From contig PKUH01000016.1 of assembly GCA_002869615.1 (NCBI GenBank), positions 1-52,428 on the forward strand: DNA of 52,428 bases, read 5' to 3'. Below the pieces are notes generated by a model, which was not told where the DNA came from, did no database searches, and saw only the letters and a list, made by a program, of their open reading frames with translations. The position numbers were made by a program, and so were the translations under genes. Below are positions 1 to 52,428 of this stretch, one piece after another; within the stretch, counting starts at the first letter, position 1; each line of letters begins with the position of its first letter. The stretch is from Desulfuromonas sp. GTDB taxonomy: Bacteria; Desulfobacterota; Desulfuromonadia; Desulfuromonadales; UBA2294.

Positions 1-86
1 CATTTGACCCGGGTCGGGCCGGTGGTCGCGCATCCTGAAACAAATAAAAGAAGCGCTATCGTTGATAAAACAAGAACTTTTTTCAT
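1..86 (-). CDS. Lipoprotein, N-terminal part only (runs off the window)
   Basis: The minus strand carries an ATG at 84-86 preceded by an AGGTG ribosome-binding site. The 28 codons present read as a lipoprotein signal: MKK, a hydrophobic stretch, then the lipobox VSGC followed by ATTG. The mature protein would be lipid-anchored at that Cys. The gene continues beyond base 1, so its function cannot be told. It is divergent from the menaquinone genes. Confidence 0.75.
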   Translation of the reverse strand, partial: MKKVLVLSTIALLLFVSGCATTGPTRVK

Positions 87-149
87 CTGGCACCTCACTC
101 TATGGTTATTGTCACAAAATGACAGTGGAATAATTCAGGTTATTTTCAC

Positions 150-177
150 ATTATATAACAAGATCGGCAATTGAAAA
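150..177 (-). promoter_or_regulatory. Putative promoter of the divergent lipoprotein gene
   Basis: Read on the minus strand there is a perfect TATAAT at 155-150 and a TTTTCA at 177-172 with a 16-base spacer. This lies about 65 bases upstream of the lipoprotein ATG. A small inverted repeat, TGTCA-N5-TGACA at 110-124, lies between the promoter and the gene and could be an operator. This is by eye only. Confidence 0.45.
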
Positions 178-333
178 CAGTCTGAAAGTCAGCAGCAAGC
201 GATTACGGTTTAAATCGATCGTCGGTTATTTCTTTTAAACACCCAACAATAGGGCGTAGCCGCTTAAATATTGATTGTACTATATAGCCGGTGTAAACTT
301 TCGGGCCGAGCAAAAAAACGGAAGCAAGGTGAT

Positions 334-1194
334 ATGTTCGAAAAAATAGCCGCCCTGCTGCGGATGATCAAATTCTCGCACACTATTTTTGCTTTTCCCT
401 TTGCCCTGATGGGCGTCGTACTGGCAAGTCTGGCGTCGCGATCGATCCCCGAAATAAACCAGATTCTCTGGATCTGTGTTGCCATGGTCGGAGCCCGCAG
501 TGCGGCAATGGGTCTGAACCGAATTATTGATGCCAGAATCGATGCGGCCAACCCGCGTACGGCTGCCAGGGAAATTCCGGCCGGCAAGGTTTCGATCAAA
601 GAAGCAGTGGCTTTCGTAGTCGTTGCTCTTGCTCTTCTGCTTTTTGCCGCATGGATGTTGAACCCGCTCTGCCTGTACCTGTCACCGGTGGCGATATTCT
701 TCCTTTTTCTTTATTCCTACTGCAAGCGATTCACCTCCCTCGCTCATCTGGTTCTCGGAATCTGCCTGGCGGCGGCACCGCTCGGAGCCTGGATTGCCCT
801 GCGTGGAGATATCGGATGGCCGGCGGTTGTCCTGGCGCTGGCGGTCCTGCTCTGGGTCGCCGGATTCTATATCTTCTATGCGTTGCAGGATATAGAATTC
901 GATCGGCAGCAAGGCCTGCACTCGATCCCGGTTCATCTCGGGCCCGGGAAATCGATAATTCTTGTCCGGTATCTGCATGTCGGTATGATCATCCTGTTGT
1001 TGGCTCTGGGTATGGTCGATGGATTGGGACTGATCTACCTGGTCGGTGTTGGTGTGATTTCATTGATGCTGATCTACGAACACATGCTGGTCAAGGCCGA
1101 CGATCTGAGCCGTCTCGACGCTGCTTTTTTCAATATGAATGGCTACATAAGTGTTACGATTTTTCTGTTTGCCCTGCTCGATGCAGTGATCTGA
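334..1194 (+). CDS. mqnP: UbiA-family prenyltransferase, probably of menaquinone (futalosine) synthesis
   Basis: An integral membrane prenyltransferase of 286 aa that should attach a polyprenyl chain to the naphthoate-type ring of the futalosine menaquinone route. The first prenyl-diphosphate/Mg motif reads NRIIDARIDAANPRT near residue 70. The second Asp-rich motif, DIEFDRQQG, lies near residue 188. Multiple hydrophobic segments run through the protein. The ATG at 334 is chosen because AAGGTGAT precedes it and the N-terminus MFEKIAALLRMIKFSHT is typical; an open frame extends further upstream. The neighbours ubiX, mqnE and mqnC argue for menaquinone rather than ubiquinone or heme. Confidence 0.85.
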   Translation: MFEKIAALLRMIKFSHTIFAFPFALMGVVLASLASRSIPEINQILWICVAMVGARSAAMGLNRIIDARIDAANPRTAAREIPAGKVSIKEAVAFVVVALALLLFAAWMLNPLCLYLSPVAIFFLFLYSYCKRFTSLAHLVLGICLAAAPLGAWIALRGDIGWPAVVLALAVLLWVAGFYIFYALQDIEFDRQQGLHSIPVHLGPGKSIILVRYLHVGMIILLLALGMVDGLGLIYLVGVGVISLMLIYEHMLVKADDLSRLDAAFFNMNGYISVTIFLFALLDAVI

Positions 1195-1222
1195 ACCTTT
1201 TCCGGAGAGGATGGTTGGAAAG

Positions 1223-1837
1223 ATGAAGAAGCATATCGTTGTAGTCATCACCGGCGCTTCCGGTGCTTGTTATGGTCTGGGATTGATCCGCGAGTTGCTT
1301 GCCGCCGGCTGCCGGGTCTCATTGCTGGTGAGTGATGCCGGGCGGCAGGTGGTCGCCTATGAAACCGGCCTCGATCTCGCGACAACTCCCGGGCAGACCA
1401 TTCTCCAGATCAGGAATTATCTCGGGGTTGATGGAGAACTCGAATGTTATGCCGTCAATGACTTTTTCGCCCCGGTCGCAAGCGGCACTGCGGCTCCCGA
1501 TGCCGTCGTTATCGTCCCCTGCTCAATGGGCACGGCCGGACGAATCGCTTCCGGTTTGAGCGAAAACCTGATCGAGCGGGTCGCCGATGTTGCACTGAAG
1601 GAACGGCGGGAGCTGATTCTGGTGCCGCGCGAGACGCCGTTCAACCAGATCCACCTTGAAAATCTTCTCAGCTTGTCAAAAGCCGGGGCTGTGATCCTCC
1701 CGGCGATGCCGGCATTTTATCAGAACCCTGAGTCGATTGATGATATGGTCAATTTCGTGGTCGGCAAGATCCTCGATGCCCTTCGGGTTAACCACCAACT
1801 TTTCACGCGCTGGGGTTCAGAAGGGAAATCGGAGTAG
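1223..1837 (+). CDS. ubiX: UbiX-family flavin prenyltransferase
   Basis: A UbiX-like flavoprotein of about 204 aa. The family makes prenylated FMN, the cofactor of UbiD-type decarboxylases; in futalosine operons such a pair performs the late ring decarboxylation. The N-terminal FMN-binding ITGASGACYG is clear, as are VIVPCSMGT and VPRETPFNQIHLENL, all family hallmarks. Two starts are possible, ATG 1211 and ATG 1223. The GGAGAGG at 1204-1210 touches the first, so 1223 (MKKHIVVVITG) is preferred. The gene lies 28 bases after the prenyltransferase and its stop overlaps the mqnE start by one base. No UbiD partner is in the window. Confidence 0.88.
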   Translation: MKKHIVVVITGASGACYGLGLIRELLAAGCRVSLLVSDAGRQVVAYETGLDLATTPGQTILQIRNYLGVDGELECYAVNDFFAPVASGTAAPDAVVIVPCSMGTAGRIASGLSENLIERVADVALKERRELILVPRETPFNQIHLENLLSLSKAGAVILPAMPAFYQNPESIDDMVNFVVGKILDALRVNHQLFTRWGSEGKSE

Positions 1838-2922
1838 TGAGAGTTGATTTCAAACAGTTGAAAGAACAGCTCGAAGCGGGACAGCGGATCAGTGCTGCTG
1901 ATGCAGTGGCCCTGTTCGAGAGCAATGACCTGCTGGCTATCGGCGAGCTTGCGGCGATGGCAAATCGGCGCCAGAATGGCGAGACGGTTTATTTCAATGT
2001 CAATCGCCACATCAATTACACCAATTTATGCGTCAATCGTTGTACCTTCTGCGCGTTCAGCAAGGGGGTTGAGGATGAAGGATGCTACACGCTGGCCCTG
2101 AACGATATCCTCGAAAAAGCGGCTGAAGCGAATGCCGCCGGTGCGACCGAGATCCACATGGTCGGCGGGTTGCACCCAGACCTGCCTTTCGATTTTTACA
2201 TCGAGATGCTGGCCAGCCTCAAGGCCGACAACCCGGCCCTTCATATCAAGGCGTTTACGGCGGTAGAAATTGATTACTTTGCCCGGATAACCGGTCAGTC
2301 TGTTGACCAGGTGCTGCTCGAATTGAAAGCGGCCGGACTCGAATCGATGCCTGGCGGCGGCGCCGAAATCCTCGGGAAAAGGGTTCGCGATATCATCTGT
2401 CCGGAAAAGATCAGCGGCGAGCGCTGGCTCGAGATTATCGAAAAGGTCCATCGGGCCGGTTTGAAAAGTAACGCGACCATGCTGTTCGGCCATGTCGAGA
2501 AGTATGAAGACCGGGTTGACCATCTCGCAAAGCTGCGAGATCTTCAAGATAAAACCGGCGGTTTTCAGGCCTTTATCCCCCTCGCATTTCAACCCGACAA
2601 TACCCGGGTTCCGGGGGCAAAAGGGGTCAGCGGCGTTGATGCCCTCAAAACCCTTGCGATCAGCCGGATTTACCTTGATAATTTTCAGCATATCAAGGCC
2701 TACTGGGTCATGCTCGGCCTGAAGACGGCACAGGTTGCACTCGCATTCGGAGTCAACGATCTTGATGGTACGGTCATCGAGGAGAAAATCGGCCACGATG
2801 CCGGCGCCGAATCGCCACAGGCCCTGAGCAAGGATCAACTTCTTGATCTGATCAGAATTGCCGGGAAAAAACCGGTTGAACGCAACACCCTTTACGAGGA
2901 ATTGCGGAGCTACGCGGTATGA
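1837..2922 (+). CDS. mqnE: Aminofutalosine synthase, radical SAM
   Basis: A radical SAM enzyme of 361 aa that joins SAM-derived adenosine to an enolpyruvyl-benzoate to give aminofutalosine, an early committed step of the alternative menaquinone pathway. The 4Fe-4S ligands are in CVNRCTFCAF near residue 66, preceded by NRHINYTN. Downstream are MVGGLHPDLPF and GGGAEIL, shared with MqnC. It starts at a GTG that overlaps the upstream TAG as TAGTG, and it overlaps mqnC by 4 bases. It is distinguished from MqnC by its VNR cysteine spacer and LCVNRCTFCAFSK context; the two families are close, so a swap of names is the main risk. Confidence 0.87.
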   Translation: MRVDFKQLKEQLEAGQRISAADAVALFESNDLLAIGELAAMANRRQNGETVYFNVNRHINYTNLCVNRCTFCAFSKGVEDEGCYTLALNDILEKAAEANAAGATEIHMVGGLHPDLPFDFYIEMLASLKADNPALHIKAFTAVEIDYFARITGQSVDQVLLELKAAGLESMPGGGAEILGKRVRDIICPEKISGERWLEIIEKVHRAGLKSNATMLFGHVEKYEDRVDHLAKLRDLQDKTGGFQAFIPLAFQPDNTRVPGAKGVSGVDALKTLAISRIYLDNFQHIKAYWVMLGLKTAQVALAFGVNDLDGTVIEEKIGHDAGAESPQALSKDQLLDLIRIAGKKPVERNTLYEELRSYAV

Positions 2923-3974
2923 ATATTGCGGCCACTGAAAATTCTCCAATCACGGCTGAAGAAGCACTGCATCTGCTGTTGACGGAAGACTTGCTGGTCG
3001 TTGGCAAGACCGCAGATGCCGTGCGCCGCAAGAAACATCCTGCTAACCAGGTCAGTTTTGTCGTTGACCGGAATGTCAACTACACTAATATTTGCGAATC
3101 AAAATGCCGTTTTTGCGCTTTCTACCGCAATGCCGGAGATGCCGACGCCTACGTTCTTGACCATCGGACGATCTATGCAAAAATCGAGGAGCTGGTTGCC
3201 CGTAGCGGGACGCAACTGTTGATGCAGGGTGGTCTTCACCCTGAACTTAAGATCGACTGGTTTGAGGAGTTGTTCCGTCAGATCAAGCAGCGTTTCCCGA
3301 CGGTTCAGATTCACTCACTTTCGCCGGCCGAGATCATCCATATTGCCGAAATATCGGGTCTGACTATGCCGGAGTGCCTGGCGCGGCTGCATCAGGCCGG
3401 TCTCGATTCGTTGCCCGGTGGCGGAGCTGAAATCCTCGTCGATGATGTACGGCAGGAGGTTTCGCCGAACAAGATCGGCTGGCAGGAATGGGCCGCAGTG
3501 ATGATTGAAGCGCATCGACTAAGAATGCCGACAACAGCGACAATGATGTTCGGCTCGAAGGAGCGGCCCGAAGACATTATCGAACACCTGTTCCGGATCC
3601 GCGAGATTCAGCAGAGAACAGGCGGCTTTACCGCATTTATCCCCTGGACCTTCCAGCCTTACAACACCGAACTTGGTGGTGAAACAGCGAGTGGTGTCGA
3701 GTACCTCAAGGTCCTTGCACTCTCCCGGATCATTCTCGATAATATCGACAACATCCAGGCAAGCTGGGTCACCCAGGGAGACAAGATGGCGCAGATCGCA
3801 CTCTTTTTCGGGGCCAATGATCTCGGCGGGACGATGCTCGAGGAGAACGTTGTTGCCGCCGCCGGGGTTTCATTCCGGTTGTCGCAGTCGCAGATCATCG
3901 ATCTTGCCCGCAGCGCCGGATTTGTACCGGTTCGGCGAACGACGACATACGATACCCTTGAAATTTATGATTGA
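2919..3974 (+). CDS. mqnC: Cyclic dehypoxanthine futalosine synthase, radical SAM
   Basis: A radical SAM enzyme of 351 aa that cyclises dehypoxanthine futalosine to the bicyclic precursor of 1,4-dihydroxy-6-naphthoate. The cluster ligands are in [12 protein letters not shown] near residue 62, in the context [10 protein letters not shown] typical of MqnC. Further shared blocks are [22 protein letters not shown] and [12 protein letters not shown]. The ATG at 2919 overlaps the end of mqnE by 4 bases, so the pair is probably translationally coupled. mqnA, mqnB and mqnD are not in the window. Confidence 0.9.
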
Positions 3975-3997
3975 TATTCGGTAGGGAGATGCCGCAA

Positions 3998-5038
3998 ATG
4001 CGAAAAAATATTGCCAATATGACCGGGTACGTCCCCGGGTTTCAACCGCCTGACGACGAAGACTGGATCAAACTCAACACCAATGAAAATCCTTATCCAC
4101 CGTCACCCCGTGTCGTCGAGGCCATTACAGCCGAACTCGATGCCGGTGAATCGTTGCGCCGCTATCCGGATCCCCCGAGCAGGAGCGGACGTCAGGCAGC
4201 GTCCGATCTTTATGGATTCGATCCCTCCTGGGTGATCATGGCTAACGGCTCGGATGAGCTGCTCAACAACCTGATCCGGGCTTACGTGAGTGAAGATGAG
4301 GAATTGGCATTTATTCAGCCCTCCTACTCCTACTATGCGACCCTCGCCAAAATCCAGGGAGCTTCGATCCGAACCTTCGCCCTTGATGAAAATTGGCAGA
4401 TTGCTGATTTCCCACGGCGTTATGATGGCAAACTTTTTTTTCTGACCTCGCCGAATGCGCCGCTCGGGATCACTTTCAGCAATGAATATATTGCTGATAT
4501 TGCCGACCGCTGTGACGGCATATTGGTCGTTGATGAAGCTTATGCCGACTTCGCTGATGAAAATGCCCTTGATCTGGTCAGGCAGCATGACAATATCATC
4601 GTGACCCGTACTTTCTCGAAAAGCTATGCCCTGGCCGGAATGCGGCTCGGCCTCGCCATCGCCCGCCCGGAAGTGATTGCCGCGCTCGACAAGATCCGCG
4701 ATCATTACAACCTGGATCGACTCGCTCAGGTCGCGGCGGTCGCGGCATTGAAAGACCAGGATTATTTTCAGCAGACGATTACAAAAATCAGGCAGACGCG
4801 CACGTGGTTTGTGGCCGAACTCGAGAGCCTGCAATACACTGTCCTGCCATCTCAGGCCAATTATGTGTTTGCCATCCCGCCTGATCGCGACGGCAAGCGG
4901 ATTTATGAGGCCCTGTTCGAAAAAAAGATCCTCGTTCGATTCTTCCCGGATGTCTTGCTGGCCCACGGTTTAAGAATCAGCATCGGAACTCCGGAGGAGA
5001 TGGCGGCGACGGTCGAAGCACTGAAGGAAATTGAGTGA
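3998..5038 (+). CDS. hisC: Histidinol-phosphate aminotransferase
   Basis: A PLP-dependent class I/II aminotransferase of about 346 aa converting imidazole-acetol phosphate to histidinol phosphate. Visible blocks are [14 protein letters not shown] at the N-terminus, the NGSDELL cofactor region, VDEAYADF, and [14 protein letters not shown] with the PLP lysine. The open frame reaches back to 3971. The sequence GGTAGGGAG at 3979-3987 places the best-spaced ATG at 3998 rather than the ATG at 3989. It directly follows mqnC. A hisC unlinked from other his genes may also serve aromatic amino acid transamination. Confidence 0.85.
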
Positions 5039-5064
5039 TCCATTATTTCTGCTTTAGGAAGATC

Positions 5065-5105
5065 AGGGGTCGGATCCGTTATTGAATGCGGAGCTGACCC
5101 CTTTT
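5065..5105 (+). terminator. Hairpin between hisC and mutY
   Basis: AGGGGTC at 5065-5071 pairs with GACCCC at 5096-5101, with a further CCG/CGG inner pairing, and is followed by CTTTTCG. It may terminate the menaquinone-hisC transcript, or it may be a dispersed GGGGTC repeat. mutY starts only 18 bases later. Confidence 0.4.
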
Positions 5106-5122
5106 CGTTTGCAAACCTGACG

Positions 5123-6196
5123 ATGAATCTGCCCTTCAAAACAGAAGATGTTTCGGAACGACTGCTTGCCTGGTATACCCGGCATGGCCGTGACCTGCCG
5201 TGGCGGCAGACCCGTGACCCGTACCGGATCTGGCTCTCCGAAGTCATGCTACAGCAGACCACGGTGGCGGCGGTTATTCCATATTATGAAAAATTCCTCG
5301 CCCGGTTTCCCGATGTCGTTTCGCTGGCAGCTGCTGAACTTGAAGCAGTCCTTGAGCTCTGGTCCGGGCTCGGATATTATTCACGCGCCCGCAACCTGCA
5401 CCGGGCGGCGCAAATGGTCGCCGGGGAATACAACGGGCGCTTTCCGAATGATGTCGAAGGCTTGATGGGCCTGCCCGGAATCGGTCGTTCGACAGCCGGG
5501 GCTATCTGTTCAATTGCCTACGACCGACCGGCGCCGATCCTCGACGGCAATGTTCGCCGGGTCCTGGCACGGCTGATGGCTCTGCGTGAGCCCGCGCGGG
5601 ATCGGCAAGCCGAGAAAAAACTCTGGCGCTGGGCCGAAGCCTTGACACCGTTGGACCGACCGCATGATTATGCTCAGGCGATCATGGATCTTGGCGCGAC
5701 CCTCTGTACGCCCCGACAGCCGGAATGTTGCCGCTGTCCCCTGGCCGAAATTTGCCAGGCGCGAAGTCAGGGGCTCGAAAACGAGCTGCCGAAGACCGGA
5801 AAAAAAGAGAAAGTCGGAGAGCGGCTGCAAGTTGTCCTGATCGTTGAGAAAGAGGGCCAGCTGTTGCTCAACCGGCGGCCGCCGAGCGGTCTGCTCGGCG
5901 GCATGTGGGAGTTTCCCTGTGCCGACCTTGAACCGGGAGAAGAACCGGCGCAGCGGGCCCGGGCACTCGCCCGGAATTATTCCATAGAGACTGAACTGCA
6001 CTGTATCGGCCGGATCAGGCATGTCTACAGCCATTTCCGCCTTGAGGCGATCGTCTTCCGGACCGGAATTGCCGAACAGACCGGAATTGCCGAAACCGGT
6101 ACATTCTGGCATGATGCGGAGAAATTGGCCGAAAGCCCGTTGCACGGAGCGCATCAGAAAGCCCTGAACCTGACAATGAAGGAACGGAAACCATGA
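5123..6196 (+). CDS. mutY: A/G-specific adenine DNA glycosylase
   Basis: A base-excision repair enzyme of 357 aa that removes adenine mispaired with 8-oxoguanine. The N-terminal catalytic region has SEVMLQQTTVAAVIPYYEKF. The helix-hairpin-helix is LPGIGRSTAGAI near residue 117, with the catalytic Asp just after it in ILDGNVRRVLAR. The 4Fe-4S loop is a complete C-X6-C-X2-C-X5-C near residue 193. A C-terminal NUDIX-like 8-oxoG recognition domain contains LLGGMWEFP. The length is normal. No strong ribosome-binding site is visible at ATG 5123. Its stop overlaps the start of rnd by 4 bases. Confidence 0.93.
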   Translation: MNLPFKTEDVSERLLAWYTRHGRDLPWRQTRDPYRIWLSEVMLQQTTVAAVIPYYEKFLARFPDVVSLAAAELEAVLELWSGLGYYSRARNLHRAAQMVAGEYNGRFPNDVEGLMGLPGIGRSTAGAICSIAYDRPAPILDGNVRRVLARLMALREPARDRQAEKKLWRWAEALTPLDRPHDYAQAIMDLGATLCTPRQPECCRCPLAEICQARSQGLENELPKTGKKEKVGERLQVVLIVEKEGQLLLNRRPPSGLLGGMWEFPCADLEPGEEPAQRARALARNYSIETELHCIGRIRHVYSHFRLEAIVFRTGIAEQTGIAETGTFWHDAEKLAESPLHGAHQKALNLTMKERKP

Positions 6197-7314
6197 CTGA
6201 TATTGAAATTCTGACGACCGAAGATGAGGTTGAAAAACTGGCGCATTCCCTGCGTCATGAATCCTCGGTTGCAGTCGACCTTGAAATGGATGCGATGCAT
6301 AATTATCGTGAAAAAATATGCCTGGCCCAGATTTCAACAACGCAACATACGGTTCTGGCCGACCCGCTTGTCGGCGGCAACCTTGCGCCGCTGGCAGGAG
6401 TTTTTGCCGAGACCGGTATCCGCAAAATCTTTCACGCCGTCGATTATGACCTGCGCAGCCTCAAACGGGATTACGGATTTGCCGTGCACAACCTGTTCGA
6501 TACCATGATTGCCGCCCAGTTCTGTGGCGAAGAGAAAATAGGGCTGGCCGACCTTCTGGGAAAATACTTCGGTGTTAAGCTCGACAAGAAGTACCAGCGT
6601 GCCGACTGGTCGCATCGCCCGCTGAAAAAGGAAATGATTGCTTACGCGGCCGAGGATACGCGTCATCTGCATCGACTGGTCGCTATCCTCGAGGAGAAGC
6701 TCCGGGAGCTCGGTCGTCTCGACTGGCTGCACGAGGAGTGCAAACTTCTCGAAGAGATTTGCTTTGATGAAAACAGCGGGCCTCTGTTCCTACGGTTCAA
6801 AGGGGCGGGAAAGCTTGAAAGACGCCAGCTGGCGCAACTCGAAGAGTTGCTGCAATGGCGTGATAAAGAGGCTGAACGCCGCAACTGTCCTCACTTCAAG
6901 GTCGTCGGCAACAAGTCTCTGTTGGCGCTCATTCTGACCCGGCCTGAGGGTGTTGATGCACTCTCCTCGCTCGAAGGGATGTCCTCCCGACAGGTTGAGC
7001 GATACGGCCAGCAGCTGCTCAACTGTCTCGATAAGGCCAATCAGATTGACGAAGAAGATCTCCCTCTATTCCCGCGGGCGCCGCGGATTAAAAGAGATCC
7101 GCAGGTCGATCAGCTGCTGGCCAAACTGAAGGTTTGGCGGACAAAAAAGGCGGCCGATCTTGCCATTGACCCCGGGGTTCTGGTCAACAACAGTCTGCTT
7201 GAGGCGGTTGCCCGGCAACGACCGAAGCGACCGGAAGACCTTCATCAGGTTCGCGGACTGAGGTCATGGCAGATCGGTGAGATCGGCGAAGATATTGTTG
7301 CGATTGTACGATAA
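6193..7314 (+). CDS. rnd: Ribonuclease D
   Basis: A 3'-5' exoribonuclease of 373 aa used in tRNA 3'-end maturation. The DEDD exonuclease domain shows VDLEMDAMHNY (first acidic pair), FHAVDYDLRSL (third Asp) and AYAAEDTRHLH (last Asp and its Tyr context). An HRDC-type helical region, FKVVGNKSLLALI onward, fills the C-terminal half. ATG 6193 overlaps the mutY stop as ATGA, with AAGGAACGG upstream as ribosome-binding site, implying coupling. Confidence 0.9.
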   Translation: MTDIEILTTEDEVEKLAHSLRHESSVAVDLEMDAMHNYREKICLAQISTTQHTVLADPLVGGNLAPLAGVFAETGIRKIFHAVDYDLRSLKRDYGFAVHNLFDTMIAAQFCGEEKIGLADLLGKYFGVKLDKKYQRADWSHRPLKKEMIAYAAEDTRHLHRLVAILEEKLRELGRLDWLHEECKLLEEICFDENSGPLFLRFKGAGKLERRQLAQLEELLQWRDKEAERRNCPHFKVVGNKSLLALILTRPEGVDALSSLEGMSSRQVERYGQQLLNCLDKANQIDEEDLPLFPRAPRIKRDPQVDQLLAKLKVWRTKKAADLAIDPGVLVNNSLLEAVARQRPKRPEDLHQVRGLRSWQIGEIGEDIVAIVR

Positions 7315-7376
7315 GCCGGATTGCCTGAAGTTCGCTAGCGGCTGCCGGGGTGCCCTCTGCCGTATACGACGATGCC

Positions 7377-7700
7377 ATGAAAAAGCTTTACACATTTGAT
7401 CTCACCGAACGGGCCCTTGCCGGGATGTTTCACGAGCTGTTATTGCAAGAGGGGATTGAATGCCTGCTCCGCAATGAACAGCTTTTCTCCGGCCTCGGCG
7501 AAATTCCTTTTGTCGAATGTTATCCCGAGCTCTGGGTTGTCGATGCCGAAATGTTCCCGCGGGCGCAATCCCTGTTGCGTCAGTATATGGCCGATGCACC
7601 CGAAAAGTTGCCGGAATGGCATTGTCCCGGGTGCGGTGAACAGATCGAGGGCCATTTTAATGCCTGCTGGAACTGCGGTTGCAGTCCGTCAGACGATTAA
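7377..7700 (+). CDS. DUF2007-type protein with C-terminal zinc ribbon
   Basis: A small protein of 107 aa. The N-terminal half resembles the DUF2007 fold (LYTFDLTERALAGMFHELL, a signal-transduction-like alpha/beta domain). The C-terminus carries two CxxC pairs, CPGCGEQ and CWNCGC, 15 residues apart, forming a likely zinc ribbon. The start at ATG 7377 gives MKKLYTF; a longer GTG frame begins at 7350. It follows rnd by about 60 bases and converges with fumC, overlapping its end by 4 bases. The function is unknown. Confidence 0.75.
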   Translation: MKKLYTFDLTERALAGMFHELLLQEGIECLLRNEQLFSGLGEIPFVECYPELWVVDAEMFPRAQSLLRQYMADAPEKLPEWHCPGCGEQIEGHFNACWNCGCSPSDD

Positions 7701-9100
7701 CGGGTTTTCCCCGGAATCCCCGGTTCGGTCATCGGCTGGGGATCGAGAACCCGATCAAGTTCATCCTCCGGCAAAACTTTCTTTTCGATAGCGACCGCAC
7801 GGACGGTCTTGCCGCTGGCAAAAGCCTGCTTGGCAATATCGGCGGCCTGATCGTAGCCGATAACCGGGGCCAGGGCGGTGCACATTGCCAGGCTCTCTTC
7901 GACCAGCGATTCGCAGCGCTCGCGATCAGCCTCAAGACCCTTGAGGCACTGTTCGCCGAACTGTTCGATCCCCCTGGAGAGCAGGGCGATCGACTGCAGC
8001 ATGTTGTGCGCCATGACCGGCATCATCACGTTCAGTTCAAAGTTTCCGGAAAGACCGCCCAGCGAAATTGTCGCATCATTGCCGATGACCTGGCTGCAGA
8101 CCTGCATCAGGCTTTCGGCCATAACCGGATTGACCTTGCCCGGCATGATCGAGCTTCCCGGCTGCACCGCCGGCAGCTTCAACTCGCCAAGGCCGCACCG
8201 TGGACCGCTTCCGAGATGCCTGATGTCATTGGCGATTTTAAAGAGAGCGACCGCGGTTGTTTTCAAGGCGCCGCTGGCAGCAACAACCTGCTCCTTGCCG
8301 GCCTGGGCGGCAAAGTGGTCACTTGCTTCGCGTAACGGCAGTCCGGAAACGTTGGCCATCCGTTCAATCACCCGGCCGGCAAAATTCGGATGGGTGTTAA
8401 TGCCGGTTCCGACTGCGGTTCCCCCGAGCGGCAGCTCACACAAACCTTCAAGACTTTTTTTCAGTTCGGAAATCACCAGCTCAAGTTGTTGTGAATAGCC
8501 GCCGAAAACCTGGCCGAGCCGGATCGGCGTTGCGTCCTGCAGGTGAGTGCGGCCGATCTTGATGATATCGTCGAAGGCGGTCGCCTTGTCGAGCAGAAGC
8601 TGCTGCATCTGCTGCAGAGCCGGAATCAGGGAGTCATTGATCTCGGTCGCCGCGGCGAGGTGGATTGCTGTTGGAATGACATCGTTGCTCGACTGCCCGT
8701 AATTGACATGATCGTTCGGATGTACCGACTTGCTGCCGATCTCTTCGTCGAGCAGCTGGGCCGCCCGGTTGGCGATAACCTCGTTGGCGTTCATGTTGCT
8801 GCTGGTGCCGGAGCCGGTCTGGAAGATATCGACCGGGAAATGTTCATCGAGGCGGCCCTCGACAACTTCGCCGGCCGCATCCATAATCGCCAGGGCGAGT
8901 TTACTGTCAAGCAGGCCGAGCTCCTTGTTGACAAAGGCAGCGTGTTCCTTGACCAGGCCGATGGCGCGCAAAAAAGGTCGGGGGAAGGGAATGCCTGAAA
9001 TCGGAAAATTGATCAGGGCTCGCGCCGTCTGGGCTCCATAAAGCGCATCTTCCGGTACTTCCATTTCTCCCATGGAATCTTGTTCAACCCGTTTCGCCAT
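7697..9100 (-). CDS. fumC: Class II fumarate hydratase
   Basis: An iron-independent fumarase of 467 aa that interconverts fumarate and malate in the TCA cycle. It has the N-terminal MGEMEVPEDALYGAQTARA, TGSGTSSNMNANEV, VHPNDHVNYGQSSNDVIPT and the superfamily signature GSSIMPGKVNPVM with the catalytic Ser loop. The C-terminus is full length. AAGGAGAAAA lies just upstream of the start on the minus strand. It is divergent from the transporter gene at 9182. Confidence 0.94.
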   Translation of the reverse strand: MAKRVEQDSMGEMEVPEDALYGAQTARALINFPISGIPFPRPFLRAIGLVKEHAAFVNKELGLLDSKLALAIMDAAGEVVEGRLDEHFPVDIFQTGSGTSSNMNANEVIANRAAQLLDEEIGSKSVHPNDHVNYGQSSNDVIPTAIHLAAATEINDSLIPALQQMQQLLLDKATAFDDIIKIGRTHLQDATPIRLGQVFGGYSQQLELVISELKKSLEGLCELPLGGTAVGTGINTHPNFAGRVIERMANVSGLPLREASDHFAAQAGKEQVVAASGALKTTAVALFKIANDIRHLGSGPRCGLGELKLPAVQPGSSIMPGKVNPVMAESLMQVCSQVIGNDATISLGGLSGNFELNVMMPVMAHNMLQSIALLSRGIEQFGEQCLKGLEADRERCESLVEESLAMCTALAPVIGYDQAADIAKQAFASGKTVRAVAIEKKVLPEDELDRVLDPQPMTEPGIPGKTR

Positions 9101-9181
9101 ATTTTTTCTCCTTGAAAGTGGTAATTGAAGTTTTAATTTCGCTAAAAAATGAACTCGCTAACTCTTTTGACATCAGTTAGA

Positions 9182-10063
9182 ATGCAGCGCATGTCCGCGC
9201 TCGCCTTCACGCTTATCGTTTTCTCAGCATTCATGCACGCCCTATGGAATCTGTTGGTCAAGCGGAGCGTCCACAAAACCGTTTTCGTCTGGTGGATGTT
9301 CCTGATGTCCGGCGGCATGTTGAATATTTATATTCTGCTCCGGCCGGAAGCGGTCCCGCTACCCGGAATGAAGGTTTTGTTGTTTGCTTTCGGCGGTTCC
9401 GTCTGTTTTGTATTGTACCATCTTTTCAACGGTCGGGCCTATCGGACCGGAGATCTGTCGATCTCCTACCCGCTGTCGCAGACAGCGATGCTCTATGTTC
9501 CGATCTGGGGCGCCTGGGTCTTAAGTGAAAGCCTGACCCCGGTCGGGATTGCCGGGATCCTCCTGGTCCTGTGCGGAGCCTATGTCGTACAGCTCCCCTC
9601 GCTCAGCTCGGCCGACATCCTCAGACCGTTTCGCAACCTCTGCAATCACTCGGTCCAGTTTGCCCTGGCCGCCGGCTTTGTCTATTCAATCGGCGCCATT
9701 CTCGACAAGCTGGGGGTGATGGCTTATTCACCGCTTTATTTTACCCACTTGATGGTCTGCTTCATGTTCCTGATCATGACCGTCAACCTGCTGCGGCCGG
9801 GCTACCGCGGCAAGGTCAGGGAGGAGTGGCGGCAGAGTCGTCGCCTGATCCTGCTCTCCGGGCCGGTCATGATGTGCTCCTTCCTCGCCTTTCGCTACGG
9901 CCTGCAGCTGGCACCGGTCAGTTATGCGGTTCCGGTTCGCCAGGTCAGCCTGCTGATTGCGGTTATCATCGGTGTCTTTTTTCTCAACGAGACCTGCGGC
10001 CGCATCCGCTTTACCGCATCGATATTGATCCTGGCCGGTGTTTCGTTGATTCGCCTCGGGTGA
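9182..10063 (+). CDS. EamA/DMT-family membrane transporter
   Basis: An integral membrane protein of about 293 aa with roughly ten hydrophobic segments in the two-fold repeat pattern of the drug/metabolite transporter superfamily. The N-terminus FSAFMHALWNLLVKR and the mid-protein GRAYRTGDLSISYPLSQ are characteristic of EamA-type permeases. The substrate cannot be assigned. Start codons at 9149, 9182 and 9191 are all in frame and none has a clear ribosome-binding site; 9182 is a compromise. It is monocistronic between fumC (divergent) and the HD gene. Confidence 0.8.
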   Translation: MQRMSALAFTLIVFSAFMHALWNLLVKRSVHKTVFVWWMFLMSGGMLNIYILLRPEAVPLPGMKVLLFAFGGSVCFVLYHLFNGRAYRTGDLSISYPLSQTAMLYVPIWGAWVLSESLTPVGIAGILLVLCGAYVVQLPSLSSADILRPFRNLCNHSVQFALAAGFVYSIGAILDKLGVMAYSPLYFTHLMVCFMFLIMTVNLLRPGYRGKVREEWRQSRRLILLSGPVMMCSFLAFRYGLQLAPVSYAVPVRQVSLLIAVIIGVFFLNETCGRIRFTASILILAGVSLIRLG

Positions 10064-10208
10064 TCGGGGGGGGGCTCGATCACCTTTTACGTTATTTCCG
10101 TTCACCTCCATGGAAAACGAACTTTCCGTAATTATATTGGTTTGCAGGATGTAATCGTCCTTTCCTTATGGCATAGTAGTCAGCATCAAAACTGTTGTGA
10201 GGAGACCA

Positions 10209-10778
10209 ATGAAGAATCTGGCCAATTTCCTGTTTGAAGTCGGCATGCTCAAACGCACCCCGAGGACCGGCTTCCAGTTTCTCGGCTCCGGCGCCGAATC
10301 GGTTGCCGAACATAGTTTCCGGACGGCGATGATCGGCTACACGCTGGCCCGCCTTGATGATGAGGCCGACGTCGGCCGGGTCGTTCAGATCTGCCTGTTT
10401 CATGATGTTCCCGAAGCCCGGATGGGCGATCTCAACTACATGAACAAAAAGTACGTCAAGGCTGATGAAGCGAAGGCGGTCGAAGATCTCGCCAGAACCC
10501 TGCCGTTCGGTGACGACTATCGTGAACTGCTCGAAGAGTATACCGTTGGCGAGTCGCGCGAAGCGGAGATTGCTCATGATGCCGATCAGCTTGAGATGAT
10601 CCTGGCGCTCAAGGAATATCGTGACCTCGGCAACCGCAATGCCGACGAATGGTACCCGTTTGCCGTCCGGCGACTCAGGACCGACGCTGCGAAAAATCTG
10701 GCGGAAACGATCTGGGAAACCGATTCTTCGAAGTGGTGGTTTGATGATGACGAAGAATGGTGGGTTAAAGGTAAATAG
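10209..10778 (+). CDS. HD-domain hydrolase, YfbR-like 5'-nucleotidase family
   Basis: A soluble metal-dependent phosphohydrolase of 189 aa. The metal ligands are visible as AEHSFRTA (His), FHDVPEARMGDL (His-Asp) and AHDADQLEMIL (Asp). This arrangement matches YfbR/HDDC2-type 5'-deoxyribonucleotidases, which trim dNMPs. ATG 10209 follows GAGGAG by six bases; a GTG twelve bases upstream is in frame but less likely. Its TAG stop overlaps the first base of a palindromic repeat. Confidence 0.85.
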   Translation: MKNLANFLFEVGMLKRTPRTGFQFLGSGAESVAEHSFRTAMIGYTLARLDDEADVGRVVQICLFHDVPEARMGDLNYMNKKYVKADEAKAVEDLARTLPFGDDYRELLEEYTVGESREAEIAHDADQLEMILALKEYRDLGNRNADEWYPFAVRRLRTDAAKNLAETIWETDSSKWWFDDDEEWWVKGK

Positions 10779-10896
10779 GCTGGTGAAAAGCCATCATCTG
10801 CGGCGTTGTCCTTGATCTCGTCATTGCGACGTAGCTGCCGCTACGATTCACTCCTCAATCCGCGTCCGCCTTGTATCTAATAACTTTTGACCAGCC
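10778..10896. repeat. 119-bp MITE-like palindromic element with 13-bp inverted ends
   Basis: GGCTGGTGAAAAG at 10778-10790 and CTTTTGACCAGCC at 10884-10896 are inverted repeats with a single mismatch. The interior is itself palindromic: GTAGC-TGCC-GCTAC forms the central hairpin and flanking segments such as ATCTGCGG and the CCGC..AT stretch partly pair. It has no coding capacity. The structure suggests a non-autonomous mobile element placed immediately after the HD gene. Confidence 0.6.
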
Positions 10897-10918
10897 CTGC
10901 CATCGGAGGGTTGAAAAG

Positions 10919-10944
10919 AAAGGCCGGTAATCCTCCCGGCCTTT
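10919..10944. terminator. Hairpin terminator between the HD and capA genes
   Basis: AAAGGCCGG at 10919-10927 pairs perfectly over nine bases with CCGGCCTTT at 10936-10944, ending in TTTT. Because the stem has A-runs at its 5' side and T-runs at its 3' side, it can serve both converging genes, the HD hydrolase and the CapA gene. Confidence 0.7.
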
Positions 10945-10956
10945 TAAAGTCCTGTC

Positions 10957-10977
10957 ATTCCTGACCTGATCAGGAAT
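10957..10977. repeat. Short REP-like palindrome
   Basis: ATTCCTGA at 10957-10964 and TCAGGAAT at 10970-10977 form a perfect 8-bp inverted repeat. It resembles the dispersed TCATTCCTG..CAGGAATCC palindromes seen between genes of many proteobacteria. It sits downstream of the terminator and before the end of capA. Confidence 0.45.
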
Positions 10978-11029
10978 CCATTCTGGTTCTTTCCGCCTTG
11001 GCGTCAAGACTTGTCTCTTCACCTCTCCG

Positions 11030-13532
<2,503 letters not shown>

Positions 13533-13600
13533 CGAGTAATGGGTAACGAGTGAAGAGACTCTTTACTCCTAACTCATTACTGAGCACTGAAGTAATTAAC

Positions 13601-13686
13601 GGAGGAGTGGCCGAGAGGCTTAAGGCGGCGGTCTTGAAAACCGTTGAACGAAAGTTCCGTGGGTTCGAATCCTACCTCCTCCGCCA
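13601..13686 (+). tRNA. tRNA-Ser (UGA)
   Basis: An 86-base class II tRNA with encoded CCA. The acceptor GGAGGAG pairs with CTCCTCC. The anticodon loop CTTGAAA gives anticodon TGA. The variable arm (TTGAACGAAAGTTC region) is long, as expected for serine. The T-arm contains GGTTCGAATCC. It follows serS by about 70 bases. Confidence 0.95.
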
Positions 13687-13856
13687 TTTAAATTTAATTC
13701 TACTATTGATAGTAGGATTCGAAGCGGAGCGAACGCTGACTAAATGTCAGATGAGCAGGCCGGGAGGCCTGCGGAAGTGAGCGCAGGGGAGCCGACGCAG
13801 GAGACAACGAGAGTTGTCGACGTAGTGGGCGAATCCTACCTCCTCCGCCATTTAAA
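13666..13856 (+). repeat. Duplicated tRNA-Ser 3' end flanking a hairpin-rich spacer
   Basis: A 27-base sequence, from CGAATCC through the tRNA CCA to TTTAAA, occurs at 13666-13692 (inside tRNA-Ser UGA) and again at 13830-13856, 164 bases apart. Between the copies are at least three perfect hairpins: CTACTAT-TG-ATAGTAG at 13700-13715, GCAGGCC-GGGA-GGCCTGC at 13755-13772 and GACAAC-GAGA-GTTGTC at 13803-13818. There is no open frame. It looks like a small structured element bounded by attachment-like tRNA ends. Confidence 0.75.
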
Positions 13857-13907
13857 ATTGAGTGTTGACCTGATTGCAGGATTGACAGAATATAGTAAGT
13901 TGTACGC

Positions 13908-13999
<92 letters not shown>

Positions 14000-14045
14000 T
14001 TACATACGGTCGCGGCTATCCCTTAATGTTAGAGGATATACAAAA

Positions 14046-14528
14046 ATGACCCGCTTCGGTTTATCCATTTTGCTGTTGCTCGTACTGTCTCTGTCTTTTG
14101 TCGGTTGTAGTCGTGAAGAAGTCGAGACGAAACCTCCGGTTGCCGACGCCGAGAATATTCTGTCCCGTGTTGTTGTTCCCAAAGGCGTCGAAGGGCAGTG
14201 GAAAGCTGTTCGCATCACTGTTCTGGACAATGAAACCAACGAAGAGGTCACTTATACGGTTGATATCGGGCAGGAGTTCACCCTCTCCAGCTCCGACGTC
14301 AGGCTCAAGGTTAATACGTTTCTTCCCTCCTTTGTTATGAAGGGTAAGAACCTGACCTCCAACTCTAATAATCCGGATAATCCGGCCGCATTGATCAGCC
14401 TGCGCGAAGGGGGCGAGGCTATCTTCAACGGCTGGTTGTTCAGCCGGTTCCCGGGGACCCATGTTTTTCAGCATCCCCGCTACAGCTTTACCCTGGTCGA
14501 TTTTATTCCTGCGCCAAAAAAAGGTTGA
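14046..14528 (+). CDS. DUF2155-type lipoprotein
   Basis: A 160-aa lipoprotein. The signal peptide ends in the lipobox FVGC (Cys at residue 21), so the mature protein should be membrane-anchored. The C-terminal half contains EAIFNGWLFSRFPG followed by FQHPRYSFTLVDF, which matches the GW-F..P....HP.Y pattern of DUF2155 proteins. ATG 14046 has AGAGGA upstream. It lies alone between two tRNA genes. The function is not known; a periplasmic envelope role is inference. Confidence 0.75.
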   Translation: MTRFGLSILLLLVLSLSFVGCSREEVETKPPVADAENILSRVVVPKGVEGQWKAVRITVLDNETNEEVTYTVDIGQEFTLSSSDVRLKVNTFLPSFVMKGKNLTSNSNNPDNPAALISLREGGEAIFNGWLFSRFPGTHVFQHPRYSFTLVDFIPAPKKG

Positions 14529-14567
14529 CAGGGAACCGGATATAGGCGATATACATACCCCTTTAAT

Positions 14568-14644
14568 GCGCCGCTAGCTCAGCTGGATAGAGCGTCTGGC
14601 TACGGACCAGAAGGTCGGGAGTTCGAATCTTCCGCGGCGCGCCA
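14568..14644 (+). tRNA. tRNA-Arg (ACG)
   Basis: A 77-base tRNA with encoded CCA. The acceptor GCGCCGC pairs with GCGGCGC. The anticodon loop CTACGGA gives ACG, to be edited to ICG by TadA. A degenerate copy of its 3' half lies at 19188, about 4.6 kb downstream, so this gene was probably an integration site. Confidence 0.96.
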
Positions 14645-14652
14645 TTTAAAGC

Positions 14653-14688
14653 AAGGTCTCAGCACACTTCAGTGCTGAGACCTTTTTT
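14653..14688 (+). terminator. Rho-independent terminator after tRNA-Arg
   Basis: AAGGTCTCAGCAC at 14653-14665 pairs perfectly with GTGCTGAGACCTT at 14672-14684, with a six-base loop and a TTTTTT tail. It is a textbook terminator. Confidence 0.92.
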
Positions 14689-15160
14689 GTTTTGTTCGAC
14701 AAGGTGGTCCCTGCGTGTTACGGCGCTGACCACAGTCTTGAATCCCCCAACTAGCTATGGTTCTTTCGGACCACCTTGCCTCTGGTGCAACCAAAGTTTC
14801 CGAGAAACTGCAAAAGATGAAACCCTGGTTGCTCCCCGCCAATGTGTAATTTTAGTCCTGGCAATCAATTATTCTTATAAAACAGTAGGTTAAGGGTACT
14901 GTCTAAAGTTGGCGCAGAACCTGCTATTGAAGCGCTTTAAGATAATTCGATTCTTGGAATTGTTTGTTGCGAACTTCCTCCGTCCAACCAGGATGTTCGC
15001 GGGCCGCGGGGAAGTGTGACCCCCTGCGGACATTTAGAGGTTGGCTGCTGTATCTAGTTCGTGTCGAAATCTAATTACCGAACGGGTTGTTTGTTGTCAT
15101 ACGTTTCCTTATTTGTTCCAGATTTACTAACTTTTCAAGGTATAGAGTGGGAGGAAAGAA
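14689..15160 (+). other. Non-coding 470-bp leader region before the chemoreceptor gene
   Basis: There is no convincing open frame. Visible structure includes an 11-bp inverted repeat, CAAGGTGGTCC (14700-14710) with GGACCACCTTG (14768-14778). There is also a nested structure with outer pair GCAACCA (14787-14793) and TGGTTGC (14826-14832) around the hairpin AGTTTC-CGA-GAAACT (14795-14809). A third structure has outer pair CCAACC (14984-14989) and GGTTGG (15039-15044) around CCGCGGGG/CCCCTGCGG (15004-15029). The core motif of known cyclic-dinucleotide (GEMM) riboswitches is not seen. Confidence 0.5.
14910..14925 (+). promoter_or_regulatory. Candidate sigma54 (-24/-12) promoter for mcp
   Basis: TGGCGC at 14910-14915 and CTGCT at 14921-14925 place GG and GC ten bases apart, as in the sigma54 consensus TGGCAC-N5-TTGCW. 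Transcription from here would leave a leader of about 220 bases that includes the nested structure at 14984-15044. The distance to the gene is long, so confidence is limited. Confidence 0.35.
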
Positions 15161-16915
15161 ATGTTCGAGCATTGGAAATTCAGAACGAAACTGTTTGCCG
15201 GTAACGGTGTGGTCCTGGCCCTGATGGTGGTCCTGTCGATTCTGGTCTACACTAGTGTCAATTCCCTGTTAAACACCTTCTCTTGGGTTGACCACACACA
15301 CGTCGTTCTCGAAGAAGCGGAAGAAGTATTGGCGGCTGCGGCCGATATGGAGACCGGCATGCGCGGCTTCCTGCTCGCCGGCAAGGAAGAGTTCCTCGAT
15401 CCTTACAAGGGCGGGTCGCGTCTATTCGATGAAAAGATCGCCGAGCTCACGGAGACGGTCAACGACAACCCGGCCCAGGTGGCACTGCTGCGCGAAACCA
15501 AGGCAACCATCGACGAGTGGCGGCAGAATGTCACCGAGCCGATGATTGCCCTGCGGCGTCAGGTCGGTGTCAGCAAGACCATGGACGATATCGCCAACGA
15601 GGTTGGCAAGGCCAGGGGGAAAACCTATTTTGACAAGTTTCGCGGTCAGCTTGCGACCTTTGAAGACCGCGAGCGGAAGCTCATGGAGGAGCGCAAGGAG
15701 TCGATGGAATCAACCGCCGACACAGCCACCAGCGGGACGATATTCGGCACCTTGATCGCGCTGGCGTTCGGACTCGGTGTGGTGGTCTTTCTGACGCGTA
15801 GCCTGATGAAGCAGCTCGGCGGTGAGCCGGCCTACATCGCGGAAATCGCAGAAAGTGTCGCCAAGGGCGATATGAGCATCAAGATGAAGAGCGAAGGCGA
15901 GGACCAGGGCGTGTTCGCAGCGATAAAGAAGATGATGGCAGCCCTGCAGGAGAAGGAACGTCTTTCCCAGCAGATTGCCGATGGCGACCTGACTGTGGTT
16001 GTCAACCTGGCCTCCGACAAAGACCAGCTCGGCCTCGCTCTGCAACGGATGGTCGAAAAGCTCAAGGAGGTGATCGCCCAGGTCACCGGTTCGGTCGAAA
16101 ATGTTGCCTCCGGATCGCAGGCGATGAGCTCATCCAGCGAAGAGATGTCGCAGGGGGCCAGCGAGCAGGCGGCGGCGGCGGAAGAGGCGTCATCGAGCAT
16201 CGAACAGATGACCGCCAACATCCGGCAGAATACCGACAACGCCATGGAGACCGAAAAGATCGCGACCCAGACCTCCGATGAGGCCAGAGCCGGCGGCGAG
16301 TCGGTGGCACAGACGGTCGTCGCGATGCGCGACATCGCTGACAAAATCAACATTATCGAGGAGATCGCGCGTCAGACCAACCTGCTGGCTCTCAACGCGG
16401 CGATCGAAGCGGCCCGCGCCGGTGAACATGGCAAGGGTTTTGCGGTTGTTGCCGCCGAGGTGCGCAAGTTGGCCGAACGGAGCCAGGTGGCCGCCGCCGA
16501 GATCAGCGAACTGTCGGTGAGCAGCGTCGAGGTTGCCGAGACCGCCGGCAAGGCGCTCGAATCTATCGTGCCGAGCATCCAGAAGACGGCCGAGCTGGTG
16601 CAGGAGATTTCAGCGGCGAGCCGCGAGCAGGATGCCGGCGCCGATCAGATCAACAAGAGTATTCAGCAGCTCGATACAATCATCCAGCAGAACGCATCGA
16701 GCGCCGAGGAGATGGCGAGCACCGCCGAAGAGCTCACCAGCCAGGCCGATCAGCTCGGCGACATGATCGCCTTCTTCAAGGTCGGCAGTGACATGCGGCA
16801 GAAAAACCGGAAAATGGCAACGGCCAATTCCGCGCAGAAGTCACAACGGGTGCTGACGGCGACAACGCGTTCCGGAACCGCCGACACTCTTGATGATGAA
16901 TTCGATCGGTATTGA
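15161..16915 (+). CDS. Methyl-accepting chemotaxis protein with CHASE3-type sensor
   Basis: A membrane chemoreceptor of 584 aa. A transmembrane helix at about residues 12-32 is followed by an extracytoplasmic CHASE3-like helical domain ([25 protein letters not shown]). The second transmembrane helix is at about 190-215, then a HAMP domain with [19 protein letters not shown]. The signalling domain carries the conserved tip [20 protein letters not shown] near residue 404. Glu/Gln-rich methylation helices flank the tip. No C-terminal CheR-binding pentapeptide is present. GGGAGGAAAG precedes the ATG. It is followed 27 bases later by cheW, so the pair should feed a CheA elsewhere. Confidence 0.93.
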
Positions 16916-16942
16916 TCGAATCATCCGAAAAGGAGAAATATC

Positions 16943-17449
16943 ATGAGTGAAGCCGCAGCTGAATTAAGCCAGCAATACCTGACCTTCGGCCTGGGCGACG
17001 AATCGTTTGCCGTCGATGTCGCCAAGGCGCGCGAAGTGCTTGACAGCAGCAATATTACCAAGGTGCCGCAGACCCCCGATTATATGCTCGGGGTGATCAA
17101 CCTGCGCGGTTCGGTGGTGCCGGTGATCGACATGCGTCTGAAGTTCGGTATGGAAGCGGCCGAGCGGACGATCGACACCTGCATCATTGTTCTGGAGATC
17201 CATGCCGATGACGGCGAGCCGCTGACCATCAGCGTGCAGGCCGATTCGGTGCAGGAGGTCCTCGATATCACCGAAAGCCAGATCGAGCCGCCACCGCGTC
17301 TCGGCACCAAGCTCGACACCGACTTTATCAAGGGCATGGGGAACTGTAACGACGAGTTCGTCATCATCCTCGACATCGACAAGGTCTTTACCACCGAAGA
17401 GCTGGTGTTGCTCGAAGGCGCTTACAAAAAGGAGTCGGAAAAAGAGTAG
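16943..17449 (+). CDS. cheW: Chemotaxis coupling protein CheW
   Basis: A cytoplasmic adaptor of 168 aa linking chemoreceptors to the kinase CheA. The family landmarks YLTFGLGDESFAVDV at the N-terminus, VPQTPDYMLGVINLRGSVVPVIDM in the middle and ILDIDKVF at the C-terminus are intact. AAAAGGAG lies nine bases before the ATG. It is the second gene of a two-gene operon with the chemoreceptor and is followed by a strong terminator. Confidence 0.93.
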   Translation: MSEAAAELSQQYLTFGLGDESFAVDVAKAREVLDSSNITKVPQTPDYMLGVINLRGSVVPVIDMRLKFGMEAAERTIDTCIIVLEIHADDGEPLTISVQADSVQEVLDITESQIEPPPRLGTKLDTDFIKGMGNCNDEFVIILDIDKVFTTEELVLLEGAYKKESEKE

Positions 17450-17459
17450 GTTTTTCGTG

Positions 17460-17511
17460 CCGGTGTCAGGGGTTACCTCCCCCCAACCAGGTCCCCTGGC
17501 GCCGGTTTTTT
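17460..17511 (+). terminator. Rho-independent terminator after cheW
   Basis: CCGGTGTCAGGGG at 17460-17472 pairs with CCCCTGGCGCCGG at 17493-17505 with two G-T pairs, followed by TTTTTT. It closes the mcp-cheW operon. Confidence 0.85.
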
Positions 17512-17754
17512 ACATCCCGGGAGGTAAGGCACTGTCGGCAGATCCTCTTTTGCCGGAACGTTTTAAACCGGGCAGGTCGTTAGAAGATGATAGTGAATAT
17601 CCTCCTCCCGACTGTTTTATGCTCTTTCAGGGCGATCTCTTTGCATATCATCTTTGTTGTCCTTGAGCCGGGATTGGCCCGGCTCTAAATTCAAAGCAAA
17701 TGCGGGAGAACAAGCGACGATCAGGAAGGGATTGCTATTCTGGAGCGAGACAGG

Positions 17755-17970
17755 ATGAAAAAAACCATTGAAAAAGTCTCCCGCGATGGCATGTTTCTGG
17801 CCCTTCTCGACAAAAGCAAATGGGCGATCTACCCGGTTGACTCGGCCATTGTCTGTTCCTGGAAATCGGGGCAACAGGTCAGGGTTTCTGGAAAACAGGC
17901 CGGCAGGACCTTCAGCCATTCCATTGAAAATCTCGACTTTGCGCAAAAGGTTTATGCTTTGAAATTGTAA
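17755..17970 (+). CDS. Small hypothetical protein
   Basis: A 71-aa basic protein, MKKTIEKVSRDGMFLALLDK at its N-terminus, with alternating hydrophobic segments (WAIYPVDSAIVCSW, QVRVSG) that suggest a small beta-rich domain. No family is recognised. GGAGCGAGACAGG precedes the ATG. It ends 34 bases before the MinD-like ATPase on the same strand and may be co-transcribed with it. There are no transmembrane segments. Confidence 0.6.
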   Translation: MKKTIEKVSRDGMFLALLDKSKWAIYPVDSAIVCSWKSGQQVRVSGKQAGRTFSHSIENLDFAQKVYALKL

Positions 17971-18004
17971 GCCCGTAAAATTGTTCTTCTTCAAGAGGGA
18001 TGCC

Positions 18005-18967
18005 ATGTCAGAAAATTTGCGACACAAAACAATCATTCCGGTCGCCGGCGGTAAAGGGGGCGTTGGCAAGAGCCTGTTTACGGCAAGCCTGGCCCGAGCT
18101 TTGGCCGCTTCGGGAAAAGAAACGATAGCGGTGGATCTCGACCTCGGCGGTTCGAATCTTTATTCGTACTTTGGGCTCGAAAACAGACACCTCGGAATCG
18201 GGGATTATTTGATCACCAAGGGGACCAGGCTCGATGAAATAACCGTGAAGCTGGAGCTTGACCGCCTCGGTTTTATCCCTGGTGATGGTGTTACCCCGTT
18301 TCTGGCCAACATCAATTATGGACAAAAGCAGAAACTGCTGCGCGATCTGGAGCGGCTCGATGCCGATTTTCTTCTGCTTGATCTCGGTTCCGGGACGTCG
18401 TTTAACATTCTTGATTTTTTCCGGCTTTCGAACCGTGGGGTTCTTGTCACGACCCCTGATTACCCGGCGATTATGAACATGATGGCCTTTCTGAAAAACA
18501 TGATTTTTCGTGTTGTTGCAAAGGGGGTCGGTACGAACAACTTCCTGCGTGATGTCCTGGTCAAGGCTTGTCACCGGACCGGCTCGGACGAAATGATCCC
18601 GGTTAAAGACATCATCTATGAACTCTCGGCGGTGAATCCACAGAAGGCGGTTGAGATCCAGAAACAGATTCAAGCGTTTGACTTGAATATCGTCGTCAAC
18701 AAGACGCGAGCGTCAGATGACCTTGGTTTTGTTGAAAAGGTCGTGAAAAGCCTGCAGGAACGACTCGGGATCGAGGTCGGCTTTCTTGCCAGCTTCCCTT
18801 TCAGTGACGCCGGCTGCTGGCGGATGGCGTCGCAACAGGGGCTGTTGCCGTTTCTTGCCGACGTGGATGGCGTGATCCCTGCACTGCACAACAGGGCATT
18901 CGGCACCGCTGCAACTTTCCCGCAGGCTGCGGCACGCACCTGCCAGACCTGGCCGGACCTCTCGTAG
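18005..18967 (+). CDS. ParA/MinD-family ATPase
   Basis: A P-loop ATPase of 320 aa. The deviant Walker A GGKGGVGKSLF is at residues 15-25, with the early signature lysine. VDLDLGGSNLYSYFG is the A' region and LLLDLGSGTS the Walker B-like region, with TTPDYPAIMN after it. It most resembles FleN/MinD-like proteins used to place flagella, chemoreceptor arrays or other machines; the mcp-cheW pair upstream fits a polar-positioning role, but that is inference. ATG 18005 has AAGAGGGA upstream. The C-terminus lacks an obvious MinD amphipathic helix. Confidence 0.82.
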   Translation: MSENLRHKTIIPVAGGKGGVGKSLFTASLARALAASGKETIAVDLDLGGSNLYSYFGLENRHLGIGDYLITKGTRLDEITVKLELDRLGFIPGDGVTPFLANINYGQKQKLLRDLERLDADFLLLDLGSGTSFNILDFFRLSNRGVLVTTPDYPAIMNMMAFLKNMIFRVVAKGVGTNNFLRDVLVKACHRTGSDEMIPVKDIIYELSAVNPQKAVEIQKQIQAFDLNIVVNKTRASDDLGFVEKVVKSLQERLGIEVGFLASFPFSDAGCWRMASQQGLLPFLADVDGVIPALHNRAFGTAATFPQAAARTCQTWPDLS

Positions 18968-19187
18968 CAAGCTTGCTGTTGCCCCAGTCGTGCTCCTTCG
19001 GATTGTCACAGGTTTATCTTCGTTACTCCCCCATGCGATCTCGCCGGGCGTATGAAAGTCCACAGCTTGCAAAGGCTTAGTCAGGCTTTCTCCTGGAAGG
19101 TCTTGGGGAAATGAAGATTGTGGATATTGGTGTTAGCTGTTGATGCGAAATAAAAGTAAGGACTTTGGGAGATTTGGCTGATTTTCC
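18968..19187. other. Intergenic stretch without recognised features
   Basis: About 220 bases between the MinD-like gene and the tRNA-Arg remnant. I see no convincing open frame, strong hairpin or promoter. It would be the distal end of the block bounded by tRNA-Arg and its remnant. Confidence 0.5.
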
Positions 19188-19235
19188 ACGGACCAGAAGG
19201 TCGGGAGTATGCTCTTCCGCGGCGCGCCATTTAAG
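19188..19235 (+). repeat. Degenerate copy of the tRNA-Arg 3' half (attachment-site-like)
   Basis: The sequence from ACGGACCAGAAGGTCGGGAGT through CTTCCGCGGCGCGCCATTTAA repeats 14602-14650 of the tRNA-Arg gene. The only changes are in the T-loop, where TTCGAATC is replaced by the seven-base TATGCTC, so the copy could not fold as a functional tRNA. It marks the far end of a 4.6-kb block. Confidence 0.88.
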
Positions 19236-19238
19236 ATC

Positions 19239-19271
19239 AGGGAGACAGGCAACTAGTCTGGCTCCCTTTTT
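19239..19271 (+). terminator. Terminator following the tRNA-Arg remnant
   Basis: AGGGAGACAG at 19239-19248 pairs with CTGGCTCCCT at 19258-19267 (one mismatch) and is followed by TTTT. Its position directly after the remnant mirrors the terminator after the intact tRNA-Arg. Confidence 0.7.
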
Positions 19272-19495
19272 ATTTCTGAAGTCCCGATCAGGCAATCCTG
19301 TTTAGCGGTGTGTAATTTAGAGCAAGAGGTTGCCGATGTCGGCGTGATCTTTTTTGTCTTTATGCTCTCCTGCGTTCTCAGGGCTAGCTTTACCGAAACT
19401 TTATCTGCCCATTATTCGCACTTTACAGCATTGATTTATCCTGAAAATAAGCGACACCTCAATTCGGAGGGTCCATCAAGAAAAGGAAAAAATCG
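19272..19495. other. Intergenic stretch upstream of the Met-rich lipoprotein
   Basis: About 220 AT-leaning bases. A 63-codon open frame from 19308 lacks a ribosome-binding site and family features and runs into the lipoprotein leader, so I do not call it. The region should contain the lipoprotein promoter, but I cannot point to a clear one. Confidence 0.4.
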
Positions 19496-19696
19496 ATGAA
19501 AAGGAATTTAAAGGTTGCTTCGGTTGTATTGTTCCTGTTCTCGGCCGTTGCCATGACAGGCTGCGCCACCACCGGTGACAAGATGATGCACGACTCCATG
19601 TCCGATACCGGCGGCAGTATGCAGAAAGAGATGAAGAACGACGGCATGATGGACAAGGATATGAAGGGCTCGGAAATGAACGATACAATGAAATAA
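19496..19696 (+). CDS. Small methionine-rich lipoprotein
   Basis: A 66-aa precursor with a signal peptide ending in the lipobox AMTGC (Cys at residue 22). The mature part of about 45 residues contains ten methionines, in clusters such as KMMHDSM and NDGMMDKDM, with Asp, Lys and Gly between them. It has little predicted fold. AAGGAAA precedes ATG 19496. It converges on the secreted msrA-msrB operon across a shared hairpin. Methionine-rich envelope peptides can act as sacrificial oxidant scavengers regenerated by Msr enzymes (the MrpX concept); applying that here is inference. Confidence 0.8.
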   Translation: MKRNLKVASVVLFLFSAVAMTGCATTGDKMMHDSMSDTGGSMQKEMKNDGMMDKDMKGSEMNDTMK

Positions 19697-19729
19697 CAAA
19701 ACCCGGCTTGATAAGTCTGATTGATTCAT

Positions 19730-19770
19730 GTCAAAAGAGGTTACGGATCCTGTCCGCAACCTCTTTTGAC
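19730..19770. terminator. Bidirectional hairpin between the lipoprotein and msrA
   Basis: GTCAAAAGAGGTT at 19730-19742 pairs perfectly with AACCTCTTTTGAC at 19758-19770, with inner CGGA/TCCG pairing. A-rich and T-rich arms suit termination from both sides of the convergent genes. Confidence 0.75.
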
Positions 19771-19812
19771 TTTCCCTTGGCAATGGTTGTGCGCCCCGGT
19801 TATGGTTTTCGT

Positions 19813-20448
19813 TCAGTGGCCGGCCTTGTCACCCCAGATCTCCTGGAGCCGCCGATCGCGGCCGCATCCCCAGCGGTAGTACTTGTAGCGGACCGGACTT
19901 TTCTTGTAAAAATCCTGGTGGTAGCTCTCATCACCCTGAATCGGGTAGAAGGTCGAGGCATCGAAGATCGGCGTCACCACTTTCTGCTTCGGGAACATCT
20001 GCTCGACTTTACGCTTTGACGCCTCGGCGCTTTTCCTTTCGGTGTCATTGGCGACGAAAATAGCGGCCAGGTAGCTGTGTCCCCGATCACAGAATTGTCC
20101 GCCATCATCGAAGGGGTCGATATTGACCCAGTAGTGGTCGAGGAGCTGTTCATAGCTCACCTGTGTCGGGTCGTAGATCACTTTGACGGCCTCGTAGTGG
20201 CCGTCATGATTGCCGTTGTAGGTCGGATTTTCAAGGGTTCCGCCGGTAAAGCCGGAGACGACTTCACTGACGCCGTCCAGTTTTTCGAAATCGGACTCCA
20301 TGCACCAGAAACATCCGCCGGCAAAAATAGCTTTTGCTGTCATTGCTTTTTCTTGATCCATCATTCCGTGTTCTTTCTCCATGGTTGCCGCCGCGACAAC
20401 GCCGGTGACCGCAATCAGGCTGAGGATAATGCCAATCAGGGTTTTCAT
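19813..20448 (-). CDS. msrA: Peptide-methionine (S)-S-oxide reductase, exported
   Basis: MsrA reduces the S-epimer of methionine sulfoxide in proteins. The 211-aa precursor has an N-terminal signal-like hydrophobic segment (MKTLIGIILSLIAVTGVVAA), so it should act outside the cytoplasm. The catalytic block AGGCFWCMESDFEKLDG is intact, as are YNGNHDGHYEAVKVIYDP and FDDGGQFCDRGHSY. AAAGGAG precedes the ATG on the minus strand. It lies 13 bases downstream of msrB in the same operon. Confidence 0.93.
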   Translation of the reverse strand: MKTLIGIILSLIAVTGVVAAATMEKEHGMMDQEKAMTAKAIFAGGCFWCMESDFEKLDGVSEVVSGFTGGTLENPTYNGNHDGHYEAVKVIYDPTQVSYEQLLDHYWVNIDPFDDGGQFCDRGHSYLAAIFVANDTERKSAEASKRKVEQMFPKQKVVTPIFDASTFYPIQGDESYHQDFYKKSPVRYKYYRWGCGRDRRLQEIWGDKAGH

Positions 20449-20461
20449 CGCGAAACTCCTT

Positions 20462-21031
20462 TTACTTGTCGGCGATAAATTTCAGTGACGCCGAGTTAAT
20501 GCAATGGCGTTTTCCGGTCGGGGCGGGGCCGTCGTCGAAGACGTGCCCGAGGTGGCCGTCGCAGCGAGAACAGAGCAGTTCGGTGCGGCGCATGAAGAAA
20601 CTGTTGTCGCTTTTTGTCGCAACGTTTTCTTCGGCGACCGGTCGCGTAAAGCTCGGCCAACCGGTCCCGGAATTGAACTTGTCTTTGGACGCGTAGAGGT
20701 CGAGGCCGCATCCGGCGCACTGGTAAACGCCGTTTTTATAGTGCTTGTCGTACTGGCCGGTGAAGGCGCGCTCGGTCCCCTGTTCGCGGAGAATGTGGAA
20801 CTGCTCTTGGGTCAGGAGCTGCTGCCAATCTTCGCGGGATTTCAGAACTTTTTCGCTCATCACGAATCTCCCTTCGGCTACGGAATAGATCCTGATCGAT
20901 TCGGCCGCGTTAGCCACTCCTGTGCCCATGGGCGTGAGCCGCTTCGTTGTTATCAGGCCGAGGGTCGGTAACGCCACAGACGCTCCGGCCAGGCCCCAAA
21001 AAGTTTTTTTCAGAAAATTGCGTCGGTTCAT
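20462..21031 (-). CDS. msrB: Peptide-methionine (R)-S-oxide reductase with Tat signal
   Basis: MsrB reduces the R-epimer of methionine sulfoxide, complementing MsrA. The 189-aa precursor begins MNRRNFLKKTFWGLAGASVA, a twin-arginine motif (RRNFLK) that predicts folded export to the periplasm. Two zinc CxxC pairs (YQCAGCGLDLY and CSRCDGHLGHVF) and the catalytic Cys in GKRHCINSASLKF are present. Its start overlaps the end of the upstream small gene by 4 bases. Fully separate, individually exported MsrA and MsrB are seen here rather than the common MsrAB fusion. Confidence 0.93.
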   Translation of the reverse strand: MNRRNFLKKTFWGLAGASVALPTLGLITTKRLTPMGTGVANAAESIRIYSVAEGRFVMSEKVLKSREDWQQLLTQEQFHILREQGTERAFTGQYDKHYKNGVYQCAGCGLDLYASKDKFNSGTGWPSFTRPVAEENVATKSDNSFFMRRTELLCSRCDGHLGHVFDDGPAPTGKRHCINSASLKFIADK

Positions 21032-21354
21032 TGTTTCGTCTCCTTTTTCGGTTCGTTTGGCCGCGAATGTTTCAACGTGCCGATGTAGGTGTCGGTCTTT
21101 TTCAGCCAGCTCTCGAGTTGGTCAAGCGAAACCGCTTCCGGGTCGTAGACGACCCGGTCGACCTCGCGGGCGCCGCTCCATCCACGCTGGTCCGATGCAA
21201 CGCCCGGTTTGCCCTCAAGGGCGCTGGCACCGACATCGTAGCAGTGGACGGCGAAGGTGGCCCTGGCCAGCCCGGAAGGAACTTCGGCCGTGGCCATACA
21301 GACGAGCAACAGCGTGCTGGCGAGTAATGCGGTTATCAAAATAACGGTTAGCAT
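21028..21354 (-). CDS. Small exported protein with a degenerate MsrA-like segment
   Basis: A 108-aa protein that opens the msr operon. A signal-like segment (MLTVILITALLASTLLLVCMATA) is followed by FAVHCYDVGASALEGKPGV, GWSGAREVDRVVYDPEAVSLDQLESWL. The order Cys-x, a short helix, a GV..V..G turn, then VxYDPxxVSxDQL parallels MsrA (CFWCMES..., VIYDPTQVSYEQL), but the catalytic GGCFWC block is missing and only one Cys aligns. I know no family for it. ATG at 21354 has AAAGGAC upstream; a longer frame exists. The function is unknown; a partner or substrate carrier for the Msr enzymes is inference. Confidence 0.7.
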   Translation of the reverse strand: MLTVILITALLASTLLLVCMATAEVPSGLARATFAVHCYDVGASALEGKPGVASDQRGWSGAREVDRVVYDPEAVSLDQLESWLKKTDTYIGTLKHSRPNEPKKETKQ

Positions 21355-21417
21355 GGCAGTGTCCTTTCGCTCGGTTCTTCGTTTGAAAGAAGCGTAGCAA
21401 AAGGATGTAAATGGGCC

Positions 21418-21445
21418 AGAAAGGTTGTGTAAAGATTTGGTAAAG
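21418..21445 (-). promoter_or_regulatory. Direct repeats with 11-bp period upstream of the msr operon
   Basis: On the plus strand AGAAAG (21418), GTAAAG (21429) and GTAAAG (21440) are spaced exactly 11 bases apart. On the coding (minus) strand they read CTTTAC-N5-CTTTAC-N5-CTTTCT. Helical-period direct repeats are the usual binding pattern of OmpR/PhoB-family regulators, and such a regulator is encoded just upstream. They lie 64-91 bases before the first msr-operon ATG. Confidence 0.5.
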
Positions 21446-21463
21446 TTTGCGCCGGGAAGGCGC

Positions 21464-22528
21464 CTATAGGGGGAGGGTGAAACCGATCCGGGTCGTCCCG
21501 TCGACGCTGGTGGCGTCGATTTTACCGCCATGGGCTTCGATCAACTGCCGGGTGATGGCCAGGCCGATGCCGGCGCCGCCGACATCGCGGGAACGCGAGG
21601 GGTCGGAGCGGAAGAAGCGTTCGAAGATAAACGGCAGGTCTTTTTCCGGGATGCCCGGGCCGCTGTTGACAAACTCGGCGTAGGCAGCTCCCTGGAGAAG
21701 GTTGCAGGAAATACTGACCTGCCCGCCGCGGGGAGTGTATTTCCAGCAGTTCTCCATGAGATTCCGGATCGCCTGCAAGAGCTTGTCGCGATCGGCGTAC
21801 ACTATCACCTGGTTGTCGAGGCGGGTGGTAACGGTGATTCCTTTCTCGGCGAAGTTCATTTTATAGAGCGTCAGGATTTCGGTCACGCACTCCTTCAGGT
21901 CGACCGGCCGGCGTTCCAGATAAGCCCGCGCGGCATCGGCCTTGGCCAGTTGACTGAGCCCTTCAACCAGGCTGACCAGCCGCAGTATCTCCTGCTGCAG
22001 CATCTGCAGGGTCTCCGGGTCGGCCGGGATAACCCCGTCGCTCAGCCCCTCGAGGTAGCCGCGCAGGTTGGTCAGCGGCGTGCGCAGCTCGTGAGCGACA
22101 TCGGCGACCATGGTCTTGCGCAGCCGCTCCAGTTTGTCGAGGCTGTCGGCCATGCTGTTGAAGGCGGTACCGAGTTCACCGACTTCGTCACTCCGGACGC
22201 TGTCGACCCGCGCCGAAAAATTTCCGGCGGCGATCTGGCGGCTGGCGTCACTCATCTCGACCAGTGGCCGGAGCACCCGACGGGTCAGGATATAGCTGAG
22301 CAGGAATGCGAGCCCGAGTGCCACCAGGCAGGCCCAGAGCAGGTAGCGATGCACCGCGTCGAGAAACGCCCGGTGGGTCTCGGTCGGCGAGACCATGTAC
22401 TTGTCCATCAGCACCATGAAATAATCAGCGGCGAGCTGGTCGAAGGCCAGCCAGATAATGCCGACGGTCACGGCGATGACCGGCACGGTTGTGGCAAGCA
22501 TCAGTTTCCAGTGCAGGCGCATTTTCAT
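21464..22528 (-). CDS. Sensor histidine kinase (HAMP, HisKA, HATPase)
   Basis: A membrane histidine kinase of 354 aa. Two transmembrane helices (about residues 10-30 and 62-86) enclose a short periplasmic loop of about 30 residues. They are followed by HAMP (LVEMSDASRQIAAGNFSARV), the phospho-acceptor region VADVAHELRTPLTNLRG, the N box NLMENCWKYTPRGG and the G box GGAGIGLAITRQLIEAHGG. The small sensor loop resembles kinases that sense within the membrane or envelope. Its start overlaps the response-regulator gene by 4 bases. It lies directly upstream of the msr operon, which it may control. Confidence 0.92.
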   Translation of the reverse strand: MKMRLHWKLMLATTVPVIAVTVGIIWLAFDQLAADYFMVLMDKYMVSPTETHRAFLDAVHRYLLWACLVALGLAFLLSYILTRRVLRPLVEMSDASRQIAAGNFSARVDSVRSDEVGELGTAFNSMADSLDKLERLRKTMVADVAHELRTPLTNLRGYLEGLSDGVIPADPETLQMLQQEILRLVSLVEGLSQLAKADAARAYLERRPVDLKECVTEILTLYKMNFAEKGITVTTRLDNQVIVYADRDKLLQAIRNLMENCWKYTPRGGQVSISCNLLQGAAYAEFVNSGPGIPEKDLPFIFERFFRSDPSRSRDVGGAGIGLAITRQLIEAHGGKIDATSVDGTTRIGFTLPL

Positions 22529-23232
22529 GGTTCGTCCCGATCAGCGAAGCGATAGCCGAAGCCGCGGACGGTTTCGATGAAGCGCGGAGCGGCCGGGTCG
22601 TCGGCAAGCTTCTGCCGCAGATGTCCGATATGTACGTCGACCACCCGGTCAACCACTGTTTCACCCCGGTCGTAGATATGATTGAGAAGTTCATCCCGGG
22701 AAAAAGCCTTGCCCGGGGCGCTCATCAGCGCCAGCAGCAGTTTGTATTCGACGGATGTCAGCTCAACCGGTCTCTCCTCGAGCAAAACCCGGCGCTTTTC
22801 GAGATCGAGACACAGCCCCTTGTGCTCCATGACGGCAACCGGGTGCGGCCGCTGCCGGGTGCGGCGCAGGATCGCCTTGACCCGCTCGACCAGCTCGCGC
22901 GGGCTGAATGGCTTGATGACGTAATCATCGGCTCCGAGGGAAAGGCCGAGAACCCGGTCAATCTCCTCCTCGCGCGCCGTCAGCATCAGGATCGGAACGT
23001 CGGAGATTTTGCGCAGCTCCCGGCAGATTTCCCAGCCATCGACCTGCGGCAGCATCACATCGAGGATGACAAAGCCGGGGTTTTCCCGGCGGGCCAATTC
23101 CAGCGCCGCGCCGCCATCGTGAACCATACAGGTGGTAAATCCCTCCCTTTCAAGATAGGTGGAAATCAGGGAAGCCGTGTTGTGGTCATCTTCGATGATC
23201 AGGACCGGGGCATTTTTTTTAGTTGCGATCAT
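22525..23232 (-). CDS. OmpR-family response regulator
   Basis: A DNA-binding regulator of 235 aa. The receiver domain has IIEDDHNTASL, the phosphorylated Asp in VILDVMLPQVDG and the Lys in IKPFSPRELVERV. The C-terminal winged helix ends in VDVHIGHLRQKLADDP and VRGFGYRF, standard for OmpR/PhoB proteins. It is first in a two-gene operon with the kinase. The 11-bp repeats before the msr genes are a natural target; this is inference. Confidence 0.93.
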   Translation of the reverse strand: MIATKKNAPVLIIEDDHNTASLISTYLEREGFTTCMVHDGGAALELARRENPGFVILDVMLPQVDGWEICRELRKISDVPILMLTAREEEIDRVLGLSLGADDYVIKPFSPRELVERVKAILRRTRQRPHPVAVMEHKGLCLDLEKRRVLLEERPVELTSVEYKLLLALMSAPGKAFSRDELLNHIYDRGETVVDRVVDVHIGHLRQKLADDPAAPRFIETVRGFGYRFADRDEP

Positions 23233-23758
23233 TGGGAGCCTTTGTTCTCATTATCGGACGATGTAAATCGGGGTCGTGGTCAGAATATCCATCGGTCACC
23301 TTCAAAGTTTACACGGAAAAGTGCCATCTCGCCAACGTGCCAGTCACCAGTCTGCATGTCAGGCATTCTCAAGTTGCTTGTTTTTGGCAGGTTTTTTACA
23401 ACTGAGACGGTGGTTTGTTGACCGGGGCGAAAAAAGGTCCTGGACTGCAAGGTTTGATTGCCGATCTGGTTGCAGGATCAAAGCTGTCAAATGTGAAGAT
23501 CTGACCCCAATGGCATTGAACTCATCCCCCTGGATGACGTACTATATCATTCAGGAGCGGTGTCTGGTATTATTAATGTTTTACCTAGCCTCACAATTGA
23601 GTGCTAACGACCGGGTATGAGTGAATGGCTGAGATCTTCCCTGCTCGAGCGACTCGTTATTGTGAAATAATCGAACAGGAAGTAAAGTCGGGAAAAATGA
23701 CTGAAAAAAGCGGCCCCAATTGATCCTCCGGGGTGGGATGTCATTGGCCGGAGCCTGA
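23233..23758. other. Intergenic region without a convincing gene
   Basis: About 525 bases upstream of the response regulator. Short open frames on both strands lack ribosome-binding sites and family features. The end near 23233-23310 should hold the regulator's promoter on the minus strand; a GTGTAAAC-like stretch there is loosely similar to the GTGTAAAG half-site before the msr operon. Confidence 0.4.
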
Positions 23759-24088
23759 CCGTTATGCAATGCCGATTCACAGGTGCTGCCTCCGCTTTCG
23801 ATTGAAGGATACAGATTTGACCCCGCAAAGTGTGTCAAAAAGGCGCTCGACCCCGACGACAGTGTGTCATTGGCACAATGGGATTCAAGAAAACCGGCAA
23901 ATAACATCAATTTTCATTGGCATCAAGTTTGCTCTGAAAATGGTGCTGTGTTATATGACCCCTGCGTTCCGGAAGGTGCAATACGTCCCTGTTTTCAGCG
24001 GCGAGGTCTGATCGAAGTTGCCGCCGAGTTGGAGTCCGCTCGCCAGCTTGTTGGTTCAAGCCTGACGAAGGTAACACCGAATGGCTGA
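23759..24088 (+). pseudogene. Possible gene remnant (toxin-tip-like fragment)
   Basis: An open stretch of about 110 codons without a good start. It contains NNINFHWHQVCSENGAVLYD followed by a DP turn and a Cys-rich ending. The W.H..., G..YDP pattern recalls the catalytic region of papain-like or deamidase effector domains, but this is a weak impression. Just upstream, in another frame (about 23708-23757), the codons read APIDPPGWDVIGRSL, which suggests a frameshifted or decayed gene. It ends 15 bases before ispH. It may equally be chance. Confidence 0.3.
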
Positions 24089-24103
24089 TTAACAGGAATT
24101 CTT

Positions 24104-24970
24104 ATGGATATTTTCAGGGCAGAAAAAGCCGGTTTTTGTATGGGCGTTGAACTGGCCCTCGCTAAACTTGATACGTTGATTCGCAAGGAACCAGGCCACA
24201 CAGTCTACACCCTCGGGGCAATTATTCATAACCCGCAAGTGGTCAAGATGTATGCTGACAGGGGTGTGGTCACACTGCAAACGGCAGACCAGGCCCCGTC
24301 CGGGTCGACCGTGGTGGTTCGGGCGCATGGTATCGCGAGGAAGGTCCGAGAGGATCTGTGCCGGCGCCGGATCAAAATCGTTGATGCGACCTGTCCGAAA
24401 GTGATGTCGGCCTGCCATTTGATCGAGCAGCATACAGTTGGTGAGCGCATCCTGTTGCTTTATGGCGAGGCAGCTCATCCGGAGGTTAAGAGTCTGCTGA
24501 GTTATGCGGGTGGTGAGTCGGTGGTGTTCGATGGCATGGCGCATTGTGCACAATTGAACCTCGATCCGGATAAAAAATATTGCCTGGCGGCTCAGACGAC
24601 GAAGGATAAGGAACGGTTCCGGGAGATCAGCGATTATTTACAAAAGCGGCAGCAACTCGATCTGTTGATTTTGGAGACGATTTGCGATGCCACCAGGCAA
24701 CGGCAGCAAGAGGCGGTCCGCATTGCCGGGCAGGTCGATTTCGTTATTGTTGCCGGTGGTTATGAGAGCAGCAATACCCGCTGCCTCGTTGCGATCGTCC
24801 GGGCCCACGGAACCAGGGCGCTGCACGTTGAAACGGCTGAAGAGCTGCCCCTTGAGAAATTGCGAAATTACCGGCGCATCGGGCTGACGGCCGGTGCCTC
24901 GACACCCAAAGAGGTGATCGATCAAATTGAAAGGGTTTTGGCCTCGATGGAGGAGATAACAGTTGAATAA
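24104..24970 (+). CDS. ispH: 4-Hydroxy-3-methylbut-2-enyl diphosphate reductase
   Basis: An iron-sulphur enzyme of 288 aa making IPP and DMAPP in the last step of the MEP isoprenoid pathway. The three cluster cysteines are in KAGFCMGVELA, VDATCPKVMSA and ETICDATRQRQQEA. The substrate His is in IIHNPQVV and the SSNTR loop is present. AGGA precedes ATG 24104. It runs into pfaD with an 8-base overlap, so it is the first gene of the PUFA/hydrocarbon operon. Whether it is the only ispH of the genome or a dedicated copy cannot be seen here. Confidence 0.9.
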   Translation: MDIFRAEKAGFCMGVELALAKLDTLIRKEPGHTVYTLGAIIHNPQVVKMYADRGVVTLQTADQAPSGSTVVVRAHGIARKVREDLCRRRIKIVDATCPKVMSACHLIEQHTVGERILLLYGEAAHPEVKSLLSYAGGESVVFDGMAHCAQLNLDPDKKYCLAAQTTKDKERFREISDYLQKRQQLDLLILETICDATRQRQQEAVRIAGQVDFVIVAGGYESSNTRCLVAIVRAHGTRALHVETAEELPLEKLRNYRRIGLTAGASTPKEVIDQIERVLASMEEITVE

Positions 24971-26600
24971 CTCGGCACAGCAGAGCGCTTCGTCGCTCGG
25001 TTCATTCCAGGCGGCAACAGGGGTTGACGGGTTGTCCGAACAGAACTGTCTCGAGATGTTGCGCCAGATTAAGCGGCCGCTCTATCTGGTGGCGCAGAAT
25101 GGTGCTACCAGGATCATGCCCGGGATCTGCAACCCCGCCGGGGAGACCGGGGATCGCCACAACTTCAACGGACTGGTGCCGGCCTGTTCACTTGAAGCGC
25201 TGGGGGATGCCGGTTTTTGCCGCAGCCATGATATTAAATTTCCTTACGTTGGCGGCTCTATGGCCAAGGGGATCAGTTCGGTCGCGATGGTTGCGGCGCT
25301 GGCCAAGGCCGGGATGCTCGGCTTTTTCGGTGCTGCCGGACTGGCGCTGGGCGAGGTCGAGGCGGCCATTGATCAGTTGGCGCAGCTTGCTCCGGGTCTG
25401 CCGTATGGGTTCAACCTTATTCACAGTCCGAACGAGCCGGAGCTGGAAAACGCCCTGGTTGATCTTTATCTGCGGCGCGGCATCGACCTGATTGAGGCTT
25501 CGGCGTTTCTCGACCTGACCCCGGCTCTGGTCCGTTACCGGACCCATGGGCTTTACCGCGATAGTGCCGGCCGGGTTGTTGCGCCGAACCGGGTCATTGC
25601 CAAGGTTTCGCGCGAGGAAGTTGCGGCGAAATTTTTTGCACCGCCGCGGGAGCGCTTTTTGCGTGAGTTGGTTGCTTCAGGGCAGCTGACCGAAGAACAG
25701 GCGCGGTTGGCCGCCGAGATTCCAATGGCTCGGGATGTCACTGTCGAAGCTGATTCGGGCGTGCATACTGACAACCGGCCTGCCCTGGCGCTCTTCCCGA
25801 CGATCCAGGCGCAGAAGAGTACTGCTCAGAAGGAATATGGTTACAGGACGCCTCTGCGGGTTGGCCTCGGTGGCGGTATCGCGACACCGGCCGCGGCGGC
25901 CGCCGCTTTTGCCCTGGGTGCAGCCTACCTGGTGACCGGAACGGTTAACCAGGCGTGTATCGAATCCGGCACCTGTGATGAGGTTCGCCAGATGCTGGCC
26001 GAGACCCGGCAGGCGGATGTCACCATGGCACCTTCCGGCGATATGTTCGAGATGGGTGTCAATGTACAGGTGATCAAGCGCGGCACCATGTTTTCAATGC
26101 GCGCGGCGAAGCTTTATGAACTCTACCGGGCGCATAGCAGCCTCGACGATCTGCCTGTTACGGAACGGCAGAAGCTCGAGAAGACGATTTTTCGCAAAGA
26201 GCTCAACCAGGTCTGGGCAGAAACACGCAGCTATTTTGCCGAGCGCGACCCGCGCCAGTTGGCGAAGGCGGAAGCCGATCCGAAATACAAGATGGCGCTG
26301 GTGTTTCGCTGGTATCTCGGCCAGTCGCCGGTCTGGGCCAATAAGGGCATGACCGACCGCAAGCTTGATTACCAGGTCTGGTGTGGTCCGGCGATGGGAG
26401 CTTTTAACGAGTGGAGCAAGGGGACGTTTCTCGAGGCAACCGGTCAGCGCAAGGTTGCCACCGTAGCAATGAATATCTTGTTTGGTGCGGCCGTGTTAAT
26501 TCGTGCCAGCCAACTTAAACTGCAAGGGGTTGGCCTCGAAGACGAGGCGGCTTTGACCACCCCCCTTGAGATTGAACAGATCAAGGAGTTTCTCAGTTGA
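24963..26600 (+). CDS. pfaD: PUFA synthase enoyl-reductase subunit PfaD
   Basis: A flavin-dependent enoyl reductase of 545 aa, the trans-acting ER of the polyunsaturated fatty acid synthase. The FMN/TIM-barrel region of the 2-nitropropane dioxygenase family is visible: MLGFFGAAGLALGEVEAAID, LPYGFNLIHSPNEPELE, RTPLRVGLGGGIATPAAAAA and YLVTGTVNQACIESGTCDEV. It starts at TTG 24963, supported by GGAGGAG about nine bases upstream. The start lies inside the ispH stop region. It ends in a 4-base overlap with pfaA. Confidence 0.93.
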   Translation: MNNSAQQSASSLGSFQAATGVDGLSEQNCLEMLRQIKRPLYLVAQNGATRIMPGICNPAGETGDRHNFNGLVPACSLEALGDAGFCRSHDIKFPYVGGSMAKGISSVAMVAALAKAGMLGFFGAAGLALGEVEAAIDQLAQLAPGLPYGFNLIHSPNEPELENALVDLYLRRGIDLIEASAFLDLTPALVRYRTHGLYRDSAGRVVAPNRVIAKVSREEVAAKFFAPPRERFLRELVASGQLTEEQARLAAEIPMARDVTVEADSGVHTDNRPALALFPTIQAQKSTAQKEYGYRTPLRVGLGGGIATPAAAAAAFALGAAYLVTGTVNQACIESGTCDEVRQMLAETRQADVTMAPSGDMFEMGVNVQVIKRGTMFSMRAAKLYELYRAHSSLDDLPVTERQKLEKTIFRKELNQVWAETRSYFAERDPRQLAKAEADPKYKMALVFRWYLGQSPVWANKGMTDRKLDYQVWCGPAMGAFNEWSKGTFLEATGQRKVATVAMNILFGAAVLIRASQLKLQGVGLEDEAALTTPLEIEQIKEFLS

Positions 26601-29600
26601 AGAACAACAACTTGGAACAAAAAGCCGTAGCAATGAAGCCACTGGCGATAGTCGGAATTGGCAGTATCTTCCCCATGGCTAATGATACGGGAACGTTCTG
26701 GAGCAACATCAAGCAGGGTGTCGATGCGATCACCGAGGTTCCGGAGACCCATTGGCGTTCTGACGATTATTTTGACGCCGACCCAAAATCGCCGGACAAG
26801 GTGTATGCCAAGTGCGGCGGCTTCCTCTCGCCGGTCGATTTCAACCCGATGGAATACGGGGTGTTGCCCAATGCGCTCGAGGCGATCGACACCTCGCAGC
26901 TGCTTGGCCTGGTTGCCGTGGAACAAGCGCTGCAGGATGCCGGCTACGCGACCGGCAAGGAATTTGATCGCGACAAGGTCAGTGTCATTCTCGGAATTAC
27001 CGGTACCCTCGAGCTGGTGGTGCCGCTCGGCGCCCGACTCGGTCATCCCCGCTGGCGTGAGGCGCTCAAGGATGCCGGTATCGCCGATGCGATCGCTGAA
27101 GACGTCATGCAGCGCATCAGCGATTCTTACGTTCCCTGGCAGGAAAACTCCTTCCCCGGGCTACTGGGTAACGTGGTCGCCGGCCGGATCAGCAAGCACT
27201 TTGATTTCGGTGGGACCAACTGTGTTGTTGACGCCGCTTGTGGCAGTTCGCTGAGCGCGTTGAATCTGGCGGCGCTCGAACTCGCGGCCGGTAAGGCCGA
27301 CATGGTTGTCTCGGGCGGGATCGATACCTTTAACGATATCTTTATGTACACCTGCTTCAGCAAGACGCCGGCTTTGTCACCGTCCGGCCATTCGCGGCCC
27401 TTTGCTGCTGATGGTGATGGCACGACGCTTGGCGAAGGCCTGGGGATCGTCGTTATCAAGCGCCTGGAAGATGCTGAACGCGATGGCGACAAGATCTACG
27501 CCGTGATCAAAGGTCTCGGCGCCTCGAGTGACGGGCGTGGTGCCGCAATCTACGAGCCGAGCGCCGCCGGTCAGCAAAAAGCTTTACGCCGTGCTTATGA
27601 ACAGGGTGGCATTGATCCGAAGACTGTCGAATTGATTGAGGCGCACGGTACGGGCACCAAGGTCGGTGACGCGGTTGAAGTTTCGGCACTGAAAGAGGTC
27701 TTTGGCGAAGCGGCAGAGCCGTGGTGCGCGATCGGCTCTATCAAGTCACAGATCGGCCACACCAAGGCTGCGGCCGGTTCGGCAGGTTTGATCAAGGCTG
27801 CGATGGCGCTCTACAACAAAACATTGCCGCCGACAATCAAGGTCAAAAAACCGCAGGACACGGTGACTGCAAGTGGTTCGCCTTTCTACGTCAATACAGA
27901 GCTTCGTCCCTGGATTCCACGCGGCGATCATCCGCGCCGGGCAGGGGTCAGTGCACTCGGTTTCGGCGGCAGCAACTTCCACTGCCTGCTCGAGGAATAC
28001 CAGTCTGCCAAGGCGACGGTTGATTGGCAGGGCGATGTCCAGCTGGCACCATTCAGCGCCGCTGATATCGCGGGGCTGGAGTCAGCTCTGCAGGCGTTTC
28101 CGGCGGATGGTTCATGGAAAGATATCCGCCTGGCCGCTGCGGAGGCCCGTGCTGTTTTTAATGCCCGGGCCGCCTGTCGTCTCGCCCTGGTCTTTGACCG
28201 GTCAAGTGACAAGAGTGCAGCTCAGGTGCAGACAGCCTTGAGTATGCTGCGCAGCAAAGGTGAAGAGTCTTTCTGGAGTACCCCCGACGGGACCTTTTTT
28301 GCCCGTGGTGAGAATGCGGGTAAACTGGCGATGCTCTTTCCCGGGCAGGGCGCACAGTATACCGGGATGCTCAAGGATCTGGCGGTCCACTTCCCACAGT
28401 TCCTCGAATCATTTCGGGCCTCTGACCAGGCCTTTATTGCCAACACCGGCGGTGAGCAAGGGCGCCTGACGGAACTGGTTTACCCGCGGCCGGTTTTTGA
28501 TCAACAGGCCCACGACGAAAACGAGATGAAGCTGCGTGCTACCGAGGTGGCGCAACCGGCGCTTGGCGCTGTCAGCCTCGGGGCGCGTGATGTGCTTGCC
28601 GCATTCGGCATCAGGGGTGAAGCTTTTGCCGGGCATAGCTATGGCGAACTGACCGCACTTTGCTCCGGCGGCTTCTTCGATACGAGTGCCCTCAGTGCAT
28701 TATCACGCCTGCGCGGAGAGTTGATGGCTTCCGGTGAAGGCGACCTCGGTTCGATGCTGGCGGTTTCCGCACCGCTCAACCAGGTTGAAAGCTTTCTCGA
28801 GGAATCCGGGTTGCAACTGGTTCTGGCGAATCGCAATACGCCTGAGCAGGGCGTCCTTTCCGGTGCGACCGACGAAATTGAAAAAGCGGCAAAGCTGCTT
28901 GATGAACAGGGTCTGCGTTACAAGCAGCTGTCTGTTGCAGCGGCGTTCCACAGTGAACTGGTCGCTGCTGCCAGCGGCCCCTTCGGCGAGCGGCTGAAAC
29001 AGATAGATTTCAAGCAGCCGACAGCCGATGTTTACGCCAATACCACCGGTGCTGCTTATCCGGTCTCTGCCGCTGAAGCGCGGGAACTGCTGGCGACTCA
29101 GCTTGCCAGCCCTGTCGATTTTGTGGCCGAGATTGAGGCGATGTATGCTGCCGGTATGCGGACCTTTGTCGAGGTTGGTCCCGGCGCCCGCCTGGCCGGC
29201 ATGGTCAAGGCGATTCTCGGTGAGCGTGAGCATCAGGCGATTGCCATCGACGCATCTAACGGCAAGCGTTCCGGAATCAATGATCTGGCGCGCGCCCTGG
29301 CACAGCTGACCGCTCTCGGTTACCCGGTTGATTTGTCTCTCTGGGATGAAGGGTATGCCGAAGCCTGTAAAGCAACCCCGAGCAAAAAAGGGATGACCGT
29401 TCAGTTGACTGGCGCCAACTATTTCCAACGACCGGCAAAGCGGCCACCAGTGCCACAACAGCCGGCAGCAGCCGCGCCGACTCCACCGCCGCAGAATGGT
29501 TCTCAATCAGCTCCTTCGACCGCTCCGGTGGCTGCCGGTGCCGGCTCTTTACAGGAGGCATTGCAGATTACCCGGCAGAGCATGCAGGCGCTACAGGGAT

Positions 29601-32600
29601 TGCAGGAACAGACGGCACGTTTGCATCAGCAGTTTCTGGCCGGACAGGAATCGACCACCAGGACTTTCCTCAATCTGGTTGAACAGCAGAATCGATTATT
29701 GCAGGGCCAGCCGGTTGCGGCTGTCGCTGCCCCGGTTGCGGCTCCTGCTGCGGCTTCGCCTCCGGTAGAGCCTGCGCCAGTTGCCACTCCGCCGGTTGCC
29801 CCGGCCGCGGCCGTTTCCGCGGATGCTGTCGCCCGACCGGAAGCCCCGGCCATAGACAGTGGCCAGGTTTCTTCAACCCTGCTTGCCGTTATTGCCGAGA
29901 AGACCGGCTACCCGGAAGAGATGCTTGAGCTCGAGATGTCCCTTGACACCGATCTCGGGATCGATTCGATCAAGCGGGTAGAGATTCTTTCTGCATTACA
30001 GGAACAGCTTCCGGAAGCTCCGGCGGTGAAGCCGGAAGACCTCGGCACCTTGCAGACTCTTGGTCAGATCATCGACCACCTGAGCGCCGGTATGGTCCCG
30101 GCAGCAGACCCCGCCGCGATTCCTGCTGCTGCTTCCGCACCTGCGGTTGATGCCGGCCGCATTACAAATGTGTTACTGGAAGTCATCGCTGAAAAGACCG
30201 GTTATCCGCAAGAGATGCTCGAGATGGAGATGGCGCTTGATACCGATCTCGGAATCGATTCGATCAAGCGTGTGGAAATCCTCTCGGCCTTGCAGGGACA
30301 GCTGCCGGAGGCACCGGCGGTAAAGCCGGAGGACCTCGGCGTGCTGCAGACCCTTGGCCAGATCGTCGAACATTTAAGCGCCGGTATTGCCGTTGGCGCG
30401 CCTGCGGTGCAACCCGAAACTGCTGCGGGCCCGACTGTCGATAGCGACCGTGTTGCTGCAGTGCTGCTGGAAGTCATCGCCGAAAAGACCGGTTATCCGC
30501 AAGAGATGCTCGAGATGGAGATGGCGCTTGATACCGATCTCGGAATCGATTCGATCAAGCGCGTTGAAATCCTCTCGGCCTTGCAGGGACAGCTGCCGGA
30601 GGCACCGGCGGTAAAGCCGGAGGACCTCGGTGTGCTGCAGACCCTTGGCCAGATCGTTGACCACCTCGCAGTTGTCGGTAGTACGGATCCTCCGCCGGTT
30701 GTTGCTACGCCGCAGGCAGCGCCTGCTGACCGCGATCTTGTCGCGGCGACCCTGTTGACTGTGATCGCTGACAAGACCGGCTATCCGCAAGAGATGCTTG
30801 AACTGGAGATGGCACTTGACACCGACCTCGGCATCGATTCGATCAAGCGTGTGGAAATCCTTTCTGCATTGCAGGAAAAGTTGCCCGGCGCACCGGCGAT
30901 CAAGCCGGAGCATCTTGGTACGCTCCAGACAGTCGGCCAGATTGTCGATTTTCTGGCGAGTGTTTCCGGCGTCGCCCAGCCGGCCGCAAAGGTTGAAGCC
31001 CCCTTTGAGCTTCCTTCCGTAGGCAGTGGTGTCGAGCGTAAGGTGCTGAAAGCCGTTCCGTTGCCGGCCGGTGGCGAGCGCATGGCTCTCAAACTGCCGC
31101 AAGGGTCGAAGGTGTGGGTCACTGACGATGGCTCGACCCTGGTTGACGCGCTTTGTGCCGAGCTCGATTCCAGGCAGCTGGTCGCTGAAAAAGTCGCGGT
31201 TGCTGCTTCGGCTGAGTTGACTGCTCCGGCTGATCTGGCGGGGGTCATTGTTGTTGCCCCGCACACCGGAGCCGATGATGCTTTTGTGCGGAACGCGTTT
31301 ACCCTGATTCAGAAATCGGGTGATGTGCTTAATGCCAATGCTGCTAAAGGTGGAGCTTTTCTGACCACCGTATCCCGGCTCAACGGTCAGTTTGGCCTGG
31401 CGTCTGCAGGCCCTGTTGCCGATGCTCTTTCCGGGGGGCTGGCCGGTATCAGCAAGACCGCCAGTCATGAGTGGGCGGAAGTCTCCTGCCGGGCCTTTGA
31501 CCTGGCCGAAGACCTTCCGGACGATGCACAAATCGCTGAAATGCTGGTTGCCGAAATGCTGCTTGACGGCGCGCCGGAAACAGGTCTCAGCAAAGACGGT
31601 CTGTTCACGCTCAAACTGGTCGAGGAAGTTCTTTCCGGGGAGACGATCGATGCTCCCGTCAGTTACGGTGACGTGGTCGCGATCAGCGGTGGTGCCCGTG
31701 GCGTCACGGCAGAGGTTGCCGTCTCCCTGGCGGCCGCCAGTCGTGCCACCCTGTTGCTGCTCGGTCGTAGTGAAGCGCCCCAGGCTGAACCGGCCTGGCT
31801 CGAGGGATTGAACAGCGAAGCCGAGATCAAGAAGGCCGTGATCGCCAATTCAGAGGAGCCGCTCAAGCCGAAGGATGTCGGGCGTAAATGCCAGGAGATT
31901 CTCGGCAACCGCGAGATCCGCAATACCCTGCATCGCATCAAGACCGCTGGCGGTCAGGCAATTTACCGTTCGGTCGATTTGCGTGACAGTGCTGCCGTTG
32001 CCGCGGTTGTTAATGATGTTCGTGCGGAGTATGGTCCGATCAGGGGGTTGATCCATGGTGCCGGAGTTCTGGCTGATCGTTTGATCAAGGACAAGACCGC
32101 CGAACAGTTTGAGCAGGTTTACTCGACCAAGGTTGATGGCCTGAGAAGTTTGCTTAATGCGATTGCCGAAGATGACCTTAAATTCATGGTGATGTTCTCT
32201 TCCTCAACTGGCCGCTATGGACGGACCGGGCAGGTCGATTATGCCGTAGCCAACGAGATTCTTAACAAGACGGCTCAACAGGAAGCCGCGGCGCGTCCAA
32301 GTTGTCGGGTTCTGTCCCTGAACTGGGGCCCGTGGGATGGTGGTATGGTGACACCGGAGCTGAAGAAAATCTTTGCTGCGGAAGGGGTGGCGGTAATCGA
32401 CCTCAAGGCCGGTGCCGACTATCTGGTCGAGGAGATTGCGACGCCACCCGGTGGCCCGGTCGAACTGGTGATCCTGGGCGGACGCGAAGAGGCCGCAACC
32501 GAAAGGCCGGCGACCGAGAATATCTATATCTCCAGAGCCTTTGATCTCGACGTTTCGATTGAGCAATACCCGTTTTTGGCCTCACACGTTATTGACGGCA

Positions 32601-33391
32601 AAGCGGTTCTGCCGATGGCGGTTATGATCGAATGGATGGCGCATGCGGCAATTCATAATAACCCGGGATTGCTTTTCCATGGTTTTAATGACCTGCGTGT
32701 GCTCAAGGGAGTGACCCTTGAGCAGGGGGAGGTGCACTCGCTGCAGGTGATGACCGGCAAAGCGATCAAGAGTGCCGGAGTACACGTGGTGCCGGTCGAG
32801 TTGTCGGGTGTTGCAGCGAATGGACAGCAGTTCGTTCATTCCCGGGCCCGGATTGTCCTGGCGGCAAAACTGCCGGAAGGCAAGCGGGCTATGGAACGGG
32901 TTGAGCTCCAGCAATACAGCCGTCCGATTGAAGAGATATACAACCCGGATCGACTCTTCCATGGTCCGGATTTTCACGGTATCCGCGAAGTGATCGGTTG
33001 CTCCGGCGAAGGTATTGCGACGATGGTAAAACCGGCGCCAAAACCTGATGAGTGGATCAAGCAGCCGCTGCGGAACTCGTGGCTCTCGGATCCCCTGGCC
33101 CTGGACAGCAGCTTTCAGATGATGATCCTCTGGAGCTTCGAACGCTACAATTCGGCTTCGCTGCCGGTTTTCGCCGGGCGCTATCGCCAGTACCGGGATA
33201 ACTTCCCCGGCACGGGCGTGGAGATCCGGGTTCAGGTAACCAGCCAGAGCGACAGTAAGGCGGCCGCCGATATTGATTTCGTAGATCCCGACAGCGGGGT
33301 ACTGGTTGCGCGAATCGAAGGTTACGAATGTGTTATTGATGCTTCGCTGAATGCGAGCTTCCAGCGGAACAAGCTGCAGGGAGCTGCCTGA
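26597..33391 (+). CDS. pfaA: PUFA synthase subunit PfaA (KS-MAT-ACPx4-KR-DH-like)
   Basis: An iterative polyketide-type synthase of 2,264 aa that elongates acyl chains from malonyl units. The ketosynthase spans about residues 14-460 with Cys215 (DAACGSSL), His350 (EAHGTGT) and His388. The malonyl transferase is about 570-870 with Ser681 in GHSYGE. Four ACP domains carry phosphopantetheine Ser at 1124, 1222, 1319 and 1415, each in DLGIDSIKRVE. The ketoreductase begins near 1690 (ISGGARGVTAEV) with VDYAVAN as active site. The C-terminal 280 residues form a hot-dog, product-template-like domain (HVIDGKAVLPMAVM). It starts at TTG overlapping the pfaD stop, with AAGGAG upstream. Confidence 0.95.
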   Translation: MKNNNLEQKAVAMKPLAIVGIGSIFPMANDTGTFWSNIKQGVDAITEVPETHWRSDDYFDADPKSPDKVYAKCGGFLSPVDFNPMEYGVLPNALEAIDTSQLLGLVAVEQALQDAGYATGKEFDRDKVSVILGITGTLELVVPLGARLGHPRWREALKDAGIADAIAEDVMQRISDSYVPWQENSFPGLLGNVVAGRISKHFDFGGTNCVVDAACGSSLSALNLAALELAAGKADMVVSGGIDTFNDIFMYTCFSKTPALSPSGHSRPFAADGDGTTLGEGLGIVVIKRLEDAERDGDKIYAVIKGLGASSDGRGAAIYEPSAAGQQKALRRAYEQGGIDPKTVELIEAHGTGTKVGDAVEVSALKEVFGEAAEPWCAIGSIKSQIGHTKAAAGSAGLIKAAMALYNKTLPPTIKVKKPQDTVTASGSPFYVNTELRPWIPRGDHPRRAGVSALGFGGSNFHCLLEEYQSAKATVDWQGDVQLAPFSAADIAGLESALQAFPADGSWKDIRLAAAEARAVFNARAACRLALVFDRSSDKSAAQVQTALSMLRSKGEESFWSTPDGTFFARGENAGKLAMLFPGQGAQYTGMLKDLAVHFPQFLESFRASDQAFIANTGGEQGRLTELVYPRPVFDQQAHDENEMKLRATEVAQPALGAVSLGARDVLAAFGIRGEAFAGHSYGELTALCSGGFFDTSALSALSRLRGELMASGEGDLGSMLAVSAPLNQVESFLEESGLQLVLANRNTPEQGVLSGATDEIEKAAKLLDEQGLRYKQLSVAAAFHSELVAAASGPFGERLKQIDFKQPTADVYANTTGAAYPVSAAEARELLATQLASPVDFVAEIEAMYAAGMRTFVEVGPGARLAGMVKAILGEREHQAIAIDASNGKRSGINDLARALAQLTALGYPVDLSLWDEGYAEACKATPSKKGMTVQLTGANYFQRPAKRPPVPQQPAAAAPTPPPQNGSQSAPSTAPVAAGAGSLQEALQITRQSMQALQGLQEQTARLHQQFLAGQESTTRTFLNLVEQQNRLLQGQPVAAVAAPVAAPAAASPPVEPAPVATPPVAPAAAVSADAVARPEAPAIDSGQVSSTLLAVIAEKTGYPEEMLELEMSLDTDLGIDSIKRVEILSALQEQLPEAPAVKPEDLGTLQTLGQIIDHLSAGMVPAADPAAIPAAASAPAVDAGRITNVLLEVIAEKTGYPQEMLEMEMALDTDLGIDSIKRVEILSALQGQLPEAPAVKPEDLGVLQTLGQIVEHLSAGIAVGAPAVQPETAAGPTVDSDRVAAVLLEVIAEKTGYPQEMLEMEMALDTDLGIDSIKRVEILSALQGQLPEAPAVKPEDLGVLQTLGQIVDHLAVVGSTDPPPVVATPQAAPADRDLVAATLLTVIADKTGYPQEMLELEMALDTDLGIDSIKRVEILSALQEKLPGAPAIKPEHLGTLQTVGQIVDFLASVSGVAQPAAKVEAPFELPSVGSGVERKVLKAVPLPAGGERMALKLPQGSKVWVTDDGSTLVDALCAELDSRQLVAEKVAVAASAELTAPADLAGVIVVAPHTGADDAFVRNAFTLIQKSGDVLNANAAKGGAFLTTVSRLNGQFGLASAGPVADALSGGLAGISKTASHEWAEVSCRAFDLAEDLPDDAQIAEMLVAEMLLDGAPETGLSKDGLFTLKLVEEVLSGETIDAPVSYGDVVAISGGARGVTAEVAVSLAAASRATLLLLGRSEAPQAEPAWLEGLNSEAEIKKAVIANSEEPLKPKDVGRKCQEILGNREIRNTLHRIKTAGGQAIYRSVDLRDSAAVAAVVNDVRAEYGPIRGLIHGAGVLADRLIKDKTAEQFEQVYSTKVDGLRSLLNAIAEDDLKFMVMFSSSTGRYGRTGQVDYAVANEILNKTAQQEAAARPSCRVLSLNWGPWDGGMVTPELKKIFAAEGVAVIDLKAGADYLVEEIATPPGGPVELVILGGREEAATERPATENIYISRAFDLDVSIEQYPFLASHVIDGKAVLPMAVMIEWMAHAAIHNNPGLLFHGFNDLRVLKGVTLEQGEVHSLQVMTGKAIKSAGVHVVPVELSGVAANGQQFVHSRARIVLAAKLPEGKRAMERVELQQYSRPIEEIYNPDRLFHGPDFHGIREVIGCSGEGIATMVKPAPKPDEWIKQPLRNSWLSDPLALDSSFQMMILWSFERYNSASLPVFAGRYRQYRDNFPGTGVEIRVQVTSQSDSKAAADIDFVDPDSGVLVARIEGYECVIDASLNASFQRNKLQGAA
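29897..30915 (+). repeat. pfaA: Four tandem ACP-coding repeats in pfaA
   Basis: Equivalent points of the four ACP repeats lie at 29897, 30191, 30482 and 30770, giving periods of 294, 291 and 288 bases. Repeats 2 and 3 are nearly identical at the DNA level over almost 200 bases (30178-30373 against 30468-30663), down to silent positions, while 1 and 4 are more diverged. This indicates recent duplication or gene conversion. Confidence 0.9.
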
Positions 33392-33393
33392 GG

Positions 33394-35277
33394 ATGAAAC
33401 ACGGACAATCGGTTGCAATCGTCGGGGTCGGCGGCATTTTCCCAATGTCACCGACCCTGGACCGTTTCTGGGAAACAATCGTCGGGAATGTTGACACCTC
33501 GCGTCAGCCGCCGAAAGGGCGCTGGCTGCTCGATGTTGAAGATGCCTACGATGCCAGGGTCGGCGTCCCGGACAAGGTTTATTCGAAAAAAGCCTGCTTC
33601 CTTGACGACGAAACCGAGACAAGGTCAATCCCCGGACTCGATATCGATGCCGATTTCCTCACCAAGCTTGACCCGATGTTTCGCCTGTTACTGCGTGCCG
33701 GACATCAGGCTTTCAGTGATGGTCGGATTGATCAGCTGAATCGCGAGCGGGTCGGTGTGATTATTGGCAACCTGGCCTTGCCAAGTGAACTCTCCTCGAC
33801 CATGGCCCGTGATTACCTCGGGCATGCTTTCGCAGAAAAATTGCTTGGCCCCGAGCAGGTCCCGGAACTCCCTTCAGTTGATCCCCTGAATCGCTATGTT
33901 GCCGGATTGCCCGCCGGAATCCTTGCCAAAGCGCTCAGCCTGGGCGGGACCTGCTATACGCTTGATGCCGCTTGCGCCTCATCGCTTTACGCGATAAAGC
34001 TGGCGGTTGATGAACTCGTTTCCGGACGAGCCGATGCGATGCTGACCGGCGGCCTGGCTCGCCCCGATTCGCTTTATACCCAGATGGGTTTTTCTCAGCT
34101 GCATGCGCTCTCTCCGACGGGCACCTGTTCTCCTTTTGATGCCAATGGCAACGGCCTGGTGGTCGGTGAGGGCAGCGGCATGTTTCTCCTCAAGCGGACC
34201 GAGGATGCCGTGCACGCCGGTGATCACATCTATGGGGTGATCCGCGGTATCGGCCTCTCCAATGATCTTGGCGGCAGCCTGCTGGCCCCTGCTTCCGAAG
34301 GACAGCTGAGGGCGATGCGCTCTGCTTACCAGCAGGCCGGATGGTCGCCCTCTGATATCGATATGATCGAATGCCATGCGACCGGTACTCCGGTCGGAGA
34401 CGTGGTCGAATTTTCCAGCCTGAGGACTCTTTGGGGTGATGACGGCTGGCAGCCCGGTCAGTGTGTGATCGGTTCGGTCAAATCAAACATTGGCCACCTG
34501 CTAACCGCAGCCGGTTCGGCAGCCCTGATGAAAACCTTGCTGGCGCTCAAGGAACGAACCTTGCCGCCGACCGCTAATTTTTCCAACCCGGCAAAGGGGG
34601 TTGACCTCGATTCCAGCCCTTTCCGTGTACTGCAAGAGGCGAAACCCTGGAAAGCGCGCAAACAGGGGCAGCCACGCCGTGCGGCGATCAGCGCCTTTGG
34701 CTTCGGCGGTATCAACGCGCACCTGTTGATCGAGGAGTGGATTCCGAAGAAGCCCGTCAAGAGTTCGGTCACATATCTGCCAACCTCGAAGAAGAAGGCG
34801 ACTCCGATTGCGATCGTTGGTATGGGGGCGCATTTTGGCCATTGGGGATCTCTGGACGAGTTGCGCAGTCGACTTTTGGGCGGAGGGCCCGATGTCGACC
34901 CGCAGCCACCGAAACACTGGTGGGGAGTGGAACAGAGTCGCTGGTTCCGGGAAAACGGTCTGCATCAGGATTCTTTCAAGGGGTTCTTTGTTTCTGAAGT
35001 TGCGGTTGCTCCGGGCGCTTTCCGGATTCCACCCAGGGAGGTGGAAGAGATGTTGCCGCGGCAGCTGTTGATGCTCAAAGTCGCTGCTGAAGCGCTAAAA
35101 GACGCCGGGCTTGAAAAAGATGACCTGCTCTTTACCGGCGTCTTTATCGGGACCGGTCTGGATCTGAATGCAACCAACTTCAGCTTCCGGTGGGGAATCG
35201 AAAAATATGCCCGAGCGTGGGCGCAGCAGTTGGGCCGGGAGCTCTCTGACCATGAGCTGCAGCAGTGGATTGCCTAA
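33394..35277 (+). CDS. pfaC: PUFA synthase subunit PfaC, N-terminal part (KS and first third of CLF)
   Basis: The first 627 codons of a pfaC gene cut by an in-frame TAA. The ketosynthase spans about residues 4-455, with Cys194 in DAACASSL, the His of IECHATGTPVGD and the His of SNIGHLLTAAG all intact. A second KS-like domain, the chain-length factor, begins at about residue 470 (TPIAIVGMGAHFGHWG) and is severed at residue 627 after LQQWIA. ATG 33394 follows the pfaA stop by two bases. The frame continues without shift in 35278-40386; read through, the protein would be 2,330 aa. Alone this part would be a KS with a truncated, probably unstable, CLF. Confidence 0.85.
   Translation: MKHGQSVAIVGVGGIFPMSPTLDRFWETIVGNVDTSRQPPKGRWLLDVEDAYDARVGVPDKVYSKKACFLDDETETRSIPGLDIDADFLTKLDPMFRLLLRAGHQAFSDGRIDQLNRERVGVIIGNLALPSELSSTMARDYLGHAFAEKLLGPEQVPELPSVDPLNRYVAGLPAGILAKALSLGGTCYTLDAACASSLYAIKLAVDELVSGRADAMLTGGLARPDSLYTQMGFSQLHALSPTGTCSPFDANGNGLVVGEGSGMFLLKRTEDAVHAGDHIYGVIRGIGLSNDLGGSLLAPASEGQLRAMRSAYQQAGWSPSDIDMIECHATGTPVGDVVEFSSLRTLWGDDGWQPGQCVIGSVKSNIGHLLTAAGSAALMKTLLALKERTLPPTANFSNPAKGVDLDSSPFRVLQEAKPWKARKQGQPRRAAISAFGFGGINAHLLIEEWIPKKPVKSSVTYLPTSKKKATPIAIVGMGAHFGHWGSLDELRSRLLGGGPDVDPQPPKHWWGVEQSRWFRENGLHQDSFKGFFVSEVAVAPGAFRIPPREVEEMLPRQLLMLKVAAEALKDAGLEKDDLLFTGVFIGTGLDLNATNFSFRWGIEKYARAWAQQLGRELSDHELQQWIA
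35275..35277 (+). other. pfaC: In-frame TAA stop inside pfaC
   Basis: The codons run CAG TGG ATT GCC TAA TTG CGA GAA TCA in one frame. The reading frame, composition and domain homology continue on both sides, so this is one gene with a single nonsense codon. A one-base change from TCA or TTA, among others, would create it. No ribosome-binding site lies before the following TTG, and TAA is the least leaky stop. Confidence 0.9.
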
Positions 35278-38200
35278 TTGCGAGAATCAGCTGGCCCGGC
35301 CTTAAGCGCCAACCGGGTGATGGGGGCCCTTGGCAGCATTGTTGCCAGTCGCATCGCCAAGGAGTTCCGCGTTGGCGGCCCGAGCTTTACCCTCTCCAGT
35401 GAAGAGAATTCCGGTCTACGCGCCCTCGAAGTCGGGGTCCGCGAATTACAGGAAGGTTCAATCAACCGCGCTATTGTTGGTGCTGCCGATATGGCCGGTG
35501 ATTTACGATCTGTGCTCGGCCGTCACGCTTCCCATCCGTTCTCTGCCAAGGGGGCAGCTTCACCTTTCGATCAGAATGCCGATGGTGCTCTGGTCGGTGA
35601 AGGCGCCGCGGCGGTTATCCTGAAGCGCCTCGATGATGCCCGGCAGGATGGTGATCACATCTATGCCGTGATCAAGGGCCTCGGGACCTCAACCGGTGGC
35701 CCGGTCGAAGAGAGCCATACCGATAGCGACACTTACACGCGCTCTGTTGAGAGAGCCAGCCATGAGGCGGGGGCCTCTCCCGAAACCGTCAGCTACCTGG
35801 CAGCCAATGGTAGTGGTTTGCCCGATGAAGATGAGTTGGAGGCGAAGGCGCTCAGTACGTTTTTCGGTAACCAGAAAGCCGAGAACCCTTGCTATATCGG
35901 AAGTGCCATAGCCGATATCGGGCACGCCGGTGCCGCCGCCGGACTTGCCTCTCTGGTTAAGGCTGCGACCTGCCTCGATCAGCAGATCCTTCCGCCGCTG
36001 CGCAACCTCGAATCACTGCGTTTCGATTGGGTACGTGGCATGCGCAGCTTTATCGCTCCTGACTCGGCCCGCTACTGGTTGCGCAACCGGGCTGAGGGTC
36101 GGCGGCGGGCGCTGGTAAGCGGTGTCGGCGCAGACGGCACCTGCTCACATGCCATTCTCGAAGGAGTTGACGCCAAGGCTGCCCCGGGTCATTTTGTCGA
36201 TCGTCCACTGGGAGCCATGGATGAAGGGCTGTTCGCACTGGATGGTGATAATGCGAACGACCTCGTGACACGGATTTCTCAATTGCGGGATTTTGTCGCC
36301 ATGGCTCCTGATGGCGATATTGAGCAGTTTGCCGCCCAATGGTTTCTTGATGCAAAGCTGAACAGCCAGCATAAGCTCTGTGTTGCCATGGTTGCGTCGA
36401 GTCGTGCAGAACTGCTGGCGCAACTGGAGCATGCCGAGCAGTCATTGAGCCGCGACCCGGAACAAGCGCTTGGCTATCATGGCAGCTCTCTTTCAACGGC
36501 CATTCGTGATCGGCTCTTCTACTCCCCCGATCCTCTGGCCCGTCAAGGCAAGGTGGCCTTTATCTTTCCCGGCTCCGGCAACCATTTTGCGGGGATGGGT
36601 GCTGAACTGTCTGCCCGCTGGCCGGCTATCTACAACGCTCAGGACGCCGACAGTAAATTTTTAGCCCGGCAGTATTTGCCCGGACACTTCTGGAAACCGG
36701 AGTTGGCAGAGGCTCTACACGAGAACCATAATGCCCTGGTTATTGCCCAGGTGGCTCTCGGTACCGCGGTGAGTGACCTGGTCCGCAGCTTCGGTGTTGA
36801 GCCCGACGTGGTCAGTGGCTACAGCCTAGGTGAGTCGGCGGGTCTGTTCTCGCTCAAGGCCTGGCGAGATCGCGACGGCATGGCGCAGAGGTTGGCAGAA
36901 TCAACGCTCTTTACCGAGGATCTGGCGGGTGAATGCAAGGCTGCGCGCAAGGTCTGGGGATTAAAGAAAAATGAACAGGTTGACTGGATCCTCGGTCTCG
37001 TCGGGGCGCCGGCCGCGCAGGTCAAGAAAGCTCTCAAAGGCAAGGATAAAGCCTACCTGCTGATCATTAACACCCACAATGAGTGCGTGATCGGTGGTGA
37101 TCGCAGCCAGGTTGAAGCCCTGGCCAGTGAAGTCGATGGGCATTTCTTCCCGCTGCGCGGCGTCACGACAGTTCACTGCGAGGTTGCCGAACCGGTCAGG
37201 AAGGCCTACCGTGATCTGCACCTTTTCCCGGTGACCGCTCCCGAAGGGATCTCCTTCTACAGCTGTCACCGTGGTGAACGCTACGCGGTGACGACTGACA
37301 GTGCCGCTGACGTCATCCTCGGCCAGGCTCTGCAGACGGTCGACTATACCAGGGTTGTTGAACAGGCTTATGCTGATGGCGTCCGCATCTTCCTCGAGAT
37401 GGCACCGGGCAACTCCTGCAGCAGAATGATCAGCAGTATCCTGGACGGCCAGCCGCATATGTCCAGGGCGGCCTGTTATCCCGGGCAGAAACCGACTTCG
37501 TTGCTTCTGCGTCTGCTGGCAAACTGTCTTGCGGAACGTGTGCCGCTGGATCTCTCTGTGCTTTATCCGGAGAGTATCGTGGCGCCGGAAAAGAGTGCAG
37601 GTTCGCGCATTGCAACGGTGATCGGGGGCGAGGCTTTTTCCCCGGCGCCACTACCGCCGGAAATTGCGACGGCAAGCGCTGTTGACGAACAGCCGACAGA
37701 CGGGCCGCAAGACACGGAACACCTCAATCAGGAGCCAGGGGCCAGTCCCCGGCCAGTCCCCGGCCAGCCCAGGGATCTCAGTCAGGATCCGCTGGTGGCG
37801 CAAATGGCTGAGACGGCGGAGATGCAGGCCCGGGCGCATGAGGGCTACCTGCAGTTTGCCAGCACCATGGAGAAGACGCTGACCGAGAACATCAATCTGC
37901 AGATGTCGATTCTGCAGAAGATGGCCGCGAACGGAGAGAGAATAGAGGCTGGAGACTGGGAACCGGGGTATGGAGATACTTCCTCGCCTCATTCGCAGAT
38001 GGTGGTGAACCAACCCCCGGCTTCCAGCCCCCAGCCCCCGGTATTAGATCGTGACATGTGCATGGAGTTCGCCATCGGCTCGATCGCCAAGGTCCTCGGG
38101 CCTGAGTTCGCCGAGGTTGACACTTATCCGACCCGGGTACGCCTGCCGTATGAACCGTTGATGCTGGTTGACCGGATTATGACGATCGAAGGCGAGCCGC

Positions 38201-40386
38201 GCTCCATGACAGGCGGCCGCGTCGTCACCGAGCATGATGTCACGGCAGATCGCTGGTACCTCGATGGTGGCCGGATCCCGACCTGTATCGCCGTCGAAGC
38301 GGGGCAGGCTGACCTCTTCCTTTCCGGTTACCTGGGCATTGACTTTGTCGGCAAAGGAAAAGCGGTTTATCGGCTGCTCGACGCCGTGGTCACCTTTCAT
38401 CGTGGCCTGCCGGTGCCCGGCGATGTGATTCGTTACGATATCAGGATTGATCATTTCTTCCGCCAGGATCAGACCTATCTGTTCCGCTTTAATTTTGAAG
38501 GCACGGTCAACGGAGAGCCTTTGCTGTCGATGCAGAATGGCTGTGCCGGTTTCTTTACCGAACAGGAACTGGCGGCCGGGCAGGGGATCGTCCATACCAG
38601 GCTCGACCTGCTGCCGCAACCGGGTATCAAGCCGGACGACTGGCGAGACCTGGTGCCGTTAAAGGTCGAATCGTACGATGCGGCAGAGGTGAATGCGATC
38701 TACGCCGGCGACCTCGGCCGGGCCTTCGGTGCGCCCTTTGAAAACCTTGCCTTGACCAAACCCTATACCCTGCCCGGTGGCTACCTGAAGTTGGTTGACC
38801 GGGTCATCGAACTTGATCCGCAGGGCGGACGCTATGGCCTCGGCCAGATTCGCGCCGAGATGGACATCCGTCCGGACGACTGGTTTCTGACCTGTCATTT
38901 CTGCGACGATAATGTCATGCCCGGCACCCTGATGTACGAGTGCTGCATGCACACCCTGCGCATCTACCTGCTGCGCATGGGCTGGATCGGGGAGGATGGC
39001 AGCACCTGGTGCGAGCCGGTGCCCGGTGTTGACAGCGGCCTGAAATGTCGCGGCCAGGTGGTCGAGACGACCAGGACCGTCACATACCAGGTCAGTATCA
39101 AGGAGCTTGGTTACGGCCCGGAACCGTTTGCCATTGGTGACGCCCTGATGTTTGCCGACGGCAAGCCGATCGTCGAGATCCCGAATATGTCGATCCGCCT
39201 GGCCGGGTTGAATCGTGCCAAGGTCGAAAGTTTGTGGGGACAGTCTCAGTCCGGTTCCCGGCCCCCGGCCCCCGCTCCGCGGGTTCTCTATGATTACGAC
39301 AAGATCCTGGCGTTCTCGGCGGGTAACCCCTCGGAAGCATTTGGTGAGCCGTACCGGATCTTTGACCAGCAGCGCAAGATCGCCCGTCTGCCGCGCCCGC
39401 CGTTCCAGTTTCTCGACCGCATCGTCGGCGTCACCGGTGAACCGTTCAAGTTGGTCGAAGGAGCGACCTGCGTCGCCGAGTACGATGTGCCGGAAGATGC
39501 CTGGTACTTCGCGGCCGGGCGCCAACCGCAGATGCCGTTCAGCGTTCTGCTCGAGACCGGGCTGCAGCCGTGCGGCTGGCTGGCGGCCTATCTCGGGTCG
39601 GCCCTGACCAGCGAGACCGACCTCAAATTCCGCAACATCGATGGCGATGCCGTGCAGCACCGGGCGGTTACGCCGGAGTCAGGTCTGTTGACGACCCGGG
39701 TCAAGATCACCCGCATTGCCAGCAGCGGCGGCATGATTATCCAGAATTACGATTTTGAAATCAGTGATCAAATCGGGCCGGTCTATACCGGCACGACCGT
39801 GTTCGGCTTTTTCTCGGGCGAGTCGCTTGCACAGCAGGTTGGCGTGCGTGAAGCGCAGCTGTACACCCCGACCGCGGAAGAGCTCGCCCGTTCCGAGTCC
39901 TTTGCCTATCCGGCTACGGCCCCTTACCCCGAAAAGCAGCTGCGCATGCTCGACCGGATTGAGCTGTTTGTTGCCGATGGCGGGCCGGAACGGCTTGGCC
40001 TGATTCGCGGCAGCAAGAGGGTCGATCCTGAAGAGTGGTTCTTTAAGGCCCACTTCTATCAGGACCCGGTCTGCCCCGGGTCCCTCGGGCTCGAATCTTT
40101 GCTGCAGCTGCTCAAGGTTGCGGCGATGAAACGATGGGGCGGGCGTGAGCAAAGTCTGTTTGAGACCATGGTTCTCGGCGCCCGGCACAGCTGGAACTAC
40201 CGCGGCCAGATTATCCCGAGCAACGATCAGGTTGTGGTCGATGCGGTGATTACGGCGGTCGATGACGATCAGCAAATACTGAAGGCAAACGGCTTCCTCT
40301 CGGTTGATGGCAAGGTCATCTATCAGATGACCGACTTTACGATCAAGTTGCGCGAAACGTCGGCCAGTCAGCAAGGACTTGCCTGA
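35278..40386 (+). CDS. pfaC: PUFA synthase subunit PfaC, C-terminal part (rest of CLF, AT, paired FabA-like DH)
   Basis: The continuation of pfaC after the internal stop, 1,702 codons. It opens with the rest of the chain-length factor, whose active-site Cys is replaced (FTLSSEENSG), as expected for a CLF. An acyltransferase follows (FIFPGSGNHFAGMG; Ser1144 of the joined protein in GYSLGES); it replaces a separate PfaB. A linker with repeats leads to four hot-dog modules forming two FabA-like dehydratase/isomerase pairs. The catalytic-type His residues are at 1835 (TCHFCDDNVMPG) and 2220 (KAHFYQDPVCPG) in joined numbering. The position 35278 is a nominal TTG; independent translation from it is doubtful. 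Confidence 0.85.
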   Translation: MRESAGPALSANRVMGALGSIVASRIAKEFRVGGPSFTLSSEENSGLRALEVGVRELQEGSINRAIVGAADMAGDLRSVLGRHASHPFSAKGAASPFDQNADGALVGEGAAAVILKRLDDARQDGDHIYAVIKGLGTSTGGPVEESHTDSDTYTRSVERASHEAGASPETVSYLAANGSGLPDEDELEAKALSTFFGNQKAENPCYIGSAIADIGHAGAAAGLASLVKAATCLDQQILPPLRNLESLRFDWVRGMRSFIAPDSARYWLRNRAEGRRRALVSGVGADGTCSHAILEGVDAKAAPGHFVDRPLGAMDEGLFALDGDNANDLVTRISQLRDFVAMAPDGDIEQFAAQWFLDAKLNSQHKLCVAMVASSRAELLAQLEHAEQSLSRDPEQALGYHGSSLSTAIRDRLFYSPDPLARQGKVAFIFPGSGNHFAGMGAELSARWPAIYNAQDADSKFLARQYLPGHFWKPELAEALHENHNALVIAQVALGTAVSDLVRSFGVEPDVVSGYSLGESAGLFSLKAWRDRDGMAQRLAESTLFTEDLAGECKAARKVWGLKKNEQVDWILGLVGAPAAQVKKALKGKDKAYLLIINTHNECVIGGDRSQVEALASEVDGHFFPLRGVTTVHCEVAEPVRKAYRDLHLFPVTAPEGISFYSCHRGERYAVTTDSAADVILGQALQTVDYTRVVEQAYADGVRIFLEMAPGNSCSRMISSILDGQPHMSRAACYPGQKPTSLLLRLLANCLAERVPLDLSVLYPESIVAPEKSAGSRIATVIGGEAFSPAPLPPEIATASAVDEQPTDGPQDTEHLNQEPGASPRPVPGQPRDLSQDPLVAQMAETAEMQARAHEGYLQFASTMEKTLTENINLQMSILQKMAANGERIEAGDWEPGYGDTSSPHSQMVVNQPPASSPQPPVLDRDMCMEFAIGSIAKVLGPEFAEVDTYPTRVRLPYEPLMLVDRIMTIEGEPRSMTGGRVVTEHDVTADRWYLDGGRIPTCIAVEAGQADLFLSGYLGIDFVGKGKAVYRLLDAVVTFHRGLPVPGDVIRYDIRIDHFFRQDQTYLFRFNFEGTVNGEPLLSMQNGCAGFFTEQELAAGQGIVHTRLDLLPQPGIKPDDWRDLVPLKVESYDAAEVNAIYAGDLGRAFGAPFENLALTKPYTLPGGYLKLVDRVIELDPQGGRYGLGQIRAEMDIRPDDWFLTCHFCDDNVMPGTLMYECCMHTLRIYLLRMGWIGEDGSTWCEPVPGVDSGLKCRGQVVETTRTVTYQVSIKELGYGPEPFAIGDALMFADGKPIVEIPNMSIRLAGLNRAKVESLWGQSQSGSRPPAPAPRVLYDYDKILAFSAGNPSEAFGEPYRIFDQQRKIARLPRPPFQFLDRIVGVTGEPFKLVEGATCVAEYDVPEDAWYFAAGRQPQMPFSVLLETGLQPCGWLAAYLGSALTSETDLKFRNIDGDAVQHRAVTPESGLLTTRVKITRIASSGGMIIQNYDFEISDQIGPVYTGTTVFGFFSGESLAQQVGVREAQLYTPTAEELARSESFAYPATAPYPEKQLRMLDRIELFVADGGPERLGLIRGSKRVDPEEWFFKAHFYQDPVCPGSLGLESLLQLLKVAAMKRWGGREQSLFETMVLGARHSWNYRGQIIPSNDQVVVDAVITAVDDDQQILKANGFLSVDGKVIYQMTDFTIKLRETSASQQGLA
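37741..38042 (+). repeat. pfaC: Low-complexity repeat insertions in the pfaC AT-DH linker
   Basis: At 37741-37770 an 11-base unit, GCCAGTCCCCG, is repeated twice plus a partial third copy. At 37949-37976 and 38011-38041 there are GGCTGGAGACTGGGAACCGG- and CCGGCTTCCAGCCCCCAGCC-type strings that are partly inverted copies of each other. A related Pro-rich string lies at 39249-39276 in the linker between dehydratases. They are in frame and code for Pro/Ser/Gly-rich linker. Confidence 0.6.
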
Positions 40387-40456
40387 GCCGGCTGTGGCAG
40401 GTAGTATGGGCAAGGTTGTGTACCTACAGATATTAACAGCTGCGATGGTGGTGTGA
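40387..40456 (+). other. 70-bp junction between the pfa and ole genes
   Basis: This is the largest gap in the pfa-ole run. I see no strong terminator hairpin with a T-run in it, so read-through from pfaC into oleA is plausible. GGTGGTG precedes the oleA ATG. No clear promoter is visible by eye. Confidence 0.45.
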
Positions 40457-41500
40457 ATGAAGTACTCACGTGTCTATGTTGAATCGGTCGGTTATGAACT
40501 GGCACCGATTGTCGTAACCTCGACCGAGCTCGAAAACCGGTTGAAGCCGATGTATGAGACCTTGCATATTTCGCTCGGTCAGCTTGAAGCCTTGACCGGC
40601 ATTCGCGAGCGGCGCTGGTGGCAGCCTAACGCTCTGATCTCGGAAGGGGCGATTGACGCCGCCAAAAAGGCGTTGCGTGAGCGCAATATTGCCCCGGAGG
40701 ATATCGGGGCCGTTGTTTATGCCGGCGTCTGTCGTGAGCATTTCGAGCCGGCGACCGCCTGTCAGGTGGCGGCAGCGCTGGGGGTGCGGGGCGACGCCGC
40801 CATCTACGATACGTCCAATGCCTGCCTCGGAGTCCTCAACGGAGTCCTCGATATCGCCAATCGCATTGAGTTGGGCCAGATTCGGGCCGGCCTGGTCGTT
40901 GCCTGCGAGAGCTCCCGGGAGATCAACGAGATCATGATTCAGCAGATGCTCGATACCCCGACCATGGAGAACTTCACCAAATCGCTGGCGACATTGACCG
41001 GCGGCTCCGGCGCGGCGGCAGTCCTGCTTACCGACGGGTCTTTTACTCCGGCCCGGCGACCACGCCTGCTCGGCGGGGTCAACCTGGCCGAGCCGCAGCA
41101 CCACGCCCTCTGCCGCTGGGGGGTCTCGTCCGACGATCCGGAAAATCATGTTCCCTATATGCAGACCGATGCGGTCGCCGTGATGAAGCATGGGGTGGAA
41201 CTCGGGAAAAAGACCTGGGACGCTTTTCTCAAGGAACTCGATCTCAGCACGGAGCGGGTTGACAAGGTGATCTGTCACCAGGTCGGTGAGGCGCACCAGG
41301 CCCTGATTCTGCAGGCCATCGGGATCAGCCCGGAAAAGGATTTTTCGACCTACGGCTATCTCGGCAATATGGGCACGGTCTCCCTGCCGGTGACCGCGGC
41401 CATTGCCAAGGAGCGTGACAACCTGTTGCCGGGCGATATCGTCGGTTTCCTCGGCATCGGCAGTGGTCTGAATTGTCTGATGTTGGGTATCCAGTGGTAA
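40457..41500 (+). CDS. oleA: OleA, head-to-head acyl-CoA/ACP condensing thiolase
   Basis: A FabH/thiolase-fold enzyme of 347 aa that performs non-decarboxylative Claisen condensation of two fatty acyl thioesters to a 2-alkyl-3-ketoacid. The nucleophile Cys123 lies in DTSNACLGVLNG, the His in KVICHQVGEAH and the Asn in YGYLGNMGTVS. The HFEPATAC segment holds the Glu typical of OleA rather than FabH. The length matches OleA. Its stop overlaps the oleB ATG by one base. Identification is reinforced by the oleB, oleC and oleD order. Confidence 0.93.
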   Translation: MKYSRVYVESVGYELAPIVVTSTELENRLKPMYETLHISLGQLEALTGIRERRWWQPNALISEGAIDAAKKALRERNIAPEDIGAVVYAGVCREHFEPATACQVAAALGVRGDAAIYDTSNACLGVLNGVLDIANRIELGQIRAGLVVACESSREINEIMIQQMLDTPTMENFTKSLATLTGGSGAAAVLLTDGSFTPARRPRLLGGVNLAEPQHHALCRWGVSSDDPENHVPYMQTDAVAVMKHGVELGKKTWDAFLKELDLSTERVDKVICHQVGEAHQALILQAIGISPEKDFSTYGYLGNMGTVSLPVTAAIAKERDNLLPGDIVGFLGIGSGLNCLMLGIQW

Positions 41501-42390
41501 TGAGTAGACCCTATCCTTTTGCCAGTCATTTTCTCGACCTGAACGGTCTGCAATACCATTATCTCGATGAGGGTCAGGGTGACCCGGTGGTGATGGTGCA
41601 TGGTAATCCGAGCTGGTCGTTCTATTACCGCAATCTGGTCGATGCCCTGCGACAGAAGTACCGCGTCATCGTACCTGACCATATCGGCTGCGGTCTGTCG
41701 CAGAAGCCGGCTGTTGCCGATTATGCCTATACCCTGGAACAGCGGATCGACGACCTTGAAGCGCTGCTTGCGCATCTCGGAGTCGACCAGAGGATTACCC
41801 TGGTGGTGCATGACTGGGGCGGGATGATCGGTATGGGTTACGCCACGCGGCACCCTGAGCAGATTGCCCGCCTGGTCATTCTCAATACCGCCGCATTCCA
41901 CCTGCCGGCCGCTAAAAAGTTTCCGCCGGCGTTGAAAATCTGTCGCGATACCGCGCTCGGCAGATTTCTGGTCCTGCGGCTGAACATGTTTGCCGTCATG
42001 GCGGCGCGGGTCGGCTGCAAGCGCAATCCGATGCCGAAAGCTTTGCGGCAAGCCTATTGTGCGCCGTACGATACGCCGGCCAATCGCATCGCCACCCTGC
42101 AGTTTGTTCGGGATATCCCCCTGGCGCCGGCCGACCCCGGTTATGCTCTGGTCAGCACTATCGGAGCGGGCCTGGAGCGGTTCGCCGCAGTGCCGATGAC
42201 GATCTGTTGGGGACTCAGGGATTTCGTGTTCGACCGGCACTTTCTCGAGGAATGGCAGCGCCGTTTTCCGCTGGCCGAAGTGCACACGTTTGCCGATTGC
42301 GGCCACTACATTCTCGAGGATGCCAAGGACGAAGTCATTCCGCTGATCGAACGGTTCCTGGAGGAACACCCATTGACCAAGAGGGCATGA
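41500..42390 (+). CDS. oleB: OleB, beta-lactone decarboxylase (alpha/beta-hydrolase)
   Basis: A 296-aa alpha/beta-hydrolase of the haloalkane dehalogenase type; in the Ole pathway it decarboxylates the beta-lactone to the cis-alkene. The nucleophile Asp105 is in VVHDWGGMIG, the oxyanion region is HGNPSWSFYY, and the catalytic His is in DCGHYILED. ATG 41500 overlaps the oleA stop (TAATG); an in-frame upstream start at 41473 lies inside oleA and is less likely. It overlaps oleC by 4 bases. Confidence 0.92.
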   Translation: MSRPYPFASHFLDLNGLQYHYLDEGQGDPVVMVHGNPSWSFYYRNLVDALRQKYRVIVPDHIGCGLSQKPAVADYAYTLEQRIDDLEALLAHLGVDQRITLVVHDWGGMIGMGYATRHPEQIARLVILNTAAFHLPAAKKFPPALKICRDTALGRFLVLRLNMFAVMAARVGCKRNPMPKALRQAYCAPYDTPANRIATLQFVRDIPLAPADPGYALVSTIGAGLERFAAVPMTICWGLRDFVFDRHFLEEWQRRFPLAEVHTFADCGHYILEDAKDEVIPLIERFLEEHPLTKRA

Positions 42391-44054
42391 TGAGCCAGTC
42401 CGTTTTTGCCAATGTTGCAGCCCATCTTCCGGAGATGGCCCGTCTCCAGCCGGACTCCCCGGCGATCCATATCCCGCAGGGTTGTGACGCGCAACAGCAA
42501 ACCGTCTACCGCCAATACAGTTTTTCCGAGCTCGACCGGGAAAGTAACCGGATGGCACAGGCGCTTGAGTCGATCGGCATCCGGCGCGGTGTGCGCACGG
42601 TTCTGATGGTGCCGCCCGGGTTCGAGTTCTTTGCTCTGACCTTCGCGCTGTTCAAGACCGGCGCCGTCCCGGTGCTGGTTGATCCGGGGATGGGGATCAA
42701 GAATCTGAAAACCTGTCTGGCCGAGGCTGAACCCGCCGCCTTTATCGGTATCCCCAAAGCGCACCTGGCCCGCTTGTTGTTCGGCTGGGGCCGGCCGACC
42801 GTCCGGATTCTGCTGACTGTCGGTCGGCGTTTTTGGGGAGGGACGACCCTGGAAAAGTTGCTGCAGACCGTTGCCCCCGACCAGCCCTATCAGACCGTTG
42901 AGACCGAAACCGATGATACGGCGGCAATCCTGTTCACCAGTGGCAGTACCGGTGTGCCGAAAGGGGCCCTGTACAGTCATGGCAATTTCTCGGCCCAGGT
43001 CGAAACCCTGCGCCGGGTTTACGATATCCGGCCGGGCGAAGTTGATTTGCCGACCTTTCCGCTTTTTGCCCTTTTTGCGCCGGCGCTCGGCATGACCTCG
43101 GTGGTTCCGGAGATGGATTTTACCCGCCCGGCCGACGTTGATCCGGTCCGGATCGTCGCCGCCATCGAGCGCTTTCAGATTACCACCATGTTCGGCTCTC
43201 CGGCTCTGATTAACCGGGTCGGCCGCCATGGTGCAGCGCAAAAGATCAAACTGCCAAGCCTGAAGCGGGCCATCTCGGCCGGGGCGCCGGTCCCGGCGCC
43301 GGTGCTGGAGCGGTTTGCCGGGATGCTGTCCGACGAGGCCGAGGTTTTTACTCCGTACGGTGCCACCGAGGCCCTGCCGGTCTGCTCGATCGGCAGCCGG
43401 GAAATCCTCGGGGAAACGCGCGCGGCGACCGATCGGGGACAGGGGGTCTGTGTCGGCCGGCCGGTTCCGGGCCTGGAGCTGGAAATCATTGCGATCACCG
43501 ATGCACCGATTGCCGAGTGGGATGCCGCCCTCAAGCTCGGCACCGGTGAGATCGGTGAGATCATCGTCAAGGGACCGCAGGTGACGCGCAGTTATTACAA
43601 CCGGGCCGAATCGACCCGTCTTGCCAAAATCGCCGACCCCGAAGATGGCGGCGTTTATCATCGAATGGGCGATCTCGGATACCGCGACGGGCAGGGCCGG
43701 ATCTGGTTTTGCGGGCGCAAGGCGCACCGGGTGGTGACCGCCGACCAGACCCTGTTTACGATTCCGTGCGAAGCGATTTTCAATACCCACCAGGCCGTCT
43801 TCCGCTCGGCTCTGGTCGGTGTCGGGCCGGCGCCGCCGCAGCGCCCGGTCCTCTGCGTCGAACTCGAGAAAGAGACCGGGGCTGTCGCCTCCGAAGAGCT
43901 GCGCCAGGAGCTGCTCCGCCTCGGCGCCGGGCAGGAACTCACCCGCTCGATCAAAACCATCCTGTTTCACCCCTCATTCCCGGTCGATATTCGACACAAT
44001 GCCAAGATCTTCCGCGAAAAGCTGGCGATCTGGGCGACGGAGCAGCTGTCATGA
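42387..44054 (+). CDS. oleC: OleC, beta-lactone synthetase (AMP-dependent ligase fold)
   Basis: A 555-aa member of the ANL superfamily that converts the 2-alkyl-3-hydroxyacid to a beta-lactone using ATP. The P-loop TSGSTGVPKG is at residues 184-193, followed by ALYSHGNF. VFTPYGATEALPV is the A5 region and YHRMGDLGYRDGQGRIWFCGR the A7-A8 hinge. ATG 42387 or 42390 both overlap the oleB stop region (GCATGATG). It overlaps oleD by 4 bases. Confidence 0.92.
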   Translation: MMSQSVFANVAAHLPEMARLQPDSPAIHIPQGCDAQQQTVYRQYSFSELDRESNRMAQALESIGIRRGVRTVLMVPPGFEFFALTFALFKTGAVPVLVDPGMGIKNLKTCLAEAEPAAFIGIPKAHLARLLFGWGRPTVRILLTVGRRFWGGTTLEKLLQTVAPDQPYQTVETETDDTAAILFTSGSTGVPKGALYSHGNFSAQVETLRRVYDIRPGEVDLPTFPLFALFAPALGMTSVVPEMDFTRPADVDPVRIVAAIERFQITTMFGSPALINRVGRHGAAQKIKLPSLKRAISAGAPVPAPVLERFAGMLSDEAEVFTPYGATEALPVCSIGSREILGETRAATDRGQGVCVGRPVPGLELEIIAITDAPIAEWDAALKLGTGEIGEIIVKGPQVTRSYYNRAESTRLAKIADPEDGGVYHRMGDLGYRDGQGRIWFCGRKAHRVVTADQTLFTIPCEAIFNTHQAVFRSALVGVGPAPPQRPVLCVELEKETGAVASEELRQELLRLGAGQELTRSIKTILFHPSFPVDIRHNAKIFREKLAIWATEQLS

Positions 44055-45049
44055 AGGCATTGGTCACCGGCGGCGGCGGATTCCTCGGCAAGGCGGTTGT
44101 CCAGCTGCTGTGCCAGCGGGGTGATGAAGTTCGCTCTTTCTCCCGCCATCAACATCCGGCCCTGACGGACCTGGGGATTGAGCATTGTCGGGGGGATTTG
44201 AATGATGCCGATGCGGTCAGTCGTGCCGTTGCCGGATGTGATATCGTTTTTCATGTGGCGGCCAAGGCGGGTGTCTGGGGGCCGTATCAGGAGTATTACC
44301 AGGCGAACGTGGTCGGCACCCGCAACGTCATTGCCGCCTGTCGCCAGCATGGCATCGAGCGTCTGGTTTACACCAGCTCACCGAGTGTCGTGTTTGATGG
44401 CAGCGATATGGAGGGGGTCGACGAATCGGTGCCTTACCCGGAACATTTCGAGGCCTTTTATCCGCAGACCAAGGCGGAAGCCGAACAACTGGTGCTGCAG
44501 GCCAACGATGCGCAGCTGGCAACGGTCGCCTTACGGCCGCATCTGATCTGGGGGCCGGACGATAATCACCTGGTCCCGCGGATTCTCGAGCGCGGGCGCA
44601 AGGGGGCTTTGCGCAAGCTCGGCCGGCGCCCTTGCCTCGCTGACACCATTTACATCGACAATGCCGCCCAGGCCCATCTGCAGGCGTCTGATCATCTCAA
44701 GATCGGCTCTGCCGTTGCCGGACAGGTTTATTTCCTGGCCCAGGGGGAGCCGCTGCCGATCTGGGACATCGTCAATCGCATTCTCGACGCCGGCGGTATC
44801 CCGCCGGTGACCCGTACGATCTCTCCCGTTTTCGCCTATGGAATCGGCGCCATCCTCGAAGTGATCTATCGCCTGTTCCGGCTGCCGGGGGAGCCGCGCA
44901 TGACCCGTTTTGTCGCCCGTGAATTGTCGACCGCACACTGGTTTAATCTCGATGCGGCGCGGCGTGATTTCGGTTTCCGGCCGGCCGTCTCCTTCGATGA
45001 GGGGATCGAGCGTTTACGCCAGTGGTTGGCTGCCAACCGTTCCGGATGA
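44051..45049 (+). CDS. oleD: OleD, NAD(P)H-dependent 2-alkyl-3-ketoacid reductase
   Basis: A 332-aa extended short-chain dehydrogenase that reduces the OleA product. The dinucleotide-binding TGGGGFLG is at residues 6-13, the catalytic pair Tyr137/Lys141 in YPQTKAEAE, and the Ser region in VYTSSPSVVFDG. It resembles sterol dehydrogenase/isomerase-type epimerases, as OleD does. ATG 44051 overlaps the oleC stop as ATGA. It is followed 6 bases later by the PPTase gene. Confidence 0.92.
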   Translation: MKALVTGGGGFLGKAVVQLLCQRGDEVRSFSRHQHPALTDLGIEHCRGDLNDADAVSRAVAGCDIVFHVAAKAGVWGPYQEYYQANVVGTRNVIAACRQHGIERLVYTSSPSVVFDGSDMEGVDESVPYPEHFEAFYPQTKAEAEQLVLQANDAQLATVALRPHLIWGPDDNHLVPRILERGRKGALRKLGRRPCLADTIYIDNAAQAHLQASDHLKIGSAVAGQVYFLAQGEPLPIWDIVNRILDAGGIPPVTRTISPVFAYGIGAILEVIYRLFRLPGEPRMTRFVARELSTAHWFNLDAARRDFGFRPAVSFDEGIERLRQWLAANRSG

Positions 45050-45055
45050 GGCACT

Positions 45056-45754
45056 ATGTCCGCTGTCACACTTTCTCCCTGGCAGACCCCGCCCGATCGG
45101 CCGGAGCTTGATCGGCGACAGGTTCATCTCTGGCGCTTTCGGCTGACCCTTGCCGGCGCCGAGCGAACCCGGCTGAAATCGTTGCTGAGTGCGGCTGAAC
45201 TGGCGCGGGCCGACCGGCTCCTCGATGCGGCCAAGGCGGATCAGTTTATTGTGGCCCGTATCCGGCTGCGGCAGATCCTCGGCCGTTACCTCGATCTGCC
45301 TCCTGCGGAGATTCTGTTTGATTACGGCAAGCACGGAAAGCCCGGGTTGGCGGCCGGGATCACGGCTGAACTTGAGTTCAACCTGGCCCACGCCGGCAGT
45401 CGGGGACTGCTGGCCGTCAGTGCCGCAGCTGCTCTCGGTGTCGATATCGAATGGATCGATCCGCAGCTTGAATACGGGAAGATTGCGGCGCAGTTTTTCA
45501 CTCCGGACGAAGTCGAAGCCTTGAAACTGACCGCCGCCGGCCGGCAGCGGCGCGCCTTCTATCGCACCTGGACCCGGAAAGAAGCCTGGTTGAAGGGACA
45601 GGGTGGTGGTTTTTCGTCGCCGCAGTTTCAGCAGCCGGGAGCTGGCTGGTCGATCAGGTCATTTACGGTCGGTCGGGATTACCTTGGCGCGGTGGCCTGT
45701 GCCGGTTCGCCGTCCGGAATTCTGCGTTGGGATTTCGACTGGCCGCAAACATAG
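45056..45754 (+). CDS. Sfp-type 4'-phosphopantetheinyl transferase (PfaE role)
   Basis: A 232-aa PPTase that would attach phosphopantetheine to the four PfaA ACP serines. The Mg-binding motif VDIEWID and the WTRKEAWLKG motif are intact, with FFTPDEVEAL between them. A GATGAGG precedes ATG 45056 by a few bases. Its position at the end of the pfa-ole run fits a PfaE role, though a general PPTase cannot be excluded. Confidence 0.9.
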   Translation: MSAVTLSPWQTPPDRPELDRRQVHLWRFRLTLAGAERTRLKSLLSAAELARADRLLDAAKADQFIVARIRLRQILGRYLDLPPAEILFDYGKHGKPGLAAGITAELEFNLAHAGSRGLLAVSAAAALGVDIEWIDPQLEYGKIAAQFFTPDEVEALKLTAAGRQRRAFYRTWTRKEAWLKGQGGGFSSPQFQQPGAGWSIRSFTVGRDYLGAVACAGSPSGILRWDFDWPQT

Positions 45755-45787
45755 GTCATGCTTCAATCAGATGGATCGGAAGTGACG

Positions 45788-46273
45788 ATGAGTTTGCCTG
45801 AACAAGATAAAAGATTTATGAAAGAGGCCCTGGTCGAGGCGAGCAAGGCACAGGGCAAGGATGAAGTACCGATCGGTGCGGTGCTCGTGCACGCCGGCGA
45901 GATTATCGGGCGCGGGCACAACCTGCGCGAAACTTCGAATGACCCGACCACCCACGCCGAGATGGTCGCTATCCGCGAGGCGGCCGAAAGACTTGATTCC
46001 TGGCGCCTGCTCGAAACAACCCTCTACGTGACCCTCGAGCCCTGCGTGATGTGCATGGGGGCGATCATCCTGGCCCGGATTCCCCGCCTCGTTTACGCCT
46101 GCCGTGACCCGCGGGCCGGCGCCGTCGGTTCGATCTACGACTTATCGTCTGACCGACGCTTCAATCATGCGGTCGATGTCACCGAAGGGGTGCTGGCTGA
46201 AGAGTGCAGCGAAATGCTCAGCGGTTTTTTTCGTCAACTTAGGGCTGGAAAAAAATCGCAAAAAGATTTATAA
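45788..46273 (+). CDS. tadA: tRNA-specific adenosine deaminase
   Basis: A zinc deaminase of 161 aa that converts A34 to inosine in tRNA-Arg(ACG), which is itself encoded in this window. The zinc and proton-shuttle motif is THAEMVAI and the second zinc motif PCVMCMGAI. ATG 45788 has GGAAGTGA upstream and gives MSLPEQDKRFMKEALVEA; an in-frame ATG at 45758 lacks a good site. It is the last gene of the long plus-strand run. Confidence 0.92.
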   Translation: MSLPEQDKRFMKEALVEASKAQGKDEVPIGAVLVHAGEIIGRGHNLRETSNDPTTHAEMVAIREAAERLDSWRLLETTLYVTLEPCVMCMGAIILARIPRLVYACRDPRAGAVGSIYDLSSDRRFNHAVDVTEGVLAEECSEMLSGFFRQLRAGKKSQKDL

Positions 46274-46461
46274 CAGAGACCCTTCCTGTAAAATTGTTTT
46301 GCTAGGGAGAAATCAATACACCCAGTTAGAAAGAGCGAAAATTTTTATATTGAACAAGGAAGGTGAGTGAGAGCGCGCGAGGCATAGCATGATGTCTATG
46401 TCGAGTGGGGTCGATCGAGTCTGACGCCGTGCAACATAAAAAGGTTCGCTCTCATAGATTG

Positions 46462-46549
46462 GGAGGGGTGTCCGAGAGGCCGAAGGTGACAGACTCGAAA
46501 TCTGTTGTGGCGCAAGCCACCGGGAGTTCGAATCTCCCCCCCTCCGCCA
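46462..46549 (+). tRNA. tRNA-Ser (CGA)
   Basis: An 88-base class II tRNA with encoded CCA. The acceptor GGAGGGG pairs with CCCCTCC. The anticodon stem-loop ACAGA-CTCGAAA-TCTGT gives anticodon CGA. A long variable arm (GTGGCGCAAGCCAC) and T-arm AGTTCGAATCT are present. It is the left boundary of a defence-type gene block. Confidence 0.95.
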
Positions 46550-46595
46550 TTAAAATCAGGTGCTTACGGGGTTTTTCCGGAAGAGTTTCCTGGGA

Positions 46596-46633
46596 AGAGC
46601 CATCTGGAGATATCCAGGTGGCTCTTTTTTTTT
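46596..46633 (+). terminator. Rho-independent terminator after tRNA-Ser(CGA)
   Basis: AGAGCCATCTGGA at 46596-46608 pairs with TCCAGGTGGCTCT at 46613-46625 (one G-T pair), with a GATA loop and a run of nine T. It may also limit transcription of the convergent fic gene. Confidence 0.92.
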
Positions 46634-46655
46634 GTGATTTGAACGAATATTGATT

Positions 46656-48146
46656 TCAACCCTCTCGGTAAAGGCTGAGGCGCTTTCCTCTTTCATCAGC
46701 CTCGTTCGGATCTAAAAACGCATTTGTTGCGGTCAGTTGTCGTTTCGCCTCTTCAAAATCTTCCCAGTCTATGCTCCGCGTGTATTTTTGTGCAAAATCC
46801 AGGGTTCGGATGAGTGGCTCGGTCAGGTTGTTATGTGTCAATGCTTTCAGGGCAGCTAAATAGTTATTCCTATAAACCGTTGGAATAATGATTTTTTGCT
46901 CGTCTGTGGCGAAAAGCTCTGCGTTCATCATGATCCGTGCTACTCGTCCATTTCCGTCTGTGAACGGGTGGACTTCACTTATCAAAAACATCATGAAAAT
47001 AGATCGATAAAGAGGCGGGCCCAGGGATTGATAAATCTCAAATCCTTTTTCCAGGGTTCCTTCGACTAATTCAGGAGCTACAAACAGGCTGCTTCCGGCC
47101 TGATTGTTTTTTTCTTTGAAAGAGCCGGGGTTCTTGTCCGGGCGCAGTTCCATTAAAACAGCGTGTCTGGATCTTGTTAATTCTTTTAATTCTTTGAAGC
47201 TGTCCGGTAGTCTTGCCATTTCCGAACCATCAGAGACAATTCTAAATGTTCCTAAAACATCATGAGCGTCTTCAGGTCTGTCCATGGGGATACGACCGTT
47301 AAAAACGATCTCTACAGCTTCTTCAATTTCGAATGTTGTTCCCTCAATGAAATTTGAAAAATATGCCTCAAAGAAAGCTAAATTTGTTTTGGCTCCAGGG
47401 GAAGTTTCCCGGGCGCTCCTATGAACCGGGGCAGTTGCTCTTAAACTCTCAAAAAGGTTTAGAAATTTCTCTACTCGATCAGGGTCGTAAGGCGTTCCAG
47501 CTTTGCGTGCTTTGCCAGCATCGCTTTGTAGTTCAGCATCCCGCGTCCCTAGCAAAGAGCCAATCAGCTCGTCGAGTTGTTTGTATTCCTTTTCTGCGCC
47601 GATTTTTCCAGCCAAGTCCCTGGCTTCATCCCTAATACTATTAAGGGCATTTTCTCCACGCTGTCTTAAAAACTTCTCTAAACGCTCATCCATTTCCTTT
47701 CGAGAAAGTGTTCTTGGCACACTTCCTTTTCGTGCCCGAGAAAGATGCATGTTTTCCAGATACGCTCTTGCGAAAGATGATAAATGGCATCCTCCCAAGA
47801 ATGGGCTGTCAGATTCAAGTGCACCTACACCAGGTCTGGGTTTAAATGTGATGCCGGGAAGGATGGTTTCTCTTTTTTTGGAGGAAATGATAAAAACCGA
47901 TCCATCTGTTGCAGGTTTGTTTTCAATTGCCGTGCGGTCAGCAATCAATGCATCTGGGTAGTAGTCTTTCAAAAGGAAATACCAGTTTCTTCTTACGATA
48001 TCTTCAGGGGGAGATGTCAGGTTTTTTGTGTAAAGGCGAGAGCCGATCTTCCTGAGCCTTCCGGCTTTAACAGCTTGATTGACCAATGCCGATATCTTGC
48101 TATTGGAGACAAAAATTTCTGGCTGATTATCTAAAAAATTGGACAT
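46656..48146 (-). CDS. Fic-family protein with N-terminal AbiEi-like region
   Basis: A 496-aa protein. The Fic active loop HPFTDGNGRVAR (His393) predicts AMP transfer onto target proteins. The inhibitory alpha-helix motif SNFIEG ([S/T]xxxE[G/N]) lies upstream in the same protein, so it is a self-inhibited class II Fic. The first about 90 residues (ISALVNQAVKAGRLRKIGSRLYT, then a hydrophobic segment with DALIADRTAIEN) resemble the winged-helix N-terminus of AbiEi-type antitoxins. A central helical region separates the two. AAAGGAG precedes ATG 48146. It is more AT-rich than the core genes, which suggests transfer. Confidence 0.85.
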   Translation of the reverse strand: MSNFLDNQPEIFVSNSKISALVNQAVKAGRLRKIGSRLYTKNLTSPPEDIVRRNWYFLLKDYYPDALIADRTAIENKPATDGSVFIISSKKRETILPGITFKPRPGVGALESDSPFLGGCHLSSFARAYLENMHLSRARKGSVPRTLSRKEMDERLEKFLRQRGENALNSIRDEARDLAGKIGAEKEYKQLDELIGSLLGTRDAELQSDAGKARKAGTPYDPDRVEKFLNLFESLRATAPVHRSARETSPGAKTNLAFFEAYFSNFIEGTTFEIEEAVEIVFNGRIPMDRPEDAHDVLGTFRIVSDGSEMARLPDSFKELKELTRSRHAVLMELRPDKNPGSFKEKNNQAGSSLFVAPELVEGTLEKGFEIYQSLGPPLYRSIFMMFLISEVHPFTDGNGRVARIMMNAELFATDEQKIIIPTVYRNNYLAALKALTHNNLTEPLIRTLDFAQKYTRSIDWEDFEEAKRQLTATNAFLDPNEADERGKRLSLYREG

Positions 48147-48750
48147 AAGGACTCCTTTTAAGATCACTATATTAAACAATTGGGCCTTATGGAAGTCTTT
48201 GTTTTAATTTTTGGCGTTTAAGGTTAGCTTTGGTCGGGGTGGTTTCATCCAAAAAATGAGAGATAAGAGTCCATTTGTTTTTGTTTTTTTATATTTTTTG
48301 GGGTTTAGGGATGGAATCCTTTAAACTTTTGATTGTTAAGAGCGGTTCTGGGTCTTGTGAGTAGGGATATCCGCTCTAGTCGCAGAAATAGATGATGATA
48401 AATGGGACCACCCCGTATTTGAACATACGGGGTGGTCAAAACTATGGTGTCGTTCCGTTACGAATAGTGGTGACCATCAATCACGAGGGCGCTTCCAGTT
48501 CCAGAAATCCTCGCCGGAGTATGCCTTGATGCCCACAAGATCATTTTCCAGCCCGAATGACAAAAAGAGTGCGAAGGGGAGTGGCGAGTCGCTTGAGGTG
48601 GTGGCTCAACGTCGTCTGGGGGCATCTCAATATTCCGTTCAGCTAGCGGGGCGGGGTTTTCTGAACAGTTTATTGATTCTTGCATGGCAATAAATTCCTT
48701 TCTGTGGCATGTTTCAAAAGTGATAATATATAGTAAGGAGATTTTCACTT
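48147..48750. other. AT-rich intergenic region with a perfect hairpin
   Basis: About 600 bases clearly more AT-rich than the core genes, between fic and the XRE regulator. It contains a perfect 13-bp inverted repeat, GACCACCCCGTAT at 48406-48418 and ATACGGGGTGGTC at 48425-48437, with a six-base loop and no T-run. It should hold promoters for the divergent fic and XRE genes. Apart from the small minus-strand frame listed separately, I see no gene. Confidence 0.5.
48458..48685 (-). CDS. Small hypothetical protein, doubtful
   Basis: A 75-codon frame on the minus strand starting MQESINCSENPAPLAERN with AAAGGA about ten bases upstream. It is followed by a perfect hairpin at 48406-48437 that could act as its end signal. 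There is no family resemblance, and the C-terminal composition is not strongly protein-like. It could be spurious. Confidence 0.3.
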   Translation of the reverse strand: MQESINCSENPAPLAERNIEMPPDDVEPPPQATRHSPSHSFCHSGWKMILWASRHTPARISGTGSALVIDGHHYS

Positions 48751-49212
48751 ATGAAATCTGGGAAGTCAAATAAGAGAATCGAACGGAAGCTTTTTGACAA
48801 AGAGTCTTTTGCGGCGCGGTTTAAAAAGTTGAGGACTGATCGAAACCAAAAACAGTCAGATTATGCAGCAGCTATTAACACAAGTGTCGCGTCTGTCTCA
48901 CGGATGGAGCAGGTGGTTGCTGCGCCGGATGCAGAAACTCTATTGTGGCTAAACGACAAATATGAACGAGATATTTACTGGCTGCTAACAGGCAAAAGGC
49001 AGGGTGGCCAGTCTAATGATTCTGAAAGCGAAGGGGTGGTGCGTGATCAGAATATTTACAATCTATTAAAAATACAACGTGAGGGTATTCAGCAAATCGT
49101 GGATGTCGCTTCGGAGAAAAAGGGTCGAGAGAGCAAGAGAGTCAAGTTGTTACGTGATAAGCTAGCTTACCTGGATGTCCTGCTTGAGGTCGGACATGAT
49201 CCAGACAAGTGA
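48751..49212 (+). CDS. XRE-family helix-turn-helix regulator
   Basis: A 153-aa DNA-binding protein. Residues about 18-75 form a Cro/CI-type helix-turn-helix (FKKLRTDRNQKQSDYAAAIN, then SVASVSRMEQVVAAP), followed by ERDIYWLLTGKR, a junction common in phage-like repressors. The C-terminal 75 residues are charged and probably helical. AAGGAG lies nine bases before the ATG. It precedes the restriction-modification genes, so a role as their controller is likely but inferred. Confidence 0.82.
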   Translation: MKSGKSNKRIERKLFDKESFAARFKKLRTDRNQKQSDYAAAINTSVASVSRMEQVVAAPDAETLLWLNDKYERDIYWLLTGKRQGGQSNDSESEGVVRDQNIYNLLKIQREGIQQIVDVASEKKGRESKRVKLLRDKLAYLDVLLEVGHDPDK

Positions 49213-49316
49213 TTGCTTTTGATTTTTTGCTGAAAAACCTGTATTTTTAGCATGTTTTGCTTTTGCTTAGGGAGTGGTGATGTATTTGATTTGGGGGCCC
49301 TGTAAATCGTAATATT

Positions 49317-49353
49317 CCGCTGAAATCGGTCAATTCCGGTTCGGCGGTTTTTT
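49317..49353 (+). terminator. Hairpin with T-run before hsdM
   Basis: CCGCTGAA at 49317-49324 pairs with TTCGGCGG at 49340-49347 (one G-T pair), with inner CGG/CCG, followed by TTTTTT. It separates the XRE gene from the hsdM operon and suggests that hsdM has its own promoter or depends on attenuation. Confidence 0.6.
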
Positions 49354-49380
49354 ATTTTGGACTTGATTGGGTAGATAGGA

Positions 49381-50862
49381 ATGTCGTCAAAGAAACTAAC
49401 ACTGTCACAACTTGAACAATATTTGTCGAAGGCCGCTTGGATTCTCAAGGGGCCGGTCGATGCTTCCGACTTCAAGGTCTATATCTTCCCGCTACTATTC
49501 TTCAAGCGGATCTCCGATGTCTACGATGAAGAGTATCGACTTGCACTTGAGGAGTCCGGCGGTGATGTCGAATACGCTTCTCTTCCCGAAATGCATCGTT
49601 TCGAGATCCCAGAGAGGTGTCACTGGAAAGATGTGCGGGAGCAAACCGTCAACGTCGGTCAGGCGATTGAGCACGCATTGCGTGGCATTGAGCAGGCCAA
49701 TCAGGAATATCTCTACGGAATCTTCGGTGACGCGCAGTGGAGCAACAAGAACAAACTCTCGGATCGGTTACTGATCGATCTGATTGAACACTTCTCGCAA
49801 TACACGCTGGGTAACGAGAATGTCGACCCCGATATGCTTGGGAACGCCTACGAGTACCTCATCAAGCATTTCGCCGACTTGACCAATAAGAAGGCGGGTG
49901 AGTTCTACACACCGCGCTCGGTCGTTCACCTGCTCGGCCTGATTCTCGATCCGCATGAAGGTGAAACGATTTATGACCCGGCGTGCGGCACCGGCGGCAT
50001 GCTGCTGGAGAGTGTCGACCACCTCAAGGACAACAAAGAGGACTACCGGACGCTCAAGCTGTTCGGCCAGGAGAAGAACCTGACCTCCAGCGCCATTGCC
50101 AGGATGAATATGTTCCTCCATGGCATCGAGGACTTTCAGATTGTTCGTGGCGATACCCTGCGCGACCCGGCCTTCTTTGAAGCGGACGGTCTGAAGACCT
50201 TCGATTGTGTCATTGCCAATCCGCCGTTCTCACTGAAAAACTGGGGAGCAGGTCACTGGGCGAATGATCCCTATGGTCGGAACATTGCCGGTGTGCCTCC
50301 CCAGGGGAATGGCGACATGGCCTGGGTGCAACACATGGTTAAGTCGATGAACAGTACGGGCCGGATGGCGGTCGTTTTGCCGCACGGAGCGCTGTTCCGC
50401 AAGGGAGCCGAAGGAAAGATCAGGCAAGCGCTGCTGGAGATGGATCTGCTGGAAGCAGTCATCGGTCTGGGACCGAACGTCTTCTACGGAACTCAGCTTG
50501 CCGCCTGCGTCATGGTCTTCAAGCAAAACAAGGAGCCGGAGAAGAAGCAGAAGGTTCTCTTCATCGATGCTTCAGAGCAGATCCGAGTGGGACGGGCGCA
50601 GAACTATCTCGAACCGGAGCACGTGCAGCAGATCTTCACTTGGTACCGGAACTACGCTGATGTTGAGAATTACGTCAAGGTCGCCAGCAGGGATGACCTG
50701 AAGGAGAACGACTTCAATCTCAATATCCCGCTTTACGTTGAGAAGATTATCGAGGATGACCTACCGAGTGTCGAAGATGCCATGGCTGATCTGAAGCGGG
50801 CATGGCAGGAAAGCCTAGCGGCGGAAGAGAAGTTCAAAAAAGTGCTTGAGAGGTTTATGTGA
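49381..50862 (+). CDS. hsdM: Type I restriction-modification methyltransferase subunit
   Basis: An N6-adenine DNA methyltransferase of 493 aa. The N-terminal HsdM helical domain (LSQLEQYLSKAAWILKGPVD) precedes the SAM-binding motif DPACGTGGML and the catalytic VIANPPFSL. AGEFYTPRSVVHLL is the usual lead-in. It is full length, so modification is possible once an HsdS is supplied. Its stop overlaps the next gene by 4 bases. A second hsdM begins three genes later, which is unusual. Confidence 0.94.
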   Translation: MSSKKLTLSQLEQYLSKAAWILKGPVDASDFKVYIFPLLFFKRISDVYDEEYRLALEESGGDVEYASLPEMHRFEIPERCHWKDVREQTVNVGQAIEHALRGIEQANQEYLYGIFGDAQWSNKNKLSDRLLIDLIEHFSQYTLGNENVDPDMLGNAYEYLIKHFADLTNKKAGEFYTPRSVVHLLGLILDPHEGETIYDPACGTGGMLLESVDHLKDNKEDYRTLKLFGQEKNLTSSAIARMNMFLHGIEDFQIVRGDTLRDPAFFEADGLKTFDCVIANPPFSLKNWGAGHWANDPYGRNIAGVPPQGNGDMAWVQHMVKSMNSTGRMAVVLPHGALFRKGAEGKIRQALLEMDLLEAVIGLGPNVFYGTQLAACVMVFKQNKEPEKKQKVLFIDASEQIRVGRAQNYLEPEHVQQIFTWYRNYADVENYVKVASRDDLKENDFNLNIPLYVEKIIEDDLPSVEDAMADLKRAWQESLAAEEKFKKVLERFM

Positions 50863-51884
50863 TGAGCAAAAAAGATTTAACTGTATCGGCTGTAGACCGG
50901 CAGAATATTCTCAACAACCCTTACGCTCTTCAAGAAATTGAAAAAGCCGCGCATATCAAGGGAATTCCTTTTGAGGGCCGATCCGTTGTGCTCAAGGAAC
51001 AGGTGGCGGAATTCTTTGAGGTTACGTCGCGTACAATCGATAATTACATCGAGAAAAATGGGGAAGAACTGCGCCAAAACGGTTATGAGGTTTTGCGCGG
51101 TAAGCGCTTGAAAGAACTGAAGTTATCCATTTCAGAACATTTTGGTGGCGAAATAGATTTCGTTACCAAAACGACTGTGCTGGGCGTATTTGATTTTAGG
51201 GCGTTTTTAAATCTGGCGATGCTGATGACGGAGAGTGAGCAGGCGCGTTTGATGCGCCAGGCAATTTTAGACATAGTCCTCGACACCATCAACCAGCGCA
51301 CCGGCGGTGGAACCAAGTATATCAACCAGCGCGATGAAGAATTTCTGGTCTCCTATTTTGAAGAGGAAAACTACCGCAAGGAATTTACCGATGCCCTGCG
51401 CGACTGCGTCGATATGGGCAATTTCAAATATCCGCGCTACACGGATAAGATTTATGTAAGCATCTTCAACGAAAACGCACAGGAATATCGAAAGATACTT
51501 CGACTGCACGAAAAAGAAAAAGTACGCGATACCTTCTATTCAGAGATTCTCGATCTGGTGTCATCTTACGAATATGGATTCGGACAGGAAATTCGCGCTG
51601 CGTTCGAAAAGAAAGGTCGCAAACTGAGTTCATGGGAAGTGGATGCTTTGTTTGATGCGTTTGAGAAGCTGCCGCTTTGGAGGCCGATGGTTGAAAAAGC
51701 CCGCAATAAGATGGCCAGCCGGGACCTCGCCTTTCGGGATGCTCTGCACCATCAATTAAAGGAATATATAACCCCCGTTCAGCGAGAAGAGTTTGAACGA
51801 TTCCTTGGAGAAAAGAGTAAGGAACTTGCCGAACGGCTAGAAGATGCAAAGGATGTGATGAAACGCTTGAAGGAGCGCTCGTAG
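50859..51884 (+). CDS. Putative DNA-binding protein paired with Doc
   Basis: A 341-aa protein. The N-terminal about 90 residues look like a winged helix (VVLKEQVAEFFEVTSRTIDN, then NGYEVLRGKRLKELKL), similar to RhuM-type DNA-binding proteins. The remainder is largely helical and charged, with no catalytic motif I can name. It overlaps hsdM by 4 bases and its stop abuts the Doc start with a 1-base overlap. By position it is the likely antitoxin or regulator of the Doc toxin; this is inference. Confidence 0.7.
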   Translation: MMSKKDLTVSAVDRQNILNNPYALQEIEKAAHIKGIPFEGRSVVLKEQVAEFFEVTSRTIDNYIEKNGEELRQNGYEVLRGKRLKELKLSISEHFGGEIDFVTKTTVLGVFDFRAFLNLAMLMTESEQARLMRQAILDIVLDTINQRTGGGTKYINQRDEEFLVSYFEEENYRKEFTDALRDCVDMGNFKYPRYTDKIYVSIFNENAQEYRKILRLHEKEKVRDTFYSEILDLVSSYEYGFGQEIRAAFEKKGRKLSSWEVDALFDAFEKLPLWRPMVEKARNKMASRDLAFRDALHHQLKEYITPVQREEFERFLGEKSKELAERLEDAKDVMKRLKERS

Positions 51885-52336
51885 TGCCTGAACTGGTTTA
51901 CATTACGCTGGACCAAGCCATTGAAATCCACCGCAAAACAGTGGAGGTGAGTGGTGGCGGCGCCCTGGGTGCTTTGAATCTGGGACAACTAGAAAGCGTT
52001 TTGGAAAACATTCAAAATGACCTCTATTACCCGACCTTCGAAGACAAGCTGACGCACCTGTTTTTCAGTGCGAATAAATTTCACTGTTTTGAAGATGGAA
52101 ACAAGCGTATCGCGTTATCGCTGGGCGCCCAGTTTCTGTTGCTGAACGGTTATGTGTTTGTTGCCACACGATTCATGCGCGAGATGGAAAACATCAGCTA
52201 CCATGTTGCGGCGGGCCGGATCTCCAAAGAGCTACTGAGAACAATTCTGGATGAAGTGCTCAACGAGGCAGAACTAAGTGAGGCTACGAAACTCGCTATT
52301 TTCAACGCGCTCACCGCTGGAGAAGACGCGGAATGA
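51884..52336 (+). CDS. doc: Doc-type (death-on-curing) Fic-fold toxin
   Basis: A 150-aa toxin of the Fic/Doc superfamily. The active loop HCFEDGNKRIAL matches the Doc form HxFx[D/N]GNKR, with Lys in place of the Gly of AMP-transferring Fic proteins. Doc enzymes phosphorylate EF-Tu and halt translation. The N-terminal ITLDQAIEIHRKTVE and GALNLGQLESVL are also Doc-like. It starts at GTG 51884 overlapping the previous stop and overlaps the next hsdM by 4 bases. No Phd antitoxin is present; the gene upstream is the candidate. Confidence 0.85.
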   Translation: MPELVYITLDQAIEIHRKTVEVSGGGALGALNLGQLESVLENIQNDLYYPTFEDKLTHLFFSANKFHCFEDGNKRIALSLGAQFLLLNGYVFVATRFMREMENISYHVAAGRISKELLRTILDEVLNEAELSEATKLAIFNALTAGEDAE

Positions 52337-52428
52337 CACAACAAGAACTCGAAAAATACCTCTGGGGTGCAGCCACGGCTTTGCGCGGCACGATCGATGC
52401 CGGGGACTACAAGCAGTACATCTTCCCG
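52333..52428 (+). CDS. Second HsdM-like protein, N-terminal part only (window edge)
   Basis: ATG 52333 overlaps the doc stop as ATGA. The 32 codons available, beginning MTQQELEKYLWGAATALRGT and ending in YKQYIFP, parallel the N-terminus of the first HsdM (LEQYLSKAAWILKG, FKVYIFP). It is therefore the start of a second type I methyltransferase subunit. The rest lies outside the window. Confidence 0.75.
   Translation, partial: MTQQELEKYLWGAATALRGTIDAGDYKQYIFP

Follow-up and report, generated by a model that had tools for sequence, protein, structure and literature searches.

The pfa-like synthase type considered here is described as consisting of pfaD, pfaA and a fused pfaBC gene (PMC3098273). 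A known system of this kind occurs in a relative of Desulfuromonas, with ole genes nearby. The window, that is, the whole 52,428 nucleotides analysed (contig C16 in a Desulfuromonas sp. genome of 3.08 Mb and 121 contigs, 98% complete with 0.27% contamination), shares all of these components, and the make-up of its cluster is ordinary. The only difference from the known cluster is an in-frame stop in pfaC, which is probably not real.

The pfa-ole cluster and the stop in pfaC

All genes of the cluster are encoded on the forward strand. The enoyl reductase gene pfaD (24963..26600; TIGR02814, 627 bits) is followed by pfaA (26597..33391; KS-MAT-ACP x4-KR-DH-like by Pfam; TIGR02813, 1731 bits), and both open reading frames are intact. 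Downstream of pfaC lie an oleA-like gene for a ketoacyl-ACP synthase III of thiolase fold (40457..41500; NF006720, 478 bits), an oleB-like alpha/beta hydrolase (41473..42390), an oleC-like olefin beta-lactone synthetase (42405..44054, with homology beginning near 42405), an oleD-like 2-alkyl-3-oxoalkanoate reductase (44051..45049, with homology beginning near 44051) and a pfaE-like 4'-phosphopantetheinyl transferase (45056..45754). With a pfaBC fusion of order KS-CLF-AT-DH2 beside pfaA and pfaD (Pfam and NCBIfam domain order), the synthase belongs to Type I. A LytB/IspH-like gene (24104-24970) lies immediately upstream of pfaD and overlaps it by a few bases. Past the lipid genes, window positions 46656-50862, of lower GC content (46-50%), carry genes for a Fic-domain protein and for HsdM, the methylase of a type I restriction system; this stretch adjoins a tRNA-Ser and is possibly a mobile region.

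The TAA at 35275-35277 is in the same frame as the ATG at 33394 and as the stop ending at 40386, and is the sole lesion in the 2,330 codons of pfaC. It divides the product into 627 aa, the stop and 1,702 aa. Pfam assigns to the read-through protein two ketoacyl-synthase pairs, for KS and CLF, together with an acyltransferase and stretches of FabA-like dehydratase; it is the second of the ketoacyl-synthase domains, CLF, that the stop interrupts. The upstream part (33394..35277) therefore encodes KS and the first part of CLF; the downstream part (35278..40386, 1,702 codons) encodes the remaining CLF, the AT and the FabA-like DH. The original prediction, a single frame of 2,330 positions with pfaBC-type order KS-CLF-AT-DH-DH, is thus borne out by the open reading frames and by Pfam. 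It had also held the other pfa and ole genes to be intact, in agreement with the frames of pfaA and pfaD; no second broken gene was flagged among the window genes covered by the homology survey described below.

The comparison with relatives that had been proposed as a check gives a clear result: the codon at the site of the TAA is a sense codon in all orthologues examined (about 30, from Desulfuromonadales, at 38-78% identity). The residue itself is variable, with Ala the commonest and Ser, Glu, Asp, Thr, Gly and Gln also found, and the motif directly after it, LRxSxGPxLxANRVMGALGS, is near-invariant. The sense codons in these orthologues imply that there is no natural boundary at this site, as had been argued from the position of the break in the middle of a domain.

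Lone stops across the assembly

Two independent surveys covered 1.07 Mb of this assembly, roughly one third of its genome, along with as much as 1.55 Mb from the relative G031. For the homology survey, genes of relatives were aligned to this genome (228 regions, 69,034 codons), yielding six convincing single in-frame stops: the TAA of pfaC, a TAG in an NtrC-like regulator, a TAA in homoserine dehydrogenase, a TAG in GAPDH, a TAA in a glycosyltransferase and a TAG in a ferredoxin-like protein. The reverse comparison in G031 (60,896 codons) returned no convincing in-frame stop, and the survey detected frameshifts in neither genome. The hexamer survey, applied to about 1.07 Mb of each genome, returned 66 candidates here versus 25 in G031. 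By eye, 14 of the 66 are internal to genes; they comprise RpoB, PurH, CdsA, HemD, EttA, CheB, two DctM proteins, two TPR proteins and a hybrid response regulator, together with the GAPDH, NtrC-like and homoserine dehydrogenase stops already recovered by homology. The 25 candidates of G031 proved on reading to be gene boundaries, except for one probable Sec codon. An initial codon-usage scan was dropped, as antisense frames made it noisy, and the hexamer and homology surveys were used instead.

In total, 17 otherwise intact genes on ten contigs of the 1.07 Mb sample carry one in-frame stop (14 from the hexamer survey and three found by homology only), and TAA, TAG and TGA all occur. A single Pfam family spans the stop in the read-through products of CdsA, HemD and both DctM proteins; for CheB and the two TPR proteins Pfam domains match on one or both sides of the stop only, and these three are less certain. 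A supposed TAG inside FabD was rejected, being the terminal stop of FabD itself. TGA codons at four loci (L125, L127, L129 and L187) look like genuine selenocysteine codons and were excluded from the count. They stand in contexts typical of selenocysteine, among them DFQ*PYC in a DsbA-like protein (L125) and RGGW*PYC in a peroxiredoxin-like protein (L129); judging from these motifs, the species probably makes selenoproteins.

The stops are not confined to dispensable genes, as they would be if only an accessory pathway were decaying: cdsA, hemD, purH, homoserine dehydrogenase and the single-copy rpoB are hit alike. The rpoB gene (G000:C67:7551-11621; loci L258 and L151) is the only copy in the genome and has one in-frame TAA mid-gene, at a site that is Glu (GAA or GAG) in five relatives, including the same-genus genome G001 (95% identical). 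The beta subunit of RNA polymerase is needed for the life of any cell. Since a cell without it would not be viable, the alternatives are erroneous bases or read-through of the stops.

Direction of change and competing readings

Seven of the stop sites allow the ancestral residue to be read. Four are Glu (EttA GAG, rpoB GAA, PurH GAG, homoserine dehydrogenase GAG/GAA), two are Ser (GAPDH TCG, and CdsA) and one is Gly (HemD). In each case only one single-base change leads to the stop observed, and that change is a G:C>T:A transversion at all seven sites. Given the codon usage and equal rates, this class makes up 0.41 of nonsense opportunities, so that seven of seven has p of about 0.002. In pfaC, hypothetical ancestors GAA (Glu) or TCA (Ser), both seen in relatives, would require the same class of change. 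Tests for accompanying missense changes were less informative. Relative to G031, radical differences of the G>T/C>A kind number 20 and those in the reverse direction 16, an underpowered comparison that is weakly positive at best; in PfaC just two residues out of 1,434 columns are private, a test with little power for missense errors; and the private-residue test at the rpoB, GAPDH, homoserine dehydrogenase and EttA loci is confounded by antisense frames and too weak to detect them.

Three readings other than sequence error were considered. That the synthase is naturally made as two polypeptides, by termination and reinitiation at the TAA-TTG junction, has the adjoining TTG (35278) in its favor, but we give it almost no credence. 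None of the orthologues examined is split at this site, the break falls within CLF instead of at a domain boundary, and none of the candidate starts adjoining the stop makes a convincing restart: TTG 35278 (-3.1 kcal/mol), GTG 35317 (+1.1) and ATG 35320 (-1.1) are predicted to pair weakly with the anti-SD of the 16S tail, compared with -5.6 to -9.3 kcal/mol for the pfaC, pfaA, pfaD, oleA and PPTase gene starts. Farther downstream in frame, ATG 35491 (-5.1) and GTG 35512 (-6.0) pair better, and both are deep within CLF. The downstream half thus lacks a strong restart signal beside the stop, in line with the original prediction that it has no ribosome-binding site. A very recent genuine nonsense mutation in pfaC, with the other stops being a separate matter, is unlikely, though less so than the split. 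The translated protein would then comprise KS and only a portion of CLF, and the strain would no longer make its PUFA/hydrocarbon product. Recent loss fits a single lesion in an otherwise conserved sequence, pfaC is an accessory gene of a patchily distributed cluster (PMC3098273), and G001 (87% complete) gave no pfaC match. However, the assembly's own background of false-looking stops already predicts about 0.2 such stops in a gene of this size, and the same type of lesion is present in rpoB.

Suppression or reassignment throughout the genome, with some UAA and UAG (and UGA) codons decoded as amino acids and RpoB, PfaC and the other proteins made at full length, would account for the stops in indispensable genes; we nevertheless consider it very improbable. 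The Glu at four of the seven polarised sites recalls Blastocrithidia and related trypanosomatids, in which UAR encodes Glu in conserved genes and UAA has a dual role (PMC12153298). Here, unlike in those codes, Ser and Gly are replaced as well and UGA is involved. Three stop codons standing for three residues correspond neither to a reassigned codon nor to a single suppressor tRNA. Moreover, no tRNA with a UUA or CUA anticodon is present among the tRNAs typed in this 98% complete assembly, from which some tRNAs are missing; RF1 and RF2 were both found, without internal stops; and G001 has sense codons at all five sites that align there. Broad suppression, by which a bacterium would tolerate and read through UAA, UAG and UGA even in indispensable genes such as rpoB, appears more doubtful still.

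A base error in the consensus is very probably the correct explanation: the TAA of pfaC would be just one among numerous single-base substitution errors in a metagenome-style assembly, and pfaC probably runs uninterrupted in the organism. The rate of lone stops (6 of 69,034, or 8.7e-5 per codon) corresponds to the roughly 0.2 stops expected in 2,330 codons; pfaC is among the genome's longest genes, and a hit there is therefore unsurprising. The substitutions would arise somewhere on the way from the living cell to the deposited consensus, and their simplest reading is that a process of one class altered either the DNA being sequenced or the consensus itself; the pfaC codon would originally have been a sense codon that a single change turns into TAA. 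We infer that the errors are technical in origin. One fitting chemistry would be oxidation of guanines in the DNA that was sequenced, which a low effective number of templates would then have fixed in the consensus. G>T changes are a known artefact when guanine in DNA is oxidised outside the cell (PMC12390751, PMC8748355), and are of the same G:C>T:A class as all seven polarised sites; they are usually low-frequency read errors, whereas here they would be consensus bases in long contigs, so the chemistry itself is an interpretation. Two counterpoints should be noted. Contigs of up to 190 kb suggest reasonable coverage, in which case random read errors should stay out of the consensus, and the same error process should yield many missense errors.

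Consequences for the organism and its genome

Of the three options originally offered, base-call error is by far the likeliest, given the similar lone stops in rpoB, cdsA, hemD and purH, which equally speak against a loss or recoding specific to pfaC. The further suggestion that the strain has probably lost its PUFA/hydrocarbon product does not follow, since similar lone stops occur across the assembly. Base accuracy is invisible to the usual completeness and contamination figures, and for any metagenome assembly counting the stops within indispensable genes offers an inexpensive check on it. We note that pfaC is not special in this respect: the sequence does contain the stop, the organism probably does not, and lone in-frame stops of this genome should not be taken as pseudogenes or as recoding.
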